Assembly (NCBI RefSeq): GCF_964204645.1
Contig: NC_134030.1
Coordinates: 9,670,278-9,734,277, forward strand
Reading direction: 5' to 3'
Length of the DNA stretch: 64,000 nt
DNA from: Tubulanus polymorphus
Taxonomy: Eukaryota; Nemertea; Palaeonemertea; Tubulaniformes; Tubulanidae
Shown: one piece after another, positions 1 through 64,000 of the stretch
How the letters are laid out: every line of letters begins with the position of its first letter
Numbering within the stretch: the first letter of the stretch is position 1
The notes under the pieces: model-generated
What the model was told of the DNA's origin: nothing
Database searches by the model: none
What the model saw: only the letters and a program-made list of their open reading frames with translations
Made by a program: the position numbers and the translations under genes

Positions 1-210
1 TTAATTCCCATTTATAGCTCTGCCGTGAAATTTATTTACCTCAGCGATTATACGATGAGCAATGTGATTGGTGCCGTAAGTTTTCGTGCACCAAAGCTGC
101 GCGTGTACCTGCGCACCCTGTCTGCTGTGGCAGAGGTTCGTGCCGTGGCTGAGTGTAGCGATGCCATTAGGTTCGAATCCCTGCCGTGGGAGGATGCTCA
201 TCGAGGGCGG
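1..210 (+). repeat. SINE-like repeat with tRNA-type promoter boxes
   Basis: This stretch matches, in reverse complement, the sequence at about 16292-16445: both run from 'CCCATTTATAG' through 'GATTGGTGC' to 'GGTTCGAATCCC'. The end near 150-185 holds an A-box-like TGGCTGAGTG and a canonical B-box GGTTCGAATCC, as expected of a tRNA-derived SINE promoter. The boxes are too close together and no cloverleaf is evident, so I do not call a tRNA gene. A weaker partial relative lies at about 62555-62650. The open frames across it look like chance. Confidence 0.5.
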
Positions 211-1688
211 GTCTAGGATTTTTGTAGGGACGGTGTCCTCAAAGTAAAAATGGACCATATGAAATGTTGCTGTATAAGGACGACGCAAGCTGCGTAGTTG
301 CATAGCCCTTACGGCCAATGGCCGTGAGAGGGTACTCAAGGGGATCTCCTGTACTCGCCAAAAGAAATTTTTAAGAAATTTTGAGGAGAATTCCGTTAGA
401 TTTCCACGAGGTTGAACAATGAAATCCATGAAATTAATCATGAAATACACAAAACCACATTGTATACCATTGTATATTCATCATTTTCCACTTCTTTTTG
501 TTTCATACTTACCTCAATTGAAAAGGTCACTTTCAATCCACCCCTGTGTAATATTTGGCAAAATTCCGCTTAGAATTCGGTGTTTCGGCGTTTCCCTAGA
601 TAATTTTAAGCAGGGGGATACATCTACCGAGAAACTGAGTGTTAAATACAGTCTACATAGTAGTTTTTGAAAGTGATTTTTAAAGATGCTTTTCCTGATG
701 CTTTATTCACTGAAATACGGTTTCAGTGCTTATACACAATCCCAGAAAGTATACTTTGTTTCTCATCACATTCCTTATGCAATCCAAGACGATCGGTGAG
801 AAGTATTCATTTTCAAGAAGTTAAAAAACCCGATATAAGGGCACAAAAAGACTACCTAGTTTCTCAAGAAAGTCAAATGCCACCCGCGTCAGGAAATCCC
901 TAATTGAAATTTAAAAGACAAATGCGCTCGCCCGCATCGGCAAAGCATCGGTCGTCTTTTTTTTAATAAGAATTAAAACCCGCTCGCCCGCATAGCTGAA
1001 TGGTATAGTGTAAATCAGTGGTTTATTTCTGCGGGCGTTTGTATGCTCATCCTCGACGTACTGGTAATCCACATCTAGTGAAAATGATTGTCTCAGTTTC
1101 GATTAAATGAGTCGATATAGTTTGATTTTATAGGTTTTGAGGAGCTACTTAATTCTGAATTACTCGCATAACTGGCATTTTTTGGCATTAGTAAAAAAAC
1201 TTCCCTCTCGCGGCTGTTCTATAAGTCTCGGGTTGAGCCTTTTACTTGAACCTTTTTATTAAAAAAAAGCAATAAAAATAAAATTCGCCCACCTTCGTCA
1301 CTTTCCAGAAAAAAAAATCTGATGAGAAACTAGGGTATTTCTTTGTGTGGCCTAAAATCTTCGCTTGCTCATGCATTTCAAGATGCGCGAGCTGTCCCAT
1401 AATACATTATTAGCACTGAAAACAAAATCATAGCTTTTCTCCTGTAAATACCTCTTAATAATCGAATGACACAGATTTATTCACAACGAGAAAATTCCAT
1501 CAACAATGAAATAGACAACAAAATAACCATCAATTCAAACCAGACATACGTTTCTCTCAATGTCTTAAAACATATATATTTCTTACTGCTTTTAACTGAA
1601 TGCTGATGTCTGTATAATTGATGAGAAACTAAGATATATTTTTTTTGCCTATGAATCTACAGTACTGTATTTCAATTTACAGAAGGAA
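211..1688. other. Unassigned DNA upstream of the galactosyltransferase gene
   Basis: I see no convincing coding exon. Short open frames at 419-670 and 667-903 lack family motifs and coding character. The 12-mer GCTCGCCCGCAT occurs near 926 and again near 982, and the second copy is followed by an A-box-like TAGCTGAATGG. The gene's promoter and 5' untranslated region presumably lie in the last few hundred bases, but no TATA box or initiator is clear. Confidence 0.4.
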
Positions 1689-4424
1689 ATGTTGGCTAGA
1701 GCCTTGTTTCGGCCATTCGCTCGCTATGTTGCCGTGTTTGTTCTTGGAGCAGTAATGGGATTATACTTCGGTGTCATGATGGGCGCGCAAGATCGAATAT
1801 TCAGTTGGAAACGCTACCGAAGATCAAATTCAAATGTAACTGTACTCACAGTTGAAAGTATACCAGGTATTCCCGGTGATCAAAACACTATCGACAATAA
1901 TGGTAACAACTCAGTATTAAGACGAGCACAAACATGGGACGATTATCGCGAGAACCATTCCAAAGGTATTGTTCTTGGATTTTGCTATCGTGTCAAACAA
2001 TTGCACTCAAAAGTTAGTTACGAGGATTGGAAAGCCCGCCGCACACGGCACCGAAAAAACGGGGAAGTCATTACACAAAACACCGAACAGAAAAACGTTT
2101 TTCGCGAAACAAGCACTGCTTGATTTGCGAAAAACGTTTTGTGTAGTCGAAAACGTATTTCGTCCCGTGTGCGGTGGATGTTTTGTGTTTGCAAAATATC
2201 CACGGCTGAATAACCAATCTGCGAGCAATAATGTATAACATGGCACTACAAAAGTTGATGTGAATAACTGCCGTGTCCGTTGAACGTTTTATCGTTTGCG
2301 GGCAAAACGTTTTACGAAAAGCGTTTTGTGAAAACGGTGAAAAACGTTATTTTCCGTTTTGGCAAAACAAATGCTATACCGTGTGCGTTAGGGTTTAGGC
2401 TCCATCTAAATATCATAACGATCTCGATTAATAAAACACTATATCCGAGTTGTGACGATAATGTAGAGAGAATCCCACAATAATAACGAAAAACAGTCCG
2501 AAAATAATTCTGGAGCTAGTCGAATAAACTAATAGCTGCAGTTACATTTTCGGACTGTTTTTCATTATTATTGTGGCCATGGTCTCCGATCCATCGGTCC
2601 CAATAGTGGCATTATAAGGTAAATTCATCACGCCACCATTAAAACCGTATGCCTTGCAGTCATATTCTTGCATCTTACGTTTTAGACGATCGAACTGTCG
2701 CCGACACTTTGTTCGAAAAAGTGCGTGTCTTCTGTTGGGTCATGACTTCGCCGATGAATAGGGACAAGAAAGCCGTGCACGTGAAAGCAACGTGGCTCAA
2801 ACGATGCAACGGCTACGTTTTCATCAGCAGTGAAGATGACCTATCTTTACCAGCTGTCAAATTGCCAGGGGTGAAAGAAGGTCGCAGGTATTTGTGGGGT
2901 AAGACTAAGGCGGCATTTAGGTACATCTACCAGCAACACTTGAACGACTACGACTGGTTTCTGAAGGCTGATGACGACACGTACGTTATCATGGAAAACC
3001 TTCGCCATTTGTTGAGTTTCCACAACAATTCAGAGCCTGTCCATTTCGGCCGCCAATTACGTTCACCTAGGGAAAGGACCAAACAGCCGTATATGAGCGG
3101 AGGTGCCGGGTATGTGTTAAGTCGTGAAGCAGTTAGAAGACTAGCCGAACACGGACTTGGCGCCAGTAACAAATGCGAGTCAATCGAAAGCATTCCAGAG
3201 GATTTCAATATGGGCAAATGTTTGGGGCTTATCGGTGTAGTTGACATTGATACGAGGGACGAGTTTCAACGAGACCGCTTTCATCCTTTTCGACCAGAGG
3301 TCCATTTGTTTAAAGGTTATTTGCCAAAAGACTTCTGGTTCTGGAAATACATCGTTCATCCTTCAGAAATAGTGAGTATGCCTAACCTACACCCATGGAA
3401 AGAGAATACATAACTAACTGATAAATAGTCAAAATTTAACGTTTACGATAGATATAATGCTACGTTATACTCGGTTGTTTTCTAAAATGAATGGTCGGAT
3501 AATGTTGTGAAATCCAAATCTTCTTGCAATTCCACCCAGTAACTATTTTATCCTCGGCCTTATTCGTTCTACGAATGTTCCGAATGTTTCACACTTCTAT
3601 CTTTTGTGATCTCTCTTTTAGTGTTATTGTCTTTACAGCTACATTTCGTTCCACTCTTCGTCTTAGAACCGTCGATACATTCATTTTGTTTTTCCTCGAA
3701 GTCAAAACCTGAAACTTATATTCTGATTTCCTACATTCACAAAATTCCAAAGCTAGTAGTCCATTCCCATTTTAGTAATATTTATAGTTACCAGGGCCGT
3801 ACCCCGAATTTTAATCATTTTTGGGAAAGGCAGAGATACCCGGAAAAATGCAGTTCTATGGGATATAACAATATAACATATATTTGCAAAAAGGACACAT
3901 TTACAAAATTTCTCGGGGTAGGCAACTGCCCTCTGTCTTCCGCTAAACAAGGCCCTGCGTCCAGTTTTATAGACTGGTACCATCTCAAACCCAGGAGTTA
4001 ACTCAACTGAAATTGAAATGAGTTGGCCCCTGGGTTAAAGTCAACACCAGTCTGTAAAACCGGGGTTACTAATAGCTCTTATTATTTCCGCACAAACGCC
4101 CAACTTGAGCCACTTCTTAGTGTGCGCAACACGGTGTGGGTACAGTGCAGTTACCTCTGACCAACCCATTCCACTATTGGCCCAACAGTATAAACTTGCA
4201 GCATTGAATGTATCCTACCTATATCATTTCAGGGACCAGGATGCTGCAGCGATTTCACTATCAGTTTTCACTACATCCAACCGAGCAACATGTACGTCAT
4301 CGAATTTTTCATATACCACTTGCGGCCGTTCGGAATTTCGAAACATTATTCTCTTCCCCCGAACTTCGAAAGCAAACGTGAAACGACGATGGGAGTGAAC
4401 GGCGAGTTTCGTAAAACGCCATGA
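1689..4424 (+). CDS. C1GALT1: Core-1 beta-1,3-galactosyltransferase (glycoprotein-N-acetylgalactosamine 3-beta-galactosyltransferase 1)
   Basis: The enzyme transfers galactose from UDP-Gal to GalNAc-alpha-Ser/Thr in the Golgi, making the core-1 O-glycan. I read three exons: 1689-1965, 2686-3371 and 4233-4424, joined in phase to give about 384 residues (human enzyme 363). Exon 1 gives a short cytosolic tail, a membrane anchor at about residues 13-31 (YVAVFVLGAVMGLYFGVMM) and a stem. Exon 2 opens with VRVFCWVMTSP and VKATW, typical of the family, then the metal-binding DxD in LKADDDTYV (about 187-190), GGAGYVLSREAV and PEDFNMGKCL. It ends at HPSEI before a GTGAGT donor. Exon 3 supplies the diagnostic GPGCCSD and a C-terminal Tyr/His-rich strand. 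Each intron has GT-AG borders. Intron 1 carries a MITE and a hairpin; intron 2 carries a dispersed repeat. The start is the first ATG of exon 1, just before the anchor. A related GT31 galactosyltransferase is the only alternative, and GPGCCSD argues against it. Confidence 0.93.
2030..2392. mobile_element. MITE with AGCCCG-type ends in C1GALT1 intron 1
   Basis: The element begins AAGCCCGCCGCACACGG and ends CCGTGTGCGTTAGGGTT, which are imperfect inverted repeats. Its interior is full of short palindromes built on AAAACGTTTT. A shorter relative with the same AAGCCCG start and the shared string CGGCACCGAAAAA lies at 52456-52543, where a three-base TAA target duplication can be read. This suggests a PIF/Harbinger-type non-autonomous element. 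There is no transposase frame. Confidence 0.55.
2475..2576. repeat. Inverted repeat (hairpin) in C1GALT1 intron 1
   Basis: The 31-base arm 2475-2505 (CCACAATAATAACG...) and the arm 2546-2576 are reverse complements with one mismatch, separated by 40 bases. The right-arm core ATTTTCGGACTGT, followed by a GTGG end, recurs near 10650-10695 in an RLR1 intron. The hairpin is therefore part of a dispersed family. Confidence 0.8.
3790..3957. repeat. Dispersed repeat 'CAGGGCCGTA', copy in C1GALT1 intron 2
   Basis: This segment runs from CAGGGCCGTACC to AAGGCCCTG. It is similar over its whole length to 40555-40715, sharing GGCAGAGA, CAGTTCTA, GGATATAACAA and TTGCAAAAAGG. It is probably a short non-autonomous element. 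No coding capacity is seen. Confidence 0.65.
3968..4062. repeat. Short palindromic element in C1GALT1 intron 2
   Basis: Arms GTTTTATAGACTGGT (from about 3964) and ACCAGTCTGTAAAAC (to about 4062) are near-perfect inverted repeats. Inside them are secondary inverted motifs AACCCAGGAGTTAACTCA and TGAGTTGGCCCCTGGGTT. The element is too short to encode anything and resembles a tiny foldback element. Confidence 0.6.
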
Positions 4425-4522
4425 AAACGGCAACAACGTTAATAATACGATTGACTTGTTCGGCAATATTGAGCAATAATTTGTATATTCTATTTCATTT
4501 GTTTTTTTAATCTCAAGCTATC

Positions 4523-4528
4523 AATAAA
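4523..4528 (+). terminator. Polyadenylation signal of C1GALT1
   Basis: A canonical AATAAA lies about 100 bases after the stop codon, within 'ATCAATAAAGTTTCC'. It is the first good signal after the gene. Confidence 0.6.
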
Positions 4529-5139
4529 GTTTCCAATTAGTTTTCTCGTTACTAATCGCCTTCCAACTTCTTATCCTTACATCGTTCAACATATTCATCG
4601 TTTAACATTTTCATGTTTCACGTGTCCATCTTTAACAATTACGTCATCGTAGCACACCCGTTAGTCTTACGATTATATTTTCTTTATCTGTTAATCACCT
4701 TTCGAATCAATCATTCCGGAGGTTTTCACCCGCCACCATAATCTCATGTCTGGAGTAGACGGCGGCACACGTGATCTGCACGCCCTTTGTTCGTGGTTGA
4801 ACACATCTGTCGCGATGCTCAATCATGTCTTATGTCCCACATATGCATCAGTATATACAGCACACAGGCGTTATTACATACGTATCATAACGTACCAGAT
4901 TCATAGGAATGTACGTATTACTTGCGTATGTATCATATTACGTACGTATCATGCTCAAACCTCATCCTCTACCGCGTTCATTGCTATATACACGACATTA
5001 GTCATTAGATCATTGGTAGCTTGTTTCGCCTTCATTCACCGACAACCAGTTCCAGGATCCTGGTTCCGTAGTTCTAGGTTCTATTTTTGACATTAGAAAG
5101 TTTGAAATAAATTCGATCCTAACTGGGGTGCATGATATA

Positions 5140-5342
5140 AGGCTGAAAAATGGATTGATACCTTGTTTCTCCTTTCCGATGAGCTTAAAAGTTGACCCGG
5201 CCGGCCGCCTATCTACCATGTACATGTCATACCATAACATACGATAAAAGACCCGGCAGTTAAATGAACTGATTACAAACTTTCTTGCAGTTTACAAAAT
5301 GATCCGGTCGATTAGGGAAAACAAGGTATCATTTTTAGTCTA
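5140..5342. mobile_element. MITE family B (GATACCTTGTTTCTC ends)
   Basis: Terminal inverted repeats are TGATACCTTGTTTCTCC at 5156 and GGGAAAACAAGGTATCA ending at 5331. They extend outward as AGGCTGAAAAATG and its imperfect complement TTTTTAGTCT. Sub-terminal motifs (GACCCGGCC, GATCCGGTCG, ATTACAAA) recur in copies at about 12505, 33755, 44775 and 52388. No coding sequence is present. Confidence 0.75.
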
Positions 5343-5460
5343 ATTGTATAGCTTGATCTATCCCATCGTCTTCATCAAACCAGCAATTTAAGTACATATT
5401 CGTACTCCGTCTAATGGATATAATAATATATTTACAGATACCCTAAACATGTAGGCCTAC

Positions 5461-6411
5461 ATGGCCAAATGGACCAAACGGAAAAAAATGTCGCGTAATA
5501 TGAAATATCTGATATTGCTGGTAGTAATCAACGTAGTAATAATCATTACGATAGTATGTCGGTTTCAAAACATTCAATCCATAAACAACACCCAACGAGG
5601 ACAGCCGTTACTAACCTTGTTTACGTCGATGGGTAACGAGAGATTCTACGCTCTGAAGTATCAGAACGCGTTGCATTTATGGCCAAAAATCGACCCGAAG
5701 ATTGTACCAGTACTATTTACGGACAATGACATTCTAACGGAAACCGCCATTGAGAACGGGTGGAAGGTACTTCCGATTCCCCGCAAAGCTTCAAACCGCC
5801 AACCGTATCTGAAAGACATGTTCGTCAAGGTCACGGAGGAATTCGATTCATTGTTTTACGGGTTTGCCAACGCCGACATGCTGTTTGACGGCACTCTGGT
5901 GGATACGCTGATATGCGTAGGCAACAAAATTGTCGAAAACAGTGAATTAATGTACAACAACCTGATTATTGGACAACGCCGCAACCTGGTCGTCACCGTT
6001 CAGAAGATCAGTACAATCGGTGAGGTCGAGCGACTGTTCATCTCCGACTCGACGGAGTTCGCTACAAACACTCAGGATTACTTTATCACGACTCGTACCG
6101 GCTATCCGTGGAAAAGTTTGCCCTATCTCGTGCTGGGAAGGCCGGGAATCGATAACTGGATAGTATACGACGCGAACGCAAAAAGCGTCGTCGTCATCGA
6201 CGCGTCTAAAACCGTACACGCGTTACACCAGTCCAGCCCCGAGGGTCATTACAACGGATTCGCGCAGGCCGACGCCGACGTCAATCGGATGAAATTCTAT
6301 AACTTAGGATTCAACGCCAACATGGGAACTACCGATTGCGCCGAGTTGGAAACTGAATCGCAACTCGGCATTGTGGCGCTTATACCGAAGAGAAATAAGA
6401 TATGTAATTAA
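5461..6411 (+). CDS. Type II membrane protein, putative Golgi glycosyltransferase
   Basis: This is a 316-residue intronless frame. Residues 1-15 are basic, residues 16-33 form one hydrophobic helix (YLILLVVINVVIIITIVC), and the rest is a soluble, presumably lumenal domain. That is the layout of a Golgi type II enzyme. The domain starts with LLTLFTSMGNERFYALKYQN, followed by VPVLFTD, and contains FANADMLF at about 135-142. There a DxD-like acidic step sits after a hydrophobic strand, as in GT-A nucleotide-sugar enzymes. GRPGIDNWIVYD (about 226-237) resembles the region binding the acceptor in such folds. A donor or product cannot be assigned, and I do not recognise a named human orthologue. 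The start is the first ATG and gives a positive N-terminus before the anchor. Proximity to C1GALT1 on the same strand may be coincidence. Confidence 0.75.
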   Translation: MAKWTKRKKMSRNMKYLILLVVINVVIIITIVCRFQNIQSINNTQRGQPLLTLFTSMGNERFYALKYQNALHLWPKIDPKIVPVLFTDNDILTETAIENGWKVLPIPRKASNRQPYLKDMFVKVTEEFDSLFYGFANADMLFDGTLVDTLICVGNKIVENSELMYNNLIIGQRRNLVVTVQKISTIGEVERLFISDSTEFATNTQDYFITTRTGYPWKSLPYLVLGRPGIDNWIVYDANAKSVVVIDASKTVHALHQSSPEGHYNGFAQADADVNRMKFYNLGFNANMGTTDCAELETESQLGIVALIPKRNKICN

Positions 6412-6424
6412 TCCACGACCAGAT

Positions 6425-6850
6425 GTCTATGAAGAACAATTTCAGCATAATCTATAGACCATTGCCGCGTATATATCGATTGTCCAGTCATTTGTTAAAT
6501 AAAACTATAGGAAGCTAGGAAAACCTTCCAAGCAGAGAAGGGAGATCTATGTACAGCTCTCTGCGTCCAATGTTTATAAAGAACAATTTTTAGCATAATT
6601 CATAGACCATTGCCGGTTATATTTTGATTTTCCAGTCCTTTGTTAAACAAAGTACAGAAAACCGTTCAAACAGAGAAGGAAGATCTATGTACATGTACAA
6701 ATTTCTTCGTCAAGTGGTTAATAAGAATTTCAGCACAATCAAGAGATCATTGTAGACTTTTTTGTCCTGTGTTAAACAAAACTATTGACAGCTAGGAAAA
6801 CCTTTCAAACAGAGGGGGAAGACCTATGTACATGTACATCTTTTTACGTC
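6425..6850 (+). repeat. Degenerate tandem array, three units of about 140 bp
   Basis: Three diverged head-to-tail units begin near 6425, 6572 and 6715. Each contains AGAACAATTT or AGAATTTCAGC, then ATAGACCATTG or GAGATCATTG, then GTTAAACAAA, then AAACAGAG..GAAGA.CTATGTACA. The first unit holds an AATAAA at 6498-6503. The array starts 14 bases after the stop codon of the upstream gene, so its 3' untranslated region probably runs into it. Confidence 0.75.
6498..6503 (+). terminator. Candidate polyadenylation signal of the glycosyltransferase-like gene
   Basis: AATAAA lies 87 bases after the stop codon, inside the first tandem unit. The corresponding positions of the other units read TAAACAAA, so the signal is specific to this unit. 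Confidence 0.4.
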
Positions 6851-7981
6851 CAATCATTTTGATTCGGGTCCTAGTGCGCACAGCGCTTTTCATCATTAAA
6901 GCTATAGTGTATGGTTTTAATATTTCGTTTCAAAACGGAACAATTCTAGAGCAACTGAAGGGTATCTACATGTACATATAGCATTCATCGCATTTCATAC
7001 AAAACACAGAATACGTACACGGATCGAATTCAAATTGCGCTGCGAAATATACAATGGATCGGATTCATTGTAACAAAAGAAACACCCAACTGATCTCGCG
7101 CGAAGCGACTACATGTACGAAAACCCCGATGAAACAAACACCAAAATCTAATCCAAAATTTATTTTTACTGTCCTAGAAATATGGAATATTCAAGTCGTG
7201 CCTATTTCGGATCAAACGATTAATCAAAGGAACCGATAAACCAGTATATAATAGTTTTAAAAACACCAATTATCTTTATGATATTATTGTTATCATTATC
7301 ATATACATAAACAACTATTTCGGAATAGTAGCAGTTTCTAGTAACACCTAGCGTAAGTCGGATTTTTTTGGACCAAGAAAAATCCTGTGACTTAGGACAA
7401 GTCACATTTTTAGCCTATTTCCGAAAACTACGACTTGAGAATTAATTTCTGTTAACGGAAAAATTATATCAATATCTACAAGAAATGATTTAAAAACGAT
7501 GAAACATTTTGGGTTTATTTTTCTATTCTAATACGCTAACCGCAACTGAAATAACGACTGGTTGACATGTATCGTCGATTTCGAGCCAGAAACAACAGGA
7601 TAATATGGTATCTCTGTCGAACAAAGTTTCTTAATTTCTAGAGGAATTTCTTTACTTTTGCGCATGTCTATAGGGGTCCGAACAAGGAAGCAATCAATCA
7701 GCAATGGGAAGAAAAAAGTCATCTGACTTATGACGGGAGATTTAGTGATATTTTATTCAGGTATTAGAAGTACTTCGACTAACATTATCCGCCTTTGGAA
7801 TATAAATGTCTTTGGAAACGAGAAGGAAAAATCGGGACGATCTTTAAACATTGATTAGGATATAAGCGATTATCCGACTTTCGCCGATCTGACTTACGCA
7901 AGGTCTACTGTAGTCAGCTAGCAAAGATTGGGGGCCGGGAACCCCCTAACTCTGTCCTGACTCCGAGTAAACGTTAGTAAG
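6851..7981. other. Intergenic DNA between the glycosyltransferase-like gene and RLR1
   Basis: This convergent spacer is AT-rich. Short open frames at 7054-7239, 7220-7405 and 7528-7722 have no motifs and lie in different directions. I see no gene, RNA or element in it. Confidence 0.4.
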
Positions 7982-7987
7982 TTTATT
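7982..7987 (-). terminator. Possible polyadenylation signal of RLR1
   Basis: TTTATT on the plus strand reads AATAAA on the RLR1 strand, starting about 10 bases past the TAA stop. It is unusually close to the stop, so a later signal may be the one used. Confidence 0.3.
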
Positions 7988-7997
7988 CATTGTTATT

Positions 7998-10900
7998 TTA
8001 GGGATTTACTCTTCGGAGATCTTCCGCCGAAATATTTGACCTCTTTATCATTTTCTCTTTATCTTCGTCGCTGATAGGATTCACGTCGAAAGGCGAGTCC
8101 TTCCATTTTTTGATCAGGCGGCAACGTTTTCCCGATTCCGAATTCTCCAGGACGAAAACGCTTATCTTGAAGAATGGGTAGACTCGTTCGCGATAGATGT
8201 TCAAAGTGCCCCAGTGTGAATTACATTTGACGCATGCAATTTTTCCTCGTTCGTCAATCTCATCGTAGCGCTGCGCTTCTCCCTTTCTATGACGGTAACG
8301 GGCATCGATTTCATCCGTCAATATGGTGAAACCGGAGCAGACCTTGCGAAAATCACTCGAGTCGCAAACGTACATGTCACAATAGCTACAGTAAACGCGA
8401 TAGAGGCCCGTGTCCTTTTTTGACTTCTTTTCAATGCTTAATTTTCTCAGCCGTAACTCCTCTATCTGTAGATTTCTCAAATCCAATTTAAAACGTGCAT
8501 TATCCTCTCGATATTTCCTCGTTATTTCTTGAATTGCTTTACGCATTATCTGTTCCCTCATTTCATTGACTTCTTCTTTACGAGTCACCTTTTCTGCCAA
8601 AGCGATCACGACATATCGGCTGCCTTCTTTCCTCGCACGGCCTGAAAATATTTTTTTCATATTTTCAATGTTATTTTTCTTGATTATCTAAGTTAAAGTA
8701 CAAAAGTTTATTACGTGAACATAACGACCTACCTCTAGTCTGAACCATGGCGATCTCGTTTGTAACGTGATTATAGCGAATCACCAAACTACACTGTTTG
8801 ACGTCTAAACCCTCTTCAGCGACAGTCGTGGCAACGAGAACTTTGTGATCACCGTCGCTGAAGTACTTCAACACATCTTCCTGTTTGGATTTAGTCATTT
8901 CTGAAAAGTAAATAATACGAGTAAATTTCCAACACTTTGCAACTACCGACAACTTACGCCCGCCGTTCTCACCCTGTCCGACCAGAAACTTAGCATTCAA
9001 CTGCTTTAGCTGTTCGTCTTCATTCATCCAGTCCTCCAGAATTCTGGCTAACTCTCTCGTCTTAACGAATACGATCACGCGACATTCCGACTGATATTTG
9101 TGATAGCTCCACGTCAGCAAATCTTTGAGTTTTGTCATCAACGGATTTGTATAGCGTTCGTCATCGACTCTCGTCGACAATGCTTCATATACACCTAAAA
9201 ACAGACCCATCGACATGATAACTTTATCAAACGTTGGTTTTCATTTTTCATGTTAGGCTGACTTACGTCCATAGGATTGCTGCAAGAACTTATCCAATTT
9301 ACACGGTCTACCTTGAACATTTATCGTCGGTATAGTTGCGGCAAGAAAACCCAGTGCATCTCTCGACCGGGATTCAAGATTCAACAACAATGATTGGTGA
9401 TAGTACTGGAAGCGTAAAATAGTGTTCCTTTATGTACGTTATATCTTAATAGGTCTGCTTCTAATTCAGCCAGAATTTGATAACGTGAATAATAACTGTA
9501 ATACATTACCAATACCTTAAGGTACTTGATGCACGCGTTCAATTGTTTCCGAACCTTTTGCTCATAGATTGTGGGAAAAATTTTCTCCATTTCGCTAACC
9601 CATTGCGTGTACTGGCATTCTTCTTTGCCTGCGGGGCAACTGTGAAGCCGCTTGCAAAATCCCGGTATCTCTCGATCCATGTCATCGTCGATACCTTCAC
9701 GAATGAAATGATAATGCTAAATGAATCTGCGGACAATTTTTGCGCAATTCTAAAGAACTATGATATGATCTTTTCGACCGTAAGTAGATTCATTGCATAA
9801 TTATGCAAGGATGAAATTACAGAAAGTGAATCAAATTGTATGTGTCGACAATGATACGCTGACTGGGATATCACATTCGAGATCAAGCAGTTGGAAATGG
9901 ACCGTTTATACGATTACCTTTGATTTTTTTCATCTTTCCTTCAATCGCAGTCATGACTTCCAATACGCATCGTTGAAAAATATCTTCCGCTCGCGGCTCG
10001 ATCCTTCTCAGCTCTATAAAATAGTCATACCTTTCGTCTAAACACCAAAAGTCATTATTATATCGAAGCAGTTTCATTTTTTTTTAAATCAGCTATATCA
10101 ACGACCCCTTTTCCATATAATAGTTGACTCCTCCTGAGCGCCTGGTAATTGCTCGAATGTTACTTTTCCCCAGGGAGAGATGACTGATACATGGATAGAG
10201 ATATAGGCTGGGGGTAATATAATACCAAGTTTGGAGCGCATTTGAACATACTCTAGTTTCGATACCTGCGCTATATAAATGACAATTATTATCAATTATG
10301 ATAGTTGGTTCTAATGCTCCCGTTGATACGTAACCCTTATGTTCGTACTGTGCTCGTCCATAGTAAGTCGATCTTGATGACACTTGGGTACGATGTTAGT
10401 GTATGTCTAGCTGTGCAGTGCAAAAATGGGCACAGCTGCATGATCTTGAAGATGACCTCGTAACAGAGGAACGGGGTTGAAATTCAAAAAGTTGTCAAGG
10501 CAAATCACCATTGATAAAACACTTAGTGTTTTATCAATGGTGATTTGCCTTGACAACTTTTTGTAGTGACTACATCCGTGTTGTGACGATTCTCCATTCC
10601 TGAAGATGACTACTAGAATATAGTCGAAACGTCGAATAAACTCCTAGCTCTAGGAAACATTTTCGGACTGTATCGTTATCATTGTGGGATTCTCTGTAAT
10701 GCCTAGGAAAAATCATTGTGGGATTCTCTTTATACTGTACTAAAGCATGGGAATTTCGGAGTAACAGATTTGAGCCTAAGCCCGAGAACCTTTTGTCACC
10801 TGTGGCTCGTCTCTATGCAACCCCACCCCTTGAAAATTAGAATAACCATCGATCCCGCCCTTTCTGAGCAAAGATTAACCTGATTTGATTTTGTTGAGGT

Positions 10901-13900
10901 CGCTGGTATTGTTCGGATCCAACGGTGGACACACCATGAGTGAATCGAGATTTGCACACATCCTCATGATGTGCTCGACTGCTTTCTCCAATGTATTCGA
11001 TTTGTTGGCACCGGGAGAAGCGGTGAGTCCAATTATCTAAATCATAAATCATACATCAAGCGCCAGAATTCAAGTTTCAGGAGGCAGAGAGTGAGAGAGA
11101 GACAATGAATAAATACCTGCGGCAGATATTTGGATTTCTTCTCCAGTTTTTCTGTCATATACAGACACATAATTTCATTGTAAGGGTGGCCCTTGTCCGT
11201 GTGGTGACACTCGTCGAATACGAACATAGAAAACATATCGATAGATACCCTCGTTTCGTTTTCGCTTTCCATCATTGCGTTCAGAAGAACTTGTGCGGTC
11301 ATGACGAGAATACGGTAATTTTGCACGAGTAAATGAAACGGCCCGTGGTCTCTGGTCTCACCGCTAATACCGAGGCTTTTGAATTCACCTAAGTATTCCT
11401 CAAAACGTTTGTGCTGTTGCAAAATCAGCGAAACGCTCGGCACAAAGAATATAAGTTTGTTTTGTTCATTTCTTTCCAAATGTTTCTGAAAGTAACAATT
11501 ACGCGTAGTTTTTAACATTCTTTCCATGCGCAATATCACCTGTATGCTTGACCAGCTCCTTATCAGTTTACGTAATTAAACGTGGAAGTACAGCATTAAG
11601 TGGTTTGTGTCCTCAGTGTGAACTTATTCATATTTTAACGCGTCTCTTCTTATACATCTTTCTATTCTTCTCATATACTCATTTGACAGGGTGTATAACG
11701 AGTTCGAAACTCGGGAAGGACAGATATATCTTCCTGTTACATACATTCTATAAACAGGGCCGGCAAAAGAAAGTTGGCGGCGCTAGCGTTAACCCTGCAA
11801 AAATAGGTGCCTATTTTGTTTAAGGGCTTCATGTACTGGAGAAATATTCGTAAATGGTTGCATTTCTAAGGCTTATGGGCTATTTCAGACAATACTTTTC
11901 TGGTATAATGATTCAGGTTACTTTGTTTAAGACGCTGCGGCTGTTTTAGAGTCGATCACAAATACGTTGACACAAAAAATTCATCATCGGCAAAATTATT
12001 GGCCTGGCCAAAGCCCCCGCTGCGCCACCCCTGATAGACTAAATCAAAAACTTTCAGGAAAAAAATTAGATTCATATAAAAACAGCGAAATTCGTTGTAA
12101 CGTTTACCTTGCAAATGTCCAAAGCCACGAACGTTTTACCGTAGTTAGTTGGAGCTACGATGATCGTATTTTCCCCGCTGTTCCCCTTTTCGGCTAGAGC
12201 CATCTGATGCGAACGCAACTGCAATTTCTTTTGCGTGGGCTTACTTTCGTTCCCTGTAAAACGTTGATGAAATGAATGAAAAAATTACAATCAGAAAGAT
12301 GTTTGTTGTGCTAACGTGAATTCTATTAATAGGTCGCGTAACACGATTCACCTTCGTTAAATTGACCGCCAACGGCGTTTGAGAAACTCGGGATTGCCTC
12401 GTCATCGTCATCATCGCTGCCATAATCGGTGCTAGAATCATCTGGAATGAACGACGTCAACGGTTTCTTAAACTACAAATGCAATCGAAGCTATTAAAAA
12501 AACAATAGGCTAAACAATTATAGCTTGTTTCTCCAAATCGGCCGGATCTTTTTGTGAAAATGCAACGAAATTTGTAATCCCCTCAGTTTACCTATATAGC
12601 TTGCGCGGGTCTGTTATGGAAAAATTGAATGATGAACTTAAAGTAATGTACAGGGTAGAAAGGTGGCCGCTCGGGTCAACATTTAAGCAGAAAAGGGAAA
12701 AAAGGTATCAATCTTTTTAACCTAATTCCAGAACAAAATATGCGACATCTTACCATCACCCGCGTCATCGTCAGACAGTTGGAGTTGAGAGAGATTCAAC
12801 GTTAGTGAACCACTGCCGAGACCATTAGGCTGAGGTTGGGTAACGCCGCGTTCACGTTCATTTTCATTATTAACCTGGGGATCATCACTTCTGCGCTCGC
12901 ATGTTTCGTCTAAACGTTCGCCTTGGACCCTTTCGATGTCTTTGTTACCGGATTTAGCTATACACGTGCAAACAATGAAAGAAACTGATTTTGGTATCGG
13001 ACAGAACAACCGACCATTCACAGATTTCCCATCTTCACTCGCCAGGGTTTGATTGCCGAAGTTCACACCAACACAAACCCTGTCCGCAAACCCTTCATTG
13101 GTCTATTGCATTTCCCGATATTTCTTCGGCGGACGGGTTGCCACTGAGCGGCTACCAGTCTATACCCTAGCCAATCTGAAGCGTAGAGAATCTACCGGTG
13201 AAAAAAGAACGCATCTGATTGTTTTAATACATGGACTGGTGGCCGCTGAAAATTTTGGGCAATGATTTAGACCAATGAAGTGTTTGTGAGGGGCCAGTGA
13301 AGGGCCAGTGTGTGAGCTTCAGAGGGTGGCAATCAAACCCTGGCAAGCGAGAACGCAAATTTGATTTGAACACTTTATTTTTCAAATATAATTTACAGCA
13401 TAGTGTACAAAGCATGATACAAAATACAGTAAATTAGACCTGGAGGGGCCTGTAGAAACTAAGGAATAGTTTGTATAAAACAGGTCCCTCAAAAGAGAAA
13501 AGAAAAAAAAGAGAAATGCAATAAAGAAAATAATATGCTCACAGTCAACCCTTAACACACAAAATGCAATCAAAGTAAACTATGATAACAGCTTGATTAA
13601 GATATAATCATTTAATAAGCCAGTTATTTTCTGAAATATTCCAAAAACAATAATTTTAGTTCGAATAACTGTATGATAAAATCAAGCACAAAGTTGCTTT
13701 CTATAATTTCTTAGGAACAGTTTAGAATTTTCCATGTTTTTTAGATTTTCACTGATGTTATTCCAAAGTAAAGGGCCGGATACTTTTACTGAAAATTTTC
13801 TTCTTAGACTATTGAAAGAAAGTGTTTGTAAATCTTGACGTCGCCGAGTATTGTGACTGTGGATTTGAAAATTTTGGTTCCAATAATTTTCGAATGATTT

Positions 13901-16900
13901 CGGTAATTCGGAGTGGACAGATCTGTAGATAAAAGTACCTAGCCGAAGTTTATTAATATCTTTGAGCTAGAGGATATTAAGAGCTTTGAATATAGGGTCA
14001 GTGTGCGCCAAATAATAGGAATTAGAAATTAGCCTGATAGCTCTTTTTTGCAATACAATTAATGGCTGAAGTTTATTTTCAAAATTTCGTCCCCAAACTA
14101 AGTTACAATACTGGAGGTAAGGATCAATAAGCGACAAATAAAGGGTACGAAGAGAACTCACTGGCAGCTTATGTCTTACTCTATTTATTATACCAATGCT
14201 TCGAGAAACTTTTTTTTAACTGATTTTATTTGATCGTCCCAGGTTAAATTTCTGTCAATAAAAACTCCAAGAAAATTTGTGACATTGACTTGTTTGATCT
14301 CTATATTGTTAATTGATATTCTCAAGTTATGTTTCAATAGTTTACCGAACACCATAAATGACGTCTTCTTTACATTCAATGACAGCTTGTTTGTTTGAAA
14401 CCAGGTATACAATTTTGATAATTCAATGTTTACTGTACGTACTAATCTGTCTAAATTAATGTCACTATAAAAGGCATTTGTGTCATCGGCAAACAATATA
14501 AGTTTTAACACATTAGAAAATTTAATACAGTCGTTTACATATAATAAAACAAGCAAGGGACCTAAAATTGAGCCTTGGGGTACTCCAGTTTTAACGGTAC
14601 ATAACGAGGATTTATAATTTTGAATTTGAACAAATTGTTTTCTATTCTTCAAATAGTTTTCAAACCAGTTGTTAGAGATGCCTCTTATTCCATAAAAACA
14701 TAATTTTCTTAATAAGATTTCGTGATCAACGGTGTCAAAGGCTTTTGATAAATCTAAGAATACCCCAATAGTTGATTTGTTTTCTTCTAAATTTTGTGAA
14801 ATTTCATCAGTTATCAATGTTAAGGCCATGGCAGTTGAATGGTTCTTTCGAAAGCCGAACTGGTTTGGTTGAATGATATGAAACTTGTTACAATATTCGG
14901 TTAATCGATTATACACTATCTTTTCGAGAATTTTAGAAAAGCAAGGCAGTACGGATATCGGTCTGTAATTATCAAAAGAGTCATTATTGCCAGCTTTATA
15001 GAGTGGACGTATTCGCGCTACCTTCAGTTCAGCCGGCACTATACCGGAATTTAAGCTACAGTTAAATATATGAGTTAGCGGGTATTTTACAGAATCAATT
15101 ATTTTCTTAACTACTTTTACAGAGAAACCATCAGCACCAGCGCCTTTGCTGGGTGAGAAATCATTTACAATCTGACTGATTTCATCAGGGTGGGTCGGGA
15201 AAAAGAAAAAGTTTTCATTTACTGGATCTGTCAGATATTTACTGAAGTGGACACCTGTATCTGGTATTTGATTGGCTAGGTTGCTACCAATATTTACAAA
15301 GAAAGAATTAAATTCATTAGCGATATTTTCATAGCCGTTTACAACGATACCGTTCCTTTTGAAAGAGCAAGGTAATCTACACCGATCATTGGAAGATTTT
15401 CCAATTAGACTGTTTAAGATATTCCATGATTTTTTCATGTCGGATTTGGCTGCAAGTAATTTAGTCTCATAATACTTTTTCTCAGCATATTTGAGTGTAC
15501 GAGACAAGGTACGTTTGTAATTCAAATAATTTTTCAAATGTGATCTATTACGCAAAGATTTTCTGTACAAGCGATTTTTGTGTTTAATACATTTCAATAA
15601 TCCAGATGATAACCACGGTTTATGTAATTTATTTTCGTTTATTTTACGGGGAGTTGAAAAAGGAAAACATTCATTATATAATTCCATGAATTTAGTGTTA
15701 AATGCGCTGTATGAGAGTTGCGGGTCTGCGTTACTATAGATATCCGACCAATCAGTGGCCAGAAGAGCTCTATTGAATTTTGAAATGTTACGTTCACAAT
15801 AGTTTCTGTTCGAAGTCACCTCTTGGTCAATTTTGGGCTCAACGTGATTTTAGACAGTAAAAATAGGAAAATGATCCGAAATATCCCTGCTCTTTTCGAT
15901 GACTACACGCCTTTTGAATTAATACGTGAAGCATTCGTGATTTATACATAATTTGCATTATCAAGAGCGCGAAACCAACTGTACGCACTACAATACTTAC
16001 CTGCCATAGTTTGTTGGACATTTAAACGATTGTAAGCTCCATCGGGTGCTCGGCACTTTCTTTGCGTTTCTTCATTACTACTCACCGAATGATTAGCGGC
16101 GAGTTCTACAGAGAAAGATCCAATTAGAGCGCAGTAGAAACAATTGTGAATAGCTTTGTTAAAATACGTTTTTCTAAGTAGGCCTAAATACAATTATATT
16201 TTGAAAACAGGCCGGGACATGTTGAAATGGAGATAATGTGCAAGCCAAAATTCAATAGACACTGAAATTGCTTCTTGGGAATTGCTTCTTAGGGATTCGA
16301 ACCCGATGGTATCGCCACGGCATGAACCCCTGTCACACTAGACCGAGTACACAGGCTCATGCGCAGGTTGGCTGCATGAAAACTTATGCACCAATCAGAT
16401 TGCTTGTTGTATAAGCACGGAAAGAACTATAAATGGGAAAACCCGGGCTGAAATGGGACAAGCTGTGCATGCAGGGTTTCGTACCGTGGCAAATTTCGAT
16501 GCCACCGGGTTCGAATCCCTGCCGGGGGAGGAGAGGATGGGGTAAGTATAAAGGAGCCAGATGATTCAGTGCAAAGGTTAACAGTGCAACCTTATACTGG
16601 ATTCTAGCAGAAACGGGTAGCCAGTGAAAGTCCCGATGTGATCAAATTTCTGAGTCCTCGATATCAAAGCTGAATTTTGGAGAATTTGAACTCGTTAAGT
16701 CTGCAGATAATCCTATCAATAAGCTGTTGCGATAGTCAATGCGAGATAGGTGCCTGGACAAGAGATTCATTTGCTTCAGTACTCCAGCATTTGACTGTCA
16801 GTGGTCATTGTTGCTTTTAATACGGAATGAAGAATGCAGTGTAACGTAACACACGGACTAGTGACACAGTGACTTAGATTTTCTTTTGAGATATTTAAAC

Positions 16901-18697
16901 CGTTTACCTTGGTCGTTGTTCATGTTATTCGTGTTTCGGTCATTTTTATTTTGAGCACCAGTAACGACATTGGAAGCACTGGGAACCGACGTCGCATCTC
17001 TCTCGCCAGATTCGGAAACTAGGTAAAAGTAGTATATATCATTTGCATTATCTGAATAATGTAATGGTATATTTTCAATGGCTTGTCGCTTGTCATCTAC
17101 GACGATAATTGGAAACAAACAAAACAGTTATACTGTCAAAAAACGTGGGTACTTACAACAAACAAAGTCTTCACGAATGCTCCCCAACTCGCTATCGTCT
17201 AAACTCGTGCCTGCTTAAAAAAGTGATGTACATGTAATATTGTATATCGCCAAACAGCGAATTAAATGATTGAAACCGGTTTTCATTGAGTTTTGGTGAA
17301 AATTATCTAAAAATAAAACTAGTCCTGAAGTATTATAAATACCACGTTGTAATACGGAAGCTGCTTCTGCTTGTTCTTTATGCCACTGTTGCAATGTGTC
17401 GGAATTCGCAATGTCTAGATCAGTATTACCATCTTCAAAAACCAATGATTACAATCGAATGAAGGTAAACTCGCACCCGCCGAATATATATCTAGTAGAC
17501 ATGAAAAGACGTTTTTAAATACCTTTTCGCATGAATCCCGCTAATTTGTCGTACAGCGAATTGCAGCCATGCTTTTCGAGGATTCTCAGAAACGAAACCG
17601 GCCAATCTGACTTCGTTCGCGCTACAAACGCCAACAGAACATCCATGGCTGAAATTCATATATGATTCCATTGAATAGTTATATCTAAATATCAATTTCA
17701 AAGTTCGTGACGATACGTTCATCAAAATAACTCACGGATACCTGAAGTGTTTCCATCGTTCTCCAAAGTTCTTTTAACTTTCTCGTATTGGGTTCTGTTT
17801 AGACACTCGTTCTTTAAGTCCAACAAAAGGCCACAATTTGCATCCAATTGAATTGTATCGCAAGCTTCATCGAAATTCAAACGAAGCAAACCTTGGAAAC
17901 AGTCGTAACAATACACATCTTCATTCAATAACAATTTCCGAATGGTTTCATACTCTGAAATATGACCACTTGTAAATAAAACCACTAGAAGTTCATCATC
18001 TATGATCTCATACGTAAAAGTGTACGAGTAATAAATGGTCAGAAATTCGAATTTTTGCCATGCCGTGTCAACCTGTTTCCTTTAACGCATCGATTAGGGC
18101 GGCAAAAGAGCCCTTATCCCAACAATCCAACAGTCCATCCACAAATGATTCAGCGGCATCTTCATTTCGGCCCGCTCGTTCATGTGACTGGATCTTACGT
18201 ACCCATTCTGTTAGAGGAATAAATGCATTGAAATACCAAAATGATACTGATGGACCTAATTTTGCAGGACAGAACTCATTTTCAACATATGCGGTTCCAT
18301 ACTCCCAAATCAGCAGTCTAACATTTCTCCTCCCTATCAAGCATACCATACCCAAAGCGGGGAACAATGTATGCGTTCTTTTTCAAGCTTTCAAGTACAT
18401 AGCCTACCTTTGCTTAAATGATGCGGCATGTAGCAAGTAAGGTGACTAGGTAAATGGATATCCCGAAACCGATCTCTGAACAATTCTATCATCAATTTCT
18501 GCTCTAAAATTAGATTCTATAAGCGTATTTATATTATCAATGATTGATATCATATCAGATGGTTCAGTTAGACGAGGTCATTGTCCGTTGATGCCTAATG
18601 TATTATACGTTTTACATGGTTTATACGAACCCCTTTCGAGTCGAGTGTTGTCTATGTTCGGAACGCTGTTATTTTCGAGACCCGCAGCGCTATTCAT
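7998..18697 (-). CDS. RLR: RIG-I-like receptor 1 (tandem CARDs, DECH-box RNA helicase, C-terminal regulatory domain)
   Basis: Likely cytosolic sensor of viral RNA that signals through CARD-CARD contact. Exons, 5' to 3': 18697-18631, 18503-18408, 18207-18073, 17954-17742, 17648-17523, 17432-17346, 17210-17157, 17018-16908, 16105-16001, 12957-12754, 12441-12352, 12253-12108, 11485-11117, 11036-10880, 10013-9918, 9694-9516, 9405-9267, 9194-8973, 8900-8733, 8641-7998. Phases agree throughout, giving about 1135 aa. CARD1 spans exons 1-3 and CARD2 exons 4-5 (LLDLKNECL, ENDGNTSGI). A 217-aa acidic, Asn/Ser-rich linker follows. Helicase motifs: APTNYGKT (about 463-470), [38 protein letters not shown]. 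The regulatory domain has the zinc ligands CSYC and CVKC and ends KKWKDSPF. First exon and linker exons are less certain; donor 17345 (GTGGTA) is weak. Assignment to RIG-I versus MDA5 needs a tree. Confidence 0.88.
10485..10563. repeat. Perfect 79-bp palindrome in RLR1 intron
   Basis: Arms 10485-10523 and 10525-10563 (39 bases each, beginning CAAAAAGTTGTCAAGG) are exact reverse complements around a single T at 10524. It lies in the intron between 10880 and 10013. The transcript of either strand would fold into a perfect 39-bp hairpin. The flank at 10590-10700 is a dispersed repeat. Confidence 0.95.
10582..10735. repeat. Dispersed repeat related to the C1GALT1 intron hairpin
   Basis: Contains ATTTTCGGACTGT and the unit ATCATTGTGGGATTCTCT, present twice (about 10679 and 10712). 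The opposite-strand form GAGAATCCCACAATAAT occurs at 2468-2484. The segment CGAAACGTCGAATAAACTCCTAGCTC matches GTCGAATAAACTAATAGCTG at 2518-2540. Confidence 0.55.
12505..12727. mobile_element. MITE family B copy in RLR1 intron
   Basis: Left end AGGCTAAACAATTATAGCTTGTTTCTCC, shortened here to its recognisable core GCTTGTTTCTCC, and right end AAAAAAGGTATCAATC...AACCTAATT match the family. The internal GGCCGGATC, GAAATTTGTAATC, GTACAGGGTAGA and GGGTCAACATTTAAGC are shared with the copies near 44775 and 52388. It fills most of the intron between exons 12957-12754 and 12441-12352. Confidence 0.65.
13038..13351. mobile_element. MITE family A, copy 1, in RLR1 intron
   Basis: Ends CTCGCCAGGGTTTGATTGCC and GGCAATCAAACCCTGGCAAG form nearly perfect terminal inverted repeats on a 314-bp unit. 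Interior blocks (CAACACAAAC, GCAAACCCTTCATTGGTCTA, CGGCGGAC, CGCATCTGATT, ACATGGACTGGT) are shared with copies at 20684-21009 and 35511-35833. It encodes nothing. It lies just downstream of the LINE copy, about 80 bp into the same intron from exon 12957. Confidence 0.88.
13372..15960 (-). mobile_element. Truncated, inactivated LINE (non-LTR retrotransposon) in RLR1 intron
   Basis: The minus strand carries the end of an apurinic-type endonuclease domain (DISDHFPIF near 15860-15885), an intervening stretch and a complete reverse-transcriptase core. It then reaches the C-terminal region of a CR1/jockey-like LINE, ending near 13683 with a short 3' untranslated tail. The upstream endonuclease is missing, so the copy is 5'-truncated. 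At least three lesions inactivate it: an in-frame TAA just after the endonuclease motif (about 15850), a frameshift in an A-run near 14210, and an in-frame TAG at about 13967-13969. It shares the transcriptional orientation of RLR1. No clear target duplication was found by eye. Confidence 0.85.
14188..15819 (-). pseudogene. Reverse-transcriptase frame of the LINE copy
   Basis: The longest intact piece is 543 codons. Reverse-transcriptase motifs appear in the usual order: SKGAGADG (about 224-231), IRPLYKAG and NYRPISVL (270-290), FGFRKNHST (321-329), LDLSKAFDTVDH (355-366), GVPQGSILGPLL (412-423) and the catalytic FADD (443-446). The frame breaks in a run of eight A's near residue 530. The downstream part (VSSLRTLYLSLIDPYLQYC...) continues in another frame at 14161-13970. 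With the other stops this makes the copy non-functional. The sense strand is the same as RLR1, so it would be present in the RLR1 pre-mRNA. Confidence 0.9.
16292..16520. repeat. SINE-like repeat and inverted partner in RLR1 intron
   Basis: 16292-16445 is the reverse-strand relative of the repeat at 1-210 and begins with the inverted B-box GGATTCGAACCC. From about 16473 to 16520 a second, plus-strand copy of its tRNA-like end (TACCGTGGCA...GGGTTCGAATCCC) faces it. The two ends can pair as a hairpin over about 40 bases with several mismatches and one gap. Confidence 0.6.
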
Positions 18698-21147
18698 CTT
18701 CGTGTCCAGTCCTGATCCGCCACTCAAGGAGAGTATACTTTTTTAAAAGATATTCACTACAATGAATATAGCAAAGATGCGACTCCTAGAAAGTGAAACA
18801 AGGCGCGGTCCAAGAACTTTGTGGCCCAAAACTGCTAAGATGATTGTTTATAAGCCGACTTACGAATAGTTTCCAATGAAAACCAGGAACACGAATGCGC
18901 ACCTGGTGAAATGCTTGACAATCTGGCAATTTCAATATTCAACACCCTCTGGTGATTGTGGGTTTCAAAAATGCCTAGGCACCAGTATCACGGAAATACT
19001 ACCATGTCATTCTTCAACACCCCCTGGTAAAACTCCCCACAATCATAGAACATGTCACGAGCTACGAATTTGAAATTCTATTCATGTACCGTATATATTT
19101 GAAGTTCCTCTAAAATTGATAAACTCACTGCTGTTTTGGTTTAACGTCGTAGCCTATTGGTTGCGCTTATTTAAGATCACCGAGCTGCGTGAGGATATTG
19201 CGGCACCGATTGGGGCTCAGGACTACGACTTTCAGCTAATCATAACCCCAACGCCTTAATGCGCCTCCTTAGAATTCCAAGTTCTAATTTGTCGGCCTCC
19301 GCCACCACCATGTGAACCCAGCTAAATTTATGGATCCGCCCCTGACTACAAGTCCTCAGTACATGAACAATCAATTAATATTCACTTATATTATAGGCTT
19401 ACAAGTGGAATTATTTGATTGCAATTTTACACTAAATGGTTCTAGTTCTTATAGGCCTATATGCCATTGATAGGCCTCGTTAATATGATTAGGAATGCCT
19501 GATGACCCAGCCATGTAACTGCTTACCTTGTCTCGTGTGTACGGTACTGCGTCTCGCGTTATGCTGAGAGGCGTCGCAATACACAGTATAAGGTTATGCG
19601 CGGTTTACAGTACTTGGTAATCGGTTTTCCCCAGTCGTATTTTAACGACACGAGTTCCCAGCAATCGATTGTACGCATTGAAAAATTGTGTAGATACAGG
19701 CCTATATCAGTAGGAAATGATAGCGCTACCTAACAGGACATTTTGATGATCTCATTTATTGTGTTAACATCCATCGGTTTGGCGAGTATTCCACATCTGC
19801 AAGTAGAAACCTACATATCACGCTGACTCTAAGAGGTAGGCCTTATTTTTTAACAATTCCAGGTAATGATAGGGCACCTTGTCAAACGAACCTTGATTTC
19901 TAAATTTAAATGATAACGCATATAACGTAGGCTAGATTTGGTTGGCTTAATCAGAATATAAGCTGGGTAAAAGCAATAACTAAAAGACCCAATTTAGTCC
20001 TAATACAAAGGCCTTTTGTTAAGGTGAGAAAAAGCGAATTTCTACCAACATCGGTCTGGTGTCTCTTGTCATTTTCTATTGTCAAAGCGATTGAATTATG
20101 TGGAAATGTTAAATTCATTTTTTTAAGTTTGTATTGGTGGTATTACCTACAGTATGACTTGCGCCGGTGAAACGAGAACCCAGCTGGGAAAAGATGGCGA
20201 AGAAAGCTGTTGTACGTATATTCGAATATTCTCCCCAAATAATCGACTCCGTTGTTGCATTGGGAGGTGCTGGCATACATTGATTTTTCTGCCCCTGATA
20301 GTGAGTCATGGGAAAAACCCATTACCATGTCATCGTAGAACCTTCATATATAGGCCTACTACAGTGGCGTGTAGCTAACTCGCTCGTGTGTGGAGATAGA
20401 TATGTAACCCATAAATTACGACTCGTCTCTTTGTAAAGATTACATCACGTACCTATATCGCAAAGAACAAATTGATTTTTTGTACTCAGTTATCCTACTG
20501 GACCCATGGTCTTTATTTGCTGATATTTGGTATTTCTCATAGTATTTCGGATAAAAACCAAGCACCTGGGCGCTTGGTCTTTTCGCATTGCACCTTATTT
20601 TCTGTTGCGAGGTTTTTTTGAAGAAAATATAAATCAACAGGTTCTAACTTAAAAGTCTCGATATTTAATTATTGTTCATATCACGCTTGCTAGGGTTTGG
20701 TTGGCAACCCCAACACAAACTCTGGCCGCAAACCCTTCATTGGTCTATTACATCACCTTAAATTTATTGGGTGGACAGGTTGCCGCTAAGTGGCCAAGTC
20801 TATCAGATGCGTTGTACCGATAGAGCGAATCAACCAGTAAAAAACAACGCATCTGATTGGTTTAATACATGACTGGTGGTCGTTTAGCCGCAAAGCAGCC
20901 ACCTGTCTGCCCAAGAAATCCTAGACAATGTAAAAGACCAATGAAGGGTTTGCGGCCATGGTTTATGTTGACGTGAGCTCGGCGGACGACAACCAAACAC
21001 TGGCAACCGTACATGATTATTGCTAGGCTTACACTGTCATAGTCTCCTTACATGAAATTGCGAATCCCCAGTTTTTGTTCTCGCCATCGGAAAATGGATA
21101 TAGAATATTTAATTGACTAACCACAATCAATTGCGCAAATGTAACTA
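18698..21147. promoter_or_regulatory. Shared divergent upstream region of the two RLR genes
   Basis: The predicted RLR1 start (18697, minus) and RLR2 start (21148, plus) face away from each other across 2.45 kb, so promoters for both should lie here. I see no convincing NF-kappa-B or interferon-response consensus by eye. CACCCTCTGGTGATTGTGGG (18949) and CACCCCCTGGTAAAA (19018) are related blocks. A MITE takes up 20684-21009, leaving 138 bases before the RLR2 ATG. Open frames in the region are short and unsupported. Confidence 0.5.
20684..21009. mobile_element. MITE family A, copy 2, immediately upstream of RLR2
   Basis: Ends CGCTTGCTAGGGTTTGGTTG and CAACCAAACACTGGCAACC are imperfect terminal inverted repeats. 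Internal blocks AACACAAACTCTGGCCGC, AACCCTTCATTGGTCTATT, CGCATCTGATTGG and CCAATGAAGGGTTTGCGGCC match copies 1 and 3. Its own halves are also partly complementary, so it can fold along its full length. Confidence 0.85.
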
Positions 21148-24100
21148 ATGACGTGTTCCGAACCGTTCGATGATTGTGGTGAGTTTCACGGTTTTGATTA
21201 CTGCAATTTTGAATATTGAAATTATGCATTTTCCCTGGACCACTAAATGTACTTCAAAGGTTACTGCTAAATTGTCACGAATGTTATCGCTAATTTCTAT
21301 ACAAAATCTGAAATATGTTTGAACGTACTATGATATATAGATTTTCTTATCGCTAAATCATTCAGGGCAAAAATATCTGATAGACCATGTGTACAGAGAT
21401 CGATTTCAAGATATACCTATCCCTAGCTTCGTTACCCACTTCATGCCGCATCATATAACCGAAGGTACGTACGCCTACGTCGGATTGTCGTCCGTTGAAA
21501 AAATGTGTGTTTAAAACTATTTGTGGGGTGATAAATACCAAAACTTTTGGTATCCTTTTGGCAAAATAGCTGTCTGCCCAAAGAATTTTTTTCAGCATTC
21601 TGTTGTTTAGATTATAAATTGATTGTAGAATGGATATTGAAGATATTTAAATCTGAAGAGGCAGGCAATCACGAGGCTGCTGCGAAGCTATTTGTGGATG
21701 GAGTGCTAGAATGCTGGAAGGAAGGGTCGTTTGTTGCCCTTATCGGCGCGTTGGAACAAGCAGGTATAATTTCGGCTATTGAATGATCCGAACATCTTGA
21801 TAAGCTCTGAATGTAGGCGGATTTACATTTCTTGTTTCAGAAAACGAAGTACTTTGTCAATTGCTCAAGAATGATGACGTTTTCAATTATGATTGTTTCC
21901 GAATATTGGTCAGCTTGAACATGAAGCAAATCTGCGAAACCGTGCAGCTAGACGTTAATGCTGGTTTGATGTTAGATCTGAAGCAGCTGTGTCTAACTGA
22001 AAGCCAATACGAGAGAGTTAGAAAGGTGTGCGAGAAACAGGGAAACACTGCAGGTATGACAGTCTGGTCCTTAATAGCGGGCACCATCCTCGGCCCATTA
22101 CGATTGTCATTTGCCACACATGTACATTCGATATAATTGAATTTCAGCGGTGAACGTACTCGTGACAGATTTGTTTATATCTAGAACAAAACCGAATTCG
22201 CCAATGAAATTTCTTGACATACTCAAAAAGAATGGCTGCGACTTGATGTATGACGAATTGACAAAGTTCATCGGAAAAGGTAGCTTATAATTTAGCTGTA
22301 GTTGACGGTATTCATGATATTCCCACTCCGCGAGAAATGGGAAACGACGAGCTTCGTTTGAAGCAAAACAAATAAGACATGTAGTTGATTGATGAAACTC
22401 TAGTGAGTATAGATTTTTTGGTACTGAAACATTTTTAACGAAAAGTTTGGCCAAAAATCGCCAGATATAGTATGAACATATGATATCCACAACTTAAGTA
22501 TTGTACGTATTTACATAAATACGGTCGGTCCCTGGAGGGAAATCCTTTTTGAAATCGCAAGGGAATGCTTGTCTTCGATGTCGGAAGGAGCGGAGGCAAA
22601 GCGTTACTGACAATCGATAAGTATCACGAGGCTCCACGTGATCTCGGAAAACATTTGATCAGTTCTCTACAATAATAGAATTACATATGCATTTTTTTAC
22701 AGACGATACCGATCACTCGGCCAAGTTGGACAAGTGGGAAATGTTGCAAACAGAAAAATCTCGGAACGCCGAACCTGAATCAGATCAACATATAGACACC
22801 AGTGAGTTTTCTCGTTTGAATTTAAAGTTATGATTTATATATAATTCGTTTTTGAATCAATACTAATTCAAGAATAACAATGTTATCAAATATCTATATA
22901 TCAGGTTGCGGTGAAACATTATCTGTGGACGTGGCTGGTGAGAATTCAGAAGAAACGCAACGCAAGTCCCTCTATGATTCTCCGTATGAGGCGGAGGCAA
23001 CTCATATCGATACGCCACAAAATGCTAACAACGTAGCGACGCCTGGTCAGCATAAATATCCAATCGTTTATCAGTGATCTTAACTTGCCAAATATTTTTC
23101 CAAAGGCTCATGAATTTATATTTTCTGGCAGGGATTAGGGGACGGTCTCGGGGGTTCGGACCATTCAGGTTGCTATTTTCATCAATTTAAAGATCGTTAG
23201 AAGCTTCAAATTTGATGCTCATCCTTTCGGAGATGGCATATTTTCGGGGTTTTTTCTTGAGTATCTATCTACCACTGTAGTAGTAGCATATGACATGGCT
23301 GCTTTATTCGAAACATGCCTCTCCTGTTCTTCTGAACCCGGCCTTCCAATTTTCCTTATATAGATCCATCCTTAAATATTGTATTTTACTCGTTGCTTAT
23401 CGGTTTATATTCCACTATCTTATACTCATTGACCTGATAAAATTGCTATGGTTAGTTAATATCAACATATCGAATAAAACATAGAGCTAGGTAGGAGTCG
23501 TCGATATTGTTAAAATGAAAAACATAATATGAATGAAATACATTTTACAGACGAAGAAGAAGATCCAGTGCAGATTAAACAACTAGAATTGCGTGCTCAA
23601 CAAACACGCCTCGCTGAGTACGGTAACAGTGGCAAAAATGTTATCATCGTTGCTCCAACTAACTTCGGTAAAACGTATGTTGCTTTGGATATGTGTAAGG
23701 TAAAAAGTTGTTTTTCGTAATAAGACGCATTTACACGGCTGTACGTGTTAAGGTCTCTGTAATATTTCATTCGAATACCTCGTTTTTATTTTAAGAAACA
23801 TCTGAAACGAAATGAACAAAACAAGCTGATATTCTTTGTGCCTAGAGTTCCCTTGATTTCGCAACAGCACAAACGTTTTCGTGAATACCTAAGTGAATTC
23901 AAAAGCATTGGAATGTGTGGTGAGGCGGGAGATCACGGGCCGTTTCATTTACTTCTGCCAAAATACAGAATTCTCGTGATGACTCCCCAAATTCTACTCA
24001 ATGCAATGAAGGACGAAAATAGAATGGAAACAAAGGTGTCGATCGATATGTTTTCTATGCTCGTATTCGACGAGTGTCACCACACAGACAAGGGCCATGC

Positions 24101-26970
24101 TTACAATGAAATTATGTCGTTGTATATGCACGAGAAATTGATCAAGCAAGCGAATTATTTACCTCAGGTAAAATTTACATAATCGAATGGCAGATGTTTT
24201 AGCCTTTTTTTTTCAAAAGTGAAGGCCTTGAAAATCATTTTGGTAATAAACTTTGTTTATTTGACTAGATAATCGGACTCACTGCTTCTCCCGGTACCAA
24301 CAAATCGAATACAATGGAGAAAGCAGTCGAGCACATTATGAGGATGTGTGCGAACCTCGATTCGATCATGGTCTGTCCAAATTCGAATGCGGAGAACTTG
24401 CAAAACGATGAAATAAAAACAGGTACGTCATAATTCTACATATAACGCTGGTCGAAAAGGTGTTAGGTTGGATAGCAAATAGTTAATGAGTTTAAACTGT
24501 AGTGCTATCACATGGCGAAGTGTAACTGGATTTCGGGTTGAAGATCCGAACACAAATATAGTGTCGTCGTGTATTATCCAATATCGTGTATTGCCTCACC
24601 ACCCAAGAACATATTAAACATGTACCTGGCCTGATCAATGCCTCCTGAGTGCCGAGTACTGTAGCCAATGATGTAGCATCTCCTCGTGGAGAGACAAGGA
24701 TATATCAAACAAGGGAGGGGTAATGATACCCGTATGAATGTCACTGGTCACAGGCGCTTCGGGTATATCGGTACTTGCGCTTAATTTTGTATACACGTAT
24801 TATCAATTTATCTTTGAAAATGCGGTGAAATCTTCAGAACTAAGAACAGTCACTCCCCGTAAGCATGATATTTTTCAACAACGCATAACTGATGTCATGA
24901 TCCGGATCGAGTCGAAAATTAACACCTTCGCCGGTAATGCACATTTTAATAAATCTTTTTAAACAATTCGACCGTTAGTTATTCCGTGTGCTCCTAACAG
25001 CATTCGTGTCGATTATTTGCTCAGGTGTCAATAACGAAACGGCATCAAAGATTCCCGAATACATCAATTTGCTTCGGAGTTGTCCTGCCGCAAAGAACGA
25101 CTGCCAATACACGGGATGGATCAGTCAAATGAAGAAAATCATTCCCAAGCTCCAAAATCCACTTTTGAACGATTGCGTCCAGTATTTGATGGTATGAATT
25201 TAGTATTTGCGTGGCTGCACTACTTTCTATTATTTGAATTGCATTTTCGAGTACATGTTTTAAGTAGATTTCAGTAGCGGTGTTTGTTCCTTGTAGCATT
25301 ATCATGATTCGTTGTTACTGAATGATAAATGCCGTTCAAGAGACGCGCTAAACGACCTCGAGAAACATTTACCTTTAAAGCTGTTGGACATGCCGATGGA
25401 AACCCATCGGTTTCTGGAGCAGTCCTATAAAGGTAAGTTTTAATATTAAATTCGTACGTAGATGAAAAATGGTTGATCGAACAACGAATAATGGGATCTT
25501 ACGTGCGCGTTATTATGTGCTATTTAGGATTACACGAAGAATTACACTCTAAAGTCGATGAGGAATGTTACACGAACCCATTGATGAAACTTCTTAAAGA
25601 TTTGTTGACGAAGAGCTATTCCCAATATCAGTCGGAATGTCGCGCAATCGTATTCGTCAAGACGAGAGAGTTAGCCAGAATTCTGGAGGAATGGATGAAT
25701 GAAGACGGACAACTAAAACAGCTGAACGCCGCGTTTATGGTTGGACAGGGTAGGTACAACTATTGGAGTGATAAATTAGTTAACAAGTAGTTTGCATAAC
25801 AGGGAGGGAAGCCAGAGTTCAGGGCAGTGGCTGAAGTTAGTAAACAACCTACGTAGATGCTTACGTCGCACATAAGACACTGAATAGAAGATAGGTGAAA
25901 GTATCGGATTAATCGGAACCCACAACGACAACACGAGGGGAGAACGCAACGTGGCCCCCACAACACAACGACCAGGATAGTGCCAAACTATGCACAAGCC
26001 GCTGGAAACTTACTCGCTTATATACCTTTTCAGAAATGACCAAGACAAAACAGGAAGAGGTATTGAATAATTTCAGCAACGGTGATCACAAAGTTCTTAT
26101 AGCCACGACTGTCGCTGAAGAGGGTTTAGACGTCAAACAGTGCAGTTTGGTGATTTGCTACAATCACGTTACAAACGAGATCGCCATGGTTCAAACTAGA
26201 GGTAGAACTATAGGAACTATATATATCTTTTCCATATTCCGAGACATGAGATAATCGTAAATATTATCATAATATTTACGATTATCTCAAACATCATAAT
26301 GATGACCTATGATCTATATATTTAAGGCCGCGCAAGGAAAGAAGGAAGCAAGTACATAGTCATTGCCGTGGAAGATAAGATCACGGCCAAAGGGGAACTC
26401 AATGAACTGAGGGAACAGATAATGCATGTAGCGATTAAATTCATCACGAGAAAGTACGAACGAAATGAGGAGCAATTCAAAACTGATTTAGAACGCTTGC
26501 AGACGAGGGAATTAAAGCAGAAGCAGCTTAGCCTCGAGAAAAAGCCGAAAAAGCAAGAAGATCCGTTCAAAGTTACATGCATCAATTGCTTCACGGATGT
26601 CTGTGAATCGGTTGATTTTCGGAAGATTGCTTCTGGTTTCACGATAATATCCGATCACATCAATAAGCGTTACAAACGCAGAGCTGCAAAATCAAAGACG
26701 TATTGCAACATCGAAGAGCGGGGAAAGATCGAGTGTGCCGCCTGCGGACTATTGTGGGGATCTTTGAACATCTATTGCGAACGGGTGTATCCCTTCTTCA
26801 AGATAGAAAATTTCGCCCTCACGAATTTGCGAACTGGCGAGACCTCCCCCCGCATAAAGAAATGGAAAGACTCCCCGTTCGCTGTGGAACCCGTCGGCGA
26901 TGAAGATATAGACAACATGATAAATAAGTCTACTATTTCGCCCGAAGAACTCCGTCGACTAAATCCCTGA
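21148..26970 (+). CDS. RLR: RIG-I-like receptor 2 (tandem CARDs, DECH-box RNA helicase, C-terminal regulatory domain)
   Basis: Likely cytosolic viral-RNA sensor. Exons: 21148-21178, 21366-21464, 21629-21763, 21841-22053, 22148-22279, 22703-22801, 22905-23045, 23551-23699, 23796-24167, 24269-24422, 24838-24933, 25025-25191, 25297-25432, 25528-25749, 26034-26201, 26327-26970. All phases join, giving about 985 aa. CARD1 is about 11-88 ([21 protein letters not shown]). CARD2 is about 89-203. A linker of about 80 aa follows. Helicase: APTNFGKT (318-325), VFDECHH (DECH 425-428), [31 protein letters not shown] (ends near 772). The regulatory domain has CINC (856-859) and CAAC (908-911), then WGSLNIY and KKWKDSPF. 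Exon 1 is a ten-codon exon ahead of a strong GTGAGT donor. The linker exon may instead end at 22939 (GTGAGA), also in phase. The last exon, both CARD2-start exons and several helicase exons equal RLR1's in length. Confidence 0.92.
26248..26288. repeat. Perfect 41-bp palindrome in the last RLR2 intron
   Basis: Arms 26248-26267 (starting GAGATAATCG) and 26269-26288 are exact complements around one C. They fill a third of the 125-bp intron between the motif V/VI exon and the regulatory-domain exon. Confidence 0.93.
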
Positions 26971-27527
26971 GCGTCGACGTCTGGATGTTTAACAGTTGTG
27001 CCGTTAGTCCCTAATTCCTCGATAACTTGCGCTGACCGAATGAATGAACAAATTATCATAATCATCATTAGCAATTCAGTGCCTTTCAATTCGATCCAAT
27101 TTTAGGTACCAGGTACCAGTATAGCAACGCATGAAAATTATAGCGATCTGTGTGTATCAAATATGTTTTCCAATTGGAACAAGGTTTTTATGAATTATGT
27201 CACCGCGTCCGGTTCAGTGATCGGAGAGGCTATCGTTAGGTGTGGTACAGGTTTGTTCGAAATAGAAAAGACCCGTCTGACTTGAATACTTCGGTACTGG
27301 AAAAAAAGTATCTTAGCTTGGCGGCTTAGGATGACATACTAATGTCGCCTAGAGGATGTTATTATCATTCATCAGGCAAACATATTTTTCAGTACGTGTA
27401 ACCCGGTTTGCTTCTCTTTTGATTTGCAGCGTTTCGAGTCCTAACTTTATTTTGAAAAAATACCTCGTGTGCAATAATCACAATAATCACAATAATCGTG
27501 GACAATTATTTTGAATTTAAACGCTTC

Positions 27528-27533
27528 AATAAA
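27528..27533 (+). terminator. Candidate polyadenylation signal of RLR2
   Basis: AATAAA on the plus strand, 558 bases past the RLR2 stop. It is the first canonical signal I found after the gene. Confidence 0.35.
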
Positions 27534-27563
27534 AACATGTATCCGAATTCATCGTTTAGTACA

Positions 27564-27569
27564 TTTATT
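27564..27569 (-). terminator. Candidate polyadenylation signal of P4HA
   Basis: TTTATT on the plus strand, read as AATAAA on the P4HA strand, 37 bases past the stop codon. Confidence 0.35.
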
Positions 27570-27605
27570 TCAATTGACATAGAATTGCATGTGGACCGAC
27601 CGAAT

Positions 27606-30600
27606 TCAATCTTTGCAAGGTCGTCGGAACATTTGACCGGCTTCGTGTATCCATTTGTTGGCCACTGAAAATGAAAGAGAAGCTTATAATTTGACGTTAA
27701 AGTTGAATTCATTCCTGACTGCAATTGCTGCGAATAAACCATTTTACAGTTGCTAGCCGCCATTTTGTTAGGGTACTTTTGTCCTGTATTGTTGGGTCAT
27801 TATTTTCTCCATTTTAGAAACTATTTGTGATGCGTGTTTTATCATATCTCATCTGTCCCTGGATGGATTTTGACAGTTTTAGCAACATTTAAACCGTGTG
27901 AATCTCTAGTTTTTTTTTTTGCAAAGATCATTTTTCAAATTTGCAACAATGCGACATGAGAGCGATATAAAAACCCTTTACCCCATTTTGTCCCCATTAA
28001 TATTGGACATCCGCCGTGTGTTGTACTGAAATCTGGTGTCCCGTCGTCGAAAAGGTCGTACCAGAAGGCGGCCGCTCCTTTCGTCGCTGGTACGTATAAG
28101 TCGATATCTGTGAAAACAGTGGCGCCCCCTGCAGTGACATCGTTCAGCTAGAAAATACGATTGATCGATAAAGTCAAATGAATTGGTAGATTCGATCAAC
28201 TATCCGGCTAATATGGTGGCTGCAGTAACGTAACATTCCGGGTATGCAAATGGGGGCACCAGAACGCCAAAAACACGAAAAGGAACGGCGAATTTTCTCT
28301 AAAACTCCGCAAAACCTACGTAAAACATCCAAGTTGCCATTCTGTTTCCGGAACCGCCGAAAAATCGTGTTTCACCGCCAGTGTCCTAGGAGAAACATAT
28401 ACGTATTAATATTGCAATATGCAAACGCAATGATGGAATATAATATTGCATGGGAACTTGAAATAACGATATTTAAGTCGATAGTTACGAAGAAATCGTG
28501 ATGGGGCGTGAATAGGCCACCGATGCCATAGTTTACGACCTGAAACGTACGTTGTCGAATGTTAGCAAAATCGCGTTTCAAAATATTATCGAAACAAGTT
28601 TACTTAATCGTTATCACCTCAATCATAACTTAAATATAACTTTTAATCGACCCAAGTACATATAGGCTTACAACCTCTAGAGGGTTGGCATCCCTTTACG
28701 GTACGCATGTATTCACCGAAGAATCGTCTGGCAATTTTGTTACGCAGGATCTCCATTAAGGAATATTCTTTATCTTTCGATAGGGATTAACATTTTTATT
28801 CATTTGATTGATAGACTTCTTAGATACAGTACAGATACAGTCGAGTGTGATCGGCGGTCGAAATTACACGAATGTTTTTGAGATCAAACAATCTTCCATC
28901 AGCCCAACCGGCAGGCGACTGATTGGGTAGGCTGCTTATTTGATACATTAAAATTTTAGCGATAAATATACTACATGCAAGGTTGAAGATCATGTCAAAT
29001 GTGACTCGGATTGCGGTTTTACGACATTCAAAAATTAGCATTAGTGCACAACTGATGTTTTATTAATAGCAATCGGTATCCTTTAATAGTGAGAATCTTC
29101 ACGAAAGTGTGCTATAAATGTGGAATGAATGAAATAAACTTTATAAATAATACATGTAATAAAAAACAGATTTGTAGACCGCACTATAGGCTACAAAACA
29201 GATTAACATCGCTAAAACAATGTGCTTATCCTTTACATATTTCAGAAAGTCCTATCCGATATTTTTATTATTCGAAGTTTTAGGATGCCAACCCCCTTCG
29301 TCTGTTCATCCAAATGATTTTGTGTTGCAATAAATCAAGATACGAACCTGCAATGGCTCTGCGTGTGGAATTCCGGGGCTCAGCGCTACGCTTAGTCCGG
29401 TAACTAGCATTATTCTGTTGGAAAGTTTTGCAATGAGACCGCTATCCGCTAACCAAGCCCTAAGACAAAACGAGCGAATATGAATATCATGAGAAACCAT
29501 CTTTTTAGACTTCGCCGAGTTCGATTAGATTCACCGATTTTGACCGATAACGACAGGACGTGTTCCTGCCCGTACAGGGGCGGATCCAGGGGGTTCGCTA
29601 GTTGCCGGTGATGCAGTAGATTTTTAAGATCTGCCTTCTCTGGACTAAAGGGTAGAACGAAATTATGAATTTACTAATTATGTAAGCTTAGTGACCCGCT
29701 GTAATTACTTCAACCAATTAGGCCCATGACCCAATCAATACATAATATCAGAAAGCATCTCGCAAAGCTAATTCTTAAGGGCTTTCAGTCAACTGCCATT
29801 TGAATCAGTGTGAACCCCTGGAACTGCTCCTGCCATGACTTAATTAGATAGAACATGTTTTGTTAACTCACGTTTGGCTGATCCTGTAGTCAACGTCGAC
29901 ATGTATATTAGTACCCTGGCGAACTGTGGATTGTTCAAACTGGAAAAAAACCAATGTATATTTATCAACTATTGACTCGGATTTATGCTGTAGATGCAAA
30001 CCATCTACTTCTGGTGTTGATAGTGGTGGTTATCGAGCGGTATCTAACGGTTGACTAGGTAAGATCCCCCGGTAATCCCCGGCAAAAAATCCCTATTCCC
30101 CGTTGAAAATTTCCACTGGGTCCTCTAGATGGTAAGAATTCGAATTATTTTGCGGTACGTGTGCGCGTGCGTGAGATAGAACTGGCTACATTCATTCAGA
30201 GACAGTTTTGACGAAGTTAAAACCGTTACATACGATGGCGTCATGGGGACATTAATTTATTTTTATTTTCATTTTTCCATCTACGTATTTATCTGCGCGT
30301 TTACAAAGCCAAAATTACTTCATTAATCCTTGATACGTGTATTAATTGATCATATTGTATTTTATTCATTGTCGACAATATCTAACGCAATATCTGTTAG
30401 TTTTCAACGCGCCAATAAACTTTCAGTTCGTTTTCTCGTTGTACCATGCGGAGGGTATGTCTATATCACTACTAATCCGTCCAGATGTCAACAATGGATT
30501 TAGTTTTTAAAAACAACACAAAAGCTAAAGGATTTTTGTTCGCAGCCAGGGATTATACCGTTCGTAGTTGGAGCAATATGCGAGTGTATAAGCTATTGAA

Positions 30601-33600
30601 GAAAAATTCGATAGTTGAACTGTGTATTCACATGTGTATGTATTTTAACAAATAGACATAGACTATTGAACAAATTAGTACACATAAGAAATATACGTGC
30701 TAAACAAATCCGATAAAAAAGTTTTGAAAACATCGAGAAATTGCGCTAACGCATAACACATTATTTCGTAACTATAAGTGTTAGATCTAAGGAGGAGCTA
30801 ACCATTTTAAATGGATAATGGATGCAACTGAATATGCATTCCTTATCTTCTAACGGCGTAAAGACACAATAAATAAATTGCAAGGTGCTTCAGACAGCAG
30901 TAAGAAGCATTTCAGGCGTACGCTATTGTGTAAGAATGGACCACAATGAGTTATAATGCATCGTCACCTGGCTGAAATAAGATCGAAAAGCGATTTATGT
31001 GTGCGCGTGCATTTTCATCGGTTCATTTTGAATAATGTTATTACCGATTCGATAGAGTATGATATAAACTCATGTCGGCCATTTGTATGAGTAAGCACGA
31101 AAAGTAACCGAGATTTCGAAACGTTTTATGCGTCGAAAGATTTGGACTTAATGGCGCTTGAACATACGATTTGCATCTTTCAGATGCGCGTTTTAAGATA
31201 GCTATATACTTTTCGACGAAATACAAACAGGTTACAAACCTGTGGACCGGCTAGTTTCTGCACTTGCTCTATTTCTTCGTCTGATATGACATCGTGGTAG
31301 AGAAGAACTTCAGGATCTGTGGACAACCGCTCAATTTTGGCTTTGTAATACGGGATGCGCGTATCTTGGTAAAAACACCGATGTCTAGATAGCCCATTTG
31401 AAGTCTTGTATGAAATATCAAGTGTATGAGATAAAACGTATTAGATTCAAGTGGAATATGAAATTAAGTCGTTGAAAAGTGCTTGTGACACATTTTCTTT
31501 AACATGCCCTTATACGTAAGAGGCACTTATCCATGCGCTTGATTTTTCGGGGGAAATACATGTATTATTGATAAAATACGTACATTAAAAACGCTAGTTT
31601 TCAAAATATCATAGGTTTTATTTCATTTTTTCGGTGATCCGGATCAATGGCCACCTACTATAAGTGGAACGTATTGAGAAATATTGGGAATAGTAACACC
31701 CCTATACGTAACTTTATTTGGTTCATTCCTACACAGCGATTCATAGTGCTCTCTCCTCCTGTTGGCCTGAATTCCGAATGTTGCTGACATATTGAACTTT
31801 TCCTTCAATTCACTCTTCTTTTCTTTCAATTTCTGTAGCATCCGAGGACTATTTTCGCCAGCTGTTATATACACACATCAGTATTATATAGACAGTAGGC
31901 AAATCTTCGAAACTCGATGCGATTAAGATTAGAATGGGGAACCCGCAACACCAGCTATGCCACGAGATGCAGTAGCGTTGTCAAAATTAGTTCATGTTCA
32001 ATTTGAACTGACTCCCGAATCCATATATTATCACAGCACCCACCAAATATACAATAAATTCACCTGTTGGATCCTCGCCTGCCATAAGTGGAATCCTCAA
32101 TTGCCACAGTAGCGGTGCGGGTACCCCATTAAGAAAGCTGTTCTTACCCAGGGCTCGATCTAAAATTTCAAGCGCCTTTTCGAGACCACCATACTACAAT
32201 TCAAGGTAGGAAAATTTATCCAAAATATATGAATCCAATAATCAATATCCATTTGATCTAGTCAGTTTCGAATTGCAAGATACTTCTCAAACAAGTTTAA
32301 GACCCACTATATACGAACTTGAAAAGATTAAAAGTGGATTTTATCCATCAAAAATTAATATCAATAAACACGATGTCTCGAACTCTCGCTAGCGGTCATC
32401 GACAGCTACTAACTTGTTCTCCCTTGAACATATACCCCTCGTTTCTTTAGTTATTCCCTCACACCTGGCGATGATCCCTAGCGAGAGTTCGAGAATTGTC
32501 TTGAAAAGTCTTCAAGAAATTACAAAACCCTTCCAAGGATTCGGTCTAGAAAAAAACGAAAGCGTAAAAAAAAACAATTTCCAAATACGCTTGGAGTCAA
32601 TATTTCAATACCTGATCGTATGCATCGGCAACTGCTGCGAAAATACGCGTGTTGCCTATTGAGGATTCTTCACCATTTTCGAGCATTTCCAACAATTCGC
32701 CATACCACGTCAAACCAACCGAATACATTTGCAAGTCAATAGCCTTCGTACCGATGGCAAAAACGTCATCGGCGTCCAATGGATCGGCTTCTGCCGGCGT
32801 CAAACTGTCGGTAACCAAGTGTCCAGCGATTAGTTGCTTGATAGGGATGTCGTACGCTCGTCGGAGACGAATCAACGTGGCTATGGTGAAGGATATGTCA
32901 CCGTCTGTGACGTTGGCCACCGATAAGCGGTCCCGGGCTAATTCCGTGAAATCTGTAATAATTAAGACCCGGTTAAAATGGAATGAATCCCCATAAAAAC
33001 AGCAGGCAAAAATTTGAAACATTGAACGCGCAGTCATCGATGGTATCGTTTTTATAAAACGGTTAGTGTAGGTCATACGTGGGGAGAATGTGCTCATCGT
33101 TTACAAGAATAAAGCGTTTAAGAGTTCGAACAAATTTTGCGATCAAAGGAATTACCTAACATAGCCTGGCTTGAATCTATTCTCGGATATCTTGTCAATG
33201 ATTCTACGTAATGAGGCCAGTATTTCCCTAGTCGTACTGCACTGTGGTAAAGTTGTATCGGATTATCGGTAAGATGATCCCCGGTCGCTATCCGTGATGT
33301 TTCGATCGATTCATGAAATCTGAAAGAGGACCAGAGGATTTTTGCTGCTGCTTCGTACTATCACGCGCCTCGTGGTTTAAGATTTAGTTTAAAATGTGAC
33401 GTATATACATTGAAGAATCATTTAAAAATGTTGTTTTTGTCCAACAAGATACGCGTATTACGCAGAGACCACTTAGAGCAACTTAACCCTAACGAATAGA
33501 TCTGTACAGGGACTGCATAAAAAGATCTACGGTGATTTTGTGCAAATCTTAAACAGAGTAATGTTCAGGGCCGGGTGATCTTTTGAGCTCAGCAGAAATG

Positions 33601-34555
33601 AGAAACAAGGTATCAATTCTTTAGGCTAAATTTTACGAATGGATGACGCCTTCGTATCGATAACTGATAGGGTGACAAAAATGTTTCCTGATAAATAAAT
33701 AGTTCTGTAAGTAGAAATAATCCATCACAAAAACAAAACTCCATCGAAATATTTTCCTATAACTAAGGATACCTTGTTGACTAAGGCTAGGAAAATTCTC
33801 TTAATCGGCCTGGTCACACTTAAGAAAACTGCAATAAAATCTGTAATCAGTTCATCTCTATAACTGGTCTGTTATTGTTACTCGACTACGATTTTAAAAA
33901 AGAGCAAGGTAGAGGGCTGGGCCATCTATCGAGCTCAGCGGAAATGAGAAACAAAATATATCAATTCTTGAGATTAGATTATCTTTTCTGTGATAACGAA
34001 TGGATGACGCCTTCGTATAGTGGCTACTAGGTAATGCACTAAGGGTATTGTCGATCTCGCTTCCCCAAAAAATATGGTTCGGGAGAAAATGACCCACGAG
34101 TTAACGAAGCATCAATTCTTTAACCTAAATCATCTTTTCTGTTATATGGATGACGCCTTCGTATCGTGACTCTACGGATGTAGTCAATCTCTCCCCGAAA
34201 AATATGGTTCGGGAGAAAATGACACGATATATTTACATATGGAAGTACGTATCCCGTGAGTTATTGATATCCGATCATATTTGATTATTCGAATTAAATC
34301 TTCATGTCTAATATTTCTATCCCGTTTATGAATCTTGTTTCCTCACCTGTTAAAATCTCGTAGAGTCGGCGAAGTCATCGCGTCCAAATCCGCGTTGTCC
34401 AACATTTCCCTGGCCGCTAAAATCAATTCGTTTTCGATATCTACGAATATTCGAGCTCCGTTGGGCGTCGAAAAATTACTGATAAGTGCCCGGACATTGA
34501 ACGCGCTGAAGTAAATCACTAAGTTGACCACTAGAATATTCGGGGCCGGAAGCAT
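27606..34555 (-). CDS. P4HA: Prolyl 4-hydroxylase subunit alpha
   Basis: The alpha subunit of the ER collagen prolyl 4-hydroxylase, an Fe(II)/2-oxoglutarate dioxygenase that works with protein disulfide isomerase. Exons, 5' to 3': 34555-34347, 33319-33156, 32952-32612, 32193-32148, 31861-31713, 31404-31240, 29939-29872, 29459-29348, 28539-28489, 28385-28320, 28147-27982, 27664-27606. They join in phase to about 531 aa (human P4HA1 534). ATG 34555 opens a signal peptide (MLPAPNILVVNLVIYFSAF). The N-terminal domain and the TPR-type peptide-binding region (AIDLQMYSVGLTWYGELLEM) follow, then YESLCR. The catalytic domain has YHDVISDEEIE, VVNYGIGG, PHHDF with the iron ligands His and Asp, AGGATVF, STTHGGCP with the third ligand His, and Lys ten residues later (GTKW) for 2-oxoglutarate. 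It ends ANKWIHEAGQMFRRPCKD. Exon 4 has a second in-phase donor at 32063. Confidence 0.95.
28679..29297. mobile_element. Possible MITE filling a P4HA intron
   Basis: AGGGTTGGCATCC near 28679 and GGATGCCAACCC ending near 29295 are matching inverted ends 0.6 kb apart, inside the 808-bp intron between exons 29459-29348 and 28539-28489. No coding sequence or target duplication could be confirmed, so the call rests on the paired ends alone. Confidence 0.4.
31950..32140. repeat. Dispersed repeat family E, copy in P4HA intron 4
   Basis: The stretch holds AACCCGCA, TCAAAATTAGTTCAT, ATCCATATATTATCACAGCACCCACCAAATATACAATA, GGATCCTCGCCTGCCA and TTGCCACAGTAGC (the long block is cut here to its parts). 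The same blocks in the same order occur at 42340-42645, and parts at 55465-55545 and 63070-63275. It begins right after the predicted exon 4 donor at 32147. Confidence 0.7.
33600..34225. repeat. Tandemly repeated block in P4HA intron 1, with MITE family B copy
   Basis: The block TCAATTCTT...ATCTTTTCTGT...GGATGACGCCTTCGTAT...CCCC.AAAAATATGGTTCGGGAGAAAATGAC occurs at 33967-34093 and again at 34111-34223. A third partial copy (GAATGGATGACGCCTTCGTATCG) sits at 33638-33660. Between them, about 33755-33960 is a diverged copy of MITE family B (GGATACCTTGTT start, GAGAAACAAAATATATCA end). Another family-B end is at 33600-33620. Confidence 0.7.
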
Positions 34556-35510
34556 TTTCCACCGGCAATATCGTCTCAAAACGAATGATAATAATCCCGA
34601 ATAGAAATACCGTTGTAATACTGATTCAAATATTTGTTCGATTGTTAATATCAGAATAAAGGTTTGACGTTTGCAATCGGTAATGTTGGCCGAGGTAAAG
34701 AGATAGCCGAGATAAAGTATTGCCGAGAAGCTCTTCGCGTGATTCAAGATTTACGACTCGCATCTGAACACGCATTTATTTGAACTGAACAAAGACTGTG
34801 CGACAGGTTTCCTTAAACGGATATGTAAACGGATATGCGGTTAGGGATATACGCCGAATAAGACAAAAGTCAGGCAACGTAGATTTTTTCAAATGATACT
34901 ACGAAGTCTTTTTTAACCATCAGCTAATATTAAGAATCTCGAATGAGCCGGAACCGAATTTTTCCAATTATCTACTTCGATTTATACAAAAGATTCTGTA
35001 AACTCGACCGCCGATCACATTCTGTACTTCGATTTCCAATTTCAAAATAAAACTCCCCGTTACGCTCTCGGCAGGTGTGGTGGGTTTGTAAGGGACAACA
35101 AATCAAAAAAAAAAATTCAAACGAAATCTACTAATGAAATTAATAAAAGGGGCAGGGGCAATCCCTGTTTTAAGATCAAATATTTAGAATCTCAGCTATA
35201 GAGATTTATCAAATGATATGTGAATTACAGGTCAGATTGTGCAACAGAATATCGACCATTTTATTTCATTGTCCACAGAAATTTTTGATTACATTGGTCG
35301 AATAGTTTCCGCTCAGTTACAAAATTCTTTCGCCATCGAAAAATCGAGTACTCTAATTGATAGACAATTGTGCATTCAAGCACGAAGTTTAATAAATCCT
35401 TATAACTGAGACCTTCTTCTTTCGAATGCTATCTTACCGTTTTTGTTCATCTTAATTATCTCAAATTTGATTATGCGGGGAGTTTGTATGTTCGGACTAC
35501 CTCGAATATC
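34556..35510. other. Upstream region of P4HA
   Basis: This presumably holds the P4HA promoter and 5' untranslated region. The P4HA frame stays open upstream to an earlier ATG at 34747, but the 34555 start is preferred because it puts the hydrophobic signal sequence at the N-terminus. I find no other gene. Confidence 0.4.
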
Positions 35511-35833
35511 CTCGCTTGCCAGGGTTTGATTACCTATGCCGGAGCCCACGCCAACACAAACTCTGGCCGCGAACCCTTCATTATTACACCGCCCAAGATT
35601 TCTTGGACAGACGAGGAGTCGCTCAGTGGCCACCAATCTCTGTATTCAGCCAATAAGACGCGTTATTTTTCATCGGATGATCTGCTCTATCAATACCACG
35701 CATCTGATTAGCTAGATACATAGACTGGTACCCGCTGAGCGGCAACCTGTCCGCCCGATAAATCTTGGGAGCATTAACAGACATTAACAGATTGCGAGCA
35801 TCGGCGGGCGGCAAATAACTTCTGGCAAGCAAG
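35511..35833. mobile_element. MITE family A, copy 3
   Basis: Starts CTCGCTTGCCAGGGTTTGATT and ends TCTGGCAAGCAAGG, and it shares ACACAAACTCTGGCCGC, AACCCTTCATT, CGCATCTGATTAG and GCGGCAACCTGTCCGCCC with the other two copies. It is diverged in the middle. No coding capacity. Confidence 0.82.
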
Positions 35834-35987
35834 GATGACCTCGATGCGATCAACTTTTGTTTATTTGAAAAGAACCTTGTCTTACAATCGTTTTATTAAT
35901 CGTAAAATCGGGGTCCGTTTCATCCTTTAAGGGGTAGTGGGACAAATTACCTTTCTTTATACACCAAAGAGCAAAACACCTGGGGCC

Positions 35988-36060
35988 AGTTGCTCACAAT
36001 TAGTTAGAGTTGACCAGTGGCCGGTTGTATTTAACCAACCGTTGATAAACTGGCCCCAGA
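35988..36060. repeat. Foldback mini-element (CTGGGGCCAGTTG ends)
   Basis: ACCTGGGGCCAGTTG and AACTGGCCCCAG are inverted ends about 70 bp apart, with internal AACCAACCGTTG. They form a compact hairpin. Confidence 0.6.
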
Positions 36061-36604
36061 AAGTGAACGAAAGTATATAACACGTATTTAGCGTAAAGAG
36101 ATCTCAGCAATGATTCTTTTTTATTATTGCAAGGAAATATTACATAATTCAACGGTTATCAAACTGTACAGTTTTATACATATAATATATGTGTACGGAG
36201 AAGAATATAGTCACGCCATGTTTTCGATTAGTAGAATGGCACATGAAATACAGACCAATACATACATAGATTTGTGTACATCATCAAAATAGAAATTTTC
36301 AGCTTGTGTTCTAGATACTCAGAGTGCTTGATATTGTTTTTGTTTTTGCTTGAAAAAATACATACTCTTTGGCAATTTAGCAAACGCGTGAAGAACAGCG
36401 ACCAGTGAGCCACGCAGGAAAGTATTTGATAAATGTAAAATAGTTTCGCAATCGCAATAAATGACCCGTATTATTTATAGATAATAATGGTAACAATAAT
36501 AATGTTTATCTTTGAATGTCGTTATTCCCTTAACAGACTCATAACGCTATACAATGAGAGGGAATGACACGGAAGATCGACCTATCGATACGTAACAACC
36601 AAAG

Positions 36605-36718
36605 AGACCAGTTGCTGAAAGGTTGGTTATCCAGCAGATAAATACTATAGTAGCAATGAAGTCACTGTCACCTCTCCGCTGCTTTACTCTAACCAACTTT
36701 TCAGCAACTGGTTCCAAA
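36605..36718. repeat. Foldback element (ACCAGTTGCTGAAAGGTTGG ends)
   Basis: ACCAGTTGCTGAAAGGTTGG (from about 36609) and CCAACTTTTCAGCAACTGGT (to about 36713) are inverted repeats with one mismatch, enclosing about 65 bases. Too small to encode protein. Confidence 0.7.
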
Positions 36719-38204
36719 TGTCTATACAAATGCATAAATAAATTAAGGACAACAAAAATATCCAAGTCGTTTAACTAAACGTGTGATTAGATGCCTTTTG
36801 ATTTCGGTAATTGTTTCCAAAATACCCCGAATGACTAAGTTTCATGAAACGTTAAATGTCGAAATGCTTAGCAAATTTACACAGACAAATATCATTCACG
36901 AAGAATTTCAGAACCTTGAGCGTCAGATATTAGGCAGTTTCAGAGAAGTGAATGGACAAAATATCATGTATAATATCAAGGCAACTGAGATCTATTGGGG
37001 CCGGACAGGCAAGAAAATGGGAGTTTCTGTTCTCGAGACGTTCGTAATGGCGTATGCATTTTGAATATATCATAATAAAACATTACTATACGATCATGGC
37101 AATTTCTGAAGGCGTCCAAAACGAACATTTTGAAATTTCAGCATCGTTATTTTCATTTAGCTGGGAAATACATTTCCACGTGCAATATTAATTCAAAAAT
37201 GTCAACATCGTAAGTAAACTTTTTCAATCGGGGGATTACAACGCACCTGAAGGTCACACACGAACCAAAAAGTGCGTGGCACACGCAATCAAAGTCACCC
37301 CGTGTGCCAATCAAAGTCACCCCGATTTTCTTTCATCGCGTGTTGCCGTTCGGCAAAATATCTATATCGTAGTTGATGCTTTTTGCCGCAGCGCTTAGTT
37401 CGCTCACAAGGATGCGGCAAACATCTTTGCCGATGCGTGAGCGTTTTTCCTCGAAAACTGATGATAGTGGCTATTAGAAAGCACCTTCGGAAAAGAAAAT
37501 CGTTCATTTGATAAAAATGGGTATGATTTTGCGATTTGAGCACGCAACTTTTGCTCGTGTGCGGAGGGCGCGGCATCTATTGTTCTTTGTTACAGCAGCA
37601 ACAAGCGTGTTATTCTTTTCGTTGTACCAAGCTATCGATTAAGCTCGGATGCAAGGTTGTAAAAAAAGCAGTCGAATTTTCCAGGATTAAGTGGGTCGGC
37701 TATCATTCATTGGGTTTGGATCTATTGGATATCGAACACCTTTTTTGAAAATACGTTCAGAAAAAGTTCGGTATACGATGATTAAAAAATGGCATCCAAA
37801 TTGCCAGAAATAACATCGTCGCAATAATAGGATCTGCGAAATCACAAAGTATGGCGTCGTCGATAAATTCAAACTGGTGCGCGACCGTTAGATATCGCGC
37901 GACAAATCCGTAAAATGTCATTTCTGAAAAGAACTTTCCTGCGACAGGTCGATATGCTTTTATTCGAATAATTTCTCAAGTACGAGATTACGATTCATGC
38001 AATTCTATATTTTTGAAGTTGGGTTGTATAATCGAGAGATCTGATTATTCGTCCAGTCGTCATTCGTCCAATCGATTCTTTTTTCGACGAGACGGATAGT
38101 ACTTTATAGGTTAACTAGTTTATAAAGTCTATAAAGTACTATTCGTCTCGTTGTTTTTATTCTACACCAGGTTAACACACGGCTCCTCCGCGAATCTTTT
38201 AGTA
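36719..38204. other. Unassigned DNA between P4HA and the GPCR
   Basis: A 93-codon open frame at 36783-37064 has no recognisable domain. 37255-37445 is rich in GC-containing short repeats (AATCAAAGTCACCCCG twice, and GCGGCAAA/TTTGCCG inverted). 38095-38150 holds an inverted repeat (GAGACGGATAGTACTTTATA against TATAAAGTACTATTCGTCTC, one mismatch). Confidence 0.4.
38156..38161 (-). terminator. Candidate polyadenylation signal of the GPCR
   Basis: TTTATT on the plus strand, AATAAA on the gene strand, about 145 bases past the stop. Confidence 0.35.
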
Positions 38205-38300
38205 AGTCAATCCGCCAGGTGGTAGTGTTGGTCAAGACCGCGCGAGTCTTCCCCATCTTGATATGCTCCAGCGCCGAGACGCCGGCGCAGAAAGGAATAT
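38205..38300. repeat. Dispersed repeat shared with 50280-50365
   Basis: GTCAATCCGCCAGGTGGTAGTGTTGGTCAAG and the later ATATGCTCCAGCGCC (long block shown here only by its ends) match GTCAAT..CCGCCAGGTGGT and ATATGCTCCAACGC at 50280-50356. It abuts the 3' end of the GPCR frame, so it may lie in the transcript's 3' untranslated region. Confidence 0.6.
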
Positions 38301-38303
38301 TCT

Positions 38304-39473
38304 CTATCGAAACGTTTTGCTAAACCCACCATTTGTGGCGCTTAGTTTTCTGAAGCCGTTGCTCATCGTTGACGCTCGCAACGAGAACGACACTTTTCCG
38401 CAACGGGACTCGTGTATCTGAATACTATCCTTAGCGCAATGGCGACAGAACAGCGTCACGAACTGTTTCCTGAACAACGTATTGAATATGAAATACAGAA
38501 TGAAATTCACAGCCGAATTGACGAGAAGCAACAGGTCGGTAAACTCGCGTATTCCGCGTATCAGATAGTCCTCTTCGTAGTAGCCGAAGCCGAAGAATGT
38601 CGACATGATGGCGTCCGGAGTGACGCAGATAAGGAACACGACGATAACGCAGACGAGCATGATAGTGATACGGTGGCGCGAGAACACGGTCCGGTTTGCG
38701 CGCGTCCGGCGCACGGCGTAAATGATTAAGAAGTTTAGAATACAAAGTACGACGAGCGGTATGATAGAACGAAGTAGGTTCTGTATCCAAGTGTAAATAG
38801 TGCTGAATTGGTAATTTTGCCATAAAGTCGTCACGTTCAATTCGACCTCGTGGGCGGTGACGCTGTTATTGTTGTTCGGCATCGTGCAGTTCTTCACCGT
38901 GTGAACGGTCTCGTAACGTAAAGCAAACGGAATGCACAGCACCGACATACTGACGTACACTATCACCGTGTTAATCCGCGCGCGACTCAACGTGCACAGT
39001 CGTTTAGCGTGCGCCGGATGGCACACAAGGATGTAGCGTTCGATGGCGACCGACACGGTCAGCCAGGCCGTCACGCACGCGGTCGTATTGAACACGTAAT
39101 GCGCGTACGGATACAAGTACGCGTACCCTATTTTCCCGTTGACCGAATTAATCCTTAACGTCAAAATCACGGCGAAATAGCACAAATCGGCGAGCAATTT
39201 GATCGTGTCCGAAACGGCTAACGCCAGCAGATAGACGTTCGTTGAGTTGAGCAACTTACCCCGACTTATCACTAGGATACTTATCACATTGCCGGTAATC
39301 CCGAAAAAGCAGATTATCGGATAGCAGACTAATCCGGTTATGAATTGCGCAGTGGCGTAGAACTCTTGGTGAGGGTGGCCTCCACCTTCGGTTAGAAGAC
39401 GCATCGTTCCGGTCGTGGAGTTTCCTAAGTTACCATCGGGTACCAAGGCGTCTGCAAATGTAGAAGATGTCAT
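38304..39473 (-). CDS. Class A peptide GPCR, FMRFamide-receptor-like
   Basis: An intronless 389-residue frame with seven hydrophobic segments: about 50-70, 80-101, 131-148, 167-184, 236-254, 268-294 and 311-334. Class A marks are GNVISILVI in TM1, LALAVSD in TM2, ERY at 145-147 in place of DRY, CVTP in TM6, and NFILY in place of NPxxY in TM7. A likely disulfide links Cys133 at the top of TM3 with Cys196 in extracellular loop 2. The N-terminus has NST near residue 18 as a possible glycosylation site. The tail is Ser/Arg-rich. TM7 (VNSAVNFILYFIF) most resembles the invertebrate FMRFamide/neuropeptide receptors. The ligand is inferred only from family likeness. The first ATG leaves a 45-residue N-terminus, normal for this group. 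Confidence 0.88.
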   Translation of the reverse strand: MTSSTFADALVPDGNLGNSTTGTMRLLTEGGGHPHQEFYATAQFITGLVCYPIICFFGITGNVISILVISRGKLLNSTNVYLLALAVSDTIKLLADLCYFAVILTLRINSVNGKIGYAYLYPYAHYVFNTTACVTAWLTVSVAIERYILVCHPAHAKRLCTLSRARINTVIVYVSMSVLCIPFALRYETVHTVKNCTMPNNNNSVTAHEVELNVTTLWQNYQFSTIYTWIQNLLRSIIPLVVLCILNFLIIYAVRRTRANRTVFSRHRITIMLVCVIVVFLICVTPDAIMSTFFGFGYYEEDYLIRGIREFTDLLLLVNSAVNFILYFIFNTLFRKQFVTLFCRHCAKDSIQIHESRCGKVSFSLRASTMSNGFRKLSATNGGFSKTFR

Positions 39474-40554
39474 CGTGATAAAGAATTACCGAAATTAATT
39501 TAAATACGTTTCTGGTGAAGTAAGACCCTTAAAACTAATATATGTCATGAGGCTAAGTATAAAACCTGACAGGAAATGTTTGGTATACGAAGTTTGGACA
39601 TCGGGTACTAATGCGTACCTCAAATCTAGAGGTCAAATTATGGTCACGAACATAAGTTTGTTTACGTGAACCAGTTTGCTTATCATCCGAATACAATTGT
39701 TATTTATATCAAAGATTGCTAGCGCTTGCTGCGAATAGCAGCGCATTTAAACGACTGTAAGACAACACTTGAGTATGCTAATACAGTTTGAGCAACCGGA
39801 TTTGACTAGTTCGCCATCTAGCGGAAATTTAGGTTAGTAGGTCATGTCACCTATCGGGTAGCTGCGCCCGAATCTATCGGATAACATCGACATCGCCCAA
39901 TTTGGTAACGACGGTGAAAGATACGAGGACACTGTCGGCGTCGTCGCGTACCACATTTTCGGCGTAGACGTTTTTCGTTAACGCGGTTTTCATTAATCGT
40001 ACGGGCACATAAACCGATATTCTAGGGCCACGGCATATAAAGAAAAAGATTCATTTATTCGCAAATGGGATTATTCGACTGAATACACATGTAAATATTC
40101 GCCGAGCAATTTGTTTTTCCCGATTTGAATACATAAACCCCCTTTTAACTTGATCTCATATATCATTATCGGCAGAGAGAGAGCAATACAACGTCGCCGC
40201 GTGCCTAGCTGTTAAATGCTTCTAATACATCTCATCGCTCATATTAATCCACCTTCCGAGCTTTTATTGAGATGGGGTATTTTATGCGGTGTCCGAGATG
40301 CTGGTCAGGAATGCAAACATCAGCAATATAGCGGCGTTAATAAAAGATCAAGTATACATATATTATATGAGACCATTGCCGTTAGGTATAAATCAGTGAT
40401 CGCGTGAGTGCTTCGCATGTGTCCGAATATATCTATGGTCTTGATATCGATGTCGGCCATCTTGGCCTCTCTTTTCGCTGCATATTATACCTTGGGATAT
40501 ACTTACCGCCACTGATATTGATGAAGTTTCTTAGATAACTTTTTTCTAGTAACT
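39474..40554. other. Upstream region of the GPCR
   Basis: No coding exon is supported. GCCATCTAGCGG at about 39811 resembles short motifs near 61434 and 63040. The promoter of the receptor gene is expected in the part nearest 39474, but no core element is distinct. Confidence 0.35.
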
Positions 40555-40715
40555 CAGGGCCGTACTAAGCATTTGAATTTTAGGGGGGCAGAGAAACCCG
40601 AAAAGGGCAGTTCTAAAGGATATAACAACAATGGTTGCAAAAAGGGAAATTTTCCAGCATTTCTGGGGGAGCGACTATCCCTCTCGCCGCCTGCTAAATA
40701 CGACCTTGTAACTTG
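40555..40715. repeat. Dispersed repeat 'CAGGGCCGTA', second copy
   Basis: Similar along its length to 3790-3957 in C1GALT1 intron 2, including CAGGGCCGTAC, GGCAGAGA.ACCCG, CAGTTCTA, GGATATAACAA and TTGCAAAAAGG. Confidence 0.65.
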
Positions 40716-41196
40716 ACGCCGCGACTACTCGACGTTCAGTCGGAGCTAAATGAAAATATCATGCGAAAAACCGTTTAACCTTTACCACTCCTGTATTCGC
40801 AGTCCTAGTCGCCGATTTATCGGCCAATCTACGCATAAAATATACACTTTAAAAAGATCTTTGCCGCAAATAATGCTTTATTCAGCGCTAATGGCCGTTC
40901 GTTCGCGCAACAGCCTCGGCGAAAACAGCCCTGGTCTTGAACACGGTGCATAACATCGTCTCCATCACCTCCATCGCTCTTTAAATGCACTCGGTAATGC
41001 ACACTGCCGGACAATGAAATTCACCATAGAATATAAAGATAGCCATACTACCCAGAGAATCCACTTTACTATTCATATTTACATCATATGCAACAAGTAG
41101 TAATGTGATTTTATGAGGATTACGCATATGAATCAGAACACATTTCAGAGCCGGTAGATTTTGCAGTTTCGTCATGTAATATTCACTTAATGAAAG

Positions 41197-41451
<255 letters not shown>

Positions 41452-41452
41452 T

Positions 41453-41546
41453 GATAACGATAACGATAACGATAACGATAACGATAACGATAACGATAAC
41501 GATAACGATAACGATAACGATAACGATAACGATAACGATAACGATA
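41453..41546. repeat. (GATAAC)n hexanucleotide array
   Basis: About 15-16 uninterrupted GATAAC units directly follow the TAA satellite. After the array come mixed GATAAT triplets and ATTATAATT palindromes up to about 41650. The purity suggests recent expansion. Confidence 0.95.
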
Positions 41547-41689
41547 ATGATACTGATAATGATAATAATGATGATAATAATTATAATCATAATTATAATT
41601 ATAGTTATAATTATATATATAATAATTATTATAATAATTATAATCATGACAATCTTTATTTTCAGTGAAATTATAACATAATATAACAC

Positions 41690-42339
41690 TTAGTTTTATG
41701 GGTACATAATCTAATAGATATGTAAATATGTTACAGAAGTTATTGTATCAACGAAGGCGCTCGAAAAGCAAAATGCTTGTAAAAAGGGTCACCTCAACGC
41801 ACCCCTACAATCACACATTAAAGATAAATATGTCTAAATGATACTGGAATGACGAATAAGACTTTAAGAGGAACGATTCATTAGTTTATTCATCGAAATC
41901 AAAACTAGAAATCAAATCTTCGATTGCGGGGTCTTCGCTTCTACAGCAGGTCAAGACTGGCGTTCATAGTCTAATATAATCTCAACGAGCTAATGTAGTA
42001 GATAAGGTCGAGATGCCCCCGTAGGCAAACTAAAACTTTCCGCAGGATTGAGAGAGAAGTGCTCTTGTGGACTCGATTAATGACAACGAGTGGGCAAGCT
42101 TCGCCAAGGGTCGAAAGGATGGCTGCTTAGAGAAATGATACTCCAACAGTAAGAGCTCGACAATTTATCATACGCGTCGCTCGGCGAACTTCAGTTGAAC
42201 CGCTCCATGGCAAAACGAATCCTTTAGCTCATGAATATGCAGATATGAAAATGAGCGTGATTTTATGAGAAAAGTTCGTTCGAATGAGGTATTCACAAAA
42301 CTAGCTATCCCGACAGATGACCTGACGAGCAGTGAGTCA
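41690..42339. other. Unassigned DNA after the microsatellite
   Basis: No coding exon, RNA gene or clear element found. Open frames on either strand are below 80 codons and overlap each other. Confidence 0.35.
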
Positions 42340-42645
42340 TCCGTTGTCAAAATTAGTTCATTTCCAATGATTTTGAACCGGATTTTTTTTTTTACTCCTG
42401 AATCCATATATTATCACAGCACCCACCAAATATACAATACTTGCATTCTTCCACTCAGATATCGATATAGTTTTCTCTTAGATAATTGACTCATTTAATA
42501 GAAAAGTTCATTTAGGTTTGATTGAAATGTAGAAGAAATCGAACGCGGACGACCAATCTAATGGCATAACTGGCGGATCCTCGCCTGCCAAACGCGGAAT
42601 CCTCGATTACCACAGTAGCACTGCGGAAACCCCATTGTTCTTCGA
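42340..42645. repeat. Dispersed repeat family E, second copy
   Basis: Blocks TCAAAATTAGTTCAT, AATCCATATATTATCACAGC, ACCCACCAAATATACAATA, GGCGGATCCTCGCCTGCCAA, GGAATCCTCGATTACCACAG and TAGCACTGCGGAAACCCCAT follow in the same order as in P4HA intron 4. They are spaced out by about 130 bp of extra sequence. Confidence 0.7.
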
Positions 42646-44774
42646 TGAGCTGTGTCTCCGCCGCAAATATCATCGGTCATAACACCACCGACTGTAACTA
42701 GGATTTACGATAATTTTTCCTTCAAGACCAATAACGATTTAGACAATACGATCCTAGTTTTTTCATATATCGAAATCAGCATCCTTTTTATACCACAATG
42801 TCACCTTCAAAATTATGGAAGTTTTCGCCAATGATCTTGTTTCTACCTTTTCGGATAGACTTTGCTGAAAATCCGGACATCTTAATAGCTGCGATGTTAT
42901 CACTGTTTCTGGTGGAATGGTCTGTCGAACTTTGATTTTATAGAATCGTATGCCTCGCCGATCAATTGCCTTAGATATCTAACTACAGCCTATTGGCTCG
43001 CGCTGTATCCCTCGGAACCAACATCATGTATAGATATTTAAAAAAAAAATTGTATCGATTATCATTTATATTGTATGTACGGTTTACAAAAGACAAATAT
43101 CTATCTATCAATAATCAATACAAATCATCGCTCATCATTAGGATAATCAATTGTTTTTTTTCGCGGCTTCGAGGGTTTAAATTAATCGTAGAAACCTATA
43201 TAGGCGTAGTCTGATCGAAATACGTGTTTGTCAATATTCAAGGACACTAGAAATGGTGCCGTACAAATGCTAACGTCTATCTATGATAATCCCCTTTTCG
43301 AAACCAGGAAATGATCAGTGGGTCGTTGAACTGATGATGTGATTTTCTTCCAACGAAATAAAAGAAAAAAATTCAATGCAATAAACGAGTCGATGATATG
43401 TGGAAAATGTTTGAATTTCTCGGAATATAAAAACTTCGCCCTCCATCTGTGTTTTACAAATGTAGGCAGTATTTGCCTGCATGTAACTTTACACACACGC
43501 ATATGTATCATGTATTTCTCCCCGATACTTGTCGCACATGTGGTACCTAACTGGTAGTCAATCGGCCTACACCACAGGCACTCGAGGCTAACGGCTTGCC
43601 GGAATTTTTCTATAGTGTATAATTCCTGTTTTAAAAATTGCTGGGATAGCATCTGAGAGCACCTAAAATTCAAAATTTTTGCAAGGAAGGAGCGCCAACA
43701 ACACCCTACCCCCACACCAGGGCGTCGGCATTTAGCTACTCTGGCGGATCAATATTACTTTGAACATTTCTCGAATTTGACCCCTTGATCCGCCACCGAT
43801 TTACGAGATCAAGTCGCAAGATCTCTCATCTCTGAGATGCTTGACTACTGGCTGTTTACTCCTCCTCGGCGACAACAACAGTCGACTATAACTGCGGGCG
43901 CTAATGAATCGAGTCTCCTGTTAATCAGAGTTAATTGTGCTCTTCGCAAATGAACGACCCTTTGAACGTTCGTCTTGGCGTAAAGAGCGAATGCTTTATG
44001 GCAATAATGCTTATCCCAGATATGACATAAAAATGACGAAGCTGAGCTCACAAAGCATAATGCGATTGTTGAATCTATGAATATTGTCGTGTTTGATATC
44101 GGAATATATCGACGAAGCAACGCCCTGAGTGGAAATGTCAGGTCATAATTGAATTTCTTGTCTAGACTGTCATTTAAGACGACGGTTACACGCCTTCCCA
44201 TATTGGCGGACAACGCAATGTTACGAAATGTCCACCGATGTCCGGATATACAAAGCCTGCAACTCGTGTTAATCATCTGGTAAATGTGGCCAGTCGAGGT
44301 AATTACTCATGCTTACCCTTCTACATCCGCCTAAACATACGATGCGTAATGTATTATGCATTATAGGTATTGAATTCAAGATACGGTCACAAAACTTAAA
44401 ACCATGCAGTTGATTTTTTTTGCAGTTGATCTATTACTTATATTTTGTTTGATTTACGATTTAAGAAATAACGAGTTTGACTCTTAATTCCAACTGCGGT
44501 GATCGCTATTAGTTTATATACAAAACTAAAATGAGAAAGGTTTTCCTATAAAAAAAAGAAAATAATCGTGGATTCGACATTGATTGCCAAAGTGTTAAGA
44601 AGCACGTGGTGGATTTCCCAAGATAGTGACGGAGATGAACGTGGAGGTTCATTCAGCGTACCACGTTTACGAAGTTTCACACCGGATATCGATTTCAAGG
44701 GGAGGTACCCCATTTTCGAGATATTTGTCATCATAGTATAGATTATTGCAGTTCCCTGCTAAAATGAGTCGACG
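42646..44774. other. Unassigned DNA
   Basis: Two minus-strand open frames, 43281-43715 (144 codons) and 43845-44276 (143 codons), are the longest here. They lack recognisable domains, splice context or biased composition, and I do not call them genes. No repeat of the listed families is evident. Confidence 0.35.
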
Positions 44775-44970
44775 AGGCTAAAAAATGATACCTTGCTTCT
44801 CCCAATTGGCCGGGCTATTTTATAAATGGTAATCAAATTTGTCATATAGCTGGCGGTTGTGGCTAGTTTGATCACGATTTCAAGAAGAAAGATTAATGTA
44901 CAGGGTAGATAAGAGATCGGTCGGATCAACATTTAAGCTCAGCAGAAAGGAGAAAAAAGATGATAATAAT
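44775..44970. mobile_element. MITE family B copy
   Basis: AGGCTAAAAAATGATACCTTGCTTCTCC (its recognisable core is ATGATACCTTGCTTCTC) opens the copy, and CAGAAAGGAGAAAAAAGATGAT closes it. TTGGCCGGGCTATTTTATAAA, GTACAGGGTAGA and GATCAACATTTAAGCTCAGC match the copies at 12505 and 33755. Confidence 0.65.
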
Positions 44971-46603
44971 AACATTTATTTACATACCGCATTCCGCTGC
45001 GTATTAGAGCGGTTTACATATACACATCATCGACATTTCAATGAAATGTTGAAAAAAAGGTAACCTTTCACACCGGACTTAAATTCTTCAAAATTTGTAC
45101 GGGTATTTTTAGCCTATCATGATGTCCCGAAATTAGTTCATTTTCAAGTAACTTTGATCTCAATTATCGGTCTTCTAATCCAAAAATTGGGCAAATCACG
45201 CATCGAAATGAACTTTGATTAGTCTTGAAAGTTCATACGTGCCACGATTTAGCATAGAATTTGAGAAATTATTGTTAGATTGTTATTGGGTTTGGGTTTC
45301 ATTGTACACTAGCGAACCCGGGCAGATTATGGCTTCTGCTTGCCACTGCAGCATTGCCGGATGGGAAACGCGCGTGTACATTCCACTCGGCTACGTTCGG
45401 ATAGGCAATTATTACGAAGACCGATACGTCATCAAGATTTATCGTGTCGAAGCCAAAAGTCGAATTCGGTGTGCCAGCGATAATCCACACGGCCGAGCTT
45501 AATTCGGGGGCGCGCGGGGCGTCGCTGCACTATTTAATTGCGAATCAACTTCGATAAACTCAATTTCAATTTCACCACCGCGGCTATGCGCGCGATATCA
45601 CGGGCAGTCTGCGCGATAGCAACCGATTCGTGTGTGAAGAAGTGAATGTACAATATGTAATCAGAATTGGACGCGGAACTAATTCTCGGATTTAACGCTA
45701 TGCGCATATTCGCCCAAGTTAACAGGGAATGATACTGACGCTAGACTGATATTTCCCTTAATATTAGATGTGATATTATTACATTTATTGATACGATATA
45801 TCTAGTTTTTTTTTTGCTGAGAAATTCGAGATTTTCGAAAATGGCTACGATAACGGCGTCGTCGGCATGGTCTTGTCGGAATTTCGAAATTTTTTAGCAA
45901 GAAAACTAGATATTGAATTGACATCGTTTGTCAAACTTTTTTGCCAGACTTTTTCGCCAGGGATAGAAAAAGTCAACTACTCGAAATGGGAGTTGAAAAT
46001 ATCATACCCATCATAAGATTTCATACCCTTTTACAGAAGGTCATGCTTTGTCTTTTTGCAACTTCATAATATATGATACATATATATTGTACTTTAAAAC
46101 AAAGCCCGTTGGAAGGCCACTACACACTCGCGAAACTGGTCAACGTATGCGGGTCTGAGAGATTTATCGTCGTAAATGACAATGTAAATATCTCTCGTTT
46201 GCACCAGACGCATTACGACTTAGCCTCCAGTTATAGATTGAGCATTACGGTGGTCTATCATTGTAAAGGGTCACATATAAAAATGTAGATCCCCTAAGGT
46301 CACGACGGAATGGAATCGATTGTGATAACCGCCGAGCCTGGTCATCGGGGATGAAGAACGCGATCTAAAAGGCAAGTGTGTCACAGTTCGGACTAGTCTT
46401 CGTTCTTCTTGGTGTTTTTAGAGGCCGGTAGCGTTTCTTTGATTGAAGGATTGAATCAGGTTGGCCTCTTTAGGCTCTGCCGCGGCGAAAACGGCCCCGG
46501 TTCGCATCTTAATAATAATGGTAACCTTGATAATTGTGTGACGTACAGGATGCCGTATCATTCGCAGGCGTAGTGCGAGTTCGTAAATTTCTGATTTATC
46601 ATT
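44971..46603. other. Unassigned DNA with a CpG-rich patch
   Basis: 45300-45660 has many CpG dinucleotides (for example CGGGGGCGCGCGGGGCGTCG at about 45507) in otherwise AT-rich DNA. It could be a promoter or enhancer. The open frames on both strands across 45215-45502 are consistent with the GC rise and are not called. Confidence 0.35.
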
Positions 46604-47035
46604 TTTTCACGCCGTAAAAACCGTTACAACAACGTTTTTATACAATGACTATGCGTTGCATAAGGGGATCTGTGCGAGCCGGCGTACGCCACGTCAATGT
46701 TGACACTTCAAAAGTAACCAATGACAATTGTGAATTTTAATCGTAGCGTTCATTTTGTTATCAGAATCTATTTCATGACTTATATTTTTATGCAATAGAT
46801 TTGCATATGTCTTTATAATGATGAATTTTGGGCGGACGTACACTACATCATCAATGTTGGGGTTAGACTGGTTACCGGTCAATTCAATTCAATCGTCGAT
46901 ATATTCAAATTCAATTAATTAACTAATTGATACTAAACACTTTATCATATCATTCATTGTCGATAATTAATTGATAAATTAATATCAAACACTATATTAT
47001 ATTATTCATTGTCGATGATATAAGGCAATAAGTGT
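46604..47035. repeat. Repeat family D (GACGCCGTAAAAACCGT), copy 1
   Basis: Opens TTTTTCACGCCGTAAAAACC and then runs through TTGCATAAGGGGATCTGTG, GTCAATGTTGACACTTC, AATTGTGAATTTT, GGTTACCGGTCAATTCAATT and ATTCATTGTCGATAAT. The same order is seen in reverse complement at 56836-57270 and 58640-59060. At its far end, 46926-47030 is a diverged tandem duplication of about 55 bp ending TATTCATTGTCGAT. Confidence 0.7.
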
Positions 47036-50000
47036 GTATCATTATTCTCCTAGACGTCAATTAATGTTCAAGTTAGTTTCCTTGTTTAGGTTGGGCATAA
47101 TAAACCGCGATACTATTTGCGAAAATGCATTTCCAGGTACCTGCGCATTGGCTGTGTTTGACTGTTGAACAACTGACAATCAAGTGAAGCAAGGACGACG
47201 AAACGCTTTCGCTAATAAAACAAAATGACGAGCTGTCAGTAATTAAGTCAAGTGCACCGAGAGGCCGTAAAAAGATACCGTTAATGACGACGAAGATCGT
47301 TGTTCGTTGATGCTTTCAGAGACTCGATAAATCGACCCCGGCTGCACTGGCGAATATAAGAGATTTTTACGACGTACCGAACTTGTAAGGACTAATTTCT
47401 GATGTTGCTGTTGTTAAAAGCAATCTACTACACGCCACCTTCACCGTCCAGTGCCCTCAATTGAAGACACATATAAGTAGGTTCGACTTCTTGCTCTTGC
47501 CTTTTTTAATCTTCTTATTCTTAAAGCTCGCTCGTGTATATGCACGCGTGTAAGCGCTTTTTCGACACCACAAGCGCTTTTTCGACACCACCAGAGGACG
47601 ACTCCCCTTCTTTGAGTTCCGCATGTTCCCAAGTTCCGCATTTTTGTTCTAAATTTTGTTTTTTTCACATCCAAGAAATGTCAAGAATAGTTTGCCTTGA
47701 AGATCCAGACACCTCCCCGCCCAGCTTCAAATTAAGACTTTTAAGAACATTCAACCAATTTCAAGGATTCAGAAATGCTCGTTTGCCTTCGGCGCTCGGC
47801 GGATACGGTTCACGGCATTTCAGACCCCCTTAAAAGAATCCTAGTGTCGACGCCCGTGGAAATACAAATCGGAAAAGGGAACATGGAATTCGATTGTTTT
47901 GAGCACCCACTCACTTTTATTAAGCAAAGCGATGATAGCAGAATACGCGAGTTATCACTTTGCCGCTAGTGTGCGGGGGCTTTGCATCTATCTCGCAAAA
48001 TAATAGTGCAATTCGCAAAAAGCGGATAAGTACTCGCGCGCAGGAATTGAAGGCACACTTGAAACGAAATGCGGGAGGGACAGCGAAGTACATAGTTTCA
48101 CGGCGAAACTGCCAATTCGTTCGCAATAACACATTTCAACGGCAGATTTTTATGTTCGAGTACTAACGAAACGAGGCGTTTATTGTGTTTCCCATAAATA
48201 TTTCATTTGGTTGATATTACGTTTTTTCTTTCTTCTAAAAGGTCGTTAAGGTCTGCGGACAGATCCCTCGTTAATCTAAGTCGTGCGTTAATCGGCGTGT
48301 TGATTGCCAGTTACTACATGACGCGTCTATTAGGAATTTGTTCTTAAATTCGAAGTTGTATCGATCACTTTTATATTCGAGAGCGTCGAAATAAATCGGA
48401 GGAACGACCAAGGCAGTAAGTTTATATAATCGTGGACTCTAGTTATAAACCATGGTTTAATTGTTGCGATGAATTTCTATCACGAATTATCGATGTTTGA
48501 TTAGGTTCCAATTGGATGAATGAATGAATGATTATAAACCTGAATTCCTCATTTATCCTGACTATATAGCAGGTATCGTTTGGGGGAAATGGCGTTGATT
48601 CCACAGAGGGTGGAAGTGATATAATTTAGGAGTGGCAGAGGAACGATTTTAAGTGACTCTTCTCCATCAGTTAAATGCGTTCACAAGATACTCGGTGTTA
48701 ATTAATATTGCTTTCACTCGCTTAGTCAAACATACATGGAAAACGGTGACGCAACTATAGTCGTGTTAATTATCGGGTTAATGGGTAATTTTGAAAATAG
48801 ATATGGTAGAGAAATACCATCCTCGCTTTGCCAGGGGTCCGGTATCGCTCCCGAACTCGCTTCAACCAGCTCCAGTCTAGCCTCACTACGCGTGATTTCG
48901 TTACTGGCGCATGACGTAATATATCGCTAAAACGTTCGTTGATCGGTCCATTAAACGGGAAATCAGACAGAAGCCCAAAGTCGTTTGTAACAAGCCCTGC
49001 GATTGGTACGACCGGATTCTGGTCGGCTAGTAACGACTCCAACGACTCGCGAGGTCAAGGGGTCCGGGGACGGCTTGACGGGTGAAGATTAAAACTATCA
49101 TTCCCTCGTTGAGTTCGCCACAAAATTTAAATAAAATCGAAAATGCAGATTTCATGTTCAAATTTGTCAATTATCGGAACCATATCTACCAAAAGAAATC
49201 TTCAGAATCCGTGAATTGTGTATTCAAAATGATATCAAAGAAATACGAAAACTGTTTTTCGTTTTGTTGCGCGATGCTGGTGTGAACCACACCTGTTTAT
49301 TTGATTAAACGTCTACTGCTGGCATATTAGGCCTAAAAGTTCAAGTGTCAACCGGTGCGATGTTGGGGTGAACCTCAGCCTTTTGAGTGCACTGTCGTAG
49401 GAAACTTCGTCCGTAGTAAGTCAACTTGGTCTGATCCCTTACGCTAAAAAGTCAAGCATAGAGGAAAATATCAATAAAAAATCGAGACAACAAAATGTGA
49501 TAATCGAGTCTCACTCAGTCGCGACACGACTGGATGGTTGCAAAGCAAACGCCCGCACCGAGACAACTTGCCGAAAATAATCCCTCGGTGTCCAGTGGCA
49601 TCCTTTGCGTATAAAGTAGGCGAATTCGACGTCCAATTCAAAACATTAGGCTTAAAGATGGTACCATATTAGTCCTTATCGGCTGGGTCACTTTTGTAAA
49701 CCGCAATGAAATTTGTAATCAGTTAATTTCTAAAGCTGCCGGGTATCATAATGTTAGCCGTGTCGTGATGTATCAATTTTCAGCCTTATTGCTGTGTGTA
49801 TCGAATATCGGATCGTATATACGTCGACATGTTGACTTTCAATCATTACCGAGTTCTATCGTGATTGAGGTTGGTGTACGCGCGATCTAGCGTTCCGCAT
49901 TCGACCGCATTTAGTGGCTCGTCGACATCTCAAAATCACTTAGAGAATCTTGTCTTGCAAGTAATGCGTGTCAACAGCAAAGCCTGCCAACGACTTACGA

Positions 50001-50279
50001 GTGCATGACGTGTGAGCCACGGAATGCATCGACGAAGTCTATGCATGCGCAACATGTTTAGACGCCTCGATCGAATGTGACGTTTTTCGCCCGGCCTTTG
50101 TTACTGACACTCCTTTCTTAAAGAATCTTCTGCAACGGTCGATTTGCTTACGAATAATTCGTCGAACGCAAGATCAAAAATCGTAAACTTCTATCATTTT
50201 CATCAAGTTGGTTTTCAATCGAGGGATCTATGATCCGAAAACTCTGGACGTCGGTTCAGTAATGGATTCTTTTGTTCGG
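47036..50279. other. Unassigned DNA
   Basis: No supported gene. A 20-bp perfect tandem duplication (AAGCGCTTTTTCGACACCAC) sits at about 47552-47591. 47955-48060 contains GC-rich inverted motifs like those at 37255-37445. 49660-49790 is a weak match to MITE family B (TTATCGGCTGGGTCACTTTT, GAAATTTGTAATCAGTT). Confidence 0.35.
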
Positions 50280-50365
50280 TCAATTTACCCGCCAGGTGGT
50301 GTCGTTGGTCAAGTCCAGGGGTCTTTACATTCTAAATATGCTCCAACGCTGTGGCGCTGTCGCTA
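50280..50365. repeat. Dispersed repeat shared with 38205-38300
   Basis: CCGCCAGGTGGT.GT.GTTGGTCAAG and ATATGCTCCAACGC are shared with the copy next to the GPCR. Confidence 0.6.
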
Positions 50366-52387
50366 AGAAATAACTCCGAAGTACGCAAGCGTATTTGGCG
50401 TCAAATTGTTCAACATTATGATGACTTGATCGTTAAAGTATGGCAGGGCCTTGACGAAGACGATGACGAAGAACGCCTGATGATCAATATTGTATCTCGT
50501 ATTATAGCCTGTATTTTCATAGTTCGATTGACGAATATCCAGTTTGTGCAAAAAGTACGATAAAAGTATGATTTTAGATCATATCATTACGCAATGAAAA
50601 GCATCTAACAGAAATCCGATTATCAAATATAATGTAGAGCACAGTAGAATGGACCAACTGTTACCTTTTGGTTTCATATTCGCATAATTCAATCTAACGA
50701 CGAAACACATGTACTCAACCCGGCACGTAGTTAACATCATAAACAAACTCAACATGGTTCCCGCTATCCACTGCGCTGACCAAGCCGCCCAGTTTCACGG
50801 GGCATTGATTACAATGGATTCTATAATGAAGTCATAAGCAAATCGGGCTCCGGGAAAGAACGACCAGACACACGTTTATAGTGGTGGCAAAACACCGCTG
50901 TATATCAGCGGTAATAAAATATATTTTCCTCGAAGATATAGACACACCTGTCGATATTAGTATTTATGTTCCGACGGTTTATACAACAAAGCCTGACGTA
51001 AAGGAAACAATTAGTTTAAAGGAAAAACAGCTGCCTAGCTATGCTTCAACATGTCGAAGGGCTTTTGTTCTCTCGTTCGAGAACAGCCCGCTAAACAATT
51101 ATCTCCAGCTCGTGCGGTGTTTGTTTTCGGTAGCAAACGATCTAAAAATACGATCAGTTTGAACTTGTTGAAAAAGATATTCAAATCAGGGCCGATGGGA
51201 TACAGGTCGCTTGAACAACGATGGATCTCAAGAAGTCGGCCAATGTTTAAAGAACAACACACATTAGTGTGGAGTAATAATGTGATATTTTTAATCTTAC
51301 TGATGTTGCTTGTGAAGTCGCTGTAAATTTTAAAGCTTCCCCTTCCGCTGGTGGTGTAATCCCTTTTCGTACTCACGTCAATTGAAAATATAGAGGGGAG
51401 CAGAAAAAATGAGATCAAGATCATTAAAATATCGCAAAGGCTTAGAAAGGAGCGCTATTTCGTCTCGTATCATCGCAAAGTGAAATAATCCCCTGAATGA
51501 CGATGTAAAGAGCCGATTGTATGCTGCAAACGTAGATGAAAATTACTATGTTCCTCGTCGTCATAATCATCTTCGAGAAACAACCTTCGACATCCAAGAA
51601 GCGCATCTCTAAACTGTATAGCTTTGCTAGATATCCAAGCTAATGCAGGAACGTTAAACGATAAATTGATATATGAAAACTACTACATTCTCTAGAAGTA
51701 CCTAATGTGCGCAGTATTAAGGAAAACGAGTCGTTTTTCAAAATCATTTTTGTTTTTACGGGAGGACCCCTAACCGCCTTTAATGAGCTGATCATTGAGC
51801 TATGATTTCTAGGAATATAGTCAAATTCACCCCTGGATTTTTTTCATGGTTTAAAACTTCAGATTTCGACAAGAAAATGTGTGAGCGTGTGCGCGCGCGA
51901 TGTAGAGTACTAAGACATGATACATTTTACGCTTAAACATTTACACGCCGTTGTGTTTATAAGTGTACTTTTTTTCCTGTATACCTGAAAAACCTTTATT
52001 CACTATTAGCTTCCACCATTAAACAACAATTCCCCGTTTCATCGGGAATGCGTATACCTCTGATGACAATTAGGGAAAAGAGGATGATGAAGATGATATT
52101 AATTGTCGGGGAAGGTCACCAGCGAATGAATTCTTAATGGCGCCATATTTTCCTCTACGGCAAGAATCTTTTTAATGTTCGCTAATTGCAGTCGAAGCGC
52201 CGGGCATATCGTATTACATTTCGGCCGCACTTACCTATACTCCGTCGGCGTAATTGAGATTCGACGACGCACTCTTCAGTATAAAACCGTATAGTAATAG
52301 TTCGAGGAAAAATTACGACGGATTTTTTTATTGTTTTACTCACACGCAAGGTCGGGCGAATAATTGTTACATGGAATTTTGTGTAAG
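50366..52387. other. Unassigned DNA
   Basis: Open frames at 50881-51162 (+), 51051-51326 (+) and 51035-51424 (-) overlap each other in different frames. None shows a domain, and at most one could be real. The minus one begins with a hydrophobic stretch (MILISFFLLPSIF). I make no gene call. Confidence 0.3.
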
Positions 52388-52672
52388 GGTTGAAAATGAT
52401 ACCTCGTTTATCCGAATCGGTCGGGTCATCTTGTAAATCGCAGTAATATTTGTAAAGCCCGAAAACGGCACCGAAAAATACGTTTTTTTTTAAACGTGTG
52501 TTATGTTTTGGCGAAACAAATGTTATTCTGTGTGCGGCGGGCTTAATCAGTTCATTTCTATGATCGTGATAGATAAACAAATAATTTACAGGATAAGTAA
52601 TATATGTACGGGTCAACACCTAAGGTCATCGGAAAGGAGGAACACTGGGTATCAATTTTTGGCTCAATCACG
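52388..52672. mobile_element. MITE family B copy interrupted by another element
   Basis: Left end GAAAATGATACCTCGTTTATCC, here cited by its core ATGATACCTCGTTT, and right end GGGTATCAATTTTTGGCTCA. GGTCGGGTCATCTTGTAAAT and GTACGGGTCAACACCTAAGG are family blocks. The usual GTAATCAGTT motif is split by the insertion at 52456-52543. Confidence 0.75.
52456..52543. mobile_element. Nested 88-bp MITE with TAA target duplication
   Basis: The insert begins AGCCCG and ends CGGGCT, flanked on both sides by TAA. Removing it restores TTTGTAATCAG, which is what other family-B copies read at this point (for example 49722). A three-base TAA duplication and short G/C-starting ends fit PIF/Harbinger-type elements. 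Its interior (CGGCACCGAAAAA, GTGTGCGG) matches the element in C1GALT1 intron 1. Confidence 0.75.
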
Positions 52673-53222
52673 TTTAACGTTAGACAACGCAAGCGATTTT
52701 ATGCAAATTATTCATTGTACAATCCATCTATCTATTTACACGCGATATTAACTCGCTCGATGCAATAATGAAAACAGCGTCAATTTACAGTGCTAAGTTG
52801 ATCGAATTGTTGACAATCGAGAGCAATCGAATTTAGGTGATTGAGTCAATTACTATATGCCGTTGAAGTTCGATCAAAACCCGATAGCCCTAACCTCGAA
52901 TACAATGATTAAAAGCCTATAATGCGGCAACTTTGAATCGCTTATCACCCAACGCGTGTGCTTCCGCATTTTATGATTTCGATTTATGATTTACGATTTC
53001 GAATACGGCAGCATCGATGGAAAATGGCTTGATAAGCCACGATCAAACGTGGTGAGTTGACGATAAAAATCCACTTTTTACAGATTTTAAAAATGTCAAA
53101 AACCGCTAATCTATTGAATGAAAAATTATATCAAAAGACACGACGAGATCCATCGCAAAGTGCGAGGGATAACTTAAGATAACTTAAGAACACGGAATGT
53201 TTTATATACAGGGGAGGATTCT

Positions 53223-53673
53223 AGGACAATTGCCCCCGGACAACTAACCCCCGGACAATTGCCCCTCGATAATTGCCCCCCGAATAAAATCCTTTTTTGA
53301 TTTAGATTAACACCACCTAAATTCTTTACTTAGAAATTCATTTGTATATTATTGAATATAGATTTATAAGATATAGAATTACCGATGTTGTGTGCAGATC
53401 AAAAACTTTAAATCAGTTCTTGTGTATTTATAATTCACTTACTAAATTAAAGGAAACTTAATAAGTCCACTTATAATTGCATTAGTTAATGTTGGCTGAA
53501 TTATTGGAATTAGTTTTAGTGTTACTTTAGCCAATCAAAAACTTTAAAGCAGTCCAAGAGTAATTAGCTAGAATTAGTTTACTTTGTCTAATTAATTTGA
53601 AGTAAAATATCCGTGCTACATTAAAAAGATTAAATTTGGGGGGGGGGGGCGATTGTCCGGGGGCAATTGTCCT
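53223..53673. mobile_element. 451-bp MITE with perfect 21-bp terminal inverted repeats
   Basis: The first 21 bases (53223-53243, AGGACAATTGCCCCCGGACA followed by A) are the exact complement of 53653-53673. The left end then repeats the motif as ACAATTGCCCC and ATAATTGCCCCCC. The right end is preceded by a run of about 13 G's (53637-53649). The AT-rich interior has no coding frame. Confidence 0.88.
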
Positions 53674-55464
53674 GATACCCATGGGGAGAACAGGTAAGTT
53701 TCTGAATAAGTAGGAAGGAAAACTGCCTTAAAAGTACGGAATATTGACCCAATAATAAGATGAAAATCTACTTTGATACAGTATTACAGGGTTGGAAATC
53801 GAGAATGTATTCAAATAGAAATAGAAGACACAACGATGTTTCGAACTCACACCAGAGATCATCGTCAGGTGTGTCTCAGGTGCGCGATCGAAACGTCGTG
53901 TCGTGTCTTTTTTATTTTTGTTTGAATAAATCATTGATTTTTAAAAACTTTTAATCTGTATATAACGGGATTTAATCCCATTATCTGCTCTCCACGCTTG
54001 AGGGTGTTCATTCCATTATTGACCCGTTGAAACGGTGGACTAGTAGCAGTAAGGTACGGAGTTCGAGATGGCAAAACGGCAACGCCAACGCGTACGTTTA
54101 AATCGATACGGAAGCCCATTTGGGCAACAAAAGATATTCCTTGATGTATTCATATTTCGGGGTCTAAGAAATATATCTATAGGTAACATACTACAGAATA
54201 AAGCCTAATAAGAAAACGACCTCATCGGCCGAGGCCGACGTTTTACTCATACTATAGAATTTAACTAACCTTCGTCAATCAGGTATTCCGATTCCATTTC
54301 GATTTTGACTAAACGCTGTTCGCTATTTCGACATGAATTCCGCACAGTCAAACAATCAACACGGCGCGTATGTATAAATCCGCGCGAAGGAAAAAAGGTG
54401 ATAATAATCTTCCCGACTATGATAGAATAAAGAAATAAGCCGCGCTAACGCGGGCATTATCACGTATCATCGGCGCGATAATCAATCTTAATCGAAGCGC
54501 TTTCGTATCGAAAAATCCGCGCCCGTCATACGACGACGGAGCATTCGTTTAATTGCGGTTAAACCCGCATCGGATCGGCGTTACCGCGCGGTATCGCGCC
54601 GTTCTGTGGAGTCGATCGGCAGTAGCCTACGCCGTATCTGATGCGTCGATCAAAAGCCGATTTCTGGAACAAGAGGACGATACCCCGCGGCGCTATCAGC
54701 TCTTCGCTCGAAATCTGCCGTTGACATGAATATAACGAATTATATAGTTATCGTTACGTCACTCGTTGTTAATCAGTTCTTACGTGTGTAATATTGGTTT
54801 TAGTGCGCGGTGTATATCGCGTCGTTTAGATGGCGTGAATTGGCGGCCAACGCGATTACGTATAAATCCTGCGACAAAAGGTCAACTGAAAGTCGTGGTT
54901 GCGCAGCGTCCGATGGAATCCGATTATTATTCAATTGTTCATCGATGTAACACTATTTATTAAGCGTTCGCAGTCGATGGCGTGATAGATATTGTTTTGT
55001 AGAAGGGTCAATGGTTTCAACAAATGACATGTGCGCTTTAACGCTTTCATTTAACTCGCGAACGCCCGACTTCCGGTCTAATTAATTACCTAGGTTACGT
55101 TGTACCGTACTGTTAATGCGTGGCTAATTGTATCGTGATGAAATTGATTGATACTAAAAGCATTTAAGCTTTGGCGCTTTGCGGTCATTGCACAATCAAT
55201 AGAAGTCAATTGAAAAAATACGTTATAGTACATTACATAAAAAACTCGGTCTTTTAGTTTACGAGCAAAACGTGATCTTATTTTGCGGTAACAGCCTAGT
55301 GTTTCACTAATGCAACATCTTCGCAAGACACACTGAGCGACACGAAAATGGGGAACCCGTAAACCAGCGCACTGAGCGGCACAAAGCTATACTACCAGAT
55401 CAACATGAATGACTGATTCATTTAAAAGAAAGGTTAATTCAGATTTAACTGAAATGAAGTAGAA
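53674..55464. other. Unassigned DNA with a CpG-rich patch
   Basis: About 54300-54740 is strongly CpG-rich for this genome (GCGCTAACGCGGGC, GCGTTACCGCGCGGTATCGC) and holds several inverted CGATNNNATCG-like motifs. It could be a promoter or regulatory island, but I find no exon beside it. 53800-53900 contains a foldback (AGACACAACGATGTTTCGAA against CGAAACGTCGTGTCGTGTCT, imperfect). Confidence 0.35.
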
Positions 55465-55545
55465 ATCTACTAGCGAACCTGGCGGATCCTCGCCTGCCAT
55501 ACGTGGAATCATCGATTGCCACAGTAGCACTGCGTAATCACGAAA
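55465..55545. repeat. Dispersed repeat family E, third copy
   Basis: CTAGCGAACCTGGCGGATCC, TCGCCTGCCATACGTGGAAT and CGATTGCCACAGTAGCACTG match the copies at 42575-42640 and in P4HA intron 4. Confidence 0.65.
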
Positions 55546-56835
55546 CATCGAATCGCAAACATCGAATCTGAGAAGCAAGCTACGGCCATATTATCACTGT
55601 ACCTGAAAATATGTGTTTGTAAACATAGACCTAACACTTCGTAGCGTGAAGTCTACCGTATGATGATGTCCATTGGGTTTTGACTAATGAAATGATTTCT
55701 ATCGGACAAAGAAAACTCCTGATGTTACAGCTGTACTAAATGAGAAGAAATCCTACGTGACTTTCCACTATGTACGTCACCAACTGTATTTCTATTTTTC
55801 AGCATTTGATCAGAATTATCTAACCGAACTAGTTCTTATATTGTAAATTGATTTATTGAGTTTCACGGTCGTATGTTTTCCTATTCTTACGATTACTAGT
55901 GTTTTGCACGCGGAGGCTTTTCTCGCTCGTCCAACACCGATGAACAATAACGTTTCAGAATATGACTCTCAGATTGTTACATTCCGCGCAATATTCTGCT
56001 CGCTTTCAACAACCACTCCTGAAACCGAGTTTGATTTTGATACGAACTACACGTTCGTCTAAAAAGTAGCCGGTTACAGAAACGCCGAGTAATTACGACG
56101 TACTCGAAATTGATATTTCCCCCACAGAGTTATCGTTGCATTAAAAGCATTTTCTAAATTTTACAAGCTGTCGTTCCATTAACTTATCGAAAACTAGTGA
56201 TTGTAATCACGCTTACATCTGTACAGATAATTGGGCTCCCACAGTATAGGACCAGAACGAAGAGGGCTGTCGGCTCTGTGTTTAGAGCAACATCGAATAA
56301 ATATTAAATGTCATGGATGTATTATATAGGCCCAGAAAATGCCCCTAGATGATAAACATTTGTTGACAAATATTTAGGCTTTTCTTTCCAAATTCACGAC
56401 GGCTATGCGTGTTTGGCGACTGCAACAGTCATGGGGGGAAATGGTCGTCAATATGCTTAATTCCTTATTACTTTTACTGATGATAATTACTCCCACTGTG
56501 GCAATCGCCATTGATGGGATGGTGAGTTGATCATCAAAGCTCAGATTGACTTTCGGCCTGTTCAAACAAACGAGCCAGTCATGCATATGCAGTGGTCGAC
56601 AATGTAAGGCGGCAGTTGGTGCGTGGAAAAATACATGTATTAATTGCCGGATGAATCGTGTATGTTTATAAGGCAGGGTATTCGAGGATACCATAGAATT
56701 ATAAGCGAACGGGAAAGCCGACTCCTTACAAATCCGCTAGACAGCTAGTAATCCTGTGTTTTGTTCAGCGCCCTCACAGAATGCCAACGAATCACGAATC
56801 GTTTGGACTAATGACAAGAAAACTAACTTGAAAGT
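55546..56835. other. Unassigned DNA
   Basis: A 68-codon plus-strand frame at 55856-56062 begins with a hydrophobic, signal-like stretch, but there is no other support. Nothing else is evident. Confidence 0.3.
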
Positions 56836-57270
56836 TTATTGACACAAATACGTATATATCGCTTTTATCATCGACAATGGAAAATCTGGTATAATATTAA
56901 GGATCAATAACGTAACTTTGAATTTGAATATGTGGACCATTGAATTGACTCGACCAGCAACCAGTGTAATGGGGCAAGCCCAATGTAGGGGGTTTGACAA
57001 TTTCAAATGGCTCAGGATGAACTTAAAAAACGGCGGCTTTTTCAATCGGATTTATGTTGGGTCTAGAGGGTCCAGAGGGTTAGGATGTAGAAGTCCCAGG
57101 GGGTTAGGGTAAGGCTACAAGTAGTTAAACAGAAGCGATTCCGAAAATTCACAATTTAAAACGCCAATACTCGATGACGTAGTGCAAACAGGGAACCCCT
57201 TGAATAACGCATACTAGGTATCGATGTTATATAAAAAATATTATTCTCACGGTTTTTACGGCGTCAAAAA
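56836..57270. repeat. Repeat family D, copy 2 (reverse orientation)
   Basis: Matches 46604-46930 in reverse complement and 58640-59060 directly: ATATCG.TTTTATCATCGACAA, CAGCAACCAGTGTA, TTCACAATTTAAAACGCCAATA, GATGACGTAGTGCA, and the end CACGGTTTTTACGGCGTCAAAA. Confidence 0.7.
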
Positions 57271-58639
57271 ATCTAAAAACGAATGCAAATATCGTCTGTG
57301 CAGGCTGCAGGCTTTGCATTCATTACTGACACCGACGTGTTCGTATTGTTTGTTCAAGGTTGTTGGTAAGCGATGTACGAAAAATTAAACGCCTGACTAG
57401 CGTCGCACGTCCATATTTTGATGTTATTCGGTGCGGATTATTTTTGACGGCAGGTGCCACGCGATTGCGTTTATTTTGCAGAGAAATCCCGCATGGCGCA
57501 TTTAACTACAGGCGTGGCAATATCTACATTGATTCAGCGGGCGAATCTCGTGGTTTATGGCAGAAATCTCCCTCCCCCATTCGTCGTTTGGTCGTCTTTG
57601 CTGACGCCACTTTCCCACTCGAAACTTACTAGACGCCTAGAACGGACTCGTAAATCTACGTACGTGTGAAATGATACGCGGCAAAATTACTAGCCAGCGA
57701 GCCTCACCAGGAACTGCCACCTGGGTCACTACACAATGGATATTTCTTTAAAGTTAGCACGTTGGAAGATCGAAGAAGAAATAGCCAAAACGATAGACTC
57801 GTTTACTGATGACGAGTCCATTCTAACGCCACCGGATCAGTGGAGATACTTTACTTTATTGATTATATCTTAATGTCTCAATTTCGCTTTTCGACCCATT
57901 TTGTCTGTGCAAATATCGGCGCCCGTTGTATGCATAGACTATGTCAAATACTGAATTTGATAACCGTGTGGTATAAACCTAATTGAGCATGGTTTCTGTC
58001 TAACTGTCTCGGGTTAACACGTTGAAAACAAAATCCTTAATTAACCACCTTTCACGATTCCCCACGGTGTGATGACTTACTGCGTTTTCTCAGCGCAGTT
58101 GGGATCGAAACTAAGAAAAGCTGAGAAAGCCGATATTCAAAGATCGGTGAATTGAACAACCCCTAAGTCGAACGTTTTCCACGCGCTGAGTGGTGTATGT
58201 ACGTATATACTGTTTACCCACAGAGTCGAGTCGTTCAATCCATGATTTTCATTCGGGCGCTATAAGCCTACTCAGCTGTGAATTGTGCGCAGCTGCCGGG
58301 GTTTTTTCATTAATCTCCGCAATAAATGTGTTCAATAATGCCGTCTAAGCCCAATCGAGAAAACATTCGACGCACGGTATTACAAGTTTTATCGCCAGAT
58401 TAAAACCACTTAACTGTGCGAAACTGCTGTAATAACATATTTATGGATATACGCTTGAATTTACGCGACCACGGGCGGGCGTATATCCCTTCGGGAAGGT
58501 TTCCGGGCGGTCGGTTTCCACTTCCGCTGAATGATATCTTTTGATGAATAAGGAACACGAGTTTTCTTTGCATTTTTTATTAGAGTGTTGATACCTTTTG
58601 TCGAGTGATGTTTAAAACAAGAAAATTGTCTTGGAAGTC
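57271..58639. other. Unassigned DNA
   Basis: Overlapping open frames at 57360-57632 and 57454-57669 (+) have no domains. No element of the described families is seen. Confidence 0.3.
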
Positions 58640-59060
58640 TATTGACGCCTTGAAGAAAAATAACACACATATTGCTTTATATCGTCGACAAGAAATAGTA
58701 TGATACAAATTTAAACCATATAACATAAAAGATCACTATCACTGAATTAATTTTGGATTTGAAAATCAATAAATGAATTTACCGGCAACCAGTCTACCCT
58801 CGATATACTGATTACGTAGTGACCATCCCCTCAAAAAGTATTTATCAAAATTGATCAAAAATGAAATAATACTTATCAAATATATTCAATTATGAAATAA
58901 ACACCAAAGTTCACAATTGTAATAGTTATTTTGAAACGCCAATATTGATGACGTACATCGACCCACAGAGAACCCTTTAATGGAGCATACTGGACATCAA
59001 TATACGTATATAAACATTATTGTAACGGTTACTACGTCGTCAAAAGTGCATTCGCTATTC
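58640..59060. repeat. Repeat family D, copy 3 (reverse orientation)
   Basis: Shares with copy 2 TATATCGTCGACAA, CCGGCAACCAGTCTA, TTCACAATTGTAA, AACGCCAATATTGATGACGT and the end GTTACTACGTCGTCAAAA. The end motif carries two substitutions. Confidence 0.65.
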
Positions 59061-62000
59061 AGTGTAATGGACAATCACTGACTATTTCGGAAACATCTCG
59101 GTCAATGCAATTGACATCACAAGCTTTACCTTAAAAACCACGATTCGCGTTGTGGGTGCAGCAATTCGGGGAAAATTGGTAAATGACGATGAGAAACAGA
59201 ATATACGCCGAGGAGGTTTATGTCACTTAAACGAGCATAATTATCTATAGGGACTCCGAAGTTATACTATCATAGTGACGTTAGCCACGAAGATAGATGT
59301 CGTAAGTTCTCAGATGATCAGTTTCCTTAGTACTAATGCGGCTTTAACTGTCGGCCAAGTGGTTAGTTGTTTATGTGTTTCCTCGCTGACGTCCATCAGA
59401 CGGCAGTCCGGGGAAGTTCTTGCGTCTCCATTAGGATCTGTTGATAGCGCAAAGGAAAAAGGAAACGATAAATTATTCCCCATATTCCGATGACCACCGC
59501 TGCGACGACGTAGACATGTGTGACCATGTGTGGCGTAATCGAGAATACAACCTCCGCATTCTGTTACTGAATCGATAGGAGCACGTGACCTTGATCTTTT
59601 AGCGATGAAAGCGTATCGCCCGAATGGCCCCCGAATACTGAAACTGATGAAGCGAATTGACACAAAGAACGTCGGAAATTCAACACTGTCTCGATGAAAA
59701 AGCTGCGTATATAAACAGTTTCTGGGTCAATTATGTACGTATCCTTGGTTTGATACGATCTCTAAATAGACATTAAGATACTAGCGAACACTCCCCTGAG
59801 AGATTTGGGCATTTTTTCATCTAAATAGAATGCTCGATTTATGTCCATTGAACGACAAAACATCCGACACGGATGAGACGGGATTGCCTCTCGAGGGACT
59901 TTGTTTATCTTAAAACGCGCCGATATAGAAGCTGTGAAAATTTGAGCAAATTTATTTCCTTATTTCTTCAGCTACATTAAGCAAGTGTTGACAGTAGTTT
60001 AGTAGCCCTAAAGCATCTGGCATCAGGACATGTATAATCATAACTTCTTCTTCTATGTCTGACTTCTTTCTTGTGCCCTAGTACAGTCCAGGATACCGAT
60101 ATTTGACCTGGCGCTTATTACGTTGCTATCAGAGAATTCCAAAACCGAACCGTAACACACTGGAACCACACGTTGGTACGATGCCTTCCAACATAAGTCC
60201 CAGACATACACTATATACATATTATATACCACTATTCGAAATGTCCGGACTTACTTAAAGTGGGTCATTAGTAAGCCAAAGAGTTTGGACATTACGATAA
60301 ACGAAATCCATTACTGTTGCCCACATGATTTGTATAAAGATTGTACTGGCGCTAATTTTTGCTACTTTCCACTCATCTCACGATAGTCACCCTCGACCGT
60401 CTCTTCACCTCGGTGCGATGATTTTTCCAATTGGCCACCTTTTCGTTTATCTCGAACACAGGCGCGGTAGCGATTTCGTCGTAATGGCATTCGCGTGTGA
60501 TTTGTCGTGATACGACCTCAATTGTGGAATTCTTCAAATTCACCGAAATGAAAAGAGTTCGATTAATTAATTCGATTCCGTAGACACAATTTATTACAGT
60601 TCCACAAGATCCATGCCTGATTCAAAGAAATGCCATACGCATCAAATCTATTGAGCTCTGTGAAATCGTTCTGCGCAACGAGCGAATACACTATACACTT
60701 TTTCGCGTATTGCTTCCAGTCCGATTATTTACGGTGGAGAGCGGATTTAAAAAAAACTGCTCTAACAAGCAGCCAATCCCGTTTCAAAGTTGTCAGGCTT
60801 GCTGTGACGATATTTGCACCGCCACACGAGCCCTGTGTAACAGATAATACGGCGCGCAGTGGGCAAACGAACATCGGGAAAATTATTCGCCTAAAAACCG
60901 ATATTACAGATCGATGTATCTCGTATACAAGAGCGAGATAGTTTGTTTAGTTAGACGTGTTCGATGCAGGTCTGTTGCGTACTGACCGCTTCCTTGTATA
61001 ACTTGCAAAGATTTTTGCGCCGGCCAGTCTTCAGAATCGTAGCCGAGCGATCAGTTTAGCTCACGAGGACTTAAGGCATTTAATTTACTTTCTACGAGTG
61101 TAGTTTAATCATTTCTACACGGAACAATTTCATCAAAGACGTTCACCAAGCCTTATATCGGCACACTCGAAATTTTCGAGGACCTGGGCTAGCGAAATTC
61201 TGCCATCGCTTATGACGTGCAGCCCGACATCAGTTCTGGTTTTCGCTCACTAGATTCCACATTGTTTTCATGATTTCAAAAAAAACAGTCAAATCCGTAC
61301 CTGACCTATTAGGATCGATCTTGGTTTATCTAGAGACGTGCTTCTCATTTTTGGATGTGGGGGCTAAGACCTATGTCAATCTCATTCGAATAAACTTGTT
61401 ATATTCAAGTATTTGTCTGACATTTTAGTGGTGCCATCTGGTGGGATAGCTCGTGGGCCGGCGGGCAGTCATTCGCATACTATTTTGCATTAATCAATCA
61501 CTAGAGCTTGGAGATAGATATTGTGTGATAGCATACCCAGTTAGTTGCCTGTCTAATATAAACTTTAAAGTCACAAAATACAGAATATAGCTCAACAAAC
61601 TACAAAGTGTGTACCCTGAATCTTTAAACGTGCAGCAAGAATTATGCGTTTTTCATAAAGCTTCCATCTCATGATACTCATGTCGCAGTGTTGCAGATTT
61701 ATGGGATGAATTTGACGTGATAGAAAACTAGAGATTCGTGCAGTTTAAGCGTCGTCAGAGTTAAAAATGGTTTAACATACGGCCTTCGACATTTAATGGA
61801 TGACGTATATCATATAGATACTTGGACCATAACTCTCAACGATGTTGAAAAATTCATTACTCGCGAATAGTATCGGATTCGGAGAGGCTGTTCTGCTTCT
61901 TGTTTCAGGCGAAGTCTCATTACTCGCGATATCGTTATGGTAATACGAGTACTCTGTCGTTAGTTTGAAGGGCGCGTAAGAGCGACTGATCTGTTTGCGG

Positions 62001-62462
62001 TTTGTTGCGGAGATTTGCTCTTTCGAGTACGCCATCGCGGGAAATCGTCGTGACCGTAATGATTACATAATATACGCCGGCGAAGACGCTAACTCGAGAT
62101 AATAGTCGTATGGAAACAAATTCTTTGATATGGCTAGTATATCGGGATTTTCTAATGTTACTGATCCGTTTTTATCAACGCACACCGCGATCGATAAGCA
62201 GATCGCGACGGCGATGGTTTCAAACACGCAGAATTAGATAACGCTCGAAAGAAAAACGAAGCGAAACGCACAAAAAGCGTGAATGGTTCTTACGCAGACA
62301 CGACTACGTAATTTGATGACACGACGCGTTGTACGTAAGAATATCACTCCAACCAGAATAAAAAATCGACCGTTTCTCGCGCCCTTAATGAAAATGTGAT
62401 GTCATTCTTTGATAGAAAAAGAGCTTAGCGCACCTAGCACGAAATGAACATGACACAACACT
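59061..62462. other. Unassigned DNA with a CpG-rich tail
   Basis: No gene supported. A 117-codon minus frame at 59310-59663 and a 103-codon plus frame at 60630-60941 lack domains. 62040-62400 is rich in CpG (GCCGGCGAAGACGC, CGATCGCGACGGCGATGG) and may be regulatory. Confidence 0.3.
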
Positions 62463-62660
62463 TTTTTGACGCCGTAAAAATCGTTATTTGAATACATCGA
62501 AATCTTGTGTGCACTATATAAGGGGTTCAGTGTGAGTCGATGTGCACTACGTCATCGACTGGGTGCGCAGGTACGTGCGCAGGTTTGCCACAGGAAAACT
62601 TGCGGCACCAATCAGATCGCCCGCTCGTAATACAGCGTTATTGCATTTACCGCTACAGCG
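62463..62660. repeat. Junction of repeat family D fragment and SINE-like fragment
   Basis: Begins TTTTTTGACGCCGTAAAAAT, as in family D, and continues ATAAGGGGTTCAGTGTG. From about 62570 it turns into the SINE-like sequence also seen at 16340-16430 (TGCGCAGGTTTGCCACAGGA, AACTTGCGGCACCAATCAGA). It is a composite or a fragment of a larger element that includes both. Confidence 0.5.
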
Positions 62661-63069
62661 CACCGTCTTGGAAGCAGTTAACACTGTCGGTGGACACCCG
62701 AATAATACGTATGACGTCCGAGTGTGCCATATCGGACGCAATTAAAACTCTCATTGAACGACCAAATGGCATTTCGCAACAATACTTGTGACGTCCGTAC
62801 ACAGTGCATCGTAAGAATTCAGTTCAAAACCAATCTAGCCACGGTTTAAAAGCGTTTAAAACCTGACTCCCATGTATCGCTAGAATGACAAACCGGGTCG
62901 GTCACCCAAAATAGGGCACTCCTCTTTGTTACCGGTTTCATTAAGTGCCCTAGCATGCTGCCTAGCCATGGTTTTCACTGTATTGACGTAAAAAGCCGTC
63001 GAGAATCGTCGGTGAAGGAATAGGTTACCGTCACTCACCAGATGGCGCCACAAAACACTGGGTCATTCG

Positions 63070-63275
63070 TAATGAGAATCAGTTCATTTTCGATGAAACA
63101 TGATTTTTAGGCTTCCGAATTCGGTGTGAGGTAAAGATTTCGCTAAAAATTGATGAACTAATAAAAAAAGTTGACTCAAATGTAGAGTGAATCGATACGC
63201 GGTAACCCGCAGTGCCACTAGTGAACCTGGTGGAATTCTCACTTGCCACAGTAGCGTTTCGGGTATCCCATTGTA
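63070..63275. repeat. Dispersed repeat family E, fourth copy
   Basis: CAGTTCATTTTCGATGA, GGTAACCCGCAGTGCCACTA, GTGAACCTGGTGGAATTCTC and TTGCCACAGTAGCGTTTCGG follow the family order; it is the most diverged copy. Confidence 0.55.
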
Positions 63276-64000
63276 TAACTAACGAGGACGACACCGAAAT
63301 GAAACACTTAGATCGCGTTTCACGTACGTAGCGTCTGGAGTAAATTCGATTTTAACGTTCGATAGAATAACCCATTCCGCTGCCTAAAAAGTGCTCATTT
63401 GCGGAATTAAGTAAACGCGTGTACGTAGAAATCAGATTTATTTCGTTGTGTCTCCCAGCTAACAACGCAGAATTAGGACATTCGCCGTATTTCGAAATGG
63501 ACAGCCTGTTGTGGCAAGCATTGTTGCGGTGACGTACACAGCGCGTCAATCTGGAAGCGGTTGATAGATCACCAGGGGCCCCGTCATTCGGATAATACCT
63601 GGTCGCACTGAATGCGGTTCCCGTAATTCCCCCAGTAATAACGCTTTATGAGAAAGCCGGCAGCTTCCTGACGGCCGCAAAGGCTGCGAGTTGATTGCAT
63701 CGGACACCGCAAATTAAAAAGCAGCTGGCCGCGGAAAATTGCTATCGGTAATACGAAAATGAAAAAGATTATTTCCAGAACGAGCTCGATTTCATTTGGT
63801 TATCCGGTAGAGAGATCTTCCATGAAATAGAAGCCCGCGTATAGAGCATTGATTTGAATGAAAGGAAAGGTTCGTTATAGCCGTTGTCCTCCACCACCAA
63901 CCAGCAAATATAGTACATACCCAGCGAGTTTAAGAGAGTATTAACTATACTTCAAGCCCTTAAAATACCTAAGATGTAAACATTTTCTATTTCGAATATT
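63276..64000. other. Unassigned DNA at the window end
   Basis: No supported exon. A 65-codon minus frame at 63352-63549 has no motif. Confidence 0.3.

Follow-up and report, generated by a model that had tools for sequence, protein, structure and literature searches.

Can two oppositely oriented genes for RIG-I-like receptors (RLRs) in the nemertean Tubulanus polymorphus be traced to a single ancestral gene, do both encode RNA sensors, and have their parts diverged evenly since they separated? We addressed these questions in a window comprising the whole analysed stretch of 64,000 nucleotides, together with the 267.8-Mb genome. The most probable reading, to which we assign a probability of roughly 0.8, is that genes A and B encode two RIG-I-type RNA sensors that arose long ago when one CARD-CARD-DECH-RD gene was duplicated locally in inverted orientation.

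Gene models and domain order

The two genes stand head to head and point apart, A on the minus strand and B on the plus strand. Their splice sites were picked by comparing A with B, and the models are predictions from the DNA sequence alone, in which all 31 donors carry GT and all 33 acceptors carry AG. Both models are free of stop codons, with 1,071 residues for A and 974 for B, and in each the two CARDs are followed by a DECH helicase that carries the RIG-I insert and then by the RIG-I C-terminal regulatory domain. The recognised parts are as follows.

Gene A, 18503 to 7998, minus strand, 18 recognised coding exons
18408..18503, minus: first recognised exon, CARD1 first part, 96 nt (A/B exon models)
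18073..18207, minus: exon 2, CARD1 end, 135 nt (exon models, CARD_2 match)
17742..17954, minus: exon 3, CARD2 first part, 213 nt (exon models, Pfam)
17523..17648, minus: exon 4, CARD2 end, 126 nt (exon models, Pfam)
12352..17432, minus: whole span of linker exons 5 to 9 (17343-17432, 17157-17210, 16908-17096, 16001-16105, 12352-12441; exon models)
12108..12253, minus: exon 10, helicase motif I, APTNYGKT (exon models, Pfam)
11117..11485, minus: exon 11, motifs Ia to II, DECH (exon models, Pfam)
10880..11036, minus: exon 12, motif III, LTAS (exon models)
9267..10013, minus: exons 13 to 15, helicase insert (9918-10013, 96 nt; 9516-9694; 9267-9405; exon models, RIG-I_C match)
8973..9194, minus: exon 16, motif IV, 222 nt (exon models)
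8733..8900, minus: exon 17, motifs V and VI, 168 nt (exon models)
7998..8641, minus: exon 18, pincer, RIG-I C-terminal regulatory domain and stop, 644 nt (exon models, Pfam, C-terminal profile)

Between the genes
18504..21365, no strand: region between the first recognised coding exons of A and B, 2,862 bp

Gene B, 21366 to 26970, plus strand, 15 recognised coding exons
21366..21464, plus: first recognised exon, CARD1 first part, 99 nt (A/B exon models)
21629..21763, plus: exon 2, CARD1 end, 135 nt (exon models, Pfam)
21841..22053, plus: exon 3, CARD2 first part, 213 nt (exon models, Pfam)
22148..22279, plus: exon 4, CARD2 end, 132 nt (exon models, Pfam)
22703..23045, plus: linker exons 5 and 6 (22703-22801, 22905-23045; exon models)
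23551..23699, plus: exon 7, motif I, APTNFGKT (exon models, Pfam)
23796..24167, plus: exon 8, motifs Ia to II, DECH; differs little from A at synonymous sites
24269..24422, plus: exon 9, motif III; differs little from A at synonymous sites
24838..25432, plus: exons 10 to 12, helicase insert (24838-24933, 96 nt; 25025-25191; 25297-25432; exon models, Pfam)
25528..25749, plus: exon 13, motif IV, 222 nt; differs little from A at synonymous sites
26034..26201, plus: exon 14, motifs V and VI, 168 nt; differs least from A at synonymous sites
26327..26970, plus: exon 15, pincer, RIG-I C-terminal regulatory domain and stop, 644 nt (exon models, Pfam, C-terminal profile)

The models end where an initial annotation had placed the outer ends of the pair (7998 for A, 26970 for B) and recover every exon length it had listed (135, 213, 96, 222, 168 and 644 nt). 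The 96-nt exon after motif III requires the downstream acceptor in both genes, and the upstream acceptors, giving 180 and 120 nt, were replaced accordingly. That annotation had also called the genes complete, which went too far, because in A and B alike the first recognised CARD1 exon follows an acceptor and starts mid-codon, and the start codons were not located. The linker exons 5 to 9 are the least certain part of the A model, and the intron preceding the last of them holds a LINE (RVT_1 match). In A, the 72-nt intron that precedes the motif V/VI exon has no in-frame stop (ORF 8671-9240); we rejected it as coding sequence, given its canonical donor and acceptor at matching places in A and B.

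Pfam matches above cut-off in both genes comprise two N-terminal stretches of CARD_2, DEAD, ResIII, RIG-I_C, Helicase_C and RIG-I_C-RD. Motifs I, II, III, V and VI of an SF2 DECH helicase can be read in both translations, with TNYGKT as motif I in A and TNFGKT in B. The Hel2i insert (RIG-I_C, PF18119) reaches 44.4 and 50.8 bits against a cut-off of 23.2, and the regulatory domain (PF11648) 73 and 72.5 bits against 25.6. At the sequence level, A and B each have the CxxC pairs of the zinc site, while an AlphaFold model of the C-terminal exon pair (mean pLDDT 49.5) was too poor for use.

Origin by inverted duplication

The derivation of A and B as old copies of one RLR gene through inverted local duplication, as proposed from the mirrored exon lengths, is well supported by intron positions, protein similarity and orientation. 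Of the 14 B introns, twelve have an A counterpart at the same aligned column and in the same phase, and the remaining two fall within the poorly alignable linker; 566 of 969 aligned residues (58%) are identical. Among the 13 homologous exon pairs outside the linker, six have identical lengths and the others differ by 3, 3, 3, 3, 3, 6 and 12 nt. The similarity is inverted, between adjacent genes on opposite strands, and the mean divergence (dN 0.30, dS 1.27) points to purifying selection. Both linkers are acidic; that of A, with 177 residues, is more than twice as long as that of B, with 80.

The expectation that the two genes are close relatives also held. The C-terminal part of B (query residues 423-652) matches the A copy at 245 bits, whereas a profile of both C-terminal exons gives 65 bits on the best PDB RLR, a rough comparison since the methods differ, and the genome yielded no other RLR. 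At E 0.001 or better, RIG-I_C-RD domains occur only in A and B. A 652-residue B query produced 18 matches, 14 of them within the locus and four weak ones at three other places, which we take to resemble Dicer, a DDX19-like protein and FANCM. With neither search returning a further RLR, the locus may hold the whole RLR set of the animal.

Uneven divergence along the genes

Synonymous divergence between A and B is near saturation in most exons and low in four exons with helicase motifs: pS is 0.30-0.50 in B exons 8, 9, 13 and 14 and 0.58-0.95 in ten others, the short CARD exon 1 of B having 0.37 from 17.5 sites. The variance of same-codon identity among windows exceeded that in all 5000 within-amino-acid permutations. 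By the same permutation, neither the longest same-codon run (P 0.10) nor the poorest same-codon window (P 0.20) was significant. Low pS accompanies low pN across exons.

Such a mosaic could have arisen without any exchange between the copies, through a duplication long ago after which the helicase exons stayed alike at synonymous sites because their mutation rate is lower or because their codon choice or splicing signals are constrained, and we give this account close to an even chance. It would fit the pairing of low pS with low pN, the non-significant same-codon run, and the acceptor-side intron flanks, of which 12 of 13, including those of exons 8, 9 and 13, were no more similar between A and B than mismatched controls. 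What it accommodates poorly is exon 14, where same-codon identity is 40 of 47, while the codon use of the two genes would give 38% at saturation, and where the acceptor-side flank, in contrast to the other 12, is more similar than all 156 mismatched pairings.

The mosaic might instead reflect partial gene conversion, by which the helicase-motif exons would have been kept alike while the CARDs, linker, insert and RNA-binding end diverged; we regard this as a tentative possibility, drawn from two sequences only, A and B, with one of several tests failing. Counted against it are the run and window probabilities, the 12 unremarkable flanks, the low pS of exon 1 and the link between pS and pN. Similarly doubtful is the broader picture of an entire RLR set consisting of one inverted pair, in which conversion re-copies the helicase exons and the input and output ends diverge separately. 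If conversion did occur, the locus would present two sensors driven by a shared engine that evolves in concert, with input and output ends that evolve separately.

Possible functions of the two proteins

Autoinhibition, RNA activation and CARD signalling are established for vertebrate RIG-I, and A and B might work by analogy. The CARDs of each protein would be held back until viral RNA is met, whereupon the helicase and C-terminal domain, with ATP, would close on double-stranded or end-marked viral RNA. The released tandem CARDs would then seed a CARD adaptor, which would turn on IRF- or NF-kB-type target genes. The genome contains four IRF loci (5 matches). No CARD adaptor was identified by a genome-wide CARD_2 search, whose sole match outside the locus was weak (E 0.47). 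A STING_LBD search gave zero matches, but its controls likewise gave none, so the zero does not demonstrate absence. If partial gene conversion has kept the helicase-motif exons alike, A and B may share a motor and differ in ligand or partner.

It is also conceivable, though unlikely, that one copy is a regulator, a decoy or a decaying gene rather than a second sensor. A precedent might be Nematostella RLRa, for which PMC8476169 describes no affinity for long dsRNA and suggests a regulator- or decoy-type role. Gene A has features in this direction, namely the intronic LINE, the longer linker, and Glu and Gln where B retains two Lys near the RNA-binding loop. However, the frames of both genes are open over about 1,000 codons, the helicase motifs are intact, the splice sites are canonical, and the acidic character of the linker is common to both, all of which speaks against this reading.

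Relation to vertebrate receptors

The RIG-I type of these putative sensors is suggested by architecture and by database matches. Like vertebrate RIG-I (DDX58), A and B have co-linear tandem CARDs, a DECH helicase with an insert, and a C-terminal zinc domain, and RIG-I is the top PDB match for the whole of B and for the CARDs and helicase of A. The two CARDs of A are co-linear with the tandem-CARD chain 6bzh of RIG-I (1.7e-7) and match those of MDA5 more weakly (0.0014); the CARDs of B match RIG-I weakly (16.3 bits, E 0.016). Over its whole sequence, B is closest to full-length RIG-I (7tnx, 299 bits, of which 285 come from the helicase to the C-terminal domain and 16 from the CARDs), followed by LGP2 (284), MDA5 (280) and a Dicer-related helicase (172). 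For the helicase core of A the values are 256 bits for RIG-I, 244 for MDA5 and 242 for LGP2. Unlike in vertebrate RIG-I, the first Gly of motif I is Asn, the loop between motifs IV and V is 7 residues shorter in the spliced model, and two copies occur head to head. Of the 5'-triphosphate pocket of RIG-I (H847, F853, K858, K861, K888 and K907), both proteins keep K861, K888 and K907, have Tyr for F853 and do not keep H847. Lys858, a 5'-triphosphate contact in RIG-I, is replaced by Glu in both, so the ligand of RIG-I cannot be assumed for A and B.

That A and B are of MDA5 or LGP2 type seems rather improbable to us. The three vertebrate families share the helicase and regulatory domain with near-equal bit scores, the combined C-terminal profile ties RIG-I with MDA5 (65.0 and 64.9 bits), and K858 of RIG-I is not kept. 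Against these points, the tandem CARDs and helicase core of A are closest to RIG-I, and LGP2 lacks the CARDs that A and B carry. An assembly artefact, with a single gene read twice across a false inverted join, is scarcely credible in view of the 58% protein identity, the different linker exons, and the LINE that is present in A and absent from B.

Relation to known duplicated receptors

According to PMC8998645, lophotrochozoan CARD-CARD (V1-type) RLRs share the CARD-CARD-helicase-RD architecture of A and B and expand by local tandem duplication, with 8 of 13, 6 of 12 and 6 of 19 genes locally duplicated in three bivalves, and exons are gained and lost between siblings. The arrangement in T. 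polymorphus is thus less remarkable than the initial annotation had held, and the pair illustrates a known pattern neatly but is not new in kind. Our understanding of what RLRs are is unchanged. The published V1-type genes form arrays in larger families, whereas here there are two genes in inverted orientation; in PMC8998645, the terms "head-to-head" and "gene conversion" each have 0 occurrences. Most cnidarian RLRs have one CARD (PMC8998645). Nematostella, as here, has two CARD-containing RLRs in one genome, RLRa and RLRb, but on two different scaffolds rather than adjacent (PMC8476169). With what may be its whole RLR set in two adjacent inverted genes, the animal lends itself well to studying how antiviral sensors split their work after duplication while keeping the motor, and the part-by-part divergence predicts that A and B differ in ligand and adaptor choice with the same ATPase. 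We also predict a weaker dependence on triphosphate than in human RIG-I.

The region between the genes

The common region, previously put at 2.45 kb, measures 2,862 bp between the first recognised coding exons. It should contain the 5' exons of both genes, and promoters are expected there too. We scanned 18504-21365 for phase-1 ATG exons with a donor score above the third-lowest modelled donor and obtained nine candidates for B and three for A, with no convincing A/B pair among them. The B candidate at 21247-21259 would result in an ordinary intron of 106 nt, and nothing in A corresponds to it. On the co-regulation that the initial annotation had put forward as possible, a comparison of the A and B upstream regions within the 2,862 bp found no similarity. 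The motif GGGRNWYYCC has three matches in the window, none of them between the genes, and GAAANNGAAA has 12 against 6.35 expected, a number reached by 4 of 100 shuffles; neither was counted as evidence. The single GAAANNGAAA site between A and B lies at 18789.

Gene models and the inverted duplication

The region between positions 6000 and 29000 was translated in six frames, both sides were compared, and two head-to-head genes for RIG-I-like receptors (RLRs), A and B, were modelled exon by exon:

18503 -> 7998, minus strand: gene A, predicted model, 18 recognised coding exons, 1,071 residues
21366 -> 26970, plus strand: gene B, predicted model, 15 recognised coding exons, 974 residues

The splice sites of both models were picked by hand from the comparison of A with B; all 31 donors are GT, all 33 acceptors are AG, and neither joined frame contains an internal stop. 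The completeness that the initial annotation ascribed to both genes was not borne out, co-regulation of the pair would be a possibility, and the exon counts refer to recognised coding exons. The 72-nt intron of A located 5' of its motif V/VI exon (8901-8972, minus strand) has no in-frame stop along its whole length, so that its retention is possible.

The two proteins align with 566 identical residues out of 969. Twelve of the 14 introns of B share both the aligned column and the phase with an intron of A; the remaining two fall in the linker, which comprises five modelled exons in A against two in B. Equal exon lengths, as first noticed, were confirmed for 6 of the 13 paired exons outside the linker; in each of the remaining seven pairs the length difference is a multiple of three, between 3 and 12 nt. 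In a blastn search of the window against itself, the similarity between A and B is inverted and confined to exons or their immediate borders; the same search found no similarity between their upstream regions. Overall divergence is dS 1.27 and dN 0.30 (Nei-Gojobori). The inverted similarity and the matching intron columns and phases uphold the inverted duplication proposed in the initial annotation, whose observation is real and well described. The duplication is inverted and old.

PMC8998645 describes 227 RLRs across 58 species, local tandem duplication of lophotrochozoan RLRs with CARD-CARD types present, and sibling RLRs differing by exon gain and loss. In Nematostella, according to PMC8476169, RLRa and RLRb are placed on separate scaffolds and only RLRb bound long dsRNA; the origin of RLRs is treated in PMC2686710. 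Head-to-head RLR pairs and RLR gene conversion are unreported in the titles and abstract openings of the open-licence literature among the matches listed, and reports in print are possible.

Family identity and genomic repertoire

Both proteins clearly belong to the RLR family by their predicted domains: CARD_2 (two stretches), DEAD, ResIII, RIG-I_C, Helicase_C and RIG-I_C-RD all score above the Pfam cut-off in A and B alike. Among PDB chains, which carry no species name in the result tables, the top match of B is RIG-I (7tnx; whole sequence 299 bits, helicase to C-terminal domain 285, CARDs 16), followed by LGP2 (284), MDA5 (280) and a Dicer-related helicase (172 bits). The helicase part of A (502 residues) scores 256 bits with RIG-I, 244 with MDA5 and 242 with LGP2. 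The tandem CARDs of A match those of RIG-I end to end (best chain 1.7e-7, full-length chain 2e-4) and MDA5 at 0.0014, and a profile built from both C-terminal exons gives 65.0 for RIG-I, 64.9 for MDA5 and 52.3 for LGP2. These PDB scores only lean towards RIG-I among the three vertebrate receptors.

Across the genome (267.8 Mb, 77 contigs), in which the window is C6:9670278-9734277, two matches to RIG-I_C-RD reach E 0.001, one in A and one in B. With an E limit of 1, CARD_2 matches five times, of which four are at the A/B locus and a weak one (E 0.47) is around C2:26524618-26524770, where the frames resemble death domains; it is a possible CARD or death-fold adaptor candidate. With a 652-residue B query and E no higher than 0.01, 18 matches were obtained: 14 at the A/B locus and four weak ones (1.1e-5 to 0.0029) at three further places, where the frames resemble Dicer, a DDX19-like DEAD-box protein and FANCM. 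IRF DNA-binding domains gave five matches at four loci. Because this exon-wise search scored the best candidates only, a very diverged third RLR could escape it and may lie elsewhere in the genome.

Mosaic divergence between the motor and the ends

The helicase-motif exons, or motor, have diverged less than the ends. Protein identity between A and B is 54% in CARD1, 50% in CARD2, 36% in the linker, 77% in the first helicase lobe, 44% in the insert, 83% in the second lobe and 54% in the C-terminal domain. The proportion of synonymous differences (pS) is 0.50, 0.35, 0.46 and 0.30 in B exons 8 (motifs Ia-II), 9 (III), 13 (IV) and 14 (V-VI), where nonsynonymous differences (pN) are likewise low; it is 0.37 in CARD exon 1, which has just 17.5 sites, and the remaining ten exons range from 0.58 to 0.95.

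The same codon is used at 329 of 541 identical degenerate residues, the share at saturation computed from A/B codon use being 38%, and at 40 of 47 in exon 14. Under permutation within amino-acid classes, the variance of same-codon use over 30-site windows exceeded all 5000 permutations and the richest window had P 0.007; at P 0.10 the longest same-codon run was unexceptional, and so was the poorest window at P 0.20. The longest identical nucleotide run, 41, had P 0.001 in 2000 codon-column shuffles that did not hold regional protein conservation constant. Intron flanks were compared, including this acceptor-side tail of exon 14:

8901-8972, minus strand (A), and 25994-26033, plus strand (B): acceptor-side intron tail before the motif V/VI exon (exon 14 of B)

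It is 65% identical over 37 nt, above all 156 mismatched pairings, a level reached by none of the other 12 of 13 acceptor-side flanks. Among 11 donor-side flanks, exon 1 ranked at 0.027; exon 12 lay above all 110 mismatched pairings, in a match that is out of register and is taken as chance.

Gene conversion restricted to the motor would be a fair reading of these two sequences. The low synonymous divergence of the motor might instead reflect constraint on codons, and two sequences fit either explanation.

Putative ligand pocket

In alignments with RIG-I (residue numbers counted from PDB chain numbering), the zinc cysteines, K861, K888 and K907 are kept in A and B. In both, F853 is replaced by Tyr and K858 by Glu, and H847 is not conserved; B retains Lys at K849 and K851, where A has Glu and Gln. 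With the pocket roles that we assume for these positions, the substitutions suggest that A and B might recognise RNA ends differently from RIG-I, and differently from each other. Motif I reads APTN(F/Y)GKT (B 23551-23699, A 12108-12253), Asn replacing the first Gly of the RIG-I TGCGKT in both.

Repeats and neighbouring frames

The 3.56-kb linker intron of A contains, on the strand of A, a LINE-type reverse transcriptase frame (14188-15849, minus strand; RVT_1, 7.2e-36). A short, partly palindromic repeat family has at least three copies (13031-13249, 20707-21009 and 35508-35770), one within an A intron and one between A and B. Two palindromes are near perfect, one in an A intron (10485-10563, 79 nt, 98.7%) and the other within the final B intron (26247-26289, 43 nt, 97.7%). 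Past the 3' end of A are two plus-strand frames (2643-3413 and 5455-6411), one resembling a core-1 galactosyltransferase and the other a further membrane-anchored protein, which Pfam does not match. Minus-strand frames that resemble prolyl 4-hydroxylase exons (27935-28199) lie tail to tail with B; a 70-aa piece of them has no Pfam match. A single-exon frame of 393 residues (38304-39485, minus strand) resembles a peptide GPCR.
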